Both the position numbers and the translations under genes were made by a program. From a virus: a stretch of DNA of 52,025 nucleotides. The notes beneath the pieces are model-generated. The model did no database searches. It had not been told where the DNA came from and saw only the letters and a program-made list of their open reading frames with translations. Shown piece by piece: positions 1-52,025 of the stretch (position 1 is the first letter of the stretch; each line of letters starts with the position of its first letter). The stretch covers positions 1 through 52,025 of the IMG/VR virus record IMGVR_UViG_3300035701_005466. One strand, written 5' to 3'.

Positions 1-1571
1 ATGTTCTTCTTTTCATTAATAATATTGCCACGTAGAGTTAAACTAGCAATTTGTACTGGTGGAGTTGGAGGCGCTTCAGCACCTGGCTCAGGGCCACCAA
101 GTGTACTGGGTAACTCTTCAGCTCCTGGTGCTGGTGGTTCTACTGCTGGTGGAGCACCAGCTTCTGGAGATGCTTCTGGTGGAGCTTCTATAGATTGAAG
201 AAGAGTGTCTTCAAGCTTATCAATTCTCTTACCAACTTTAATTGCAGAAATTTGTTTATCATTTAAATTAAATATTTTACGATAAATAAAGCCGCGGTCA
301 AAAACACCTTCCTGTGCCATTCCAGCAATTTCTAGTTTCATTCTCCATAGTTCTAATCTTTGTTGCGCTGCAATTGTTGATGGTGATGCCATCGTCAATT
401 CAAAGTTTACAAGATCCTGACCAGAATAGCCCAACAAGTAGAGGTGAATAATTGCAATTTTGTTAAGCTCAGATACAAAAAGGCTTTGAATTCGTTCAAT
501 GGTTTTTGCAAATCTTACATCTTCCTGTGCGAGTGTTGCTTTAGAACCAAGCTGATCTTCATAACCGAGATATGCTCTTGGAATTTTAATCGCCGCGAAC
601 ATTTTAGATTGAATGTATTGGACATCCTCAATATCACCAGTAAACTGGCCTCCAGAGAGAGTGTCAATTTGAGACTTTTGTTCGCCGCGCTTTGGTAAGA
701 AATAATCTTCCTCAACACTTAATGGATTGTAACGTAAGTCAACTCTTCCAGTTTGTGAATCTACAATTGTATTTCGCTTCATCTGAGTTTTAACTTGCTC
801 AATAAAAGCATCAACTTGTTCTGGAGGAGTATTGGCAATTTCGATATGGAATACTCTACGCTCTGGTGATCGCACAATGCGATATACGAGCATAGCATCT
901 TCAATAAGGATCAACTGCCTCCAAATTCGGCGAGCTGGTTCTAATACTGAAGAACCATATGGCAAGTATGCATCATTACCAAGCAGTCTAAAGTGGATAA
1001 TCTGCCAGTTTTCTAGAATTGTGTTTCCTCTAGTTAACCACCTGAACCGTACGGCCATAGGATCTTTTGGATCGTAACCTTCTTCACGCTCAATCTCGTT
1101 GATTGGAACTGGAACGAGATTTAATAATCCATTTTCTTCATTAGCATCGACGAATAAAACAAAATCGCCAAACTTACAAAAGTGACGCATCCATGACCAT
1201 GCATTAAAGTTAATATTCAATACATCAAAAAATAATGCTTCAAGCACGTCCTTGATCTCAGCATTTCTTGATGTTACCTCAATTACATTTCCTTCATCGT
1301 TTTTAACAGTGGCTTCATCTGCGTAGATATCCAAAGCTGAATGCAACTCTGGTGTATATTCCATTTCATTATAATCAGAGTATCTTGATAATCTTTCATA
1401 ATTTGCATATGAAGCAAGCGCTCTAACATATAATGAACTAAGCTCTTTCTTGAAAGCTTTCGCAGTTCCCTGCGGCTCCATGATCTTTTCGCCGCCAGCA
1501 ATCTTATGACGAACTACTGGACCGCTTCGAAATAATCTAGTAAGTCTTCTCCAGACTGTTTCATCGGCCAT
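1..1571 (-). CDS. 20: Portal vertex protein, T4 gp20-like (C-terminus cut by window edge)
   Basis: Seen: an open minus-strand frame begins at ATG 1571, preceded by a strong AGGAAAGGA ribosome site and an in-frame TAG, and runs off the window after about 523 codons. The protein has the order expected of T4-type portals: an N-terminal WRRLTRLF stretch, a segment with ELHSALDIYADEAT, and the hallmark RSPERRVFHIEIAN followed by RNTIVDSQTG and NPLSVEEDYFLPKRG. Known: gp20 forms the dodecameric ring at the unique capsid vertex, docks the terminase and passes DNA. T4 gp20 is 524 residues, so only a short tail should be missing. Odd: the last 60 or so visible residues are rich in Pro, Ala, Glu and Gly, a low-complexity extension not typical of T4. 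It lies five bases downstream of the large terminase, the usual packaging-gene neighbourhood. Confidence 0.93.
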   Translation of the reverse strand, partial: MADETVWRRLTRLFRSGPVVRHKIAGGEKIMEPQGTAKAFKKELSSLYVRALASYANYERLSRYSDYNEMEYTPELHSALDIYADEATVKNDEGNVIEVTSRNAEIKDVLEALFFDVLNINFNAWSWMRHFCKFGDFVLFVDANEENGLLNLVPVPINEIEREEGYDPKDPMAVRFRWLTRGNTILENWQIIHFRLLGNDAYLPYGSSVLEPARRIWRQLILIEDAMLVYRIVRSPERRVFHIEIANTPPEQVDAFIEQVKTQMKRNTIVDSQTGRVDLRYNPLSVEEDYFLPKRGEQKSQIDTLSGGQFTGDIEDVQYIQSKMFAAIKIPRAYLGYEDQLGSKATLAQEDVRFAKTIERIQSLFVSELNKIAIIHLYLLGYSGQDLVNFELTMASPSTIAAQQRLELWRMKLEIAGMAQEGVFDRGFIYRKIFNLNDKQISAIKVGKRIDKLEDTLLQSIEAPPEASPEAGAPPAVEPPAPGAEELPSTLGGPEPGAEAPPTPPVQIASLTLRGNIINEKKN

Positions 1572-1576
1572 CTAGT

Positions 1577-3244
1577 TTATCCTTTCCTTGGGATGAACAT
1601 CCCCATCTCGTGCATCAAATCAACATATTTACCATTTGGTAGCTGCATAACATATGGTCGCTGTGGATTACCAAATGTACCAAGTGATCTTACCGGAACG
1701 TGATCTGGATTCTTAGAAGCGCCATGAATTTGTGTATTTGCTGTTTGTGACAATCTCATTGCACCTATCATTGCTGCAGTAATATCTGGTGTGTTATAAA
1801 CACCACCATACATATTGTCCCTAATCCAAATAGCAAGTGCAGCGGCCATAATTAAATCGTCATGACGACCGCTTCTTGCTTCTGGACGACCATTATTCCA
1901 TATGAACGTTTCCATTTCAATTCTAAATCTAGCAGAATGAATTCTAGCAGCTTTAAGCCTTATAACTTCTTCTAGTTTATTTAACATGAATGATCTATTT
2001 GGTCCAATAGTCATTATACCAGGAGTGTATTCATGGCTCATTGATCCATGAGAAGCATGACCTGGTTCACCAAGTTTTTCGCCAGCCTTAGCTCCTCTTT
2101 TGCTATAAAACAAATTTGGATAATTAAGTAATTTAATGTGTTCTAGTAATGCTAAACCAACAGCATTATTTTCAACAACCATTAATGCATTATTGTACTT
2201 TGCTCCAAGATCACATAGTGCTGCAGCATAATCATTTACCTCTAATTTTTGAGATAATTCAGCAACCTGATCTAGTGATTCTGCATCAAATAAAACAGCA
2301 CCTGAGAAGTCTTGACCTCTACCAGTAGCAGTATCAACTCCAAGAATATACTTGCGTTTTGGAATTGGCTCTATAAAAATACGAGTCCCATCTGAAATAT
2401 CTGCAGACATCTGCGTGCTTAATACATAAGCGATTGATTCTGACCCAAAGAATGTATCGCCAGATGCTAAAAATTGGCATTCATATTCTTGAGCTACTTG
2501 TCTAGGTGACCATCCCTTTGTCTCACCCCTAAACCATGATGATGTATGCTTACCATTTTTATCAAGAGATAAATCAGAGATATGCTCTGGATGCTCCCAC
2601 CACTCAGTCCTAATTGGGTTAAAGTCATTCTTTGATTCTATAGCATCTTCATAAATTTTATGAAATACATTTCCAACTCCATTTGGAGTTGATAACATTA
2701 TGATGCGTCCACCTTCTGAAATTGTTGGTCTAATACCTGTCCAGATATCATCAAATCCCTCAATGTGCGCAGCCTCATCTACAACTAATAGAGAAAGTGC
2801 TTCAGATCGGCCGGCATCTGCTGAATTGGCGATAGATTTGACAAATGACCCATTGGCTAATTCTATTGATGTCTTGTTATCAGTGGTTATATCTGCGAGC
2901 AATAACCACTTAGGTACACCCTTTAAAGCAACACGAACACGTCGAACCACCTGTTTGGCGGTTTCAGCTTTAGTTGCAAGACATAAAACAGATTGATTTG
3001 GATGAAATAAAATCATCCAAGTAATAAATGCAGATGTTATTTCTGTAAATCCCATCTGTCTTGGCTTCAAAATAACATTAAATCTCTTCTTTTTGAAAGA
3101 TTCAATAGTTTTATTTTGATATTCGAATGTCTTAAATGGGATAAGTCCGCGAGTAGGGTGCCGAATCTTTACATACTTGTTTATAAAGTAAATTGGATCT
3201 GTTCCACAACGGATAATCTCCTCTTTAACAGAGGCTTTCCGCAT
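1577..3244 (-). CDS. 17: Terminase large subunit, T4 gp17-like packaging ATPase/nuclease
   Basis: Seen: 555 residues. The ATPase half has an adenine-motif-like FEYQ near residue 41, a Walker A-type loop PRQMGFTE at 61-68, Walker B LLVVDEAAH around 152-160 (D156, E157) and coupling motif STPNG at 185-189. The nuclease half has an RNase H-like fold with GVDTATGRG (D304), VVEN (E358) and RHDDLIMAAA (D462, D463), matching the acidic triad of gp17. Known: the protein translocates DNA into the prohead and cuts the concatemer. Length is close to T4 gp17 (610) without its extra N-terminal part. Odd: the P-loop has Phe where the classical Lys would be, a variant seen in other phage terminases. The start at 3244 is four bases after the preceding gene, consistent with translational coupling. 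Confidence 0.95.
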   Translation of the reverse strand: MRKASVKEEIIRCGTDPIYFINKYVKIRHPTRGLIPFKTFEYQNKTIESFKKKRFNVILKPRQMGFTEITSAFITWMILFHPNQSVLCLATKAETAKQVVRRVRVALKGVPKWLLLADITTDNKTSIELANGSFVKSIANSADAGRSEALSLLVVDEAAHIEGFDDIWTGIRPTISEGGRIIMLSTPNGVGNVFHKIYEDAIESKNDFNPIRTEWWEHPEHISDLSLDKNGKHTSSWFRGETKGWSPRQVAQEYECQFLASGDTFFGSESIAYVLSTQMSADISDGTRIFIEPIPKRKYILGVDTATGRGQDFSGAVLFDAESLDQVAELSQKLEVNDYAAALCDLGAKYNNALMVVENNAVGLALLEHIKLLNYPNLFYSKRGAKAGEKLGEPGHASHGSMSHEYTPGIMTIGPNRSFMLNKLEEVIRLKAARIHSARFRIEMETFIWNNGRPEARSGRHDDLIMAAALAIWIRDNMYGGVYNTPDITAAMIGAMRLSQTANTQIHGASKNPDHVPVRSLGTFGNPQRPYVMQLPNGKYVDLMHEMGMFIPRKG

Positions 3245-3247
3245 GGA

Positions 3248-3673
3248 TTAATCCTTTTCTGGCAAGCCGATAAGATTATCTACAGTATACGTCCGGCGAT
3301 ATACTATTTCCCATCTATCATTTAATGATACTTTTTGAAGATCATATCCACGAGAACCCTTTTTCTCAGTCATACTGAGCGTTCCATTGCCAATTTCTTT
3401 GTAATGTTTCTTTAACCCTTTTACAAAGCTATCCATAAATTTTGACATAGCATCAACTTGTGATGCACGGCGGCCAACATCACCAAGACCACGCTCATGG
3501 CAGTGGCAATATAAAGTAACAGACTCACCCTGAGTGCGGTGAGTGAAGTTTCTTGTTGGAACTTGCGTCCTGTAATCAACTAAAGCCTGCTCTAAAGATG
3601 CTCGTGGATCTTCCTTTTGACTATAAGCAGTTCCTGCAACATCAAAGCTTTTTGGTTTCTCTTGTTTTGGCAT
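3248..3673 (-). CDS. Hypothetical protein upstream of terminase
   Basis: Not recognised. The 141-residue protein is charged and probably soluble, with no signal peptide or membrane segment. It has a CHCHERGLGDVGRRASQ stretch near residues 56-72, and its C-terminal half reads as alternating strands (YDLQKVSLNDRWEIVYRR). Its position directly before the large terminase is where T4 keeps the small terminase gp16, but the sequence lacks the long helical coiled-coil expected of that family, so the role is not assigned. Start ATG 3673 is preceded by GGGAGAG, which lies inside a predicted hairpin (3677-3707). It ends four bases before the terminase start. Confidence 0.8.
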   Translation of the reverse strand: MPKQEKPKSFDVAGTAYSQKEDPRASLEQALVDYRTQVPTRNFTHRTQGESVTLYCHCHERGLGDVGRRASQVDAMSKFMDSFVKGLKKHYKEIGNGTLSMTEKKGSRGYDLQKVSLNDRWEIVYRRTYTVDNLIGLPEKD

Positions 3674-3676
3674 TAG

Positions 3677-3707
3677 GCCACTCTCCCTATTCGGGATAAA
3701 TAGTGGC
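3677..3707 (-). promoter_or_regulatory. Hairpin enclosing the ribosome binding site of the 141-residue gene
   Basis: This 40-base gap is one of the two largest true intergenic gaps in the window. It holds an imperfect inverted repeat: outer arms GCCACT and AGTGGC, inner arms TCCC and GGGA around GAATA. The GGGA arm is part of the Shine-Dalgarno sequence for the ATG at 3673, so folding would hide the ribosome site. There is no U-run after it, so it does not look like an intrinsic terminator. A translational control role is inference. Confidence 0.3.
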
Positions 3708-3713
3708 GTTGCC

Positions 3714-3941
3714 CTAGCTGTCCACTTTCTTCAACATTTTATTAACAAAATTGTTGATTTCTTCAGCACTTGGCCTATATCCAGCCTCCCAGCGCTCTTC
3801 TCTATGCTCAATAAATTGTATAAAACAAAGATTGCAACAATTCCATTTAAAATATGTTTGATCATCCTTCATTATAAAATCACATAATGGGCACCATGTT
3901 GGTTTTATTAACGATTGCCTCTCTTCTGGTGTCATTGCCAT
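3714..3941 (-). CDS. Small zinc-ribbon-like protein
   Basis: The 75-residue protein carries WCPLC at 16-20 and CCNLC at 35-39, two CxxC-type knuckles 15 residues apart, so it very probably binds one zinc ion. The rest is helical and charged (FIEHREERWEAGYRPSAEEINNFVNKML). The function is unknown; small zinc-ribbon proteins of this size are common in T4-like phages and may bind nucleic acid or protein. The ATG at 3941 overlaps the TAA of the gene above by two bases or lies immediately after it, implying coupled translation. A gap of 40 bases follows. Confidence 0.8.
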   Translation of the reverse strand: MAMTPEERQSLIKPTWCPLCDFIMKDDQTYFKWNCCNLCFIQFIEHREERWEAGYRPSAEEINNFVNKMLKKVDS

Positions 3942-3942
3942 A

Positions 3943-4266
3943 TTAATCCTTTATAACCCAAAAATCAAATCTTTCTCGTGTTGCATCATTATATTTGCTA
4001 TGATGAAATGTAAGATCTACAACTGAAACTCCATCTGGCGTTGATTCATCTATTTTAAATGAAATTGATATTTTAGTTCCCCATCTGCTTGATTTAAATT
4101 GCATTGTTTTACCATCTGCATTTCTTATATCAACATCAACAGACTCTATTCCTAATGAAGCTGCTTGATCTATGATCAATTTAGCAGAGTAATCACCTGT
4201 ATGTGCATAAACGTTGCACAATGTCATTGATGTTATTACTCCTCTTTTAGATTTTCGCTGTTTCAC
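3943..4266 (-). CDS. Hypothetical protein, 107 aa
   Basis: Not recognised. Basic N-terminus (MKQRKSKRG), then a probably beta-rich body with motifs such as SVDVDIRNADGKTMQF and KISISFKIDE. There is a weak hydrophobic stretch but no convincing signal peptide or membrane span. It overlaps the spanin-like gene by four bases (ATGA) and is followed within two bases by the zinc-ribbon gene, so it is in the same operon as lysis-type genes. Any lysis role would be guilt by association only. Confidence 0.72.
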   Translation of the reverse strand: MKQRKSKRGVITSMTLCNVYAHTGDYSAKLIIDQAASLGIESVDVDIRNADGKTMQFKSSRWGTKISISFKIDESTPDGVSVVDLTFHHSKYNDATRERFDFWVIKD

Positions 4267-5066
4267 TTAAAAAGCCTGAATCCTAATGTTAGGCCACAAC
4301 CGTTACCATTTGACATCACAGAACATTGAGCACCTAAAGATATTCTATCAAAATGATAAGATAATCCAGCAGATATACGTTTTTCACCTATGAAATCTGT
4401 TCCAATGTCTAACCAGATCTTCTGTTTCCATGTCTGGGCCAATACTCCGGTATCAACACCTGCTAATACAACATCAACAGACATAGTCGGCTCAGATGAT
4501 GTAACAAATGAATTCCATGTTCCATTTTTATTTCTAGCTACAGCGACTGTTAGCTTTAATGGTCTCATTTGCTTAATTGAAATGAATCCATATGGAGGAT
4601 CTGTTAACGTAAATCCATTAACAGCTATTGGGCCAAAATCTTTTTCAAAATCTACTCTTTTTCTTACTATCTTAGGATCATCAGGGCTTGGTCCAGCTGG
4701 CGTTTGATGAACATTTAAAGCAGATTCATATGCTTTTTTCCAGACTATGACAAGCTGCTGTGTTGTTAATAGTTGTGTTTGTGAATCATCAATTTGTTTC
4801 TTCAATTCAGCAACTTCAGCTTGCTTTGTATCTAATAGCTTTGTTAATCCATCCATTTGTACAATAGCAGTTGCATAAAGACCATTTTTTATCTCAATTG
4901 TCTTTTCATTTTGAGCAACTTGCGTAGCTAAAACAGAAATTTCATTATTTCTTGATTTAGCTCCGCATCCATAACCAATGTACCCTATAATCAATATTAC
5001 TATTATTCCAATGGCAAGTTTCCAATATTTTAAAGTATATGATAAAATCAATTTAAAAATTGCCAT
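4263..5066 (-). CDS. Membrane-anchored coiled-coil protein, possible spanin
   Basis: Seen: 267 residues. A short cytoplasmic N-terminus is followed by one transmembrane helix (about 16-34, KLAIGIIVILIIGYIGYGC). Next comes a predicted coiled coil (about 40-105, with EISVLATQVAQNEKTIEI and LDTKQAEVAELKKQID), a Pro-rich linker (about 120-130) and a beta-rich C-terminal domain ending in alternating strands with a terminal aromatic-basic LFK. Known: inner-membrane spanins have an N-terminal anchor and periplasmic coiled coil, and usually sit beside holin genes. Here the gene directly follows a holin-like gene. Odd: the C-terminal 130 residues have beta strands typical of outer-membrane or periplasmic proteins and are too long for a standard Rz. 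Function is inferred; a non-lytic envelope protein is the alternative. Confidence 0.55.
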   Translation of the reverse strand: MAIFKLILSYTLKYWKLAIGIIVILIIGYIGYGCGAKSRNNEISVLATQVAQNEKTIEIKNGLYATAIVQMDGLTKLLDTKQAEVAELKKQIDDSQTQLLTTQQLVIVWKKAYESALNVHQTPAGPSPDDPKIVRKRVDFEKDFGPIAVNGFTLTDPPYGFISIKQMRPLKLTVAVARNKNGTWNSFVTSSEPTMSVDVVLAGVDTGVLAQTWKQKIWLDIGTDFIGEKRISAGLSYHFDRISLGAQCSVMSNGNGCGLTLGFRLFK

Positions 5067-5336
5067 TTATTCTTTCCCATCATTTGGCTTAGAACCAGAA
5101 TCTTCTTGTGGAGCATTTGTTTCAGTATAACGTCTTGCAACATATGCTCCAAGTACTGGACCTAATATTGCAGCTATAGATAGAGAATCTATAGTTCCAA
5201 ATGAATATGAGAAACTACCAATTACAATTGACGCACCACCAACTATAACTTTAACCATTACAACAATAAATGCAACAACAGATAACGTATGCGTTAAACT
5301 TTTATTTCCAGTTGAATCATTCAATAACATTTTCAT
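5067..5336 (-). CDS. Holin-like small membrane protein
   Basis: The 89-residue protein begins MKMLLNDSTGNKS, then has two hydrophobic helices (about 17-37 and 52-67, the second containing SIAAILGPVLGAYVARRY) and a charged hydrophilic tail ending NDGKE. Size, two membrane spans, the charged C-terminus and the neighbour with a single anchor plus coiled coil fit a class II-like phage holin that would permeabilise the inner membrane. Only two bases separate it from the nuclease gene upstream, and one base from the spanin-like gene downstream. No catalytic residues are expected. No endolysin was found beside it in this window, so a lysis role is likely but not proven. Confidence 0.6.
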   Translation of the reverse strand: MKMLLNDSTGNKSLTHTLSVVAFIVVMVKVIVGGASIVIGSFSYSFGTIDSLSIAAILGPVLGAYVARRYTETNAPQEDSGSKPNDGKE

Positions 5337-5337
5337 A

Positions 5338-8300
5338 TTACACTATTTCTACATGAGCATAGCCATCTGAGCTTGTTATTTCTATGCTATGATCTACAAT
5401 ATCTCTCATGAAATCAACATGAGATACAATGAACACTGTATTAAATGCTTCTTTAAGGTATTCAAACATTCTTTGCAATGCTTCGAGATGTTCACTGTCA
5501 AGCTTACCAAAACCTTCATCTATAATCAATATATCTGTTTTAGGTAGTGACGATACACTTAAAAGAGCTACACGTATAGCAAGAGATGCAATAAACTTTT
5601 CAGCTCCAGAGCCTAATGATAGAGGTCTGCTCTTATAATCACCGTATTGAATGAATAAGCTTACAGTCTGTTCATCAGCATCTTCTTCAAAAAATACATT
5701 AAACTTGACGATTCCAGAAAGAATCTTTGAAATCTCTGAATTGATTATTGGCAATATTAATGACAATATTCTGTATGGCAGGCCATTTTTTCCACACATG
5801 TCGACAAGCGCTTCATAGTGCTGTGCCTGCAGTTTCAAACCGTCATATTCATTCAAATTATTACGTACTTGTTCTTCAAGAGCCTGGGCTGCTCCAAGTT
5901 TTTTAAGATGGTTGCCAGCCAAATCTCTTTCTCTTGAAATTTCATCTGTGACATTTTTTTCAGCAAACTTCAAAGCTGCCAAAGAAGTATCATCTACTTC
6001 GCCAAGTTCATCTAGTTGTTGTTCGAAGTTGCAAATCTCTTGTGAATTTAGCGCAATCTTAGAATCTATATTTGCAAGGTCTGTTTGACTTTTAGATAAT
6101 GATAAATCAAGTTCAGATTTTTTTTGTTCCCAACTTGTAATATCAGTATGCACTACCATAATATTCTCAAGATTAGTTCGTTCTATAAATGTTGCATCAC
6201 TATTAACTTTCAACTGTTCAATAGTTGTTTCAATTATATCTTTTTGAGAAATAAAGTTTGTTGCATTTACAATAAATTTGCAAGTTGGAAATGAATTACC
6301 GCAAGGAATACCATCAAGCGTTTTAAGCGATTCTCTTCCTTGTGAAAGTTTCATTTTATTTAATGTTAAATCAACGTATTCACCTTCAAGTTTAGATCTA
6401 ACTCTTTCTAATTCTGGTACTAGATCACTTAATAAAATATTAGGCGCATTAGGCCGTGTTGCATCAATATTTACTAGTTCACTTATTGTTTTTTGAAATT
6501 TTTGGTCAATAGCACGTTTTCTAGTATGAAAACCAACAGATGAGTCAATTGCGCTTTCAATTTTCTTATTTAATTTCTCTCTCTTAGCCAATGTTTCTTC
6601 AACATTTTTTTCTATTGAAATAGATGATCTTATTTGACTTAAATCTTTTTCAAGATCATTAATATGTCTATTAGCATCTGCAATAGCTAGCTCATGTATA
6701 CTACATTTGCTTAATAAATCTAAACTTTGCTCTTCAAGTTTATTTCGATCAACTTTAAGCTTGCCCATTATTTCTTTAAGATCATCTTTGGCAGCATTAC
6801 CGATTTGCTCATAAGCATCAAGATCTAAAAATCTAAAAAGAATCTTTCTTCTATCTGTTTCACGGCAATTTAGAAGATCTGCTCCGCCTGGTAAACCGAA
6901 TATCGGATTTTGCGTAACCATAGTCGTAAGTGCAAAATCCTCAAAACTTCCTATAACTTGCCTAATTGCTTTTTCTGTTTCTGGTCTGCTAGTACCATTT
7001 AATGATTCATCTACCATAGAAAAGTCAAGAGTTGTTTTACCCCACTGCTTAGTTTCTGCAAGCTTTCTTTGGCCATAACTAATTCTTTCTATACTTCTTT
7101 CTATAGAATATGGTTGGCCATTTGATTCAAAATCAACATACATTGATCCCACATCCTTATTATCATTTACAAGGTCTATATTTCTTGGAACTTCTTTCGA
7201 TATTTTATCAAATAATGATTCTAACATAATATCAAATATTGATGATTTACCTGAAGCATTAGGTGCAAAAATACCAACTAATCCAGATAACTTGGTGAAA
7301 TCTATAATATTTCCTTCACCATAATTTAGCATGTTATCCCAAGAAATTTTGTTAAGAGTCCACGTAGATCCTCTTGGCGCTCCATCAGAATCTACATGTA
7401 ATGTTTCATATTGACGAAATAACAGAATAATCTCGTCAATATCAGTTTCTTTAGTGCCACGTTCTTTAAGATGATCTCTCATTAGCTTATCTCTAGAACC
7501 AACAAGCTCATCAATATCTGGTGCAGTCATCTCTGCACGTTCACCAGATGAATCAGGAATAATAATTTCTATTGGTAAAAAGGCCTCACGTATTTTATGT
7601 TCTAATTCAATTCTGCGTGATGGTGTAAGCTCACCTTCAACAATTGCTCTTACTCTAGAGGATTTTGGCACTGTTATATTAGAAAGATCTAATGTAGATG
7701 GAACTTTGATTGTATAAAATCTTCCAGGTGCATTTATTTCATGAAAATCAACCTTAAAGTCAGTCTTGCTATTAATTTCCCATAACAAGAATCCTTTAGT
7801 TAATTCTTCGCCATAATTCTGCTGAATTAGTGACCCAGGATATTGCATTCTACCATCTCTAAAAGATTGCTGTTTATGAATATCACCTAAAAGTACAAAA
7901 TCCATGACATCAAATTTTTTGACTTCAACTTCAGCATCTTCCATTACAAATCCAATATCTGTAGTACAGCCGGATATTGATCCATGAAATAATCCTATGT
8001 TGATATCATGTTCATGCGGTTTGAATACTTGGTCATGATCACGAATATCATAATTCCAAAATGTAAACCCAATTTCACATGATATTGGCACTTTGTTTGG
8101 TGGTAGAAGATGAAGTGGCCGCTTTGTTCTACCTTGCAATGCTCTGACTATTGGTGATATTGCATCTGTTCTATTTTTATTCTTTAAGTTTAGATCATGG
8201 TTGCCAAGGACTATCCAATATGGAGCAATTTCACATATTGAAATACAATGATTAGCTACATCATCAAACAATTCTGGTGATACAGCTAATTTTGAATGTA

Positions 8301-8436
8301 CTGTGTCACCAGTGTTAATGACAAGATCTGGTTTAAGAATTTTTAATTTTCTATAAAGATCATCAAATGCTTCATTATATTCAGATCTATACTTAAAATT
8401 CCTAATGTGCAAATCAGATATGTGTGCAATTCTCAA
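5338..8436 (-). CDS. Single-chain SbcD-SbcC (T4 gp47-gp46) recombination exonuclease fusion
   Basis: Seen: 1032 residues holding two normally separate proteins. Residues 1-340 are a calcineurin-like Mre11/gp47 nuclease with DLH (D8, H10), GDT (D44), GNHD (78-81), LFHGS (H151) and GDIH (184-187). Residues 360-1032 are a Rad50/gp46 ATPase: Walker A APNASGKSS 391-399, Q-loop near 509, coiled coils about 540-700 and 730-880, a hook turn PCGNSFPTC at 711-719, ABC signature LSLGSGAEKF 939-948, Walker B ILIIDEG 969-975 and H-loop H1006. Known: in T4, gp46 and gp47 form a complex that resects DNA ends for recombination-dependent replication and host DNA breakdown. The reading frame is continuous, with no internal stop or restart. 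It overlaps the primase gene by four bases. The fusion fixes a 1:1 stoichiometry. Confidence 0.93.
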   Translation of the reverse strand: MRIAHISDLHIRNFKYRSEYNEAFDDLYRKLKILKPDLVINTGDTVHSKLAVSPELFDDVANHCISICEIAPYWIVLGNHDLNLKNKNRTDAISPIVRALQGRTKRPLHLLPPNKVPISCEIGFTFWNYDIRDHDQVFKPHEHDINIGLFHGSISGCTTDIGFVMEDAEVEVKKFDVMDFVLLGDIHKQQSFRDGRMQYPGSLIQQNYGEELTKGFLLWEINSKTDFKVDFHEINAPGRFYTIKVPSTLDLSNITVPKSSRVRAIVEGELTPSRRIELEHKIREAFLPIEIIIPDSSGERAEMTAPDIDELVGSRDKLMRDHLKERGTKETDIDEIILLFRQYETLHVDSDGAPRGSTWTLNKISWDNMLNYGEGNIIDFTKLSGLVGIFAPNASGKSSIFDIMLESLFDKISKEVPRNIDLVNDNKDVGSMYVDFESNGQPYSIERSIERISYGQRKLAETKQWGKTTLDFSMVDESLNGTSRPETEKAIRQVIGSFEDFALTTMVTQNPIFGLPGGADLLNCRETDRRKILFRFLDLDAYEQIGNAAKDDLKEIMGKLKVDRNKLEEQSLDLLSKCSIHELAIADANRHINDLEKDLSQIRSSISIEKNVEETLAKREKLNKKIESAIDSSVGFHTRKRAIDQKFQKTISELVNIDATRPNAPNILLSDLVPELERVRSKLEGEYVDLTLNKMKLSQGRESLKTLDGIPCGNSFPTCKFIVNATNFISQKDIIETTIEQLKVNSDATFIERTNLENIMVVHTDITSWEQKKSELDLSLSKSQTDLANIDSKIALNSQEICNFEQQLDELGEVDDTSLAALKFAEKNVTDEISRERDLAGNHLKKLGAAQALEEQVRNNLNEYDGLKLQAQHYEALVDMCGKNGLPYRILSLILPIINSEISKILSGIVKFNVFFEEDADEQTVSLFIQYGDYKSRPLSLGSGAEKFIASLAIRVALLSVSSLPKTDILIIDEGFGKLDSEHLEALQRMFEYLKEAFNTVFIVSHVDFMRDIVDHSIEITSSDGYAHVEIV

Positions 8437-9371
8437 TTTTGTTGTTCCATAATTAATTCCAGTGTGCTTTTAATTGGCTTTGATTTCATAACTGCTTGTT
8501 GCACTCCAGCAAGCCCAACAGAACTAGGATCTTTGCCATCTAAATCTAGTAAAGAACATACTAGATCATATCCTATTAATCTTTTCATTAATTGCAATGC
8601 TTGTTTTCTAGCATCATTATCTAAACATACATAAATTATTGGTGGCTTTCTTTCTACAAGGCGCAATGCTAATGCTTGTTGAAGAAATTTTCCGTATAAT
8701 GCAATAGCTTGTGGGCCTATTGCAATTTCATCGAATATTCCTTCAACTAAGTATACAGGCTTAGTCCAGTCTACCATATGCTCATTAGAAATAATGTCTT
8801 TGGAACTATCTGGTAACAGATATGACGGTATTACTTTATCATGTACTGTTCTAGCTGAAAAGAAATTAACCATACCATGCGCATCAAATGATGGTACTAT
8901 AATGCGGCCGGAATATTCACCTATATCAGCATAACCTATGCGGTAGAGTGCCATGTCACGTTCAGATAGGCCTCTATTCATTAAGTATGATAGGTATAAG
9001 GATGACTTTGGTGTACTACTCAGACCAATCGGAATAAATGCAGATGGCAAAAATGTGCAACGCTCTTTGATTATTTCGATATGTCTTACATCTGATTTTG
9101 ATTCTAAATATTCTTTTTGTTCAATAGAACCATTTACCATTAATTGAGCTAATGAACTCTTATTACCAAATCCGCATACCCAACAATGAAAACAATCCTG
9201 CTTAGGATTTACAAATAATTTAGCTTTACCAGATAATCTGCTTGGACATTCAGGTTTTGGGCAAATAAATCCATACTCACCCTTTTGGGTTGACTGTACT
9301 TTTGGGTCTCCGAGTTTTATTCTTATTGCTTGAAGCTTTTTTCGATTGTCCAACGGTTGCCCTTCCGTCAT
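8433..9371 (-). CDS. DNA primase, zinc-finger plus TOPRIM (DnaG/gp61 type)
   Basis: Seen: 312 residues. An N-terminal zinc-binding module has CPKPEC (C37, C42) and CFHCWVC (C60, C63, C66). A catalytic core follows, with a TOPRIM fold: LVEGIFDE (E210) and VCLDNDARK (D251, D253). Known: such primases make RNA primers for lagging-strand synthesis with the replicative helicase. Length is close to T4 gp61 (342) and much shorter than bacterial DnaG because the helicase-binding domain is missing. The ATG at 9371 lies 95 bases inside the resolvase gene in another frame, an unusually long overlap. A TTG seven codons in would shorten it only slightly, and the zinc module requires a start near here. The 3' end overlaps the exonuclease gene by ATGA. 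Confidence 0.88.
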   Translation of the reverse strand: MTEGQPLDNRKKLQAIRIKLGDPKVQSTQKGEYGFICPKPECPSRLSGKAKLFVNPKQDCFHCWVCGFGNKSSLAQLMVNGSIEQKEYLESKSDVRHIEIIKERCTFLPSAFIPIGLSSTPKSSLYLSYLMNRGLSERDMALYRIGYADIGEYSGRIIVPSFDAHGMVNFFSARTVHDKVIPSYLLPDSSKDIISNEHMVDWTKPVYLVEGIFDEIAIGPQAIALYGKFLQQALALRLVERKPPIIYVCLDNDARKQALQLMKRLIGYDLVCSLLDLDGKDPSSVGLAGVQQAVMKSKPIKSTLELIMEQQN

Positions 9372-9888
9372 TAACCATTACCATAGCTTCTGCAAGTAAC
9401 CATGCATCAGCCATATCATCAGTACCCTTTACATAATTTCCACTTTTTGTTTCAAAATATGGAAAAGTAGGTTCACGTGACCTAACCAATTTTATCACTT
9501 CTTCCTTTTTGTTGCCGCCTTTTGGTACAATAAGACCAGTGATACGTTTTGTAGTTACTGGTGCAAGATGAATTACTTTACCAGAATCAGCTAATACAAA
9601 TGATATTACTGCATTCATAGCAGCTAAAGCCATTAATGTTTGTTTAGTTGTTAATCCGCCGGTAAATCCACCAAGCCGTTCTTCAATAACATGCACAAAC
9701 TTAGCATCTGGATGCATAATTTTCAGATATTTTTCAATAAAACATTTAACACGATATGCTGCATCACGATGTTTTAAAGCATGTGTTATTCCAATTGGAA
9801 ATAATGTAGCAAATTCTAATGTCTTACCAGCATCATCTTTAACACATATACCAATTGCAGATGTACTAACATCCCATCCAATTATCAT
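9277..9888 (-). CDS. RuvC-like Holliday junction resolvase (RNase H fold)
   Basis: Seen: 203 residues. The first strand is IIGWDVSTSAIGIC, with D6 as the expected first metal ligand. HVIEERLGGF supplies E69/E70, and GTDDMADAWLLA supplies D157/D158 and D161. This is the four-acid pattern of RuvC-type resolvases, with a basic C-terminal tail (SKKASSNKNKTRRPKS) suited to DNA binding. Known: phage resolvases debranch replicative DNA before packaging. Context supports this: it is followed by primase and the Mre11/Rad50 fusion. Its last 95 bases overlap the primase start. A crossover-specific RuvC homologue with another structure preference, or a Cas-unrelated RNase H-like nuclease, remains possible. 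Confidence 0.78.
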   Translation of the reverse strand: MIIGWDVSTSAIGICVKDDAGKTLEFATLFPIGITHALKHRDAAYRVKCFIEKYLKIMHPDAKFVHVIEERLGGFTGGLTTKQTLMALAAMNAVISFVLADSGKVIHLAPVTTKRITGLIVPKGGNKKEEVIKLVRSREPTFPYFETKSGNYVKGTDDMADAWLLAEAMVMVNDGRATVGQSKKASSNKNKTRRPKSTVNPKG

Positions 9889-9915
9889 AATCTAATTTCT
9901 CTCTGGATGGTACGA

Positions 9916-11814
9916 TTAGAAATCCATCCGCAATTTCAGATTTATTCTATCTCTAGATCTTATTCTAACAGGATCTGCAAATCTAGCAACACCAACAAGC
10001 TCTCTATCTGCATTATATAAACCGACAGTTGTCACTCTTACAGACCCACTTGGATGTCTTTGTAATCTTTCACCAGCAGATCCAGTATTGTAGAATGTTG
10101 GGTTTGTAGAGCAATTAAATTCACCATGATCAATTCGGCACATTAAAGTTTTGACTGGAATTCTACTGTCACCACGAAATGATAGCTGTAATGTATCTGT
10201 TGGTGTATTTGAAGATCCATCAGTACGTCCAAAATCTAATAAGCTTTGATCTTTTATTACTATTAAACCTTCACTATAAAATACATTTCCAACCTTATTC
10301 CACATAACACCTGCATAGTCTTCTTTATTTATTAAAGAAGATGAGCACATTGAGCCTGAAATATAAAGGCCACCACGACCATCATCAACTATCGTTCTTA
10401 TAATATTATAAGGGCTAGCAGAATAAGCATTGCATGATATGTTGATGCTATTTGGCGTTATTTGTCTTCCATAAAAAGCCGACGGTATATTGATCAGTGA
10501 CATTCTAGAAACATTTTGAGATGATAATCCAATAAATGGACCTGTGCCGGCGAGATTTGTTGCACTACTTGCACTAAGATATGCATTAAAATTAGTGATA
10601 TTTCTAGAATTAAAACTTCCTAGATTTTTTGGTGGATAGAATTTGATATTATCATTTGGCAACCATACTGGTCCAGACCTATCACTGAATGATACAAGGT
10701 ATCCAAATTGAAAATTTGTCAATGATGAAAATGACTGATTTATAGTGCCACTTCCAATTGATGGCATGGTGTTAACATTGTTATCACCAAAGTTAGCAGA
10801 TGGTCCCTCATTTAATCTTACTGAGTAAAAGGCTCCAGATGCATCTGTGCTTATAAGTGTTTTATTAAATGATGATGACATCTGTGCATCTGTTCTTTTA
10901 ACAAACCAGTACCTTGTCTCACCTATCATTCCATTAAATGATCTTCTTGGAGCACCACTTGTTGCTGGTACATTTTCAAGCCTATTACCTATTAATGAAC
11001 CGCTGTACTGATTTCCTATTGTAAATGATGCTGTGAATGACTGTAATGGAGTTAAAATTGGATGTGCAAAAGTTCCACCATCTATTAAGTTTATTCTAAA
11101 TGATGCTGAGCCTAATAGCGAATCATAAATAACTGATACATGACTCCATGTATTCTGCTTTGGACCAAATGATGATGTAAATGACCCAACAGATGAAGAA
11201 AATGTTAACTGACCAGTAGAGCCAGTAATGCCAAACCAAAATGACCTATTCATAGAAGCAATTGTAAAATCGCTAGTTATACTAGAAGTCAATATTGGTT
11301 TAATCCATGATTCTAATGTCCATGATCCACTTGAAAATGTACCAGAACCAGCAGTTAATCTTGGGCTATTAAATGAAACCATATTATTAGAATCTTTTTG
11401 AAAATAAAGACAATAATAATCGTATGAGCTTGTTACATAATCTTGGTCACGAGAAGAATAATCATTATACAATCTCTGTATTGTATCCCAATGTTCTTTA
11501 CCCCATCGTGTAGCAGTAATATTTCCAACTGTCAATATTTCATTAGTAACGTAAACAGAATTTATTGATGCTGTTAATGGTTGACCACTGACAGCTTGGC
11601 CAAATTGATTTATTCCAGGATGATATACTTGGTATCTAATATCTGTAAAAATATCAGTTGGACTTCTTCTAGCACCTCCATATAATGAAAGTGATGCAGA
11701 ACCATTTGGCGCACCTCTCCAACCAGCTGCTCCAGATACTAAATTAAAAGCTGGTTGGAGTATTAATACATTATCGACCTGATCACCAGGCCCGAATTTC
11801 TTGAAGGCTGGCAT
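9916..11814 (-). CDS. LamG-domain virion/tail protein with shared C-terminal domain
   Basis: Seen: 632 residues rich in Ser, Thr, Gly and Asn. A concanavalin-A-like LamG domain at about 155-320 shows the typical pattern SGSWTLESWIKP, NTWSHVSVIYD and GMIGETRYWFVKRTDAQM. The C-terminal 100 residues contain HGEFNCSTNPTF and end VGLYNADRELVGVARF to LKLRMDF. The same C-terminal module (EFNYSSNTTF to FRLRLDY) closes the next gene upstream, 11828-12832. Known: LamG folds bind glycans, and the (E)FN-SSNPTF module recurs in tail-associated proteins of T4-like phages. Inferred role: surface-exposed tail or neck decoration or fibre. Start ATG 11814 follows the upstream gene by 13 bases. Confidence 0.72.
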   Translation of the reverse strand: MPAFKKFGPGDQVDNVLILQPAFNLVSGAAGWRGAPNGSASLSLYGGARRSPTDIFTDIRYQVYHPGINQFGQAVSGQPLTASINSVYVTNEILTVGNITATRWGKEHWDTIQRLYNDYSSRDQDYVTSSYDYYCLYFQKDSNNMVSFNSPRLTAGSGTFSSGSWTLESWIKPILTSSITSDFTIASMNRSFWFGITGSTGQLTFSSSVGSFTSSFGPKQNTWSHVSVIYDSLLGSASFRINLIDGGTFAHPILTPLQSFTASFTIGNQYSGSLIGNRLENVPATSGAPRRSFNGMIGETRYWFVKRTDAQMSSSFNKTLISTDASGAFYSVRLNEGPSANFGDNNVNTMPSIGSGTINQSFSSLTNFQFGYLVSFSDRSGPVWLPNDNIKFYPPKNLGSFNSRNITNFNAYLSASSATNLAGTGPFIGLSSQNVSRMSLINIPSAFYGRQITPNSINISCNAYSASPYNIIRTIVDDGRGGLYISGSMCSSSLINKEDYAGVMWNKVGNVFYSEGLIVIKDQSLLDFGRTDGSSNTPTDTLQLSFRGDSRIPVKTLMCRIDHGEFNCSTNPTFYNTGSAGERLQRHPSGSVRVTTVGLYNADRELVGVARFADPVRIRSRDRINLKLRMDF

Positions 11815-11827
11815 TTAACTCTAAGAT

Positions 11828-12832
11828 TTAGTAGTCAAGTCTCAATCTGAAGACCGCTTCTGTTTCTGGGCTTTTAAGCACTGGCTTATTGACTTTTCCA
11901 ACAGCTAGTAGATTGTCATTTTCATCATATAGACCAATTGCTGTAATGTATGTCCTGGTTGTTAGTACATTGCTTCCAGAAGTCACTCTAATGAGTCCAT
12001 TGTTATCTGTAAATGTGGTATTGGAAGAATAATTAAATTCATTATTGAATGCTCTACAGAAATAGACAGATGACTGTAAGTTAGTCTGGTTATTAAGAGC
12101 TACAATTTCAATATGTGATCGCACTCCATCGACTACGCCATTAATGCAACCAGATGATTGTACATTTATAAGAGTTTTAGCTAGTGCGCCAGACCATACT
12201 GCAACAGCACCCCATGTAGTATCTGGGTGAAGAATAACAACACCGGCATTATACCAAACTTGACCAACTTCAGAGCCTGTTCCATTATACTTTAATGGAG
12301 CATAATCGCCACCAAGTGACTGTTTAAAGTTAATACTTGCACCAGCGTCAGATGCTGTGTACTGTGTTGGTGCTGGAGATGAGTTAATAGTAAAAGCTAC
12401 TGTTCCTTTTTTAATTTCATCCTTAACAAGGTTTCTTTTAAATGTAATAAAGACTGCTTCATTTCTTGAAACAGAATTTATAGTAAATGTTGCATCTGGA
12501 TTACCAAGTAATGCTGATGCCCACTGCCTATAAATCTTTACTTTGTCACTTTGTGATGACGTTGTTGTTGCAGCAACGTTGTAAGCAGAACCAGTTGTTA
12601 TACCAAAGCTAATGTCAAGTAATGGACTTGACAGCGATGATGTTGGGCTGGAATCATAAGATGTTTCCATGTAACCGCCAAGGTCTATGCCGGCAGATCC
12701 AGATGCAACATTTCTATAATACTTAGTATTTGATGCAGCCGATATAATGGAGCCAGTTATCAATATTGTCTCATTGACAGCTGTAGACAGTGGAGCAAAA
12801 TCGTCGGCAAGGTTAAAGGCTTTGTATGAAAT
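11828..12832 (-). CDS. Virion structural protein, apparent AUU start (or TTG at 12763)
   Basis: The first standard start in this frame is TTG 12763, giving 311 residues (start LITGSIIS). However, the frame stays open upstream to a TAG at 12845-12847 and reads sensibly as SYKAFNLADDFAPLSTAV, typical of an N-terminal segment in such proteins. The gap to the preceding gene would otherwise be 87 bases in a region where gaps are under 30. An AGGGA ribosome site lies nine bases before ATT 12832, so I propose AUU initiation there (334 residues). The C-terminal module (NNEFNYSSNTTF, then LRLDY) is shared with 9916-11814; the middle contains a Big-like region (about 115-185). Probably tail associated. 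The start is uncertain; the gene itself is firm. Confidence 0.7.
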   Translation of the reverse strand: MSYKAFNLADDFAPLSTAVNETILITGSIISAASNTKYYRNVASGSAGIDLGGYMETSYDSSPTSSLSSPLLDISFGITTGSAYNVAATTTSSQSDKVKIYRQWASALLGNPDATFTINSVSRNEAVFITFKRNLVKDEIKKGTVAFTINSSPAPTQYTASDAGASINFKQSLGGDYAPLKYNGTGSEVGQVWYNAGVVILHPDTTWGAVAVWSGALAKTLINVQSSGCINGVVDGVRSHIEIVALNNQTNLQSSVYFCRAFNNEFNYSSNTTFTDNNGLIRVTSGSNVLTTRTYITAIGLYDENDNLLAVGKVNKPVLKSPETEAVFRLRLDY

Positions 12833-12850
12833 GGTAATAATTCCCTAGGC

Positions 12851-13507
12851 TTAGACAATTTTCTCAACTAACGAGTTGAGGTATTTCGATGAAAGTTCAA
12901 GCCCAAATACATTCATCAATGTGTTGCTATCTGCATAGATGATGTTAAATCCCATCTTCCTTGCAATCTTAACCTTCTCAATTGAAGGTCCCCATTCATA
13001 TCCTTTGACTTCTACAAAAACGTCATCTTCTTCAATATAATCTTTGATGAACGCAGCTTCCCATCGTGATTTAACAACTAGGTCGCTGCCATCTTCTAAT
13101 TTTGTTAAAAATTTACATGAAACTAATTTTGATTTCATATCATTTTTTAAATAAAAAAACTGTGCCTTACATAGCTTGCTGCAAAGCGTATTAGTAATCT
13201 CAGTCACTCTTCGCTCTATTGTCTTATCGCAGCTTGGATTCTTACAGTTAACAGTTTCTCTCTCAACAGTTCTGCTACCGATCTTAAGTCGTCGGTTATT
13301 TTCTCCAACGCACTTCATAGAGCATAAAGACTCTATTGACTTTTTAGGAGTGTTAAATGTTATTTGGCAGATTTTGCAAGCCCTATCTTCATATCTTTTC
13401 AACCGTTCAACTACAGTACGCGCATCTCTACATTTCATAGAACAAGTATGCCATCCAGCTCTTGCTGGATAGTTGCAATTGCATATTTGGCATACTCGAA
13501 GTTTCAT
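12851..13507 (-). CDS. Zinc-knuckle PD-(D/E)XK nuclease, homing-endonuclease-like
   Basis: Seen: 218 residues. Three successive Cys4 knuckles fill the N-terminal half (C6, C9, C22, C26; C44, C47, C62, C66; C88, C93, C109, C113). The C-terminal half has SRWEAAF (E150) followed by DDVFVEVKGYEW (E166, K168), which fits the PD-(D/E)XK core, then a predicted helix and the strand FNIIYADS. Known: free-standing phage homing endonucleases combine zinc knuckles with a VSR- or EDxHD-type nuclease and are often lodged between structural genes. Context: it sits between two virion genes with gaps of 3 and about 18 bases, and the gene after it has no normal start codon. Mobility is inferred; a resident DNA-processing nuclease is the alternative. 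Confidence 0.72.
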   Translation of the reverse strand: MKLRVCQICNCNYPARAGWHTCSMKCRDARTVVERLKRYEDRACKICQITFNTPKKSIESLCSMKCVGENNRRLKIGSRTVERETVNCKNPSCDKTIERRVTEITNTLCSKLCKAQFFYLKNDMKSKLVSCKFLTKLEDGSDLVVKSRWEAAFIKDYIEEDDVFVEVKGYEWGPSIEKVKIARKMGFNIIYADSNTLMNVFGLELSSKYLNSLVEKIV

Positions 13508-13510
13508 TTA

Positions 13511-14224
13511 TTACCCAATAAACTCCAATATGCTAACTGGTACTTGAACGCTTAATCCACTTTGCTGTCCAGTAACTAAAATAGTTGTATTAATTGTACG
13601 TGGTGTTGCTGCTGTAGCTCCTGCTAAAATATCAAACAGACTTGAATTAAGTGTTTGAACTCTAAGCATAAATGAACATTGTGACCCATTTGCCGCTGTA
13701 GAACGTCCACTTGATGCAGGAACAATAAATCTAGCAGATCCAAATGTTGTTATAGATACAGGTGATTCATCAACTACGTATAGAAGATCATTATCTACAG
13801 ATATGATATAGTTGAAATCAACTAACTCAGCTGGAATAACTGCCTGAGATTTAGTTGTTTGCTGTGAAACGGTTATTGCAATTCCGCCGCCAGTAGAATC
13901 TGTTCTATCTTTTAGAGCTGCTGTATTTGGATTTGCAACCATGTCTGGAAGATACTGCAATGATGAATTTCTTATTGTTATTAATGGATTTCTTAAAGCA
14001 ATAGTTTCATTGGAAAATGCTTCAAAGATTGGAGTATCTAATATTTTTTGATCTTTATTATCAGATCCAGTTAGCTCATTCCAATTTCTATAGTCTATTT
14101 CATCATCTCCAAGCCTAAATCTAACGACAGAAAAGCTGCCATCATTTCTAGCTAGTAATTGACGTCCATGGTCTGTTAAGACTGCGTCAATGAAAAAGTC
14201 TGTTGAATTATCGTTATATCCCAT
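13511..14224 (-). CDS. Virion structural protein, VLTxHGRxL N-terminal domain (paralogue 1)
   Basis: Seen: 237 residues beginning MGYNDNSTDFF, then DAVLTDHGRQLLARNDGSF and GDDEIDYRNW. The same N-terminal pattern opens the 208-residue gene at 20685-21311 (VLTEHGRKLYAIGD, DDGIDYDPW), so the two are paralogues over the first 60 residues and differ afterwards. The rest of this protein is beta-rich and ends in a strand (QVPVSILEFIG). Known: this start is common in structural proteins of T4-like marine and freshwater phages. It may mark proteins assembled through a common interface in the tail or baseplate periphery. The exact place in the particle cannot be told from sequence. ATG 14224 follows the upstream gene by 24 bases. 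Confidence 0.72.
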   Translation of the reverse strand: MGYNDNSTDFFIDAVLTDHGRQLLARNDGSFSVVRFRLGDDEIDYRNWNELTGSDNKDQKILDTPIFEAFSNETIALRNPLITIRNSSLQYLPDMVANPNTAALKDRTDSTGGGIAITVSQQTTKSQAVIPAELVDFNYIISVDNDLLYVVDESPVSITTFGSARFIVPASSGRSTAANGSQCSFMLRVQTLNSSLFDILAGATAATPRTINTTILVTGQQSGLSVQVPVSILEFIG

Positions 14225-14248
14225 TGATTCTCCAAGTCTGATTTGTAA

Positions 14249-16063
14249 TTATGCCAGACGACTAGTAGTGTTGGCTGTCAAAGCAACATCAGTTGAATCT
14301 ACAGCAAGATTGATTTCTACTCGTTCTCCAGTAGAAAGAGATTGTACTTCTACAACATATGATCTATCAAAAAGTGGCAATGAACTTTGACCGCCACGAC
14401 AATATATTGTTGCTTTATTTGCAACTATTATTTCAGTAATCGGCAGTTGCTTTGAGCCAGCTGCATGTGACATTGGATCATCACCAGATTGACCAATAAG
14501 TTTAAGCAATTCTTCCCCATTATATTTACTTTTATTTGTTAATTTAGCTTCTATTTTTTCAGATAAAACAGATATTTCATTATGAAATGTTTTTGAATAC
14601 ATTGCATACATGTATGAAATATGTGATTCTTCAAATGGTAATACATCTGTATCTATAAACATTCCATTTCCAGGTACAAATTCACCAAGCTGTTTCCAAT
14701 CTGAGTACCGACCATTTGATACATCAGATCTTACTAATACAAATGATGATATATCACGTTGTGAATCTTCTGGCATTTTCCAGTTTATATGAATAACTTT
14801 CTTAGTAGAAATTGGTCTAATGGTTAGTTCATCTGGGAATGACGGTAGGTTATTATCAACAATTTCAGCTTTAGACCAATCTGACCAATCACCTGAATAA
14901 AAGGATGCTTTTTTAGAAAGTCCGACTAATGATGTATCAAATCCAGGTAGTCTATCTATAAGTGATGTTCCATAAAAACCAACATCTGGTGTTCTACTCC
15001 ATTGGGCAATACATTTTATTCTGTAGCTATAAATAGCTCCAAATAATACCTCTTTATCTATAAATTTTGTTTGAGAAATATCATCTATATCAAATGTTTT
15101 AAGAAGAGTCATTGCACCGCTTGATTGAAGAATATATTTTTCAATAACATATCCAGTGTACATTACAGATAATGTTTCAACTGGAGCTGGGAATGACGGC
15201 GCTGGATTCTTGGACTTTACATCTTGATTAAATTCTGATATTACTTCAAGACCAGACATTATTTTAGAAAGGGCGCCAAGTGTCGCTAAGTGTGTGTGGT
15301 CTGTTGAAACAGCTATTCTATTTGAATCTAGTGCTCCAGCAATAGAAGGATCAATAAAATTAACTCTAATTCTATTAGTTGATAATGGTAACGGTAATAC
15401 ATGAAATTGAGAATTATTCTTTGCATCTACAGCATTAGTTCCAGCTGCCAGTGGATGTGAGAGAAAAAGATCTTCATGAAATTTAACTATATTTTCTTTT
15501 GGTTGCACTGGATTTACAAGTAAAGCAGAGATTACCCCAGGACTAATAAACCCATTAACAACTGATGTTTTGGCTAAATTAACAGTAAGTGCTGGATTAG
15601 ATGTTTTGCCAGCTGGTGATGGGTTCATACCCTTTCTACTTTGTATAGCAATACGCTGTAGTGGACTTGGTGACCATGTTAATTTAATATATCTTGGTAA
15701 TGAATTTAATTCAGCAGACTGATCTAATGCTGAGTTTGTTAATTCATCATTAGTATAAAAATTATAAACAGGTTCAGCATTTAAATTAAAATCTTCAAAT
15801 AATGTAGAATGGAAAGTTATTGTTGATTCTTGTGATGATGCTGTTATATTAGAATTCTGCTGTTGAACAGGATCATAGTTCTTAACGCTTATTATTTGGC
15901 CATTACCAGATGGCGTACCGTATGTTGCCTTTTTTGTATCATTAACATTTTTTTGTCCTTGTCCAATAGTTGTTTCAACAACTTCTTTTGGAGCATTAGA
16001 CTTTGGATCCCATACAGCTTGATTAGTCTGCGGCCCAAGACCTAGTATATATTTGATGGCCAT
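14249..16063 (-). CDS. Virion structural protein with fibronectin III-like domain
   Basis: The 604-residue Ser/Asn/Thr-rich protein begins MAIKYILGLGPQTNQAVWDP. A segment at about 410-505 (DELTIRPISTKKVIHINWKMPE, RDISSFVLVRSD, SHISYMYAMYS) has the strand order and spacing of a fibronectin III fold, and an earlier segment (about 290-365, TGYVIEKYIL, FDIDDISQTKFIDK, YSYRIKCIAQWS) looks like a second one. No catalytic motif was seen. It abuts the upstream gene (17752-16064) directly, and a similar fn3-rich protein lies one gene further upstream, so these form a run of long virion proteins. A fibre or baseplate-attached role is inferred. Confidence 0.65.
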   Translation of the reverse strand: MAIKYILGLGPQTNQAVWDPKSNAPKEVVETTIGQGQKNVNDTKKATYGTPSGNGQIISVKNYDPVQQQNSNITASSQESTITFHSTLFEDFNLNAEPVYNFYTNDELTNSALDQSAELNSLPRYIKLTWSPSPLQRIAIQSRKGMNPSPAGKTSNPALTVNLAKTSVVNGFISPGVISALLVNPVQPKENIVKFHEDLFLSHPLAAGTNAVDAKNNSQFHVLPLPLSTNRIRVNFIDPSIAGALDSNRIAVSTDHTHLATLGALSKIMSGLEVISEFNQDVKSKNPAPSFPAPVETLSVMYTGYVIEKYILQSSGAMTLLKTFDIDDISQTKFIDKEVLFGAIYSYRIKCIAQWSRTPDVGFYGTSLIDRLPGFDTSLVGLSKKASFYSGDWSDWSKAEIVDNNLPSFPDELTIRPISTKKVIHINWKMPEDSQRDISSFVLVRSDVSNGRYSDWKQLGEFVPGNGMFIDTDVLPFEESHISYMYAMYSKTFHNEISVLSEKIEAKLTNKSKYNGEELLKLIGQSGDDPMSHAAGSKQLPITEIIVANKATIYCRGGQSSLPLFDRSYVVEVQSLSTGERVEINLAVDSTDVALTANTTSRLA

Positions 16064-17752
16064 TTAGATTAATGCTCCTGGATAAAAATCATAAATAGAA
16101 CGTATTAATTGAATTAATCTAGAAATACCTTCATATGTTGTTAAATCTATAGCTGTATTTCCAATTACATCAATTAAAGAAGGAGGTTGATTTGTAACCG
16201 CTATTGCAACTTGTGAATCTTGCTGAGACATTGGTACAGCATTATATCTAAATTTTGATCCAGCAGTTGCATGTGCCGATAAAGTAGATAACATGGTTTG
16301 TGGATTTATTGTGCTAGACTGTGGATCAATGGCACTCAAAATTTTATTTAATCCACCTGTTGCATTTTCCAATGATTCTTGTGTTGGTTGAAAGCCAAGT
16401 GGATCATCTTTGCCAGCAGTAAACATTGTTATTCCAGTACCATCAAGAATTGATAGTATTGTTTGTGAAACACCATATGACGAAATTGATGATGCAACTA
16501 TATCATGGATTTTATTAATATCATTTGGAATAAACATTCTGCTAGAAGCTAATTCTTTCATCACTGTAGAAAGCTTGCATCCAATATATGACAATGTTCT
16601 AGTTTCACTAGAGCTGTCGCCCCGGCGCTTACTGCCAAGAACATTGCAACCAGCAATAATCCATCCATATGCTGGTTCACCATAAATTACTTTAGCTATA
16701 GATGGATATGGACTTATTGAGTCTGTATCTGATTTATTAAAATTGCTTAATTCATTTTCAATATCTGCTTGAATATTTAAAATCTGAGTTGGCGATAAAT
16801 ATAATGCACTCATTTGCTCATCAAAAATAAATTGTGATGCTGGAGCTTTATTTTGAAATCCACTTATTGAATATGAATATACAGTATCAGCATGTGTAGA
16901 TGTATCAATAAATGCAAATACATCATTTTCATGTACCCAATCATAGAATGATAATATTTGTTTGAAATTATTATCTGACATCAAATCATTTGTAGTTTTA
17001 ACTAAATCATCATTTGCTAAATTTAGCTTATCAAAATCAATTTCTGAGAAAACATCTCTTTTTGTTATATTGTAACCAGATGCATCCCTCATTTTTCCCC
17101 AGCATAGTATAGTTCCATTTTTTCTTTTACCGTCAGTAATAACATCAGCTGTGAATAAAAGATACGGTTTACGTTTTGAAAAATCAAGTTTATTTAATGA
17201 ATCTAGAGCACGCTTTCTTTTAATAAAATCAGCATCTGGCTGATAACCTAAAATATCTGAAAGAGGGTCTCCGCTCTGTGGAGACATGCCATCAGTAGAT
17301 ACATTGAATGATGAAAGCTGTGCTGACGGATATGACCTGTTAAATGTTATAGTTCCTGCATCATATGCTAAAACTATTTTCATTAATTCAATGCATTGCT
17401 GTGAAATAATGTAATCTTCCTGATTAGTCAAATTTAATGGATCAAATAATCGTCTAGTTTTATTAAGTTTTTCAAGTGTAGAAATTGGATTATCTGGTAA
17501 TAGATAACCATTTGCTGTAGCTACTAAAATTACTTCATCAGCTCTATCAAATTTTGATAAAATGGCACTTCTTACAATATTAGCTCCTTGAGCACTGCTA
17601 ATACCAGAATCAATAAACCACTGTATATTAAGATCAGATCCTACACTTGTACAAGTATTAAAAAAATTATTTATAATATTTATGTCAGTGCTTTCTGTAA
17701 TTCCACCCTTAATAACATCAGCTAATTCTGTAGAATTCACTTGTTTCTCCAT
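16064..17752 (-). CDS. Hypothetical virion protein, 562 aa
   Basis: No family recognised. The first 100 residues are mixed helix (TSVGSDLNIQWFIDSGISS, QGANIVRSAILSKFDRADEV). Residues 190-310 include a beta-rich, fn3-like part (YLLFTADVITDGK, HADTVYSYSISGFQNKAP). The C-terminal 180 residues are helical and polar (SLENATGGLNKILSAIDP). There is no signal or membrane segment and no enzyme motif. It lies between two fn3-containing virion genes and overlaps the upstream one by 16 bases in another frame. Its length and position argue for a structural component of the tail periphery rather than an enzyme. Confidence 0.6.
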   Translation of the reverse strand: MEKQVNSTELADVIKGGITESTDINIINNFFNTCTSVGSDLNIQWFIDSGISSAQGANIVRSAILSKFDRADEVILVATANGYLLPDNPISTLEKLNKTRRLFDPLNLTNQEDYIISQQCIELMKIVLAYDAGTITFNRSYPSAQLSSFNVSTDGMSPQSGDPLSDILGYQPDADFIKRKRALDSLNKLDFSKRKPYLLFTADVITDGKRKNGTILCWGKMRDASGYNITKRDVFSEIDFDKLNLANDDLVKTTNDLMSDNNFKQILSFYDWVHENDVFAFIDTSTHADTVYSYSISGFQNKAPASQFIFDEQMSALYLSPTQILNIQADIENELSNFNKSDTDSISPYPSIAKVIYGEPAYGWIIAGCNVLGSKRRGDSSSETRTLSYIGCKLSTVMKELASSRMFIPNDINKIHDIVASSISSYGVSQTILSILDGTGITMFTAGKDDPLGFQPTQESLENATGGLNKILSAIDPQSSTINPQTMLSTLSAHATAGSKFRYNAVPMSQQDSQVAIAVTNQPPSLIDVIGNTAIDLTTYEGISRLIQLIRSIYDFYPGALI

Positions 17753-20688
17753 TTAGATATTGGTCTATTGTCTGTTGTTAGCGATGTTTTTTCATTATCC
17801 GATAATGTTGACATGAATTTCCTATCATGCGGAGAATCAGACAACATTATACCAGAAAATGTCCAATCTGACTTGTTATCAGCTGTATCTACAGATCTAA
17901 CGCGGTAAAAATATGAATTAGCAAGATCAATATCTTGATCTATAAAAAATCTATTACCAATAAAAATTTTATTATCATTCATTAATGATGGTGATGATAT
18001 TCCTTGCGATTTACTTGATTCACGTGTAATTTTAGCTATATTTGTGTATATTAATGCACTAGCTTCTTTAGAATTCATTGATGTAATTTTAGCACCAAAT
18101 ATTTTATTTGTTACTGCACGCTCAATATCCCAACTATCAATAAATTCACCATCATATTGCCATGAAACTACTAAATGAAATGGTCTTATAGACGTTGGTG
18201 TTGATCTTACCCATACAATTTGCGGTTTAACTATCTCTGGCACAACAGATACTTTTGTAATATCAGAATGCGTACTAATAAATGCTCCACTCTGCATTGC
18301 AATAACTCTATAATCATATTTCACATTCAATTTAGCATATTCTGGTCTAAATTTTGGTTTCTCATCTAGTGAAATGTTGTCTATAAAATAACTTTCTGTA
18401 GTAGCTGGCATAGCATCCCAATTATAATTTCCATACTGTCTTCTCTCAACTTGAAAAACTGTTCGCTTGGCTGTTGCAGCTAATACATCTTGATCACCTA
18501 TTAAGTCATTTGGTGAAAAGTCGTTTGTCCCAATAGACCATTTAATAATAACATTCGATGGAACATTATCTACTGAATGCACTAATGATTGAACATTTAC
18601 AGGATTATCGGAAATTGGTTTGACTGTTACAAACACGATGTTTGATAATGCACATGATGATTTATTGCCGCGATTGTCTACTGCAAATACGTTATATTGA
18701 TATTTTCTATCAAATTTAGCAGTACTATCATTAAATGTAGCCGAGCCCGATTCAGGATCTAAAATGCCATTCCAACACTGATGTGAATTGACATCAAAGT
18801 GTGTCCCTAATCTTGACTTGGATCTTTTAGCAGAAGAATATGAAATTCCAAGTGTAAATGTATCTGCTACTGATGGTTGCCTAAAACTATTCTCATTTAA
18901 ACTGACATCTCTTCTACCAACAACAAATTTAGTTATTCTACTATCATCACATGATACTAGAATATTTACTATAGCACCACCTTGTATCTGTTCAGCAGTT
19001 ATTGATGGAACAGGTAATGGAATTGGATCACCATGCCCTGGCAACATTATTGAACATGAAAATGGTGTTGAAGATTTCATTCCAAATGAATCAACTGTAT
19101 AAAATCTATATTCTAGTTTTTGCCCTGGTTTTACATTTGAATCAATAAATGTAGTAGATTTATTTGAGCCCAATCCAGAATCACCAATATGATAAAATCC
19201 AGTTGCAGTTGAAATTGGAACATTTCTTGTAAATTGCTCTTCTTCTGTGCTTAATAGAACAACAGACTGCGGTATTATTCCACCCTTTCTAAAAATTTCA
19301 ATGTGGTCTAAAAACTTGCCATCACATGTTATTGAGAATCTTGGTTTTCCGCTTACTACAGAATACAGAATACTTGGTGAAGATGGTGGACTTAGTAATT
19401 TTACATCTACATTAACTAATCTTGATCTAGGACCTTCTACTCCATCATTTGTAACTGCACTTGCATAATATGTGTATCCCGCACCGTATATTATGGAAGG
19501 ATCAAAATACTCTATTTCAACAAATGAACCTATAATTTTATTTCTAGCTAAAGACAATCTAGTTAGCTCATAAAAACCAGCTGAATTATTTACTTCAGTA
19601 AAAGTATTGTTGTTTGCTACAGAAGAACCTTGCAGAACATTTATTCCTTGTTGGTTAGCTACTTTTAATGGAATAATTATTTCTGGTGACTCTGTCAATG
19701 TTCTTTGATTAATATAAAATCCAACATTCTCTACAACTGATCTATCAACATTTGATAAAGACACTAAGCCTGCAGTAGTTGTTTCTTTTCTATTTGTATT
19801 AACAATTGGAGGTAATGCTCTTGGAGCCGATGACACTATTATTTTTTGTTTAGAAAATTTATCATCTTTAACAGTAGTTGTTAATTTATTTCCAACACCA
19901 ATGTCAGCTGCACGAAATGCCATATTCGCAATACTATCAGCAGATTTTGTTCTTGAAACAAGTGGTGTAGAATCTACCATAGCAGAAAATGAAGGTTTTG
20001 GTGCACTTACAGAACCATTAGATGAACGCATTATTCTAATAAATGAAATATTGCTTATTTCATCTGCTGCTATAGATACTAATACTCTAGCATAAAAACT
20101 GTCAAGTGCCCCAAAAGTTCTATCATTGTTTATTTCTATTAGATCTATTTCTGGTTTAGGTAATTTTTTTGATGAATTTGGTGTTGCTGTTGACAGACCA
20201 AGTTGAGCAGTTGATTTAACTATTTCAGATGCTTGATTTGAAATTGAATATTTTGATATTAAATCAGCAGTAGATCCAGAACTTGATACTTTAATTGGAG
20301 CTATACCTGTAGTAAATGCAGTTCTAACTGTACTGACATCTTGTACACTTTTAATAGCTAAATCATTTAATGCTATTTGTAAATCTGCAATTGAAGCTGG
20401 CGGAATAATTACAGATGGTACTTGCGTTATTGATGTTAATGCAATTTGCGTTTCTGTAATCTTAGTTGGAGTTGATGAAATTATTTTTGCATCAGCCATC
20501 AGCTGTTCAACCACTGTATTTGCTGGAATTAATGGTTGAATCGATGCAGGTACAACTTTTGTTACTAATGTCTGTGTAGATACAGGCACAACCTTTGTTG
20601 CTAGTGTACTTATTGGAGTTATAGATGCTTTAGTGGCAGATGCAACTGACAACGGTACTATTCGTTGTATTTTGGGTGGTGTACTCAT
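17737..20688 (-). CDS. Large virion protein with tandem fibronectin III-like domains
   Basis: Seen: 983 residues. The N-terminal 165 residues are Pro/Thr/Val-rich and carry short repeats (ATKVVPVSTQ and VTKVVPASIQ). From about residue 170 the protein shows repeated fn3-type endings: YTYYASAVTNDGVEGPRS, YRFYTVDSFGMKSS, YQYNVFAVDNRGNKSS, YDYRVIAMQSG and YFYRVRSVDTADNKSDW. This gives about five modules of 110-150 residues. Known: fn3 repeats in phage virions occur on tail fibres and decorate surfaces, and are thought to bind carbohydrate weakly. It overlaps the upstream gene by four bases (ATGA) and the downstream one by 16. No catalytic motif was seen. A long fibre-like or baseplate-attached protein is inferred. 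Confidence 0.7.
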   Translation of the reverse strand: MSTPPKIQRIVPLSVASATKASITPISTLATKVVPVSTQTLVTKVVPASIQPLIPANTVVEQLMADAKIISSTPTKITETQIALTSITQVPSVIIPPASIADLQIALNDLAIKSVQDVSTVRTAFTTGIAPIKVSSSGSTADLISKYSISNQASEIVKSTAQLGLSTATPNSSKKLPKPEIDLIEINNDRTFGALDSFYARVLVSIAADEISNISFIRIMRSSNGSVSAPKPSFSAMVDSTPLVSRTKSADSIANMAFRAADIGVGNKLTTTVKDDKFSKQKIIVSSAPRALPPIVNTNRKETTTAGLVSLSNVDRSVVENVGFYINQRTLTESPEIIIPLKVANQQGINVLQGSSVANNNTFTEVNNSAGFYELTRLSLARNKIIGSFVEIEYFDPSIIYGAGYTYYASAVTNDGVEGPRSRLVNVDVKLLSPPSSPSILYSVVSGKPRFSITCDGKFLDHIEIFRKGGIIPQSVVLLSTEEEQFTRNVPISTATGFYHIGDSGLGSNKSTTFIDSNVKPGQKLEYRFYTVDSFGMKSSTPFSCSIMLPGHGDPIPLPVPSITAEQIQGGAIVNILVSCDDSRITKFVVGRRDVSLNENSFRQPSVADTFTLGISYSSAKRSKSRLGTHFDVNSHQCWNGILDPESGSATFNDSTAKFDRKYQYNVFAVDNRGNKSSCALSNIVFVTVKPISDNPVNVQSLVHSVDNVPSNVIIKWSIGTNDFSPNDLIGDQDVLAATAKRTVFQVERRQYGNYNWDAMPATTESYFIDNISLDEKPKFRPEYAKLNVKYDYRVIAMQSGAFISTHSDITKVSVVPEIVKPQIVWVRSTPTSIRPFHLVVSWQYDGEFIDSWDIERAVTNKIFGAKITSMNSKEASALIYTNIAKITRESSKSQGISSPSLMNDNKIFIGNRFFIDQDIDLANSYFYRVRSVDTADNKSDWTFSGIMLSDSPHDRKFMSTLSDNEKTSLTTDNRPISKWRNK

Positions 20689-21311
20689 CTTTTTCTCGTA
20701 GTTATATTGCCTGCAGAACGTGTATCATCAGGTTTACTTATTGATTTTTTGTCAATAACTGTTTGAGAGTCAGTAGAAATGGCAATAAACGGATCAAATG
20801 ATTTTCTACCATTTAAGTCATTTCTAATATCTAATTGTTGCAATCCATTAGAACTACTTGAAAACGTTCTTAAAATAAATCCTGGATTGCCTTGCTCAGC
20901 ATCACCAATTATATCCATGTCTATCTGAGCAAGGCTTGTTCCTGTTCTTTGGTATATTCCATTATTATTTCTTTGGTCAGCAGCTAGACTAATGCTATCA
21001 TTATTTGGTAATAGCATTTGTGGTATTAGCTCAAATCCTGGAGATGCTGTGAATAAATGGTTTATTGGTTCTAATGGTGCAATAGTACCCATTACATCTT
21101 TAATGAATGGAGCTTCAAGTGACAATGTTGCATCTATCTGTAATTCACGTTCATTATCAGTAAGTGATCCTGTAAACCATGGATCATAGTCTATACCATC
21201 ATCAAATAATGCAAAATATTCAAAATTTAGATCACCAATAGCATAAAGTTTACGGCCATGCTCTGTTAAAACAATGTCTATAACTCTGCTTTGTTTATTT
21301 AAATAACCCAC
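20685..21311 (-). CDS. Virion structural protein, VLTxHGRxL N-terminal domain (paralogue 2)
   Basis: The 208-residue protein starts MGYLNKQSRVIDIVLTEHG, with GRKLYAIGDLNFEYFALFDDGIDY continuing the module shared with 13511-14224. After about residue 65 it is polar and probably partly disordered (SDSQTVIDKKSISKPDDTRSAGNITTRKR at the C-terminus). Known: this N-terminal module recurs in structural genes of T4-like environmental phages; its function is not established. It is preceded by the 806-residue virion gene at a three-base gap and overlaps the 983-residue gene by ATGA, so the three are probably made together. Confidence 0.72.
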   Translation of the reverse strand: MGYLNKQSRVIDIVLTEHGRKLYAIGDLNFEYFALFDDGIDYDPWFTGSLTDNERELQIDATLSLEAPFIKDVMGTIAPLEPINHLFTASPGFELIPQMLLPNNDSISLAADQRNNNGIYQRTGTSLAQIDMDIIGDAEQGNPGFILRTFSSSSNGLQQLDIRNDLNGRKSFDPFIAISTDSQTVIDKKSISKPDDTRSAGNITTRKR

Positions 21312-21314
21312 ATT

Positions 21315-23735
21315 TTAACTAGTTGACGCTGAAACAAAGGCAGATGCCAATTGGGCTAAAGTTTGTTGCGGATTTATATCATTAGCAACATCTACTAGTC
21401 TGCGAGCTCCACCCAGTAATTTCTCGGGTTGCATAAATGAAACTGGATGCTCTTCTGATTGCACAAATGCACTGGGAGTAGACAATGATGCAGAATTTGA
21501 TGGTATAGCAGGCATTCCAAATGGATTATTTAATAACCATCCTGGGGCAGAACCTGAAATTCCAGCAAGAACTCCAGACAATCTGTATAGTAAGGCGAAA
21601 TCTTGACTTCCAATAGAACCAGTATTCATTATCATTCCAAATGTTCTTCCAATTTCGCACCCATTGCCTGGAGGAGCTGAATAAATATCTGTTTGAAATC
21701 CATCCATTAATGGGAAAAAATAACTTGGTACTCCGCCGCCTTGCAATCCATCTGGCCAAATAAATGCATTAGAACCAGAAATGGAGTCTTTTTTTATTTC
21801 TATATTTCTAATTGCTTGTTTGGAAGTATAAGATCTTCTATTTATTGGTGGTTGATTTGTCTCATATGTTATCTCTAATCTTACTTGTCTAAAGTATGAA
21901 ATTCCTTTTTCTGCATCTGGTACAGAGCCAGTTGTATCTTGATCTGTTCTAACACTATCAACTAAAAGTAATTCCCATGTACCACTTATTTGTGTGCCAC
22001 GTAATCCTGGTCTAAACCCATTCCATTTATTTTGATCAAGAATATAATCTTTATCTTGATAATAATTTCCTATTCCAAGACTTGTATTTACATCATACGA
22101 TATACTTGCTGGAAAAATCCATGGTGCATTTGCACTAGGCTCGACGAGGCTGGCCGTGCTGGGAGGACCAGCATTTGTACCAGAAAATAATTCATAATAA
22201 TCTTGAGTTGGATCAGAATTAATATTTTTCCTACCATAAATTGGATCTAATAGAGGATAAATTGGTCTTATCGTTTCAGCCCCAACATTAGATCCAGTTG
22301 TTGGCCATTCATTAAACGATGCGGTAACGCCACCTAAACCTGTTAACCACCCACGCGGTGGAGAACCAGCACTAGTATGAAGACCTGTTGGTAACTGTGT
22401 CGCATCAGTTGTCCAAGGAATATTATTTCCCCATGCATTGCTACCATTTGGTGACCCATTATAGTTCATTGCAACTGGTATATCTTTAAATATATGCCTA
22501 GGATTTGCAATTGCAGAACTATCAGAAAAAATTGTCCTTATGCTTCTATCCCTACTCCAAACTGGATATCTTGATGTAAAAGATCCAGTAAGTAATTGTG
22601 GATTTCTATTTAACATTTCAGTATCTACATTTGAAGCAAATTGCAATCCATAATTTTTATCTGTCATCTGTGTAAGTGGATCCCATAACACAAATGATGA
22701 AACATAAAATTTTGGATTAACAATATCTAAAATTCCATTATTGGCAATATCGTTAGGGTTTAAATATTGATATCCACCAACTGGTATTTTTTGAAAATTT
22801 GGGTCATTTCTTACTGGATGACCATTATTAAAACTTACATTTGGAGATCGTAATGCTATACCAAGACATGCAAGTGGCCAATTTCCAGAACGACCATTAT
22901 CTGCGCCATGTTGTATTATCTCTATCCAAACTTTTATATCAACTAAATTTCCATTTACTGGAACACTTATTGGAATTGTAAGCGGTGTATACACACTAGC
23001 ACCAGCACTGTATCCAACTCCTGTTACGAATGATATTGCAGCACCATATGATGAACTAAAATGACGAGAAGCATATGTGCCAGATGGCGGATTTCTTATC
23101 ACTGTATCAAATATTGATGCAGTATGTTTAACGATAATTGTTTGTAATCTGTTTTGCTTCGAATAAAACATATTACCAGATGCTGGAACTGGTGAACTCT
23201 CTAAAGCTTGTGTTCCACTAAGAAAATAATTTAAAGTCCTAGTTTCAATATAACTTGATGTTAATGATAATCCAACAAATGCATTATTCATTCCAATAGA
23301 TGCATGTGTCCATGATGGTGAAGCAAATGTTCCTGTTGGCTGCAACTGTCCAGCATTAACATCAATTACAGCTGTCGATGGCCAGGCTGCAGTATCAATA
23401 GATGTCGATGGTAAACCAAGCAAAATTGAATTTAACTTCTTGCGCTCGTATAATCTACCTGTTGAAATTGCAGCTTCAAGATATAATGAACCAGTAATTA
23501 TTGTTGGATCTGTTGGTGAAGCATAGACATTTGATGGACCTTTTGCAAATGTCATTACACTTCCAGACATTTGAACAGAATCAAATTTACGAAGGACTAA
23601 GTTTGACTTAACAATAGATGGACGTGAACGTGATATTGGACCACTCCCAATAAAATTTGCTGGTGGTAAGACTCCACGACGGCCATTGGCGAATCTCATT
23701 CCACGACGTGGTCGATATACTTTAACCTTTTTCAA
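21315..23735 (-). CDS. Virion protein with proprotein-convertase P-domain-like fold
   Basis: Seen: 806 residues, with a basic start MKKVKVYRPRRGMRFANGRRG. Around 235-300 it reads TIPISVPVNGNLVDIKVWI, then GIALRSPN, and around 585-645 RGTQISGTWELLLVDS followed by FRQVRLEITYE. These are the first and last strands expected of a P/Homo B jelly roll (typical forms: VTVDIxHxxxGDLxITLxSP and GTWxLxVxD...LxSWxLxF). A long insertion lies between them. The C-terminus is helical and Ala/Ser-rich (PQQTLAQLASAFVSASTS). Known: such beta-sandwich domains often act as adhesion or stability modules. The call is pattern based. The gene overlaps the 262-residue ORF by four bases, so it belongs to the tail-fibre run. 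A receptor-binding or tail-surface role is inferred. Confidence 0.6.
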   Translation of the reverse strand: MKKVKVYRPRRGMRFANGRRGVLPPANFIGSGPISRSRPSIVKSNLVLRKFDSVQMSGSVMTFAKGPSNVYASPTDPTIITGSLYLEAAISTGRLYERKKLNSILLGLPSTSIDTAAWPSTAVIDVNAGQLQPTGTFASPSWTHASIGMNNAFVGLSLTSSYIETRTLNYFLSGTQALESSPVPASGNMFYSKQNRLQTIIVKHTASIFDTVIRNPPSGTYASRHFSSSYGAAISFVTGVGYSAGASVYTPLTIPISVPVNGNLVDIKVWIEIIQHGADNGRSGNWPLACLGIALRSPNVSFNNGHPVRNDPNFQKIPVGGYQYLNPNDIANNGILDIVNPKFYVSSFVLWDPLTQMTDKNYGLQFASNVDTEMLNRNPQLLTGSFTSRYPVWSRDRSIRTIFSDSSAIANPRHIFKDIPVAMNYNGSPNGSNAWGNNIPWTTDATQLPTGLHTSAGSPPRGWLTGLGGVTASFNEWPTTGSNVGAETIRPIYPLLDPIYGRKNINSDPTQDYYELFSGTNAGPPSTASLVEPSANAPWIFPASISYDVNTSLGIGNYYQDKDYILDQNKWNGFRPGLRGTQISGTWELLLVDSVRTDQDTTGSVPDAEKGISYFRQVRLEITYETNQPPINRRSYTSKQAIRNIEIKKDSISGSNAFIWPDGLQGGGVPSYFFPLMDGFQTDIYSAPPGNGCEIGRTFGMIMNTGSIGSQDFALLYRLSGVLAGISGSAPGWLLNNPFGMPAIPSNSASLSTPSAFVQSEEHPVSFMQPEKLLGGARRLVDVANDINPQQTLAQLASAFVSASTS

Positions 23736-24520
23736 TCGGAATCGTCCCCTCTGTCTAGAACCTGAATAGTACCACTAATATCAATGTGACTCTCAGCAAT
23801 TGGTCTAATTTGGTATTGATACTTTGGTCTTTCTAGCATATGACTTTCAACAACTAATTCATCACCATTAAAAATGGTGCTTGCTGGTAATAGTTTTTCT
23901 ACAACCGAAAGCGTTGACATGTCAAAGAAATCTAGCATCTCAACAAATGTCTTGAAGCTTGGTGCACCTTGAAGCCTCTTAAAGTAGGTCTCTCTCATCT
24001 GTTGGAGACCTTCGTAGTCCTCTCTGTACCTATTAATAGGAAGACCAAGGAAGTTATTAAGCTCGTCATATGAGGCTATCAGATGCGAAATGTCCTCATT
24101 AAGAGCATCATACATATTGAACTCTAAAGAGACATACCTTTCATCTTGATATACATCTTGTGGATCTATTGATGAACCATCAAATGCTCTAACTTTTTCT
24201 TGATTCCATCCGTAATCAATACTTGGAATATACGCATAATCTTCAAGAAACTTTGTAAAATTGTTGGCGTTTCCAATAAATCCAACAGCAGTTCCATTTG
24301 AATGGTATGGACTTGAATCCATAATTTGAAAACTTCCGCTTACATCTGCAGATGCTCCATCATTTAAACGCCAATGTAGTAAAAGATCCTTGTTGTCCCA
24401 AGAAGATACTGTGCCGTATGATTCATAGTGTCTTGTATGCGCGTACAATTCATCACTAGTCAATGACCTATTCCATATTCTGACCTCTTGGGCCCAAAAT
24501 TCACCTGATGAGCTGATCAT
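23732..24520 (-). CDS. Truncated tail protein: end of a LamG domain plus C-terminal domain
   Basis: Seen: 262 residues that begin in the middle of a domain. SGEFWAQEVRIWNRSLTSDE followed by a helical stretch and DLLLHWRLNDG is the closing part of a LamG fold. The 642-residue gene upstream (29080-31008) has the same pattern (SLDNISAWSIAKTKASLS, then LIAAWRFNDAF). The frame is open for ten further codons upstream (RQWVGAQLGN), which continue the LamG sense but have no start before an in-frame TAA at 24551-24553. So the gene looks like the 3' piece of a formerly longer tail gene. The C-terminal half is helical (REDYEGLQQMRETYFKRLQG) and ends in strands. ATG 24520 lacks a clear ribosome site and sits one base past the TAA of the upstream ORF. 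It may still be translated by coupling. Confidence 0.7.
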   Translation of the reverse strand: MISSSGEFWAQEVRIWNRSLTSDELYAHTRHYESYGTVSSWDNKDLLLHWRLNDGASADVSGSFQIMDSSPYHSNGTAVGFIGNANNFTKFLEDYAYIPSIDYGWNQEKVRAFDGSSIDPQDVYQDERYVSLEFNMYDALNEDISHLIASYDELNNFLGLPINRYREDYEGLQQMRETYFKRLQGAPSFKTFVEMLDFFDMSTLSVVEKLLPASTIFNGDELVVESHMLERPKYQYQIRPIAESHIDISGTIQVLDRGDDSD

Positions 24521-24521
24521 A

Positions 24522-26270
24522 TTACCAAGTTGGGCTCCAACCCATTGTCTTTAGGAACTGACTAGCTTGACCATCAGTACTTAATAATTCTGCCTGTGAA
24601 CCAGTTGTTACAGCTGAATACATATACACACCTGAGCATGCAACTCTATTTGTGTACCCTGGGCCAGCACCCCAGCCATATGTCCCAGTAACATTAACCG
24701 TAAGTTGCAGTTGAGTAAATGTTCCAGTTACAGCTTCTAAGTCAGAATACAGTTTAACTCGAGAATTTGTTACATCATATACGAACAGCCATGGGTGCAC
24801 TCTGTCACCATATGGAACTGTTATAGAACCAGTTGTTGAATTCGCAACGCAATATATTACTGGCTTCTGCACACCGCCAACATTTACAACACCGCCCCAT
24901 GATGCGCTCGGTGATGTAAAAGCACATCCTGTGCCTAAAATTGCAGCTGAAGTTCCGGCGACGGATGAACCAGATGCTGTCGCATATACAAGCATTGCAA
25001 AAGAGCCAGTTGGATCAAATAAACTGTTTCCTGGCGTAGCCAAAGTATGAACACCGCGGTCATTTGTTAAAATTATTCTTATTCCCTTGCGCGTCCACCC
25101 TGGAACTGCATGACGAAAAGCGTCTACTCCGGACGTAATATAGCGCCAGCCAATTATATTTTTCCCATCCCATCTATCAAATGTATCTAATGCGCTTACT
25201 TCTTCTTGATGATTCCACGTAGCTGTCCATGGAGTTATCCCAAGACTCTTCCAGTGACCAGGAAGAAATGGCGCTTTAATTGACCCACTGTCAGTTGGGC
25301 AATCTTTCCATGTAACTGTCCAGCCAAGCCTTGTAAGAAAATCTGCAGATGCAGATGCAGAACATAATGCTTCAACGATAGAACCAGTTGCAACAGCTAA
25401 CCATGAAATTGATGATGATGTTGTTGCTGCGCCAATTGAACCAAATCCCTTTATGTCATCAGCCACTGCAGGTTGTCCACCAGACATGATCAGTGAAATA
25501 TCTGTTGCTGCCCAAACCTCTGACGTCGTTTTGTTGTATATGAGCAAGATTGGGTGCACACGGTCTGTGTGCGTCATCGACGAAGGCCCCATTAAATTTT
25601 TGTTACCGAAGTTTGAAGTAAGTCTTAAATGACCGGCTGATGCAAATGGAAAATCAATATAAATTCTATTCGCTGCAGAAGCACCTATCATTCCAAGTAA
25701 TGCTGTATTTGCGCCCGATGCACCAGCGTTGATATAGCCAAGAAATGCAACTGATGTAGTAGATGGATTTGGACCGACAGCGGCTGCAGCTGCAACGCGA
25801 GTGTTTGAAGAACCAGTAATTGCAATAAATGTTCTCAACCACCCTCCGCCAACTGGAGCTTGGCCATATTGCACGCCAATGCCGGCTCCACCATTAGCAG
25901 TAAGCGTAAAACCTGCTGAGCCACTTCCAACTAAGTTACCTGTTAATTCCTGACACCCAAACCAAACACCCCACGGCGATAATCCCAGTGCTTGCCAATG
26001 ATTATTTTGCTGTGGCATTAAAGGATTAACTGACCCAGAATCTTGTGAAATGACAAGTAATGATGACGTGCCAGGAGTTCCAGGAGCAAGAGTTGCAGTT
26101 ACACCAATGTCAGCTCCCCAAATCTTTCCAGCATTTGCATAAGTTGCTAGACCGGTTGCGCCACCTATTGTTGCGATAGTAGAATCGCTAACAGTCCAAA
26201 CCGCTGTAGTTGTAATATTGGACGTTGTAGCATCGCTATACGTTCCAGTTGCTGTATGCTGAAGTGTCAT
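24522..26270 (-). CDS. Tail protein: headless Big_2 domain plus two tandem LamG-like modules
   Basis: Seen: 582 residues. The start (MTLQHTATGTYSD, then VWTVSDSTIATI and GLATYANAG) is a bacterial Ig-like Big_2 fold missing its first strand. That strand, LVSIAVSPSPGVMTS, is found at the C-terminus of the 642-residue protein 2.8 kb upstream. Two homologous modules follow: residues 85-321 (HWQALGLSPWGVWF, DRVHPILLIYN, FLTRLGWTVTW) and 334-582 (HWKSLGITPWTATW, DRVHPWLFVYD, FLKTMGWSPTW). A third copy ends the neighbouring 668-residue protein. There is no catalytic motif; carbohydrate or receptor binding is inferred. It appears to be the distal part of a formerly longer tail protein. Confidence 0.72.
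   Translation of the reverse strand: MTLQHTATGTYSDATTSNITTTAVWTVSDSTIATIGGATGLATYANAGKIWGADIGVTATLAPGTPGTSSLLVISQDSGSVNPLMPQQNNHWQALGLSPWGVWFGCQELTGNLVGSGSAGFTLTANGGAGIGVQYGQAPVGGGWLRTFIAITGSSNTRVAAAAAVGPNPSTTSVAFLGYINAGASGANTALLGMIGASAANRIYIDFPFASAGHLRLTSNFGNKNLMGPSSMTHTDRVHPILLIYNKTTSEVWAATDISLIMSGGQPAVADDIKGFGSIGAATTSSSISWLAVATGSIVEALCSASASADFLTRLGWTVTWKDCPTDSGSIKAPFLPGHWKSLGITPWTATWNHQEEVSALDTFDRWDGKNIIGWRYITSGVDAFRHAVPGWTRKGIRIILTNDRGVHTLATPGNSLFDPTGSFAMLVYATASGSSVAGTSAAILGTGCAFTSPSASWGGVVNVGGVQKPVIYCVANSTTGSITVPYGDRVHPWLFVYDVTNSRVKLYSDLEAVTGTFTQLQLTVNVTGTYGWGAGPGYTNRVACSGVYMYSAVTTGSQAELLSTDGQASQFLKTMGWSPTW
24525..26018 (-). repeat. Tandem LamG-like protein modules (third copy at about 26275-26991)
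   Basis: At protein level, residues 85-321 and 334-582 of the 582-residue tail protein are repeats of one module. Both open with HW-x-(S/A)LG(L/I)(S/T)PW, carry D-R-V-H-P-x-L-x-x-Y-x-x-T-x-S in the middle and close with FL-x-x-(L/M)GW-x-x-TW. The last 240 residues of the 668-residue esterase protein hold a third, more diverged copy (DGLVHPVAIKVNRTG, LLQALGFTITW). The repetition is in protein, not in exact DNA, so duplication is not recent. Confidence 0.65.
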
Positions 26271-26271
26271 T

Positions 26272-28278
26272 TCATGTCCATGTTATAGTGAACCCTAGTG
26301 CCTGCAGGAGTGATTTCACCTGAGCGTCTGTCATTTCTGCCTTCGATCCAAACCATGATACCTCATATAAGAATCCCTCAGCAGCTGCAGCAAGTGCTCC
26401 AGTTTCTGCACCAAGATATAAGCCAGATCCTGTCATTGCCGTACCAAACGTTGGCGTCATTTTATCAATATCAGTGTAACCAACGCATGCCGCACCAGTA
26501 CGATTTACTTTAATTGCAACTGGATGAACAAGCCCGTCACATGGACTTCCTGTTCCAATGTTAACATTTGAAGTTGTAGACTCTGTTGCTGTTTTTCCCG
26601 TTGACTTTAGTATAACTGCAGAACGAGTTGATGCACTAGTTCCTTGAGCAATAATGCCGCGATCAGCTGCTGGTGCAGAGCTTGGAAACAAGATATACGA
26701 AATTGTTAGCATGCTTGTGCTTGACAGATCTGGGAGTGCAGAATTTACAGAAACAATTTGCCTTGCAGATCCATCGGTAACATTCATTGATTTTCTAACC
26801 CAGCCAGTTACGCTTTGGAACGTTGAAGTATTTATTGAACATGTTAATGCATTATTGCTGATGAAATCTATTGGATACCCACCAGCGGCCGATGTATTAA
26901 TTACATCTTGAAATGAATGTCCCATATCTGGAACTCCGCCACCCGGTAGAGTTGTTAATGAACTGCCGGTGAGGAATGCTTGCCATTGTGCATATGAGCC
27001 AGGTGCATATTTCTTGCTTAGTGCATCACGAATAACACCTGTAATTCCATCAATCACAGAGACAGAAGCGATCACACTTGTATCAGAATCTCCATTTACA
27101 TTTGTAGCTTTAACAGTGACAGAATATGTTCCTGAAACTGCATATGCATGAAGAACTGGTGACAATGAAGATGTTGAACTTCCATCACCGAATGACCATG
27201 AAAGTGATGTTATAGCTCCACCATAAGAAACAGATGTACTTGTAAATGAAGCTGTTAACCCATTAGATGTGTCAGCATCCAGTGATGCTACTGGAAGAAC
27301 ATTAATCCCACACGCATTAGCGATTGCCGCAGCATAAAGATTACCTCCAAGAATATAACCATTAGCATTGTAGTGAGTACCATCAAACCAACCAGAAGCT
27401 TGATTAATTTGATCTCTATTTACTAATGTTGCGCTATTACTTGCTGTAGCACAATAATTTGCCTGCCAATACCTGGTTGTATCTTTAAATCCATATGTTG
27501 CGCTGTCAGCGTCAGCATTTAATTGGCCAATAACTGCTGGAATTGTTTTACCGCCGGGTCCAATTTTTCCAAGTGCATTTCTCATTTGAGTAAAATGGTC
27601 AATTAGAAATTGGCCATATGCATTTGCATTTGCAGATGATTTAGAATCTGCTTCGCCTTGATCCCAAACCATTACAAGCTCAGTACAGCTTAGCGCTGTC
27701 ATTACATTTTGAACAAATACTACAGATGAAGATGCTAAGTTTGGTGGTGATGTCGATGCTGGATATGTTGACAACGGTCCCCACTGCGCGACCGCGCTAC
27801 CACCAATTGAATATCCGCCAAATGCAAATCTTGTTGGGTTAACCCTATCGAGCGTTCTCAGCGATGATGCTTCAAACCCAAGTTTAAGAGCGCCGCCAAA
27901 ATTCATTGGCGCAAGTGATCCAGAAAATACTTCCCAAACCGGTGGGTCTGTTGGCGAAGCAGATTCTGATGCTGTTATTTGAACGTTAGTGTAGCTCGCT
28001 GTGTATGACAATAATGTCGATGAAAGATTTGTTATTGGGCCATGCGGTTGTGAGTTAGATTGCCCGAAAAATAATATAAGTGTCTTAGCGCCAAAAATTG
28101 CATTCGATGAAAGAGATAACGGGTTAAATGTTGATGCTAGTGTTCCAGTGCCGACAAAAACATATGATCCTGCCGAGCTTAAATTAATCGCTCCAAATAT
28201 AAGACCTGCAGATCCGGTGTTAATTGCTCCAATTTGAACAGATCCCCAAGATCCTATTGAAAGTGTTGTATATCCCAT
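26272..28278 (-). CDS. SGNH/SASA-type carbohydrate esterase with PKD domain (tail enzyme)
   Basis: Seen: 668 residues. The N-terminal 60 are Gly/Ser-rich beta repeats (GSAGLIFGAINLSSAG). The catalytic domain at about 65-322 has FFGQSNS (block I, S74 in GQSN), FAFGGYSIGGSAVAQW at 151-166, VWDQGEADS at 204-212 and FDGTHYNANGY at 298-308 (D299, H302). These match the Ser, Asp and His of the SASA/acetyl-esterase branch of SGNH hydrolases. A PKD domain (about 330-410, SWSFGDGSSTSS, YSVTVKATNVNGDS) and a LamG-like module (about 430-668) follow. Known: such enzymes remove O-acetyl groups from sialic acids, xylans or O-antigens. Inferred: on the virion it would strip acetyl groups from the host glycan. 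No signal peptide, as expected for a tail protein. Confidence 0.8.
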   Translation of the reverse strand: MGYTTLSIGSWGSVQIGAINTGSAGLIFGAINLSSAGSYVFVGTGTLASTFNPLSLSSNAIFGAKTLILFFGQSNSQPHGPITNLSSTLLSYTASYTNVQITASESASPTDPPVWEVFSGSLAPMNFGGALKLGFEASSLRTLDRVNPTRFAFGGYSIGGSAVAQWGPLSTYPASTSPPNLASSSVVFVQNVMTALSCTELVMVWDQGEADSKSSANANAYGQFLIDHFTQMRNALGKIGPGGKTIPAVIGQLNADADSATYGFKDTTRYWQANYCATASNSATLVNRDQINQASGWFDGTHYNANGYILGGNLYAAAIANACGINVLPVASLDADTSNGLTASFTSTSVSYGGAITSLSWSFGDGSSTSSLSPVLHAYAVSGTYSVTVKATNVNGDSDTSVIASVSVIDGITGVIRDALSKKYAPGSYAQWQAFLTGSSLTTLPGGGVPDMGHSFQDVINTSAAGGYPIDFISNNALTCSINTSTFQSVTGWVRKSMNVTDGSARQIVSVNSALPDLSSTSMLTISYILFPSSAPAADRGIIAQGTSASTRSAVILKSTGKTATESTTSNVNIGTGSPCDGLVHPVAIKVNRTGAACVGYTDIDKMTPTFGTAMTGSGLYLGAETGALAAAAEGFLYEVSWFGSKAEMTDAQVKSLLQALGFTITWT

Positions 28279-28670
28279 TATGGTGGAAACCCAGCTGACC
28301 CAGAAAATACAATTGATGATGTTGCATACATCAATTCATCTGATTCAAATCTAATTATAGAAAGAGTAAATGAACCTGTGACAGTTTCTCTAATCATTGC
28401 AATATTGTATGGATTTTCATCAAATATTGGAGCATTTACCAGGTCTACACGGCCATTTGATGATGTGACAAATATTGTTCCAGTTTGAGTTGATAATGTT
28501 GCTTTCTCATACTGAAGTGACAAAACGTTATTTGTATTTACATCTGTAAATGTTGCTATTGCCCCGCTAAGAACAGTTGGTTCAAGAACACCATTCCCAA
28601 CCAATGGAAACCGTACCCTTATCTCGAACGAAAAGGGACCACCGACACCGGTGCCACCAATTTCAGGCAT
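28278..28670 (-). CDS. Small beta-rich tail protein, 130 aa
   Basis: Not recognised. The sequence alternates hydrophobic and polar residues (FSFEIRVRFPLVGNG, SGAIATFTDVNTNNVLSLQ, GTIFVTSSNGRVDLVNAP, SFTLSIIRFES), suggesting a single beta sandwich. It overlaps the upstream gene by eight bases and the esterase gene by one (TAATG), so it is translated with them. Within the inserted block it may be a structural adaptor or chaperone for the esterase; this is position-based inference. Confidence 0.62.
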   Translation of the reverse strand: MPEIGGTGVGGPFSFEIRVRFPLVGNGVLEPTVLSGAIATFTDVNTNNVLSLQYEKATLSTQTGTIFVTSSNGRVDLVNAPIFDENPYNIAMIRETVTGSFTLSIIRFESDELMYATSSIVFSGSAGFPP

Positions 28671-29070
28671 TGGCGTCTGTTAAAGTCCATGCTGTAATTG
28701 TAACTGTGCCATTAATTGTAATTGCAATATTGTCAAGTGTTAAATCGCCACCGCCGCCACTCACAGTAACAGTTCCCTGCATGTGGCAAGTTGTTCCATC
28801 TGATGCATATAGCCTGAAGTGTGCAGCAGTTCCTGATGCTAGTGCTGCAGAAGTTGTCCAGGATCCAAGTTTTGCTTTGGAGCCCGCAGCTGCAGCTGAC
28901 AACCAATCAGCTGGAAGAGTGAGCGCTGCCAGCGCAGTACCAGAATCAGCTTGCGAGCAGTCTGCGGGCTGGCTGCCTGTTCTAATTTTAAGAACAGCAG
29001 ATACACCTGTAGCAGTCTCAATCGCATCAAGACGCGCATTTCTAACAGTTACAGAAAGTTGAGTTGCCAT
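28663..29070 (-). CDS. Phage tail-associated protein with Ala-rich start (ATQLSVTVRNARLDAIE type)
   Basis: The 135-residue protein begins MATQLSVTVRNARLDAIE, with TATGVSAVLKIRTGSQPADC, LTLPADWLSAAAAGSK and HFRLYASDGTTCHMQGTVT following. This start and body match a protein type frequent in tail regions of unrelated siphophages and myophages, where it is annotated hypothetical or structural. By eye it is clearly richer in G and C than its neighbours (runs such as gcagctgcagctgac on the plus strand), a sign of recent acquisition. It starts nine bases after the interrupted 642-residue gene, with a GGAAATAAC spacer as ribosome site. Confidence 0.7.
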   Translation of the reverse strand: MATQLSVTVRNARLDAIETATGVSAVLKIRTGSQPADCSQADSGTALAALTLPADWLSAAAAGSKAKLGSWTTSAALASGTAAHFRLYASDGTTCHMQGTVTVSGGGGDLTLDNIAITINGTVTITAWTLTDANA

Positions 29071-29079
29071 GTTATTTCC

Positions 29080-31008
29080 TTATGAAGTCATCACACCTGG
29101 TGATGGAGATACTGCAATACTTACAAGCGTTGGTACAGATCCAGTTGCATTTAGTGCAATGCTTCCGAATGTAGAGCCAAGTGTGCCAGTAATTAGTGAA
29201 ATCATTATTCCAGTTGAACTTAATCCAATAGTACCTAGTGTTACACCCAATGATCCTGTTGAAATATTTACTGTTCCAGATGAGAATATGAATGAAAGCT
29301 CAGAGCCAACAGGAATACGCAATGAATAAGCACTTTTCTCTGCAACTATTCTGCTAACAGGAAGTCTTGCTTCTGTTTTCCTGGCATACTCTTTAAGTCT
29401 AACAAACCCATTATCCAATCCATAAGATCGTAATAATGATTCGACTGATTCACGCGTTCCCTTTGTTTTATAAATGTATACAAGATTTAGTATAGTTCTA
29501 CGCCAAAAAGCTGTTTTAATACTTGATAATTTTGTTGTCAATCCAATATTCCCATTTGGACCAGTTTGCACATCACGTCCAATAAAATATTTCATTGCAT
29601 CTATATTTGCAAAGCTTCCATGAAGATCCCATCCAAAAAATCTGCCAACTTCATCAAGCAATTCATCTGGAGCTTGGTCAAAGCTACCGTATTCAACTCG
29701 TCTCAAATTAACCAATTGATTGATATACAATTTAATTCTATCAAAATGTCTTGCTAGAATCAGAGCAAAATTCTTAAAAGTATCTGATGATTCTTTATTC
29801 CCTTCTGAATATATTCCTGGAAACATTTTGAAAATCATACTTTCGTTGTTTCTATCGTAAAGTGCACCAGTCACCTGTGCTCCAACAACATAGTAAACAA
29901 CATTTGGATCATATAGTGACAAGACAGGATCTGCAGATTCATTTACTAATGATCCAGATCCTCTAGATCCAGAGAAAAATGACTGTATTCTTCCATTTAA
30001 TCTATGACCAGAATTATCACGTACTATTGATGCAACTGAGCTTGGTGTATTAAAAAAAGCATCATTAAATCGCCAAGCAGCTATTAACCCAGATTGAGCA
30101 AATATTTTTCTGTTGTATGTTCCACTTAAACTTGCTTTAGTTTTAGCAATTGACCAAGCACTTATATTGTCTAAACTTCCAGTAAATGGTCTAACAATTT
30201 TGCTTGCTATAGAACCAGATCCTATAAAAAATGATCCTGATACTAAATCATATCGTGTCCCAATAATTATATTAGATGAATCAGTTAATACTGGATATAT
30301 ACCAGCTGTTCCAATGTACATAGCAGTAGAACCAGTCAATGATGTTCTATCCACCGTTGCTGCAAAAAATGAAGGCATGCTTGTGGTAGTACCTGAGACT
30401 GTAACGGTTGTTGAGCCAGAAATTACTTGAAAAAATATAGATGAACCTGAAGTGAAAACAGAGTATCCATCAGATGACCCAACTTTTTGTTTTTGGAATA
30501 TTACCTGTACATCATTTGATCCAGTTAAAGCTGGTACATCTATCCATCCCTGGATAGAGAATGATCCAGTTCCTGGACTTAAAAATGAAGTTTTAGAAAC
30601 GCCATCTTGTATACCAAAGTCGTCAATTCTGACATATGAGCTTGAAATAGCTGGATTTAATCTTAAGTGACTTAATGTTGATGGCCACAGATTAAGAAAA
30701 TACTGTTGATAGCCATCTAATGAATTTATAAACTGTTGTAGATCATCAACTGTACCACCAGCAGGATATGAATTTAGAATCTGATCAGCAGTAACTGTTG
30801 CATATGACTCAGCTGAATTAAATGTTACAAAGTTTGATAAATCTGAGTAATCAACTTTAAGCTGAACACTATCGGTACCCGTAGAAAGTGTACTGATAAG
30901 ATCATTTTCAGAAGAAATATTTGAAAATGATGATGCATTTTGAGTTGTTACTCCTGCAGCACCACCAGCATTTAAGTTACCATCAAAAAGCTTGAATATC
31001 TCTGACAA
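29080..31008 (-). CDS. LamG tail/baseplate protein with P2 gpI-like segment, interrupted 3' end
   Basis: Seen: 642 residues. A LamG domain spans about 140-320 (GTGSFSIQGWIDVPAL, FFAATVDRTSL, FTGSLDNISAWSIAKTK). A helical part at about 405-530 (SDTFKNFALILARHFDRIKL, DELLDEVGRFFGWDL, YIYKTKGTRESVESLLRSYG) resembles the P2 gpI/tail-protein-I fold found in baseplate wedges. A conserved stretch to about residue 575 follows, then Gly/Ser/Thr-rich repeats and an abrupt end in LVSIAVSPSPGVMTS, the first strand of a Big_2 domain with nothing after it. The missing remainder begins the 582-residue ORF 2.8 kb downstream. Directly preceded by the DNRLRE-like gene and gp6. Baseplate role by order and pattern. 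Confidence 0.7.
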   Translation of the reverse strand: MSEIFKLFDGNLNAGGAAGVTTQNASSFSNISSENDLISTLSTGTDSVQLKVDYSDLSNFVTFNSAESYATVTADQILNSYPAGGTVDDLQQFINSLDGYQQYFLNLWPSTLSHLRLNPAISSSYVRIDDFGIQDGVSKTSFLSPGTGSFSIQGWIDVPALTGSNDVQVIFQKQKVGSSDGYSVFTSGSSIFFQVISGSTTVTVSGTTTSMPSFFAATVDRTSLTGSTAMYIGTAGIYPVLTDSSNIIIGTRYDLVSGSFFIGSGSIASKIVRPFTGSLDNISAWSIAKTKASLSGTYNRKIFAQSGLIAAWRFNDAFFNTPSSVASIVRDNSGHRLNGRIQSFFSGSRGSGSLVNESADPVLSLYDPNVVYYVVGAQVTGALYDRNNESMIFKMFPGIYSEGNKESSDTFKNFALILARHFDRIKLYINQLVNLRRVEYGSFDQAPDELLDEVGRFFGWDLHGSFANIDAMKYFIGRDVQTGPNGNIGLTTKLSSIKTAFWRRTILNLVYIYKTKGTRESVESLLRSYGLDNGFVRLKEYARKTEARLPVSRIVAEKSAYSLRIPVGSELSFIFSSGTVNISTGSLGVTLGTIGLSSTGIMISLITGTLGSTFGSIALNATGSVPTLVSIAVSPSPGVMTS

Positions 31009-32391
31009 TTAAATCACCCTAAATCTAAAACCGCCATCTATTATTTGACGACGACCCTGCTCATTAACAAGGAAAATAACTCTGTATGCATTTCCAGCAT
31101 GCAAATTATTCATGAATAATTTAAATGAATTACCATTTTCACCATAAGATAACTTGGTATGATTTTGTGATCCTGTACCAAATGGTATTACTCTTTCTCG
31201 TGTTGAATCATTTTCTATTGCATAATATGCTTGTTCAACAATGTATGGAGTAGATTTAAGTGATGCAGTCTGTACTACAGCAAGTGTATTTAGTTTTTTC
31301 CTGAACATGACTTCAAGTACTGCCACATCTTCAGGTAAATATTCATCTTGCATATTTCTAATGCGAGCTGTTAATGGTGATTGAACAAGTGATTGTACTG
31401 GACCAGCTGTGATTATTGAAAATGTTCCAGTATTAAATGCAAATGAACCAGAACCCCATGAATCATAAAAAATTGATCCGCTGTAAGGTCTTCCACTTGA
31501 AAATGTTCCAGTTGGCAATGAAAATGATGCACTATAAATACCAGTGCTTGTTCCACTCGATGCAGTCAAATATACTAAAACACCACTTGAATCAGAAATT
31601 GACACTGTCAAAAAATTACCAGGTAAATTTTGAAATGAGCCGCCAACTACGTCATATAAAAAAAGTGTTCCAGTACGGGCCCATTGCATATTAGCCCTAT
31701 CATCTCTTAGAGAGTCATTTGCCCTAGCCTCAATATATGGAACTCTATCTGTATAAAATGAATTTCTTGAATAAAACTTTTTTTGATAATAATCAATATA
31801 CACAGAATTTGATTCAATTGATGCTGTCATCATTAAACCAATTCCATTATTAGCAATAGTTCCAGAAAGCCATCCGTTTACTATTGGTGTAATATCAACT
31901 TCTACATCTTCTGTGCCTAAATCAAAATGTATTGATGCAGTTGGCGATGATAAATAATCACCACCGGGTGTAGTCCAAAATGAAGTAGATGTCCTCTTAT
32001 CCCAATTTGCATACCCTTTATCAACAAGATCAATATCATTACCAGTTCCTTCATCCCATGCAGATGAAACTGGCTTTAATGTCATATCATAACTTGTTGG
32101 TTGAGTGCCACCATGGGTTTTATGATTCATTCTAAGATAAAATGTTAATCCAGCATATGGTAGATCGCCAGATGCAGTCAGCGCTGTAAATGCGCTCATA
32201 TCAAATTGCATTAATATTCTGCTTAAGCTAGATGATCCAATCATTCCAGCTGCACCAGAAATTCCACTTCTTTTAAAAACGTCTAATTCTTCAGACAGCC
32301 CAACATTTGCCCCACTAAGCCTAGTGTAATTTGGATAACGAAAATCATTTGTTATCCATGTATCCTTAGTTGGGTATATTCTGAATATCAT
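31009..32391 (-). CDS. DNRLRE-like beta-sandwich virion protein
   Basis: The 460-residue protein begins MIFRIYPTKDTWITNDF, then LSEELDVFKR, SRILMQFDMSAF, LTFYLRMNHKTHGG, PVSSAWDEGTGND and VDITPIVNGWLSG. This is the strand order of DNRLRE/CBM96-like carbohydrate-binding modules, which carry a TxDTxI start and a W-x-E-G-x-G-ND block. The C-terminal half has Ig-like strands and ends VNEQGRRQIIDGGFRFRVI. Known: the fold is common in secreted and tail-associated adhesion proteins. It lies between gp6 and the LamG/gpI-like gene, overlapping gp6 by four bases. Probable baseplate or tail-fibre connector; no enzyme motif was seen. Confidence 0.65.
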   Translation of the reverse strand: MIFRIYPTKDTWITNDFRYPNYTRLSGANVGLSEELDVFKRSGISGAAGMIGSSSLSRILMQFDMSAFTALTASGDLPYAGLTFYLRMNHKTHGGTQPTSYDMTLKPVSSAWDEGTGNDIDLVDKGYANWDKRTSTSFWTTPGGDYLSSPTASIHFDLGTEDVEVDITPIVNGWLSGTIANNGIGLMMTASIESNSVYIDYYQKKFYSRNSFYTDRVPYIEARANDSLRDDRANMQWARTGTLFLYDVVGGSFQNLPGNFLTVSISDSSGVLVYLTASSGTSTGIYSASFSLPTGTFSSGRPYSGSIFYDSWGSGSFAFNTGTFSIITAGPVQSLVQSPLTARIRNMQDEYLPEDVAVLEVMFRKKLNTLAVVQTASLKSTPYIVEQAYYAIENDSTRERVIPFGTGSQNHTKLSYGENGNSFKLFMNNLHAGNAYRVIFLVNEQGRRQIIDGGFRFRVI

Positions 32392-34208
32392 CGTGCTGAC
32401 CCCACTATATCTTTATTAGGATATTTAACTTGAAAAATTGATTCATCTGGACAAATTAGCATTCCATCTCTAAGATTATTAGAAATATTAAACCTATCAT
32501 TTGAATAGACTAAGCCATCAGTTATTCCCATTACATTTGTAAATGATAACTCATAAACTGAGACTACACCTAAAACATTGTTTAATACAGATATTACATC
32601 TGATACTATTATCTGCTGTCCTATCTGTGATCTATCTTGACTGAAATAATCAGCTAGAATGTTTGTGCAATTCAATAAAACCTCAGAGCGGTTTCGACCT
32701 GGAGACACTATAATTCCAAAGTGCACTCTTATATCTAAGATACTTGCATCTAAAATGTTAATTCCGTCAGTTAACATTTTAAATTTCTTAAGATATGTTA
32801 TTAAATTAGATTTTAGTGTTGATGTTGCTAGAGATAAACTACCATTAGAATCTAGTGACAATATGTGAACATCATATGCATAGCGCCCAGAGTTTGATGG
32901 CTTTACAAAAACTTTCTCTGGACGACCAAACTTAGACGGTATTGAAAGTATTCTAGCTACAGCATCTTCTCTAGTAACGATACGACTCTGTGCAGCAAAG
33001 AAAGCTGCTGCATTTAATTTAATTTCTCTGATGGTTTCTTCTGGACCACCACCTGTCAATGAAACAGGATTTAGGCAACCAATAGATCCTTCTACATTTC
33101 CTTTTTTTAATGGATCTAGTCCAGTTGATGAGAATGATAAGTTTGCATTAGATGCTTGTCTTATACTTCTTGCTGGTGCATTTGTTTCATTTCCACCACC
33201 AACTCTGTATGTTACAGTAAGCGTTGTATTATGTGGAGATAAGCCAAGACTTCTAGTTTTAAGAAAATTCTGTGGATCTATAGAAAAGCTATTGAATGTT
33301 CTTCTTCCAGCAAGTGGTAAAGCATAACTTGCAACATTTGGAATGAGCTCATCATCAAAGCTTAATCCATCTCCAGACCCAAATATTAATGTTGATATAC
33401 CAGAAATTATATCTCTATCTACAATAAATCTATATGGTGCTGCCAATAATTTCATTGTATACGGTACAGTATCAGAGTCACTATTGACATTTGTAGTAGA
33501 TGTAAAAACCCAATCTTGTGCAAGATATTCAGTTTCTACCCATTCATTTCCAAGTGAATCAAATACACTTATAATCTCTATAACATCAACCTGTCCTAAA
33601 TCAAGACGCCGAAATTGTTGAAAATCTGTTATTGTAAAATTCTCTGTTACAGTATTACCAGCAACAATATCTACAGATCTCTGTATAGCAAAAAATGTTG
33701 GTATTCCAGTAGTTGAATCAAATTGAGATCCTGTTACTGATCTTCCTATAGATGCTGTAAATGGAATGTCGTCCAAAGTTTCATAAACTTTTCCATTTGT
33801 ACCAACAGCTTGAGATCCTTTTAAAAGTAATGGTGTATATGAATCATCTGGTACTACTTCACCAAATGAATTTACAGTAGCTGGAACTTGTATAGCCCAA
33901 AGTAATTTTCCAACAGAGGGCCGCTTTCCTTGCGGTCTATATCCTCTCATTTTTGCATTTGCTATAACATTTTTAAGTTGTGTAGCTGAGTCACCAGATT
34001 CATTGAATGCTTGATCAATATAGAAGTTTAGGCCGTCACCAACATAAGCACTCCATTCTAGAAATGCCATTCCAGGTGATGTCTCATTAAAATCTGTAAA
34101 TGATCCACTTGCATATGCTTTAGAGAATGTTATTAAATCTCTTTTTAATGATTTAAAGTCTCTGTTTAAAAGACTGACAATCTTTTCACCGTTAGTATTA
34201 ATTGCCAT
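32388..34208 (-). CDS. 6: Baseplate wedge protein, T4 gp6 / baseplate J type
   Basis: Seen: 606 residues. The N-terminus has a helical TSPGMAFLEWSAYVGDGLNFY segment (about 43-63), followed by MRGYRPQGKRPSVGKLLW. A long beta-rich middle leads to EETIREIKLNAAAFFAAQSR and IVTREDAVARILSIP (about 400-435), the conserved part of the baseplate J/gp6 family. LKKFKMLTDGINILDASILDI and VHFGIIVSPGRNRSEV follow, also a J hallmark. Known: gp6 dimers form the inner ring of the T4 baseplate. Length is close to T4 gp6 (660). The next gene upstream is gp25, as expected for a wedge operon, and the downstream neighbour overlaps by four bases. Confidence 0.87.
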   Translation of the reverse strand: MAINTNGEKIVSLLNRDFKSLKRDLITFSKAYASGSFTDFNETSPGMAFLEWSAYVGDGLNFYIDQAFNESGDSATQLKNVIANAKMRGYRPQGKRPSVGKLLWAIQVPATVNSFGEVVPDDSYTPLLLKGSQAVGTNGKVYETLDDIPFTASIGRSVTGSQFDSTTGIPTFFAIQRSVDIVAGNTVTENFTITDFQQFRRLDLGQVDVIEIISVFDSLGNEWVETEYLAQDWVFTSTTNVNSDSDTVPYTMKLLAAPYRFIVDRDIISGISTLIFGSGDGLSFDDELIPNVASYALPLAGRRTFNSFSIDPQNFLKTRSLGLSPHNTTLTVTYRVGGGNETNAPARSIRQASNANLSFSSTGLDPLKKGNVEGSIGCLNPVSLTGGGPEETIREIKLNAAAFFAAQSRIVTREDAVARILSIPSKFGRPEKVFVKPSNSGRYAYDVHILSLDSNGSLSLATSTLKSNLITYLKKFKMLTDGINILDASILDIRVHFGIIVSPGRNRSEVLLNCTNILADYFSQDRSQIGQQIIVSDVISVLNNVLGVVSVYELSFTNVMGITDGLVYSNDRFNISNNLRDGMLICPDESIFQVKYPNKDIVGSAR

Positions 34209-34217
34209 TTATTAACC

Positions 34218-34604
34218 TCATGCAATTGGAAACATTAGAAATAAGTTTATTGGAATATTTCCATATGTTAATTGCAATTCAATATTAAACCCAGGATCGG
34301 GAATTGATGCATCTTCTTCTGAAAGTGTGACAAATAGGCCGACAAGAGTTATAAATGGAAGCCATTGTGATAATTGGCTACTAATCCTATTTGCAATTTT
34401 TGCTTTGAGTGAATTTGTTTTGGGCTCAAACAAGTAATCTTGTAAGCTACAACCAAAATCTGCATGCATAACTCGTTCACCACGATTTGTAAGAAGCAAT
34501 GACCTTACATTAGATTGCAATGCAGATACAACATCTGATGTTGGCTCAAGATATCCTAATGAGCTTGTAGATAATGCGAATGGAAATGTTACACTTATAC
34601 TCAA
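34218..34604 (-). CDS. 25: Baseplate wedge protein, T4 gp25-like
   Basis: Seen: 128 residues with SALQSNVRSLLLTNRGERVM at about 28-47, HADFGCSLQDYLFEP at 48-62 and KAKIANRISSQLSQWLPFI around 69-87. This is the classical gp25/IraD family order, including the R-GER-(x)4-FGC/G-L core. T4 gp25 is 132 residues. Known: the protein joins the wedge and starts sheath assembly. The start used is TTG 34604; no ATG exists between it and the upstream gene and the ribosome site is weak, so the exact start is uncertain. The 44-base spacer before it contains an ATG with a 12-codon reading frame of no clear meaning. Followed by gp6 after nine bases. Confidence 0.87.
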   Translation of the reverse strand: MSISVTFPFALSTSSLGYLEPTSDVVSALQSNVRSLLLTNRGERVMHADFGCSLQDYLFEPKTNSLKAKIANRISSQLSQWLPFITLVGLFVTLSEEDASIPDPGFNIELQLTYGNIPINLFLMFPIA

Positions 34605-34648
34605 GACTAACGTACGTAGGTGATAGCAAAAGCTGTCGCTAACATCAA

Positions 34649-35353
34649 TTACCGTAATTTTGTAGTAACAGACAAATATGATGGTGCAGCTGACTCAAAT
34701 GCAGAAATAATACCTGAAGTTAGTGATGTTGCAGTTACTGCTGTGGCCGCCGCTGCAACTATTGGAGGTATAACGCTGAGTGGTGGTGTTGCAGTTAGTG
34801 CTGTTATAGCAGTAGAGAGTGCGGTTAATGCTGCTGATATTGAATTATTAACTGCAGTTTCACCATTTCTGTATGCTGTCCCTAGTATTGCTGCTTGCAT
34901 AGCACCAAAACCAAGTGAAATATCAGCACTTTCTATCGTTATTGATCCATCATTATTAATTAAAAAATATGAATCACCAATAGAAATTTTGATATCTGTT
35001 CTTGGAACTATTCTAATGCAATCTGCTCTCATTACAATAGCAGATTTTTCTTTATTCACTGTTCCAATTGAGAATGTTCCAGCTGCATTATCTGGATCAT
35101 TCTTTGCAGATAAATATACTGTTGCACTATCATCAAATATTGATGGATCTGTTCCAACTCTTCCTGCTATTATGTGCACAGCACCACATTCTGTGCCACC
35201 GTGCGGTGAGTTTAGACTTCCATATCCACTCTCTACAGTCCCCAGGCGATCTCTTCCAAGTAATATGGTAGAGTTATTCGATCCAGCTATCAGATTATCT
35301 CCAGTGCGTCTAGTAAGTCTTGGGACATCTTCATAAACCATATCTGTTGACAT
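34649..35353 (-). CDS. Baseplate spike-associated protein following gp5
   Basis: I prefer ATG 35353, which has an AAGGA ribosome site seven bases upstream, over the upstream TTG at 35368. Seen: 234 residues starting MSTDMVYEDVPRLTRRTGD, followed by a beta-rich middle (STILLGRDRLGTVESG, HIIAGRVGTDP, ADCIRIVPRTDIKISIGDSYF). The C-terminal part is Ala/Thr/Ser-rich helix (about 155-234). Known: in environmental T4-like phages a protein of this kind sits directly after the gp5-like OB protein in the central hub. Its ILINNDGSITIES stretch suggests it caps or continues a beta helix like the gp5 C-terminus. Needle or hub role is inferred. No enzyme motif was seen. Confidence 0.62.
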   Translation of the reverse strand: MSTDMVYEDVPRLTRRTGDNLIAGSNNSTILLGRDRLGTVESGYGSLNSPHGGTECGAVHIIAGRVGTDPSIFDDSATVYLSAKNDPDNAAGTFSIGTVNKEKSAIVMRADCIRIVPRTDIKISIGDSYFLINNDGSITIESADISLGFGAMQAAILGTAYRNGETAVNNSISAALTALSTAITALTATPPLSVIPPIVAAAATAVTATSLTSGIISAFESAAPSYLSVTTKLR

Positions 35354-35354
35354 A

Positions 35355-35942
35355 TTAATCCTTGTCAAATAAGCTAGTTGGATTTAATGGTTGTGCAAGA
35401 CCAGCGGCATCATCAGTTCTATTATACTGCGGTTCATTTGGCTCAAAAAAATCCATTGCAGAATGCGGGGATGATGGCTCTGTATATGAATCTACACCAT
35501 GAAAGCTATTTGCAGAATCATGCCCAGATACTCTTGACAACCATAATCCGTGATTTGGACCTTCAAAAACAACATAAACATGCTCACCTGGTGATATTGG
35601 TGTTCCAATTTGATCTTGTGGAAACATAGGCCAAAATATTCTTAAATCATCATCATCAAGTAATCTGTCAGTTCCATCTGTTAGTATCCTTGCTTTAATG
35701 CTGTATCTTGGATTATTTGCACCAACTGTTGCAGCAAATTCCCTTGTTTTCCCATCTCTACCAACAAATTTTAGTGAGCCTTCACCAAGCTTATTTTCTA
35801 ATCTGCCACCGTCTAAATCTACAGCAAGAACTGTTGCTCTTTGATAATGCTTTCCTAGAGTTTCTTCCCTAGCAGCTTTACCAACTAAATCGGCAAAAAT
35901 AAGCTCTGGACGAACATACCATTCAACTCCCCTTTTCGACAT
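35355..35942 (-). CDS. 5: Baseplate hub/spike protein, gp5 OB-fold-like (no lysozyme domain)
   Basis: I prefer ATG 35942 over the TTG at 35960: the residues before it are not conserved-looking and GGAG lies about ten bases upstream. Seen: 195 residues. VEWYVRPELIFADLVGKA opens the protein; RATVLAVDLDGGRLENKL is the first OB strand pair. NPRYSIKARILTDG, DLRIFWPMFPQDQ and GEHVYVVFEGPNHGLWLSR are further OB strands at about 85-140. The C-terminus is acidic and Pro-rich. Known: the N-terminal OB domain of T4 gp5/VgrG joins the hub to the needle. The muramidase domain of gp5 is absent, so a different protein must cut peptidoglycan. Order gp5, spike protein, gp25, gp6 supports the call. Confidence 0.7.
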   Translation of the reverse strand: MSKRGVEWYVRPELIFADLVGKAAREETLGKHYQRATVLAVDLDGGRLENKLGEGSLKFVGRDGKTREFAATVGANNPRYSIKARILTDGTDRLLDDDDLRIFWPMFPQDQIGTPISPGEHVYVVFEGPNHGLWLSRVSGHDSANSFHGVDSYTEPSSPHSAMDFFEPNEPQYNRTDDAAGLAQPLNPTSLFDKD

Positions 35943-36081
35943 TCTTTTGGAGCTCCTCAATTATTTTTTGTGATTCTTCACGTAGGTGTGAAAGTTTAAT
36001 CCACTTAGGACCAATTTCACGAACAATCTGATCCATTTGAATCATAACTACGCGCAATCTTTCTTCCCTTTCAGTTGACAT
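35923..36081 (-). CDS. Short charged helical protein, 52 aa
   Basis: A small gene that starts at ATG 36081 and overlaps the stop of the preceding gene as TAATG, and overlaps the gp5-like gene start by 20 bases. The peptide is MSTEREERLRVVMIQMDQ and continues helical and strongly charged (SHLREESQKIIEELQKNVEKGS), with the look of a short coiled coil. Codon spacing and overlap argue that it is real. Its function is unknown; an assembly helper for the hub is possible. Confidence 0.6.
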   Translation of the reverse strand: MSTEREERLRVVMIQMDQIVREIGPKWIKLSHLREESQKIIEELQKNVEKGS

Positions 36082-36401
36082 TAGTTAGAATCATCCTTTT
36101 CAGTAATGTCTGAAAATGGCATGCCGATTTCTTTGGCAATGTCATTCATTTCTGATGCTTCATCAGCATCAGTGTCAGTTTCTTTAGCAATTGCTTTAAT
36201 CATAGATGCTCTAGTTTGCAACTGTTTAGTACTTGCATCCATCAATTTGGCAATATATTCAGCAATACCAGCCGGCTGGTCAGAATGTTCTTGCAACAAT
36301 TTATCAATAAATTGTGTTAACCGCTCACGGTCTTCATTGATATCATTGATAAAGTTGTCTACTTCGTTATTAAGCTGTTCTTTCTTCTTCTTCTTTGCCA
36401 C
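36081..36401 (-). CDS. Small coiled-coil protein after late sigma factor, 106 aa
   Basis: GTG 36401 is preferred: it has AGAGG seven bases upstream and gives MAKKKKKEQLNNEVDNF; an upstream ATG at 36428 lengthens the protein by nine residues and overlaps the sigma gene by 59 rather than 32 bases. The protein has a basic start followed by helices (INDINEDRERLTQFIDKLL, KLMDASTKQLQTRASMIKAI) and an acidic end (DEASEMNDIAKE, MPFSDITEKDD). Not recognised as a family. It follows the gp55-type sigma gene. T4 late transcription also uses a small co-activator, gp33, with an acidic clamp-binding tail, but no gp33 motif is certain, so the link is only positional. Confidence 0.62.
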   Translation of the reverse strand: MAKKKKKEQLNNEVDNFINDINEDRERLTQFIDKLLQEHSDQPAGIAEYIAKLMDASTKQLQTRASMIKAIAKETDTDADEASEMNDIAKEIGMPFSDITEKDDSN

Positions 36402-37059
36402 TATGAAACCTCTCTCGGAAAGTAGCATACAGGGTCTTTAATCTATTCATGTTATGGTTAACTTGTTTCATTGTTAATCCAGTCATTTCACGGATATAAA
36501 GAAATACTGCTTTCTTGTTATAAATACTAACAAGTTGAGGATTTTGCAAAAGAAAAACAATAGAATCTAAAACTTGTACCTCTTGCTTCTTTTTAAGAAG
36601 TGGTCTCCATTTGTCCATATCTCGAAAAAGCGATACCCAAAACTCTTTTTCTATTATTTGATCTTCATATGATGCAAGTATCAAAGATGGGTTAGATTTT
36701 ACTATATCGTGGTCTATTCCATAAAAATTTTCAGACTGCTGTTTTAATCTTTTATTTTTATCACGAATTTTCCAGATAAACCAATTTTTAACAACTACAT
36801 TAAAATAAGAAAAAGCTTTTTTCCCTCTTGTTGGATCAAATTTTGGCAATATTTCATATAAATTAGAAAGACATTCATTTTTAAGTGTATCTGGATCATC
36901 TATTCTCCAGAATCCATAAAGATAAATTTGACTTTCAATTAATTTCATCAATGCTGGCTTAACGTCAACTTCAAAAATCTTATTTTTGAGTGACATGTCG
37001 GCTTCATTTACATATTGAGCAATTTTTTCATCAACTTCAGGTCCAAAATACATTGGCAT
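36370..37059 (-). CDS. 55: Late-transcription sigma factor, T4 gp55-like
   Basis: Seen: 229 residues. The core at about 55-105 reads DDPDTLKNECLSNLYEILPK, FDPTRGKKAFSYFNVVVK, NWFIWKIRDKNKR. This is the sigma-70 region 2.1-2.2 pattern with the FDP...R..FS(Y)F/x...N-x-x-(I)-(D/K) signature of the gp55 and flagellar/late sigma groups. A helical C-terminal region (about 155-215, FLYIREMTGLTMKQVNHNMN, RLKTLYATFRERF) could bind promoter or clamp. Known: gp55 directs host RNA polymerase to TATAAATA late promoters in T4. It is placed upstream of the baseplate block that such a factor would switch on. Length is close to T4 gp55 (185) with extra residues. I saw no typical clamp-binding tail. Confidence 0.85.
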   Translation of the reverse strand: MPMYFGPEVDEKIAQYVNEADMSLKNKIFEVDVKPALMKLIESQIYLYGFWRIDDPDTLKNECLSNLYEILPKFDPTRGKKAFSYFNVVVKNWFIWKIRDKNKRLKQQSENFYGIDHDIVKSNPSLILASYEDQIIEKEFWVSLFRDMDKWRPLLKKKQEVQVLDSIVFLLQNPQLVSIYNKKAVFLYIREMTGLTMKQVNHNMNRLKTLYATFRERFHSGKEEEERTA

Positions 37060-37068
37060 AGTTATGTG

Positions 37069-37383
37069 TTATTCCACTTCAGGTCTTGGCAATGCAAGCG
37101 GTTTGACCTGCTTGGGTGTCACACTAACTACAGAGTCTATTATAGACTCAAGAGACTTTAATGCTCGTAAGTTTCTTTTATGGAATGTTACTACTTCAGG
37201 ATGATCTAATAATAAATCTCCAGAAGATAATTTTCTTAAATCAGATGAATAATTTTGCAATTCTGGGAGTATTTCTTGAAAAATATCATCGAATTGCAAT
37301 AATCTTCTACCGCCACGAAATAACAGAACACCTGTTATAGTATTTGTTGCTATTAATAGTATTAATAAAAAATATAAAATCAT
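37069..37383 (-). CDS. Single-span membrane protein, 104 aa
   Basis: A strong hydrophobic N-terminal helix (MILYFLLILLIATNTITGVL, residues 1-20) is followed by a positively charged GGRR, then an amphipathic helical cytoplasmic or periplasmic domain (FDDIFQEILPELQNYSSDLR, HKRNLRALKSLESII). The Pro-rich end is KPLALPRPEVE. No lipobox. Function unknown. It lies between FmdB-like and sigma-factor genes, with gaps of two and nine bases. Confidence 0.72.
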   Translation of the reverse strand: MILYFLLILLIATNTITGVLLFRGGRRLLQFDDIFQEILPELQNYSSDLRKLSSGDLLLDHPEVVTFHKRNLRALKSLESIIDSVVSVTPKQVKPLALPRPEVE

Positions 37384-37385
37384 TA

Positions 37386-37589
37386 CTATGTTGCTCCTGA
37401 TTTATCATACCCTTCAGCAGCCCAACCAAGGCCTTTAAGATGAAAGGTAGTACCAACAATCACATTGACCATTTCTACATTTCCATCGCAACCCTCAGCA
37501 CAGCACATTGGACATGTTTCATCCTTAATAGACTTTAAAAGTTCTACTGTATCCTTACATTTTGGGCACTCAAAAACATAAACTGGCAT
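37386..37589 (-). CDS. FmdB-family zinc ribbon protein
   Basis: The 67-residue protein has MPVYVFECPKC (C8, C11) followed by TCPMCCAEGC (C26, C29, C30, C34), the Cys4 ribbon of the FmdB/zinc-ribbon regulatory family, and ends FHLKGLGWAAEGYDKSG, another feature of that family (FxLxGxGW). Known: FmdB was first noted as a regulator of amidase genes in bacteria; phage versions are common near sigma and baseplate genes, but the role is not established. It is between the small helical gene and the membrane protein gene, with gaps of one and two bases. Confidence 0.85.
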   Translation of the reverse strand: MPVYVFECPKCKDTVELLKSIKDETCPMCCAEGCDGNVEMVNVIVGTTFHLKGLGWAAEGYDKSGAT

Positions 37590-37590
37590 A

Positions 37591-37752
37591 TTATTTCCAA
37601 ATATCTTGCAATGGCGCCGTTGGTGTAAGCAAGTTATCCTTGTCTGGTTCTAAATCAAGCTGCCTAAGCAAATCTGAAATATCAGCATTCTCAGTTAAGC
37701 CTTTACGAAGGGCTTCTATAATACAAATCAGTGCATCTTTAGAAAGTTTCAT
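37591..37752 (-). CDS. Small helical protein, 53 aa
   Basis: A short gene starting at ATG 37752, overlapping the stop of the PfkB kinase gene as ATGA and ending one base before the FmdB-like gene. The peptide is MKLSKDALICIIEALRKGL, then SDLLRQLDLEPD and PTAPLQDIWK. It is amphipathic and looks like a helix pair. The overlap pattern argues that it is translated. No family recognised. Confidence 0.65.
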   Translation of the reverse strand: MKLSKDALICIIEALRKGLTENADISDLLRQLDLEPDKDNLLTPTAPLQDIWK

Positions 37753-38672
37753 ATAATTTCTTCTCTTCCAAGTAATTTAAGTGTTTTAGTATAATCTGCA
37801 ATTGCAACACGTGGTTGTGTTACCACTGTCGCCGCTGCTGCATTTGCAAATTGCATAGCTGTATACATATCATCATTTTTAATAAGTGATGCAGCTAATC
37901 CAGCAATAAATGTATCACCGCAACCACACACATCTACATTTTCTACGGGATGTGCTTTAACATGAAATCTGTGAGTTGCATATTTTGAGTCATTAAGTTG
38001 GTCATGTATGAACAAGTACGCACCAAATTCTCCAGAAGTTACAATCAATGCTTGAAAATTACGCTCTGGTACAGCTTCAATAGCTGCAATATTACGATAT
38101 TCATCATGATTTAATTTTGCAAGCAGCGTTTTGCCGCCAGATCCAAATATTGTTAAATCTTCCATCTTAGTGTCTATCAATAGCTTACCACGATGTTCTA
38201 ATAACATTGCTAGGCATTCACTGTTAATAGTTTTTCCATTGTAATCAGATAATATTATAAGATCTGGATTACATTTTATAATATAATTTTTAAAAACTTC
38301 TGTAACTTGTATAGATTTATTTTCATCCACATGAAGTTTATTGTCAACTCTCAAGATCATTTCTTTTTTAAGAAGAAATCTTTCTTTGCATAATGGTTTA
38401 CCTTCAATGCAATGTCCTGTATTAACTTTTCTTGAAGATTTAACTTTGATCTCATGTGCTAAATCATAATCTATTATTGATATTAAATCAACAATTGCAT
38501 CACCTGCAAGGGCTGCTACATTTATCGCGACATTTGCAGCACCACCAGCTCTAATTTCCATTGAGGATTTAGTAATTGCTTTAACAGATTTATCATCTGG
38601 GCACATTTTGTTAAATGTGCATTCATGATAAATATCAGCAATTGCATCTCCTATTACTAAAATTCTCTTCAC
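37749..38672 (-). CDS. PfkB-family kinase, HldE/RfaE kinase-domain type (copy 1)
   Basis: Seen: 307 residues. MKRILVIGDAIADIYHECTF opens the fold, followed by RAGGAANVAINVAALAG (42-58), LDGxD-like sugar-binding strands, PDLIILSDYNGKTI around 136-150 and the PfkB signature VDVCGCGDTFIAGLA (catalytic D253, with Cys in place of the usual Ala in GAGD). Known: RfaE1/HldE phosphorylates D-glycero-beta-D-manno-heptose 7-phosphate at C1 in the ADP-heptose pathway. It is followed directly by a matching nucleotidyltransferase gene (overlap four bases), as in hldE split into two chains. Substrate is inferred; a related hexose phosphate is the alternative. A second kinase of this kind lies at 43695. Confidence 0.83.
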   Translation of the reverse strand: MKRILVIGDAIADIYHECTFNKMCPDDKSVKAITKSSMEIRAGGAANVAINVAALAGDAIVDLISIIDYDLAHEIKVKSSRKVNTGHCIEGKPLCKERFLLKKEMILRVDNKLHVDENKSIQVTEVFKNYIIKCNPDLIILSDYNGKTINSECLAMLLEHRGKLLIDTKMEDLTIFGSGGKTLLAKLNHDEYRNIAAIEAVPERNFQALIVTSGEFGAYLFIHDQLNDSKYATHRFHVKAHPVENVDVCGCGDTFIAGLAASLIKNDDMYTAMQFANAAAATVVTQPRVAIADYTKTLKLLGREEII

Positions 38673-39151
38673 CTTGTATCACCAGCTATTCGTGTTGTAG
38701 ACCAAGATGGAAGCATTTCGGTAGTAATAACCTCACTATTTTTCCATTTTACTACTGATTCTATTGGATATTCAGCTCCCTTTAAAACAGCAAATGGTTG
38801 AAAAACATCCATCAATCTTTGGACTGATTCTTCATCAAATAATACTACAGTAAATGGCCACTTTAGATAATTTAAAAGCTGTGATCTTGATTCTTGTGGT
38901 ACAAGTGGTCTACTTGGACCCTTTATTTTTACAATAGATTCATCTGAGTTTAGTGCTACAATTGGCCTTAACTTCATTTTATAGGCCAATGTATCTAAAT
39001 TGGCCAAAAGTCTTAAATGGCCTGGATGCAATATGTCAAAACATCCATTTGCAATTATAGTTTTGCCACAAATTTGATCTAGATTTAAAAACCATGGAAC
39101 ATGCCCACTAATAAAATCATCTAAATGTAATGTTTGACGCTCATTACTCAT
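38669..39151 (-). CDS. HldE/RfaE-type nucleotidyltransferase (ADP-heptose synthase-like)
   Basis: Seen: 160 residues. IIANGCFDILHPGHLRLL has the HxGH motif (H42-P-G-H45) that binds the nucleotide; LNSDESIVKIKGPSRPLVPQ (about 87-106) and SWSTTRI (about 148-154) match the RfaE C-terminal domain of the cytidylyltransferase-like family. Known: this domain transfers AMP from ATP to heptose 1-phosphate, yielding ADP-heptose. In E. coli it is fused to the kinase; here the two are separate genes overlapping by four bases, with the kinase after it. The expected partners GmhA, GmhB and HldD are not in the window; they may be elsewhere or supplied by the host. Confidence 0.87.
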   Translation of the reverse strand: MSNERQTLHLDDFISGHVPWFLNLDQICGKTIIANGCFDILHPGHLRLLANLDTLAYKMKLRPIVALNSDESIVKIKGPSRPLVPQESRSQLLNYLKWPFTVVLFDEESVQRLMDVFQPFAVLKGAEYPIESVVKWKNSEVITTEMLPSWSTTRIAGDTR

Positions 39152-40124
39152 CTATCACCGCTCTGCCTTTTTGATCTTCCCAATCACGATCTTCTCTAAT
39201 ATCAAGATTACGTTCATGTAAAGAATTAAATAAATTCTTTCCAAATGCTTCTTTAGCCAACCCTAATTTATCAGAAATAAATGCTAAATTCTGTGTATCT
39301 TTAACAAAACAGTGTCCGCCATAACCTAAATTGCCATCTGGACCTGGAACATTCATATGACTAATTCCAATACGCTTGTCAAGTTGAGTAAGTATCTTCA
39401 CATCATTATATTCGATACCAAGTTTCTTGCATATTAAATACAACTCATTAGATATCATTACGCGTGCTGTGAGATGAACATTTGTAGATAGCTTAACCAT
39501 CTCAGCAACATCTGGATCACACTGGATGATCTGTACTGGACCATCTTTATGACCATTGTATGTATTCAGCTGCCTATCTGGCCAAACCCCCTCGAAGTAC
39601 TTAAAGACAATTCTAGCATCATCCTCATCTCCTCCAAGAATTACTCTACTTGTAGTCTTAAAGTCATTTACAGCATTAGCCTCAGTTAAAAATTCAGGTG
39701 AAAATAGAATTCTAAGTGCAAACTTTTTTTGCATCTTGGCTGTAAATCCTGGTGGGACAGTACTTTTAATAATAACAATAAATTCACCAAGGTTGCGACC
39801 AAGATTTACAGCTGAATTTTGAATATCTTGGAGAACACTTTCTACAATATCTGTATGGCATTCACCAGATGACTTCATTGGAGTTGGAACAGCAACAAAA
39901 ATTACTTCAGATTCAGATATAACTCTACTAATCTCAGGTACATGACGAACATTTTTATCATCAATATTTTGCAGTTTACCCTTATCAAATACTATAACTC
40001 TAGCAACATGCGGTCGAAACAATTCAACAACTGCATTGCCAATAAAGCCATAACCAATTTGACCAACAGTGGCATTTTCTATCTTAAAATTTTCAATAAA
40101 ATCAGGAGAATTAATATCAATCAT
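39144..40124 (-). CDS. UDP-glucose/GDP-mannose 6-dehydrogenase-like protein, short form
   Basis: Seen: 326 residues. NAD-binding GQIGYGFIGN (21-30), VPTPMKSSGECHTDIV (about 80-94), the STVPPGFT and FSPEFLTEANAV motifs (121-128, 141-152), EMVKLSTNVHLTARVMISNE (K211, N215) and GYGGHCFVKD with catalytic C272. Known: these enzymes oxidise the C6 hydroxyl of a nucleotide sugar to a carboxylate in two NAD-dependent steps. Odd: most members have 390-450 residues; here the C-terminal domain that closes over the UDP sugar is largely missing, and the end is RGRAVIDE-like. It could use a different, smaller substrate or be a UDP-sugar dehydrogenase with reduced form. It overlaps the adjacent genes by 4-8 bases. 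Confidence 0.83.
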   Translation of the reverse strand: MIDINSPDFIENFKIENATVGQIGYGFIGNAVVELFRPHVARVIVFDKGKLQNIDDKNVRHVPEISRVISESEVIFVAVPTPMKSSGECHTDIVESVLQDIQNSAVNLGRNLGEFIVIIKSTVPPGFTAKMQKKFALRILFSPEFLTEANAVNDFKTTSRVILGGDEDDARIVFKYFEGVWPDRQLNTYNGHKDGPVQIIQCDPDVAEMVKLSTNVHLTARVMISNELYLICKKLGIEYNDVKILTQLDKRIGISHMNVPGPDGNLGYGGHCFVKDTQNLAFISDKLGLAKEAFGKNLFNSLHERNLDIREDRDWEDQKGRAVIDE

Positions 40125-41161
40125 GCTACCTTGCTAAAAAATTTATAAAAACGTTTAGCTTGAACTTCCCAATTTTCACTAATTGCAAATGTTCTAGCGT
40201 TATATCCTATTTCACCACATCTACCAGATGTTACTGCGCGACTTATAATGTCTGGCCAATGTTCTATAGAATCAACAATGCCAGTTATACCATTTTCAAT
40301 TAAATGAGATGGAGAACCCATGTTTGGCGGATATAAAACCATGCAACCAGCAGCTTGTGCCTGTCTATGGCATCTTGAAGATGGCTCTGGGAATGTTGAA
40401 GTATATGGTAGTATTCCGGCACTATTAAATAAGTCCCAAAGAATAGGTCCATTTCTAACTCCAGGCATGTGTTTAACACCTGGATGTTTTAAAAATGATG
40501 CAAATCTTGTAACAGACTCTGGTTTAACATAATCTGGATATGTTACAGTTAATCTAAATCTCCTATCTTTGGACCATAGCCTAAGGAAAGGATTAATGAG
40601 GGCATCAAGACCTCTACCTGGGTCTGAGGCCCATAATAAATGATATGGATCCTTACTAGTAGGCATGTATATATCAGTATCTACACCTAACGTAAGACCC
40701 TCATACAGATTTGATCTTGGAATATGAACTAATTCTCTAGCAACATTTTCTTTATGCCATGTTGGAAATACAAGGATGCCATCTAAATGTTTTGCATTCC
40801 ATGCACTAATAACATTAAACTTCCATTCTTCTGAATAGGAGTGATCTTGTGATAAAATTACATTTCTGGCACGATCATCGTAAAATTCATCAAACCATTT
40901 GCGCCAATGAACTACTACATCAAGCTTATCAGTACCACTGATGTACTCATTTTCAGTGATACATTTAATTGATCCGCCAGAATCAAATGTTTCACAATAT
41001 TCTACACTCTCTGTTGTAACTAATGTGACATCACACTTGCTGTATCTTGCATAGTAATATGGGATTTCCATATGGAATCTCACAAATGTTGGCCAATAAC
41101 CATCTGGCATATCAGATGGAGGCCGTTTCATGCCAACAAATGCAACTTTAAGATTCACCAC
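40121..41161 (-). CDS. Glycosyltransferase, GT-B fold
   Basis: Seen: 346 residues. N-terminal Rossmann part (VAFVGMKRPPSDMPDGYWPT, VVVHWRKWFDEFY) and a C-terminal donor domain with EGLTLGVDTDIYMPTSKDP (the NGVDTxxF pattern), WASDPGRGLDAL, TSTFPEPSSRCHRQAQAAGC (donor-binding E-x7-E replaced by PEPSSRCHRQAQAAG) and GITGIVDS. Known: GT4-type enzymes transfer sugar from nucleotide donors with retention. The usual acceptor and donor cannot be predicted. It overlaps the neighbours by four and seven bases, so it is part of one operon. No membrane span. Confidence 0.8.
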   Translation of the reverse strand: MVNLKVAFVGMKRPPSDMPDGYWPTFVRFHMEIPYYYARYSKCDVTLVTTESVEYCETFDSGGSIKCITENEYISGTDKLDVVVHWRKWFDEFYDDRARNVILSQDHSYSEEWKFNVISAWNAKHLDGILVFPTWHKENVARELVHIPRSNLYEGLTLGVDTDIYMPTSKDPYHLLWASDPGRGLDALINPFLRLWSKDRRFRLTVTYPDYVKPESVTRFASFLKHPGVKHMPGVRNGPILWDLFNSAGILPYTSTFPEPSSRCHRQAQAAGCMVLYPPNMGSPSHLIENGITGIVDSIEHWPDIISRAVTSGRCGEIGYNARTFAISENWEVQAKRFYKFFSKVA

Positions 41162-41751
41162 AAGTCACCCTTTGTATAACGTCTCTTAAAATTCCAATTC
41201 GCATATTGGTGCATTTCTTCTTCGCTAGCTGGGTCACCAAACCCAACAGCTCTGCATTGCATATCAAGCATTTCTTCAGTAAAACAAGTATAATGAAAAT
41301 TGCCAGGATAATCTTGGCCACCGTACATTCTCATCATAGCTGCATGTGCTATTTCATCTGCTGATTGCTGACATGTTGGACATTTAGAAAGATTTTGATT
41401 TAAATGCGGTAGTGATGTATCCTGTGATATCATGTAACCACCATCTCTATTGCAAAGATAACCGCCAGTCTTGGTAAGAGCTGCTGTAAGATGCTGCACA
41501 TCTGGAACTTGGATGACGACTGAGCCATCATCTTCAAGAATCCTATAGCATTCCATTAAGATTCTCTGTGTATTCTTATAAGGAAAATGTTCTAGAAAAT
41601 CTAGCATTAATATTTCTTTTGTAGAATTATCTTCAAATGGCCATGGAAAATTTGATAAATCTGTTATTGTGACAGATGGGTGAGTACTTCGTATATCAAC
41701 GTTAGTATAACCTTCTTTAATATCAAGACCGCAACCTAAATTTAAGCGCAT
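41155..41751 (-). CDS. SAM-dependent methyltransferase with CPTC insert
   Basis: The 198-residue protein starts with motif I at its very beginning (RLNLGCGLDIKEGYTNVDI), followed by motif II/III-like DFLEHFP, NTQRILMECYRILEDDGSVV (motif of the C-terminal strand) and IQVPD. A variable insert around 108-140 contains SKCPTCQQSADEIAHAAM, which may bind metal. Known: class I methyltransferases of this type are frequent in sugar-modifying operons and methylate glycans. It overlaps the glycosyltransferase genes on both sides (7 and 10 bases). Substrate unknown. Confidence 0.8.
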   Translation of the reverse strand: MRLNLGCGLDIKEGYTNVDIRSTHPSVTITDLSNFPWPFEDNSTKEILMLDFLEHFPYKNTQRILMECYRILEDDGSVVIQVPDVQHLTAALTKTGGYLCNRDGGYMISQDTSLPHLNQNLSKCPTCQQSADEIAHAAMMRMYGGQDYPGNFHYTCFTEEMLDMQCRAVGFGDPASEEEMHQYANWNFKRRYTKGDLW

Positions 41752-42671
41752 TTACATTCCTCTATAAAAGATAGTAATTCAAGTGCTCGATGTTTTGGTT
41801 GATGAAACTGCATTATCTCTTCATATAGTGAAGTCGCAAGTAACTTTCTTAAGTCTGAATGATTTAACAGCATTCTAGCTTGCTTTATTAATCCGGCCTC
41901 ATCCATAAACATTGTAAAATTTCTAACAATGTTTGATGGGTCTTTGTCACTCTCATCGTAATCATCTAAAATGTAATTTGATAGCAGACATGATCCAGCA
42001 AGTCCTGCCTCAAAATGACGGCATTGATACCCCCATCCTGTACCAAATTTCTGATGTGATACACCAGTATCAGTAGCATGATTAAGTGTTATTTTACTTC
42101 TACCATAAGCTTCAGCTAAAATTTTTGCATCATTCTGATCTGTTAATACAGATACATTGAACCCGTTATCAGATAGAATCTTAACCATTTTAACACGAGA
42201 CTCATGATTTTTACCACCTGTAAATGATCCTATAAAAGAAAAATCAAACTCTCTTTTAGAATCATCATATGGAGTATTTGTATACAGCTCTGGGTCTGCA
42301 GTTAAAAGCATTTTTCTTGCAATTTTATAACTGTAATCATTCTTTGCAAGAATCGCTGCAGACTCATCAAATGTTAAAATAAAATCGCAATATTTGCGCA
42401 TTGTGCATACCATTTTTTTGATATGTGGAAAACGGTAATCGTCTGGTTGATATAAAATTTTGGGGCCTTTGCATTGTTCTAGCTTGTCCCAACACCCTTC
42501 CATCCATTTAAATACAATTGTTGCATCAGCATCCTGGTCCCACTTTTGATTAGGAAAAGAAGTGTCAATTGGAATAACCTCAACTCCAAGAGATTCTAGT
42601 CCTTTTTTAAAAGCAATCTCAGTTCCAAATGGAGCATTTCTAATGAATGCACCAACCATATTTACTCGCAT
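41742..42671 (-). CDS. Glycosyltransferase, GT-B/CgeB-like
   Basis: Seen: 309 residues. MRVNMVGAFIRNAPFGTEIA, ILYQPDDYRFPHIKKMV, DFILTFDESAAILAKND, REFDFSFIGSFTGGKNHESR (linker to the donor domain), SKITLNHATDTGVSHQ and WGYQCRHFEAGLAGSCLLS (E-x-G-L-x-G, the donor-site Glu) are visible. This layout is that of the DUF3880/CgeB-type family of GT-B enzymes. Known: related enzymes modify spore or surface glycans. A second gene with the same layout is at 47265. It overlaps the methyltransferase by ten bases. Acceptor unknown. Confidence 0.77.
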   Translation of the reverse strand: MRVNMVGAFIRNAPFGTEIAFKKGLESLGVEVIPIDTSFPNQKWDQDADATIVFKWMEGCWDKLEQCKGPKILYQPDDYRFPHIKKMVCTMRKYCDFILTFDESAAILAKNDYSYKIARKMLLTADPELYTNTPYDDSKREFDFSFIGSFTGGKNHESRVKMVKILSDNGFNVSVLTDQNDAKILAEAYGRSKITLNHATDTGVSHQKFGTGWGYQCRHFEAGLAGSCLLSNYILDDYDESDKDPSNIVRNFTMFMDEAGLIKQARMLLNHSDLRKLLATSLYEEIMQFHQPKHRALELLSFIEECKCA

Positions 42672-43049
42672 TTAATCACCTTTTTGCAAGCGCTTAGAAT
42701 CAGTCTCTTCATGCAATGTACTAAATTCAAACAAGCGCAATGTACATGACCCAGAGTTTATAATCTGATGCGGTTGACCCGGTTCAATAAGAATAGATTC
42801 ATTTTGATTTAAAATGACGTGATACTCTTTGGCAGTATCTGTATCAATAAATCTAATTGTAGCCTGACCTAATTCAACCCACATCGTTTCTTTTTTATTG
42901 AAATGAAAATGGAGTGATCCGCGTTTACCTACATCTACAAGTAATATCTTACCACAATACTCTGATAAATTTTCAATCCAAATTTCTTCGCCCCAACCAC
43001 GTTGTTGATGATGTAAATCACTTTCGAGACGTTTTTTTACAATAGCCAT
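42672..43049 (-). CDS. Cupin, mannose-6-phosphate isomerase C-terminal type
   Basis: The 125-residue protein has one cupin domain with LHFHFNKKETMWVELGQA (H47, H49, E54) and EPGQPHQIIN (H94), all expected metal ligands. Family members include the C-terminal domain of type II phosphomannose isomerase/GDP-mannose pyrophosphorylase, and free-standing sugar epimerases. Without the nucleotidyltransferase half, a single cupin of this type probably isomerises a sugar phosphate. Context (transaldolase next to it, 13-base overlap) fits sugar interconversion. Exact reaction unknown. Confidence 0.78.
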   Translation of the reverse strand: MAIVKKRLESDLHHQQRGWGEEIWIENLSEYCGKILLVDVGKRGSLHFHFNKKETMWVELGQATIRFIDTDTAKEYHVILNQNESILIEPGQPHQIINSGSCTLRLFEFSTLHEETDSKRLQKGD

Positions 43050-43729
43050 GCATCAATATCTTTCTGAAAACCTTGAATAGATTCAACTGTCTTTGGATGT
43101 CTCAATATACTATCAAGAATAGATGCACTTGTTGTGACATAATCTACACCAGCATCAAAGCATTCTTCAATGTCTGTATCTTTTCTTATACTTCCGCATA
43201 TAACTTTTGGTGCATGGGTTCCAGCACTTTGATTCCAAGAATAAAATTTAGCTAATTCATTTTGTGCTAATCTAGAAGCATCTCCACTAGATCTATCCTT
43301 GTGATAATCCTTCATCCTATTGTAAAAGAATGAAACAATATGTGCACCTGCATCTGCAGCCATCTTTGCCTGTAATGCTGTCATACATGCTGTTGCATTA
43401 ACTCTTATAAACCCATTAGACAATGTATGAATTACTCGCATTGTTTCTGGCATCACTGGAATTTTAATATAAAGATCAACATATTTTGATAATAGACCCT
43501 GAAGCTTAGCAGCTTGAAGCAACATCTCATCAGGATCCAATGTTGTCACTTCAACACTAAGATGTTTTCTTGTGTCTAATTTATCCGCTATTTCTAGTAA
43601 TAAGCTTTCATAACTTGTCTTAGATTCTTTAGCAACAAGTGATGGGTTTGTTGTTACTCCATGAGTACTAATGCTTTTTGAGAATCTTTCAATCTCACTT
43701 AGATTTGCTGAGTCTAATAATAATTTCAT
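43037..43729 (-). CDS. Transaldolase, short TalC/FSA family
   Basis: Seen: 230 residues. LLLDSANLSEIE (D6), HGVTTNPSLVAKE (23-35), LSVEVTTLD (E60), VDLYIKIPV (Schiff-base lysine K89), GFIRVNATACMTALQA and MTALQAKMAADAGAHIVSFF follow family order. Known: the short transaldolase/FSA family transfers a dihydroxyacetone unit. Glu at the position where FSA has Gln points to transaldolase rather than fructose-6-phosphate aldolase activity. Cyanophages carry such a gene to redirect host carbon flux. Here the neighbours are RpiB, class II aldolase and HldE-type genes, so sedoheptulose 7-phosphate production for heptose synthesis is a reasonable inference. Overlaps kinase copy 2 by 35 bases. Confidence 0.87.
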   Translation of the reverse strand: MKLLLDSANLSEIERFSKSISTHGVTTNPSLVAKESKTSYESLLLEIADKLDTRKHLSVEVTTLDPDEMLLQAAKLQGLLSKYVDLYIKIPVMPETMRVIHTLSNGFIRVNATACMTALQAKMAADAGAHIVSFFYNRMKDYHKDRSSGDASRLAQNELAKFYSWNQSAGTHAPKVICGSIRKDTDIEECFDAGVDYVTTSASILDSILRHPKTVESIQGFQKDIDAWLL

Positions 43730-44573
43730 TAAATTGTTCGTCTTTCTCTGGAAGATTAGTACTAAATGTTGTGCATGCTAATGAAGCCCACTTGTTTGCA
43801 GCTTCTAGATTTTCTGTAACTGCCCATGCTGCAAGATATGCATCACCAGCTCCTAATGTATCAATAACCTTAACTTCAAAACCTTTTTGTTTTTCATCTG
43901 GTTTTACAGAATCAAGTGGTGTTATAATTTCAGAACCTTCTGGACCTAATTTTATATGCATAGATTCAAATTTAGCATCATCCCATGTCATTTGGCGAGC
44001 TTCAGTTAGGTTTACGAAAATAGATGTAGCACCTCCCCATGATTTAAAATCAGGTATAGATTGCGAAAGTTGTGCATCGACAAATAATTTAATTTTATTA
44101 TTCTTGCAGTATTTAACTAATTCTTTAGATGTTTCTGAACTAAAGGTGCCATGCATATTATCACATGCAATTATCACATTAGGATTAAAACTGCGCACAG
44201 CAAGATCTAAAAATCCCATTATTCTATAAGATTCAACCTGCATATTTGGAGTGTGATTTATTTTAAATAATTTTTCATTTCCTAAATAATAACGTTGCTT
44301 AATAGTTTTTGATGTTATAGAAAGCCATGTCTGTTGAATTCTTAACTGTTCACTAATAGTAAGCTCATCAAATGTAACAGGTTCACCTGTATGGAATAAA
44401 ATTACTTTAGCTCCTAGTCTAGAGCAATGCTTGGCAACATTTGCAGCTCCACCAGTTACTGTCTCTTTATAAATTTCTTTGTACGAAGGAACTTCTTCTA
44501 TAGACTTGTTCGTTCGTTCAAGATGAACAATAGTATCATGAATTACATCACCAATTATCAGTATTCGATTCAT
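43695..44573 (-). CDS. PfkB-family kinase, HldE/RfaE kinase-domain type (copy 2)
   Basis: Seen: 292 residues. MNRILIIGDVIHDTIVHLER, TVTGGAANVAKHCSRLGAKV, RSFNPNVIIACDNMHGTF, FVNLTEARQMTWDDAK and the signature VIDTLGAGDAYLAAW (catalytic D244). It keeps the classical GAGD, unlike copy 1 at 37749 (GCGD), and has no nucleotidyltransferase immediately after it. Known: PfkB kinases phosphorylate sugars or sugar phosphates; RfaE1-type members act on heptose 7-phosphate. It overlaps the transaldolase by 35 bases and RpiB by four, so it may phosphorylate a product of that branch. Substrate inferred only. Confidence 0.8.
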   Translation of the reverse strand: MNRILIIGDVIHDTIVHLERTNKSIEEVPSYKEIYKETVTGGAANVAKHCSRLGAKVILFHTGEPVTFDELTISEQLRIQQTWLSITSKTIKQRYYLGNEKLFKINHTPNMQVESYRIMGFLDLAVRSFNPNVIIACDNMHGTFSSETSKELVKYCKNNKIKLFVDAQLSQSIPDFKSWGGATSIFVNLTEARQMTWDDAKFESMHIKLGPEGSEIITPLDSVKPDEKQKGFEVKVIDTLGAGDAYLAAWAVTENLEAANKWASLACTTFSTNLPEKDEQFNEIIIRLSKSK

Positions 44574-45031
44574 TGATTCTTTTCTATATCTTGAAGTTTC
44601 TTCAATCTTGAATCATGCCGACCACCAGCAAAGTTCGTAGTCAAGAAAGCATTTACAATTTCATCCATCTGTGATAATGAATTTCTCCACTGACCAAGCA
44701 CTAATACATTGCAGTTGTTATGTTCTCTCATTAGCTCTGCAGTAGCTCTATCTGTCGCAATACCAGCTCTAATACCATCAATCTTATTAGCAGCAATGCT
44801 CATTCCAGTACCCGTACCACATATTAGAATTCCAAAAGCACCAAATGTAAATGAATTTACAACATGATGACATACAGCTTGTGCAAAATCTGGATAATCT
44901 ACCTTGCCTTGCGCTTCAGTTGGACCGCAATCTATCACATTGTAATTTAAATTTTGTAAACATTTAATAACGTATGCTCTAGCTGCATTGCCATTATGAT
45001 CACTTGCGATGTATATTCTATTATTGGCCAT
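44570..45031 (-). CDS. RpiB/LacAB-type sugar phosphate isomerase
   Basis: Seen: 153 residues. RIYIASDHNGNAARAYV (D11, H12), GILICGTGTGMSIAANKIDG (catalytic C71, G-T-G loop), REHNNCNVLVLGQ (H104) and FAGGRHDSRLKKL (R138, H139) match ribose-5-phosphate isomerase B. Known: RpiB interconverts ribose 5-phosphate and ribulose 5-phosphate, and LacAB and allose isomerases are close relatives. All key residues appear intact. Context (transaldolase, class II aldolase, HldE-like genes) suggests supply or isomerisation of pentose or heptose phosphates. Overlaps neighbouring genes by 4 and 11 bases. Substrate choice is open. Confidence 0.88.
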   Translation of the reverse strand: MANNRIYIASDHNGNAARAYVIKCLQNLNYNVIDCGPTEAQGKVDYPDFAQAVCHHVVNSFTFGAFGILICGTGTGMSIAANKIDGIRAGIATDRATAELMREHNNCNVLVLGQWRNSLSQMDEIVNAFLTTNFAGGRHDSRLKKLQDIEKNQ

Positions 45032-45653
45032 ATGAATTCTTATATCTCTGGTGCCAGCGGTTTACTTCATCACTTGATAATGGAGATGGACCAGCCATAT
45101 TCCATACAAAATAATATTTTTTAGCAATTGCTTCTAAAGCAACAGCAAGTTTAACTGCGCTCATTGGATTGTTGTCATGTGAGCAAATAAGAACACCGTG
45201 CTGTCCAAGAAGAACAGCTTGCTCATTTTCTTCTAATACAAATTCACCCCACTTATCATAAGTTTGATGTTTTAAACAAGCTATTTCATGGCCAAAATAA
45301 TCAGCATGCTCTGTACATAGTACAGGCAATGATAAGCCAGCAATTGCCATAGCTGTTGCATATGGTGAATGAGTATGACAAATTGATTTTACTTGTGGGT
45401 TAAGTTTATAAATCTTGCGGTGCTCAGATGAATCAACAGATTCTTTAAGGTGACCAACTTTAAATTCTATGTTTTCAACAGAAAGTAAAACAAGATCATT
45501 TACTGTAATGCTGCTGTATGACATACCAGATGGTTTAATATAAAAACCGTCTAGTCCATGGGCACCTCTAGATGAAATATTTCCATGAGTATCTTCAACA
45601 ACATTCTGTTTTGCATCTAAAAATCTAAATGCTTCTATCATTTTGTGATGCAT
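45021..45653 (-). CDS. Class II aldolase/adducin family (fuculose-P aldolase or ribulose-P epimerase type)
   Basis: Seen: 210 residues. HGNISSRG (23-30), IKPSGMSYSSI (39-49), DSSEHRKIYKLNP (E77), CHTHSPYATAMAI (H93, H95) and LLGQHGVLICSHD (H152) show the full zinc ligand set and the catalytic Glu of L-fuculose-1-phosphate aldolase and AraD epimerase enzymes. Known: these enzymes cleave or build sugar phosphates through a zinc-stabilised enediolate, or epimerise by retro-aldol. Length is family-typical. It is between RpiB and the GT9 glycosyltransferase gene. Direction and substrate are not predictable from sequence alone. Confidence 0.85.
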   Translation of the reverse strand: MHHKMIEAFRFLDAKQNVVEDTHGNISSRGAHGLDGFYIKPSGMSYSSITVNDLVLLSVENIEFKVGHLKESVDSSEHRKIYKLNPQVKSICHTHSPYATAMAIAGLSLPVLCTEHADYFGHEIACLKHQTYDKWGEFVLEENEQAVLLGQHGVLICSHDNNPMSAVKLAVALEAIAKKYYFVWNMAGPSPLSSDEVNRWHQRYKNSYGQ

Positions 45654-46556
45654 CTATTGTCCCCAAATAAAATTAACAAAGTCTTTTGCAATATCTATTG
45701 GGTCACTAGTACCAGATGAAAAATTATTACACTTATAATGAGTACATAATGGTGGATTTTTAATTTCTGATCCTTCAAATGCCATCATTGTATACACAGG
45801 AAGTCCTGCAGACGCTGCAACATGCATCATGCCAGTATCATTTCCAAAGTATGAACCGCACTTTTTGACAATATCAAATGATTGATTCAAATTAAAGTTC
45901 TTACACAAGAAAATCTTTGGATCTGCAATTCTGCTCATTATTGGGGCGCCGGCTTGAATCACATCCGCTATATTACCAGTTGAGATAAATCTAGTATTTG
46001 GTCGTAATATTCTAATAGTTTGTATGAATGTTACAAATCTTTCATTGCCCCAATGTTTTTGTGACCAAAAAGTATCTTTGTCACGCTTAAATCCAAGTCC
46101 AAGATAAACTAAATCTGGATCTCTTTCAGAAGAATCACCCAAAAATGATGAATCTGGTTGAAGTCCAGTAAAGCCAAGTTCAATTGCATTATCCATTTGA
46201 TATTCAGCTTCGTGCTTTTTCCATGAACTCATACCAAGTGTAGGACAAAAGTCTGGCCTCGGTCTTGTGTCCATTACTCTTTTAGCATTGAAATGAATGC
46301 CATTTTTCCATCGCCCATCAAATGGAATTGCCATTATCGCGATGTCATAGTCTTCAGATAAAGGAACATTATCTAAATAAATTTTATTACTAAGTTTAGA
46401 CAAAACATCAAAAGCACCACCATCATCAGGTGTTGAGCCTATTAGAATATCGACAGAGTCACCATTGGCACAGAACAGTGATGTCAATGCTTTAATTGCT
46501 GGTATTGCCATTACACAATTTCCTAAACCGAAGCATTTTCCATAAAGAATCTTCAT
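45654..46556 (-). CDS. GT9-type glycosyltransferase, ADP-heptose:LPS heptosyltransferase-like
   Basis: Seen: 300 residues with the GT9 layout: MKILYGKCFGLGNCVMAIPA (N-terminal donor-phosphate loop), then a middle with LVYLGLGFKRDKDTFW, KHWGNERFVTFIQ (W-xxx-Fxxf pattern) and SYFGNDTGMMHVAASAGLPV (233-253), the ADP-heptose binding signature. Known: WaaC/WaaF/RfaQ enzymes transfer heptose from ADP-heptose to lipid A core. A phage copy beside HldE-type genes implies that the phage makes and transfers an ADP-activated sugar. The glycan accepted could be host LPS, phage capsid or another surface. It overlaps the methyltransferase gene by four bases. Confidence 0.82.
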   Translation of the reverse strand: MKILYGKCFGLGNCVMAIPAIKALTSLFCANGDSVDILIGSTPDDGGAFDVLSKLSNKIYLDNVPLSEDYDIAIMAIPFDGRWKNGIHFNAKRVMDTRPRPDFCPTLGMSSWKKHEAEYQMDNAIELGFTGLQPDSSFLGDSSERDPDLVYLGLGFKRDKDTFWSQKHWGNERFVTFIQTIRILRPNTRFISTGNIADVIQAGAPIMSRIADPKIFLCKNFNLNQSFDIVKKCGSYFGNDTGMMHVAASAGLPVYTMMAFEGSEIKNPPLCTHYKCNNFSSGTSDPIDIAKDFVNFIWGQ

Positions 46557-47272
46557 ATTGGCTTTCTACAACTGAATATTAAATCAGCAAATGAAAGCTG
46601 TATACTTTTATTTTTATAATTTGCTACGCTCATCCAAATTGGTGGTGGTGGATCTGCAGTCAATCCATCAATATGCATTTCTGCTCCATTGAATCTATTG
46701 AATAATTGCTTTAAATCATGAAAATTAAAGAATGCAACATGGCCACCATGATAAACTTCCTTATCACCTGATGTATGTGGAAAGATACCATCAACTACGA
46801 GTGACTGGATGTGTCTCCAATATTGGATATTTGGTGTATTAATAAGTACCATGCCTCCTGGTTTAAGGACTCTCAGACACTCTGTGGTGAACTTCTCTGG
46901 GTCAAGAATATGCTCAATAAAATCTAATGCAACAATTAAATCTATACTTTCATCTGGGCATTGAAGACCTTCACGATCAACGTTTGCACATATAAATTGA
47001 TTACCTTTTGCAACTGCAGGATTTCTGCATTCATCAGTTATGTCTATAACATAACGAATATAAAATCTGTCTTTAAGTGCATATCCAAGATTTCCAATAG
47101 CACCACCAACATCCAATAGTACTCCGCCAGTTGGAAATGGAGAGTTTATTGCAGTGATTAAACCTACTGCACGATCAATTCTTCCATTACCGCCAGCATA
47201 TGGTTCTACTTTTGTAGATTCATTCTTTCTCTTGGCAATATTATCATATAGTGATTTAAATGTATCACTCAT
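46553..47272 (-). CDS. SAM-dependent methyltransferase, class I
   Basis: Seen: 239 residues. GGVLLDVGGAIGNLGYAL is motif I (about 47-64), YVIDITDE motif II, ANVDREGLQCPDESIDLIVA and LDFIEHILDPEKF motif IV region, VLKPGGMVLINTPN (about 142-155) the closing strand, and YHGGHVAFFNFHDLKQLF around 178-195. Known: this arrangement is frequent among O-methyltransferases of polysaccharide and O-antigen clusters (Ubie/YcgJ-like). It overlaps the GT9 gene by four bases and a glycosyltransferase by eight. Substrate is probably a glycan sugar. Confidence 0.82.
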   Translation of the reverse strand: MSDTFKSLYDNIAKRKNESTKVEPYAGGNGRIDRAVGLITAINSPFPTGGVLLDVGGAIGNLGYALKDRFYIRYVIDITDECRNPAVAKGNQFICANVDREGLQCPDESIDLIVALDFIEHILDPEKFTTECLRVLKPGGMVLINTPNIQYWRHIQSLVVDGIFPHTSGDKEVYHGGHVAFFNFHDLKQLFNRFNGAEMHIDGLTADPPPPIWMSVANYKNKSIQLSFADLIFSCRKPI

Positions 47273-48311
47273 CGTTTAACCATTTTAATACATTTGCCCA
47301 TCGCTGCTTTACACTTAAATCATTAGTAGCATGCAAATGCCCACGCAGTGCAACAAATTCGCGATCCAACTCTAATTTTAAGTTGTGATTTATAAGAAAA
47401 TCTAAATCACTCTCATCTTTGAAGTATTCGCAGTGTATTCCATTAACAAAATCTTCAGCCATACCTGGATCATCAATCTGCTGAGATAACATGAATGATC
47501 CAACATATGGAATTTCATAAGCTCGCATTGTCTTACCACGATCAGCTGCACCTCTAAGATTTAGACATATTTTTGAGCGTTGCATTATATTGAAATAACT
47601 TGCCTTAGACACAAACTGACCCATCGTGTCTGGAGTTCTCTCAAGCATTATGTGATTGTTTAAATGAGCCCAATTTTTCTCAATATGATCAATAAATCTT
47701 GCTCTATCTGGATGACTATTATAACCAATGAATGAAATATCAATATCTTTTACAGGAGCAACTTCTGGGCGATACCAATAATGATCAAAATTTGTTGACC
47801 ATCCAATCCTAGCAACTTTAAATGGAAGATTTTTATATTCTTCATACCAGTTGTCTAAAAGCATTGCTTCAAAATTACTTCCATAAAGAGAGCGTACAAA
47901 TTGTGGTGAGTGATTCCAAAACCTGTCATGACCTGCAACAACAATAACTTTTGCTTTAATTTTGTCAAGTCCTAATTCGCGATATTTTTGGAAACTTTCC
48001 ATTCGTTCATCAAGCCAAATTCTTTCAATCTGATTTCTATTTTTAAGAATTTCTAATGTAACTAATTCTGTAGAGTTTGGAACAATGCTTTTTCTATCAT
48101 CTTCAGTACTAAACCCAAGTGTGCGTCTTTCAAGCCCCCATGTAGAAAAATGTTTGCCATCTAAAACATCATGCCACTCCCGATGTTTATCACGATATGG
48201 CACATCTAGAACATTCAAGCCATTTTTATTAAGACCAGCAAACAAAAGGTCAAGTGACCAGTCGCCACCTTCTCTCATATCAATTACAATATTCCATTTA
48301 TCAGTCATCAA
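47265..48311 (-). CDS. Glycosyltransferase-like protein, CgeB/DUF3880 type
   Basis: Seen: 348 residues; start ATG 48311, with a second ATG directly after it and AAGGA upstream. KDIDISFIGYNSHPDRARFIDH, FNIMQRSKICLNLRGAADRG and RAYEIPYVGSFMLSQQID (donor domain E-x-P-x-x-G-x-x-xLS) match the GT-B family with the second gene at 41742. The N-terminal acceptor half contains VAGHDRFWNHSPQFVRSL. Known: such enzymes add sugars to surface glycans or proteins. No signal or membrane span. It overlaps the deacetylase-like gene by 11 bases. Donor unknown. Confidence 0.75.
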   Translation of the reverse strand: MMTDKWNIVIDMREGGDWSLDLLFAGLNKNGLNVLDVPYRDKHREWHDVLDGKHFSTWGLERRTLGFSTEDDRKSIVPNSTELVTLEILKNRNQIERIWLDERMESFQKYRELGLDKIKAKVIVVAGHDRFWNHSPQFVRSLYGSNFEAMLLDNWYEEYKNLPFKVARIGWSTNFDHYWYRPEVAPVKDIDISFIGYNSHPDRARFIDHIEKNWAHLNNHIMLERTPDTMGQFVSKASYFNIMQRSKICLNLRGAADRGKTMRAYEIPYVGSFMLSQQIDDPGMAEDFVNGIHCEYFKDESDLDFLINHNLKLELDREFVALRGHLHATNDLSVKQRWANVLKWLNDE

Positions 48312-48969
48312 AATCCTTAAACTTTTCTTTAGGAATCATTGATAGAAATTTTGCTAAATGCTGAAATCCTATATTGCATTCCCATGTCCAATGTAAAGTT
48401 AAAATGATATCTTTCTTTTCAGAGTTAGTCAATACTTCATGGCTTCCCATTTGAAACATCTCATCTGACCGACCATATTCATGCGGTTTTACACTATTGA
48501 GTTCACTTAAAATGTTCTGAGTTCTTACGACTAAATCTGTTTCTGGTCCAGTTGTAAATTGCTCAAATCTAGCATTCCGTAATATATTGGTTGTTCTAAA
48601 ATCAATAACATTTCTTGGTGGCATGTATATTGAAACTTCTCTACCAATACCAATTTCAAGTGCTATCCTATGTTCGACAAGTGTATTTGCTATTCCAGCA
48701 GATGTCAACCATGATTCAAATTGATTGCCGCCATTTCTGTCTAATCTAGTTTCATCGTGATCTGTTCCATGCATACCAACAACTGCATCAACTTCATTTC
48801 TAAGAAACAATATATCATTAACAGAACATCTTCCAGGTATAACTCCAAGTAGATATCTCTTATATCCAATTCCGTCACTTAGAATTTTATGAAATTCGCG
48901 GAATGAATCTAATGTATGCTGCGGTTCACCACGAGTCTGTGGGAAATCATCAACTCTTACTCTTATCAT
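48301..48969 (-). CDS. NodB-like polysaccharide deacetylase
   Basis: Seen: 222 residues. RVDDFP (D7, D8) is the first NodB motif, VVGMHGTDHDE (H67, H71) the metal-binding second, YMPPRN (R119) the third and IILTLHWTWE (H193) the closing Leu-His motif. All are in the expected order. Known: the family removes N- or O-acetyl groups from chitin, peptidoglycan or polysaccharide. It lies between a glycosyltransferase and an SGNH hydrolase gene (overlaps of 11 and 4 bases). It therefore probably acts on the glycan built by this locus. Being cytoplasmic (no signal peptide), it may act on a nucleotide- or lipid-linked intermediate. Confidence 0.7.
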   Translation of the reverse strand: MIRVRVDDFPQTRGEPQHTLDSFREFHKILSDGIGYKRYLLGVIPGRCSVNDILFLRNEVDAVVGMHGTDHDETRLDRNGGNQFESWLTSAGIANTLVEHRIALEIGIGREVSIYMPPRNVIDFRTTNILRNARFEQFTTGPETDLVVRTQNILSELNSVKPHEYGRSDEMFQMGSHEVLTNSEKKDIILTLHWTWECNIGFQHLAKFLSMIPKEKFKDFDD

Positions 48970-49613
48970 AGAAGATGTTCCTTTAATATTGGAAATACAA
49001 ATTGCGGAAATATCGCTTCTGGAAGTAGGTGAACACCATCAGCGCACACATACTCAGGCCTTACTAAACCATCTATTCCTTCTAACTCATTACCTGGAGT
49101 TATTGTTATTACTCTTGGAGAATGAAACTGTAATATAAATGGTAATAATTCTTCAATTACACGATGTAATTTATGCTTTTGCAGTTCTGGCTGAGCCGTA
49201 TTATATCTAAATCCATAATATACAAAAACTTTATTTCTGACTCGCCCATTTAAAAGCTGTTCATCAATAAATTTTCTATACCCATTTAATAACTGTAATA
49301 CTGCAGATATATTTATTTTGCCATTAAGATAATATCTCTGCCAATGATATCTTACATCTACTTCACCAAATACTAAACCAACATTTTCTACACCGCCAAC
49401 TGCATCTATTGTATTAAGAATTCTTAATCTTGCTTTGTGTGTAGTCTCTTCTTTTTGAAGACCCCACATTGTTGCACCAGATAATTCATTTGCTGTAGTA
49501 TCTAAAGTTACAATCCCATCTTGTTCATGACAAATATATGGATCTCCATGATTTGTAAATGGAAAAAATAATCTCCAATGACTATCACCAAAGATAAACA
49601 CTTCATGTGGCAT
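48966..49613 (-). CDS. SGNH/GDSL-type hydrolase-like protein
   Basis: Seen: 215 residues. EVFIFGDSHWRLFF (S11 in GDSH), LVFGEVDVRYHWQRYY (block with G83 and E84 in place of the usual GxN), and CADGVHLLPEA (D192, H195) fit the Ser-Asp-His layout of SGNH hydrolases. The Asn block is weak. Known: members act as acyl esterases or transferases on glycans. Together with the NodB-like gene (ATGA overlap) it could add or remove acetyl groups on the glycan. It overlaps the GT4 gene by 11 bases. Catalytic activity is unproven because block III is not clear. Confidence 0.65.
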   Translation of the reverse strand: MPHEVFIFGDSHWRLFFPFTNHGDPYICHEQDGIVTLDTTANELSGATMWGLQKEETTHKARLRILNTIDAVGGVENVGLVFGEVDVRYHWQRYYLNGKINISAVLQLLNGYRKFIDEQLLNGRVRNKVFVYYGFRYNTAQPELQKHKLHRVIEELLPFILQFHSPRVITITPGNELEGIDGLVRPEYVCADGVHLLPEAIFPQFVFPILKEHLL

Positions 49614-50703
49614 TAGTTATCTCCTCAATATATGAATGCCAATTTTCATTAAATTTTGTGATGCTAAGTTCTTTAACCGCAAGTTCTCTAGCATAATCAC
49701 CCATAAGTTTTTTATTTATACTCATTCCATACCACTTGCATAAAATTGACTCATGCAATTTTAAAACCTCTTCACATGCTCTTAAAGTTCTTTTTGGCTC
49801 ACGAAAACCAGAACCATCCTCATGCACAGATAATATTTCACCAATAGATCTTGATGTTTGTGTTCTTAAAAATTTCCACAAAAATCCAACTGCATATCCA
49901 ACAACTGGTACTCCACAAGAAAGTGCTTCTGCAATAAACATTGAATTACCTTCATACCCAGATGGATGAACAACTAAATCTGCTTGTGCAAGTACTTCTG
50001 ACTTTGACCATGGTCGATCACTAAAAAATGAAAATCTTTGGTAAGCATCATCTAAACTCATTACATCAGCATCAAGTGATTTCTTAAGAAGCTCAATATG
50101 ATCCCAGCCCTTGTTTATATTTCCTCTATCATTTACACCATGGATCACAAGTTTACGATTTAGATATGATGATTTATATTCCATTGGTTTATAAATGTTT
50201 GTATCTACGCCGTTATTAATAACTCTATCAACAGTAAAACCCCATTGCAGCTTCATTTCATTTGCAATAAAATCTGAAACTGCTGTAATGTGCTTCCCGA
50301 GACTTGTCCACCGTTTTCTAAAGGAAACTTGTGCTGCATGGTGCTGTGGCATGTCTGGTTCTTTACCAGCAAGAACATCTTCATGAGTAAGATGCGACCA
50401 GATACCATGGCTGTGGCTAATAGCAAATGGTAGATGTTCCAAGCCTAATGACCAGAAGCCATCAGCAATCACTACGTCATCTGAGGTGATATGTTTAGAC
50501 TTCACTAAGTACTCATTAAGCATTCTGACCCGATCCCACTCAGTTAAGTTCCTAGCATCTGCATCTGCTTGCCATGGATAATCTGTCCAACAAAAATGAA
50601 TGCACTCACGATCAGGAAATGCTGCATGCAAATCACGATTAAACTTTGGAACTCCGCCACCAGCATTTAATCCAGTATATGAGATTGTTACAATTCTACG
50701 CAT
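49603..50703 (-). CDS. Glycosyltransferase, GT4 family
   Basis: Seen: about 366 residues; ATG 50703 (MRRIVTISYTGLNAGGGVPK) or GTG two codons earlier. TAVSDFIANEMKLQWGF, VINNGVDTNIYKP (NNGVD), LVIHGVNDRGNINKGWDHI, VVHPSGYEGNSMFIAEALSC and GVPVVGYAVG (the E-x7-E donor motif EGNSMFIAE) are hallmarks of GT4. Known: retaining transferases using nucleotide sugars (e.g. mannose, GlcNAc). GGGVP near the start is the usual nucleotide-binding Gly loop. The last bases overlap the SGNH gene; the start overlaps the small Cys-rich gene by 16 bases. Donor unknown. Confidence 0.87.
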   Translation of the reverse strand: MRRIVTISYTGLNAGGGVPKFNRDLHAAFPDRECIHFCWTDYPWQADADARNLTEWDRVRMLNEYLVKSKHITSDDVVIADGFWSLGLEHLPFAISHSHGIWSHLTHEDVLAGKEPDMPQHHAAQVSFRKRWTSLGKHITAVSDFIANEMKLQWGFTVDRVINNGVDTNIYKPMEYKSSYLNRKLVIHGVNDRGNINKGWDHIELLKKSLDADVMSLDDAYQRFSFFSDRPWSKSEVLAQADLVVHPSGYEGNSMFIAEALSCGVPVVGYAVGFLWKFLRTQTSRSIGEILSVHEDGSGFREPKRTLRACEEVLKLHESILCKWYGMSINKKLMGDYARELAVKELSITKFNENWHSYIEEITNAT

Positions 50704-50879
50704 TGCCACCGTCCACCAGTATTAATTAAACAGTACCAGACGCTACCATTTGCACTTCTGCAATGCCAGTAATCAATGTTTATTGGTTGGCAATATGGAG
50801 GTGATGGACTAACAATATCAAGTGGTCGCTCATTTAAAACACAACTACATAGCAATGCTAATAAAATTGTTTTAACCAT
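50688..50879 (-). CDS. Small Cys-rich secreted or lipoprotein-like peptide, 63 aa
   Basis: Seen: a hydrophobic start MVKTILLALLCSCVLNERP with a lipobox-like LLCSC (residues 9-13), then a short hydrophilic part with paired Cys (PYCQPINIDYWHCR, WYCLINTGGRWQC). This fits a secreted lipoprotein of the size of small outer-membrane spanins or exclusion proteins, but no family is recognised. It overlaps the upstream and downstream genes by 8 and 16 bases, so its frame is preserved within the operon. It may be exported to the periplasm. Function unknown. Confidence 0.55.
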   Translation of the reverse strand: MVKTILLALLCSCVLNERPLDIVSPSPPYCQPINIDYWHCRSANGSVWYCLINTGGRWQCVEL

Positions 50880-51702
50880 TTTTTACCTTTTCTTTATCAG
50901 AATCACTCTCTGGCATCTCACGGCCATCTTTAAGCCAAGTGCTTTGTGCAAATCCAGCATGCTGAACAAGACCTGGCATTACTAAACACGTGCGACCAGT
51001 TTTACAAACAGAATTTTCATGATTACGAATCAACCACCAATCAACTCCGCTACCCATGCCATCATTTGGTTTCGCACGATGCTTGCCAGTTTCAGGATCA
51101 AATGGTGGAATTGGCATTAAGCTTTCCCAATATTCTCTTGCTCCCATCATTTGAGCTGCACGAATCCAATCTTTTAAAATGATACCATTTCCAAGATCTT
51201 TTTTCATTTGATGTTCAATGCATTCAACGCCAGATGCAAATCCAAGCTTATATTGTAGTCCATAAGCTCTAAATTTAGAAGCGAGAATAGCTAGCCAGTT
51301 TGGACTATAAATCAAATCATCTTGACACATCACCACATATGGTGCAACCTTAGATTGATCACCATGTGTTGGATGAGAATACCAATCATTAACAGACTTA
51401 ATATGCGCAATAGCTTGATTGATTGTTGGGCCTAGTCCAACATTTTCCACTGACCGTAGAATATAATCTGCTCTAGTTTGTAATCCACGCAGTCTATTTG
51501 CATCAGTAGCTAATTTATACGTTGAACCAAATTCTTGATCATGCCAACTAACACCCTCAGTGTGTCCATCAAAACACAGCGTTAACCTAAACTGACTCCT
51601 GTCAGTATTTGTGAATAATGAATCTAATGAACGAACCGACAATGGAATTCTATCCATAGTCGGTTTAATAGTTACAAATATATCTGCTATTAAGTTACCC
51701 AC
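50872..51702 (-). CDS. Glycosyltransferase, GT-A (GT2-like)
   Basis: Seen: 276 residues. IADIFVTIKPTMDRIPLSVR is a GT-A first strand, followed by FRLTLCFDGHTE (family-typical CFDG), NVGLGPTINQAIAHIK, YVVMCQDDLIYSPNWL (DDL at about 134-136 as DXD-like metal site) and MGSGVDWWLIRNHENS. Known: GT2 enzymes invert at the anomeric carbon and use many donors. The cluster neighbours suggest a surface glycan. It overlaps the small Cys-rich gene by eight bases. Substrate unknown. Confidence 0.76.
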   Translation of the reverse strand: MGNLIADIFVTIKPTMDRIPLSVRSLDSLFTNTDRSQFRLTLCFDGHTEGVSWHDQEFGSTYKLATDANRLRGLQTRADYILRSVENVGLGPTINQAIAHIKSVNDWYSHPTHGDQSKVAPYVVMCQDDLIYSPNWLAILASKFRAYGLQYKLGFASGVECIEHQMKKDLGNGIILKDWIRAAQMMGAREYWESLMPIPPFDPETGKHRAKPNDGMGSGVDWWLIRNHENSVCKTGRTCLVMPGLVQHAGFAQSTWLKDGREMPESDSDKEKVKNG

Positions 51703-51720
51703 AATGATAACTTATCACAA

Positions 51721-52002
51721 TTAATTCGAGTCTAGGTCACCATCATCATACAGTGGTGCAAGAATTTCATCTTTAGCAACTGCATTTTTAATAATAGCAT
51801 TATGCTCGCTAGTTGCATTTTCTGCATATTTGAAGCGATGATCTAAACCATTTCTGTATCTAGAAAGTCTTTCTTCTTCTTTCCAAACTTTTACATCAGC
51901 TGATTCTTCTTTATGCTTTATCCCAGCAAGCATTTTCATCCTAGCTGTAACTTCATCAAAATTTCTTGCCTGTTTGCGACTAACCCACAATGCATAATAC
52001 AT
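51721..52002 (-). CDS. Hypothetical charged helical protein, 93 aa
   Basis: Seen: 93 residues, MYYALWVSRKQARNFDEVTA, VKVWKEEERLSRYRNGLDHR, then an acidic end DEILAPLYDDGDLDSN. It is strongly charged and probably helical, with no recognised domain. ATG 52002 lies 24 bases from the window edge; AT-rich sequence (tataattat on the minus strand) precedes it. The gene is probably complete. The gap of 18 bases to the GT-A gene contains nothing of note. Confidence 0.6.
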   Translation of the reverse strand: MYYALWVSRKQARNFDEVTARMKMLAGIKHKEESADVKVWKEEERLSRYRNGLDHRFKYAENATSEHNAIIKNAVAKDEILAPLYDDGDLDSN

Positions 52003-52025
52003 AATTATAAATTTATTTGCAATAA

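Follow-up and report, generated by a model that had tools for sequence, protein, structure and literature searches.

Phages change hosts by exchanging their attachment proteins, usually as whole fibre genes or fibre tips. In chaperone-usher pili, an Ig-like fold made without one of its strands is completed by a strand that another protein supplies (donor-strand complementation). Phage Ig-like domains are exchanged promiscuously among structural proteins, and some of them are made by frameshifting at their start (Fraser et al. 2006, reviewed in PMC5009743). The tape measure gene of Clostridium perfringens phages is undivided in some phages but consists of two adjacent ORFs in close relatives (PMC3118219), and phage genes can be split by introns, inteins or homing endonucleases (PMC3322345).

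The DNA analyzed here is a 52-kb IMG/VR virus record from a metagenomic collection, a fragment of a tailed phage (the window, i.e., the whole stretch of DNA under study). A contractile-tail baseplate region lies on its minus strand, with the genes in the order gp25-like, gp6-like and then ORFs of 460, 642, 135, 130, 668, 582, 262 and 806 aa. Within this region a large baseplate gene is broken up into an N-half of 642 aa, a middle piece of 130 aa and a C-half of 262 aa. The features used below are as follows; L007, L092, L093, L094 and L113 are relatives.

34218-34604, minus strand: gp25-like gene (PF04965, 1e-11).
32388..34208, minus strand: gp6-like baseplate wedge protein (phrog_219 baseplate wedge subunit, 3e-17).
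29080..31008, minus strand: 642-aa N-terminal part of the putative wedge-type baseplate gene (residues 2-577 align to residues 2-573 of the 974-aa protein of L007).
29083..29313, minus strand: extension at the C-terminus of the 642-aa protein, with strand repeats rich in glycine and serine and the first strand of a Big_2 domain.
28663..29070, minus strand: 135-aa small virion protein, first gene of the block (phrog_3758 virion structural protein, E 9e-32).
28278..28670, minus strand: 130-aa ORF, LamG2 middle of the baseplate gene (residues 8-121 against L007 residues 582-695, E 2e-29).
26272..28278, minus strand: 668-aa predicted adhesin/esterase (Pfam SASA 5e-8, PKD_4 9e-13).
24522..26270, minus strand: 582-aa predicted adhesin (46-50% identical homologues with the same start point, two in L093 and one in L094).
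23732..24520, minus strand: 262-aa C-terminal baseplate part (residues 3-260 align to residues 715-972 of the L007 974-aa protein, E 2e-118).
23732..29070, minus strand: putatively imported block of five genes (135, 130, 668, 582 and 262 aa), delimited by fourfold-site GC.

The ORFs and coordinates reported by the initial annotation were recovered, with the 135-, 130- and 668-aa ORFs lying between the 642- and 582-aa genes. Its GC-richer tail protein corresponds to the 135-aa ORF (GC 0.48), whose relatives are found in Pan4, Seuss and Microcystis phages, and its esterase to the 668-aa protein, in which strand repeats are followed by a SASA esterase, a PKD and a C-terminal adhesin domain. The 642-aa protein consists of LamG1, a conserved N-core, the first strand of LamG2 and a 65-residue extension that is missing from the intact homologues; the repeats of this extension are similar to the start of the 668-aa protein. 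The 130-aa ORF has its own start and stop, and also aligns in L092, L094 and L113. In the 582-aa protein a Big_2 domain minus its first strand precedes two related beta domains (a duplicated domain), and these repeats are related to the C-terminus of the 668-aa protein, as is an adhesin of L113. The 262-aa protein carries the final LamG2 strands and the conserved C-core. From their domain types (esterase, PKD, Ig-like and repeated beta domains) we infer that the 668- and 582-aa proteins are adhesins.

The order of gp25 and gp6 ahead of the baseplate gene is conserved in relatives, and the large gene occupies the position, after the gp25 and gp6 genes, of a gp7/gpI-type baseplate wedge protein. 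Tail_P2_I matched the N-core at 12.4 bits, below the cut-off of 20.6. With the large gene, neither PHROG nor PDB gave a match to gp7 or gpI, nor did Pfam above its cut-off; its profile matched no solved structure, and a fold search with the protein model matched the LamG part only. The 974-aa gene is assigned putatively to the gp7/gpI family, on the basis of gene order and the sub-threshold Tail_P2_I match.

Scans of viral contigs with the 642- and 582-aa proteins singly returned no relatives; these were obtained through alignments of gp6, the anchor of the comparison, which retrieved 80 contigs, and of the C-core. In L007, whose gp6 is 73% identical to that of the window, the next-but-one gene is a single ORF of 974 aa, collinear with the 642-, 130- and 262-aa proteins over the residues listed above. 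Since the three alignments follow one another in order, the 130-aa ORF is the middle of LamG2, and the 262-aa ORF combines the end of LamG2 with the C-core. With N-core and C-core profiles, both cores were found in a single ORF at 33/33 loci holding both, and further scans added 18 intact contigs (51 in total). The gene was thus intact in 51 of the 53 relatives checked, the only exceptions being L093 and L094. When single, it is about 970-1,400 codons long.

The breaks were placed on a model of the L007 protein. Break 1 is located in the loop that follows the first strand of LamG2 (residues 550-561), and break 2 removes one strand (residues 706-710). In intact L007 a LamG2 jelly-roll, with matches to LamG/concanavalin-type folds, spans both break points; the model of residues 550-745 has pLDDT values mostly of 63-86 to about residue 740, and the 974-aa model is poor outside LamG2 (pLDDT 44). 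In the Flavobacterium phage immuto there is no LamG2 and the cores are only about 15 residues apart, which argues that LamG2 is an accessory, dispensable domain. Because the broken domain is accessory, the two halves probably work as separate subunits. Identity between the window and L007 is 65% in the N-core and 73% in the C-core, with synonymous sites saturated, and both halves are therefore maintained as coding genes. The 130-aa piece is conserved less than the other parts (44%) and may be decaying; a relative-rate test for this gave a mixed result (p 0.38 and 0.03 with two outgroups).

Base composition delimits the block. At fourfold sites, the 135-, 130-, 668-, 582- and 262-aa genes each have a GC of 0.19-0.22, against 0.09-0.14 in the neighbouring 606-, 460-, 642- and 806-aa genes. 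Taken together the five genes have a value of 0.203, against 0.124 in the 36 other genes (Fisher 1.5e-10; gene-permutation p 4e-5). The steps at 642/135 and at 262/806 are sharp, and the tail of the 642-aa gene is resident-like in third-position GC (0.169). This pattern suggests that the five genes, the C-half of the baseplate gene included, came together, with the joint between the 642- and 135-aa genes. The initial annotation had taken the 135-, 130- and 668-aa genes as the insertion. The composition boundary encloses the 582- and 262-aa genes as well, and the 130-aa ORF belongs to the adjoining baseplate gene, as the middle of its LamG domain.

Both split relatives, L093 and L094, are divided at the first LamG2 break and have adhesins of the 582-aa type there. 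In L094 the N-half is followed by a 289-aa repeat protein, a small ORF (MSLCLSFAGSAGLDATTLVSITVSPSPMVLYL), the sequence UGA AGC AUG, a 589-aa adhesin that is 48% identical to the 582-aa adhesin, and a 424-aa protein with LamG2 and the C-core. In L093 the order is N-half, a 393-aa repeat protein, a small ORF in which two strand motifs occur (VLVSIIVSPSPGV and TLTSLSLSPGAG), UGA AUG, a 327-aa adhesin, a 611-aa adhesin and a 435-aa protein with LamG2 and the C-core. L113 carries a small repeat protein and an adhesin, the latter related to the C-terminus of the 668-aa protein, directly after an intact 974-aa gene; this pair is another position for a cassette of the same kind. The exact gene order of the window was found in no relative. 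In the gp6 tree, split L094 is sister to intact L007 with 100% support. Trees of gp6 and of the gene halves did not group the split phages, and a single origin of the split was unsupported. The splits therefore arose repeatedly, were spread through recombination or have been healed. Because the relatives are only about 60-76% identical, the DNA does not show in which order the events took place.

The explanation that we consider likely is that an adhesin cassette, together with an already split C-half of the baseplate gene, was brought in by recombination, leaving the baseplate gene broken. In a small set of relatives, host-attachment genes would land inside the second LamG domain of this gene. 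In the window the gene is cut twice inside LamG2, the genes of 135, 668 and 582 aa occupying the gaps; the run 135-130-668-582-262 would have entered as one recombined block, and the 642-aa gene would be resident. The N- and C-halves would both enter the baseplate as separate subunits, and the adhesins would supply host binding.

A Big_2 domain is also divided at this locus. The 642-aa protein ends with the first strand of the domain (TLVSIAVSPSPGVMTS, 29083-29130), and the 582-aa protein begins MTLQHTATGTYSD. That these are the two parts of one domain, as the initial annotation proposed, is borne out by the complementary ends (TLVSIAVSPSP and the 582-aa start) and by the matches to solved structures, but the Pfam Big_2 profile (PF02368) stops short of the join in the window (18.0 bits joined and 18.2 bits for the 582-aa part, below the cut-off of 22.8). 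The best match to a solved structure (8gyr, Leptospira Ig-like domains) rose on joining from about 29 to 36.3 bits, and its E value went from about 1e-5 to 5e-8, with TLVSIAVSP placed on the first strand; in alignments to solved Ig-like domains, the strand and the rest behave as one domain. The first strand of the extension also matches the small ORFs of L093 and L094. With a profile built from these small ORFs, the window being left out, the 642-aa C-terminus was the best outside match among 41,119 frames (E 0.0011; next 0.42). From the gain in the structure match and the independent profile match, the 642-aa end and the 582-aa start belong to one domain beyond chance.

In L093 and L094 the small ORF stops after the first strand at an in-frame UGA, and the adhesin gene begins there. 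None of the three genes interposed in the window lies between the Big_2 parts in these phages, and all four adhesins (582 aa in the window, 589 aa in L094, 327 and 611 aa in L093) have the same Big_2 start point. The division of the domain is found in relatives that do not carry the block, so that the block probably did not cut it. In these relatives the domain is already shared between a small ORF holding the first strand and an adhesin with its own start; in the window the strand would have become the tail of the resident 642-aa protein, with the adhesin inside the imported block. The strand peptide is separated by a stop from the rest of Big_2 in all three phages, and yet it is conserved at 10/11 and 9/11 residues, compared with 46-50% identity for the adhesins, and 9/10 and 8/9 of the conserved residues use different codons. 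The peptide would thus have a role or history of its own: completion of the domain in trans, the product of a leaky UGA, or an old remnant.

Recoding is a possible though tentative source of this arrangement. A leaky UGA, or a stop followed by a restart, would yield both a short peptide and a full Big_2 adhesin in L093 and L094, and the window would be a rearranged descendant that has lost this mechanism and keeps the strand as a remnant. The strand ORF and the adhesin are in the same frame in both phages, separated by UGA and then A. When L094 is read across the UGA, Big_2 scores 27.3 bits, above the cut-off, against 22.7 bits, and the scores over eight solved Ig-like chains rise by 4 to 29 bits. 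However, the same frame is also expected from a simple nonsense change, and neither the second L093 adhesin nor the window adhesin has such a frame upstream. A programmed-frameshift Ig-like extension was rejected: the parts are in the same frame with UGA between them in L093 and L094, and 2.8 kb apart in the window.

That the first-strand peptide completes the adhesin Big_2 in trans, and so docks the adhesin in the manner of donor-strand complementation, is doubtful. Conservation of the separated strand with mostly silent changes indicates that it may act in trans. Strands and Big_2 adhesins agree in number (one and one in the window and in L094, two and two in L093), and for two of the four adhesins there is no upstream strand in cis. 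On the other hand, only three phages are involved, the AlphaFold model of the joined L094 domain (read across the UGA) has a pLDDT of 35, readthrough in L093 and L094 could account for the conservation, and the domain may be able to do without its first strand. The broader proposal, in which the baseplate docks exchangeable adhesins, a first-strand peptide (free or fused to the baseplate protein) completes each Ig-like domain and LamG reassembles from three polypeptides, would be more speculative still. Recoding and completion in trans concern the division of Big_2, the recombination account concerns the arrangement of the genes, and not all of these readings are mutually exclusive.

The history first proposed for the locus, in which an intact gene (the 642-aa tail plus the 582-aa gene) was cut within Big_2 by one 2.8-kb insertion of three foreign genes, is improbable. 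It accords with the better fit of the joined Big_2 to solved Ig-like domains than of the 582-aa part by itself, and the three genes are indeed not between the parts in L093 and L094. What fails is the cutting of a once-intact gene by the block: in these phages, which have no block, the parts are already separate genes with the same ends, an arrangement that the initial annotation itself had named as contradicting it. Moreover, the 130-aa gene is native LamG, and the 582- and 262-aa genes share the composition of the block, which the 642-aa tail does not. The similarity noted between the two ends (ATGACTTCA and ATGACACTTCA) is at chance level, an exact word of equal or greater length being found in 39% of the 1640 gene-end/gene-start pairs of the window, and microhomology at the ends was rejected as an insertion scar.

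It is very improbable that the locus is an assembly chimera of different phages or that the fragments are pseudogenes, since the sharp composition steps at 642/135 and 262/806 and the metagenomic origin of the record are set against two other contigs with the same first break and the same type of gene, pieces that are all open and tightly packed with starts and stops, and the conservation of both cores.

A search for an intron or other RNA element in the window gave only a sub-threshold Rfam match. A split by an intron or intein was rejected: there is no catalytic RNA, intein or homing endonuclease, and the genes in the gaps encode phrog_3758, SASA/PKD and Big_2 proteins.

Searches of phage GenBank with the 582-, 668- and 262-aa proteins and the L094 adhesin, and of genome contigs with the 668-aa protein, found nothing. 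In the open-access subset of the literature that was searched, we found no description of a baseplate gene that contains adhesin genes, or of a division directly behind the first strand of an Ig-like domain, and no direct precedent for split baseplate genes or donor-strand phage adhesins. The swap site here would lie within a conserved baseplate gene, giving pieces that are separately translated and still conserved, and a naturally split baseplate protein is available for comparison with intact, singly split and doubly split relatives. If the Ig-like domain did reassemble in trans, this would amount to a plug-and-socket attachment of adhesins to the phage tail.

The locus can be compared with five described systems. 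With T4 gp7 and P2 gpI the window gene shares its position (gene order gp25-gp6-(460 aa)-baseplate gene), and its N-core has a weak, sub-threshold Tail_P2_I likeness; unlike them, it has two LamG domains inside and is split into separate genes. The ORFs of the split tape measure gene are adjacent (PMC3118219), whereas in the window the gap holds adhesin genes and a single domain is distributed over three pieces. As in genes split by introns or inteins (PMC3322345), a conserved gene is interrupted by other coding genes, but what interrupts it here are genes for virion adhesins, and each piece has a start and a stop of its own. The Ig-like extensions (PMC5009743) likewise involve Ig-like domains of virion proteins and their exchange, and recoding at the boundary of the domain is sometimes involved. 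In those cases frameshifting appends an entire domain. In the present locus the domain itself is divided, behind its first strand; the relatives have a stop and a restart in frame at this point, and in the window the two parts are physically apart. As in the chaperone-usher pili, an Ig-like fold lacks a strand that another protein carries; here this is a feature of the sequence arrangement, complementation would be hypothetical, and the strand that is missing is the first rather than the last.

The GC content of the window is 36%, versus 57-65% among the related viral contigs L007/L086, L092 and L094, although their gp6-like baseplate wedge proteins are 73-76% identical to that of the window; hence codon use is strongly shifted between close protein relatives.

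In another related contig, L113, an intact 974-aa baseplate gene is directly followed by a 289-type repeat protein (named after the 289-aa repeat protein of L094) and then by an adhesin (L113:11301-12818). Two domains of this adhesin are akin to the C-terminus of the 668-aa adhesin/esterase of the window. Homologues of the 806-aa gene, the neighbour of the 262-aa gene in the window, also vary: relative to the window version, the N-terminal part is ∼270 residues longer in L092 (10504-13569) and carries ∼230 additional residues in L086 (6650-9586), and the L113 homologue consists of two overlapping frames.

Elsewhere in the window, the 1032-aa ORF at 5338-8436 reads as a single protein combining an SbcD-like (metallophosphoesterase) N-terminal part with an SbcC-like (AAA/SMC) C-terminal part, and a glycosyltransferase-like protein (family 4 type) is encoded near the contig end (49603-50709).

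The C-terminal 80-140 residues of the 311-aa (11828-12763) and 632-aa (9916-11814) window proteins recur on several tail proteins of Microcystis phage Mel-JY01, which suggests a common C-terminal module. The 208-aa (20685-21311) and 237-aa (13511-14224) proteins look like paralogues, since the N-termini of both match one and the same Mel-JY01 gene.
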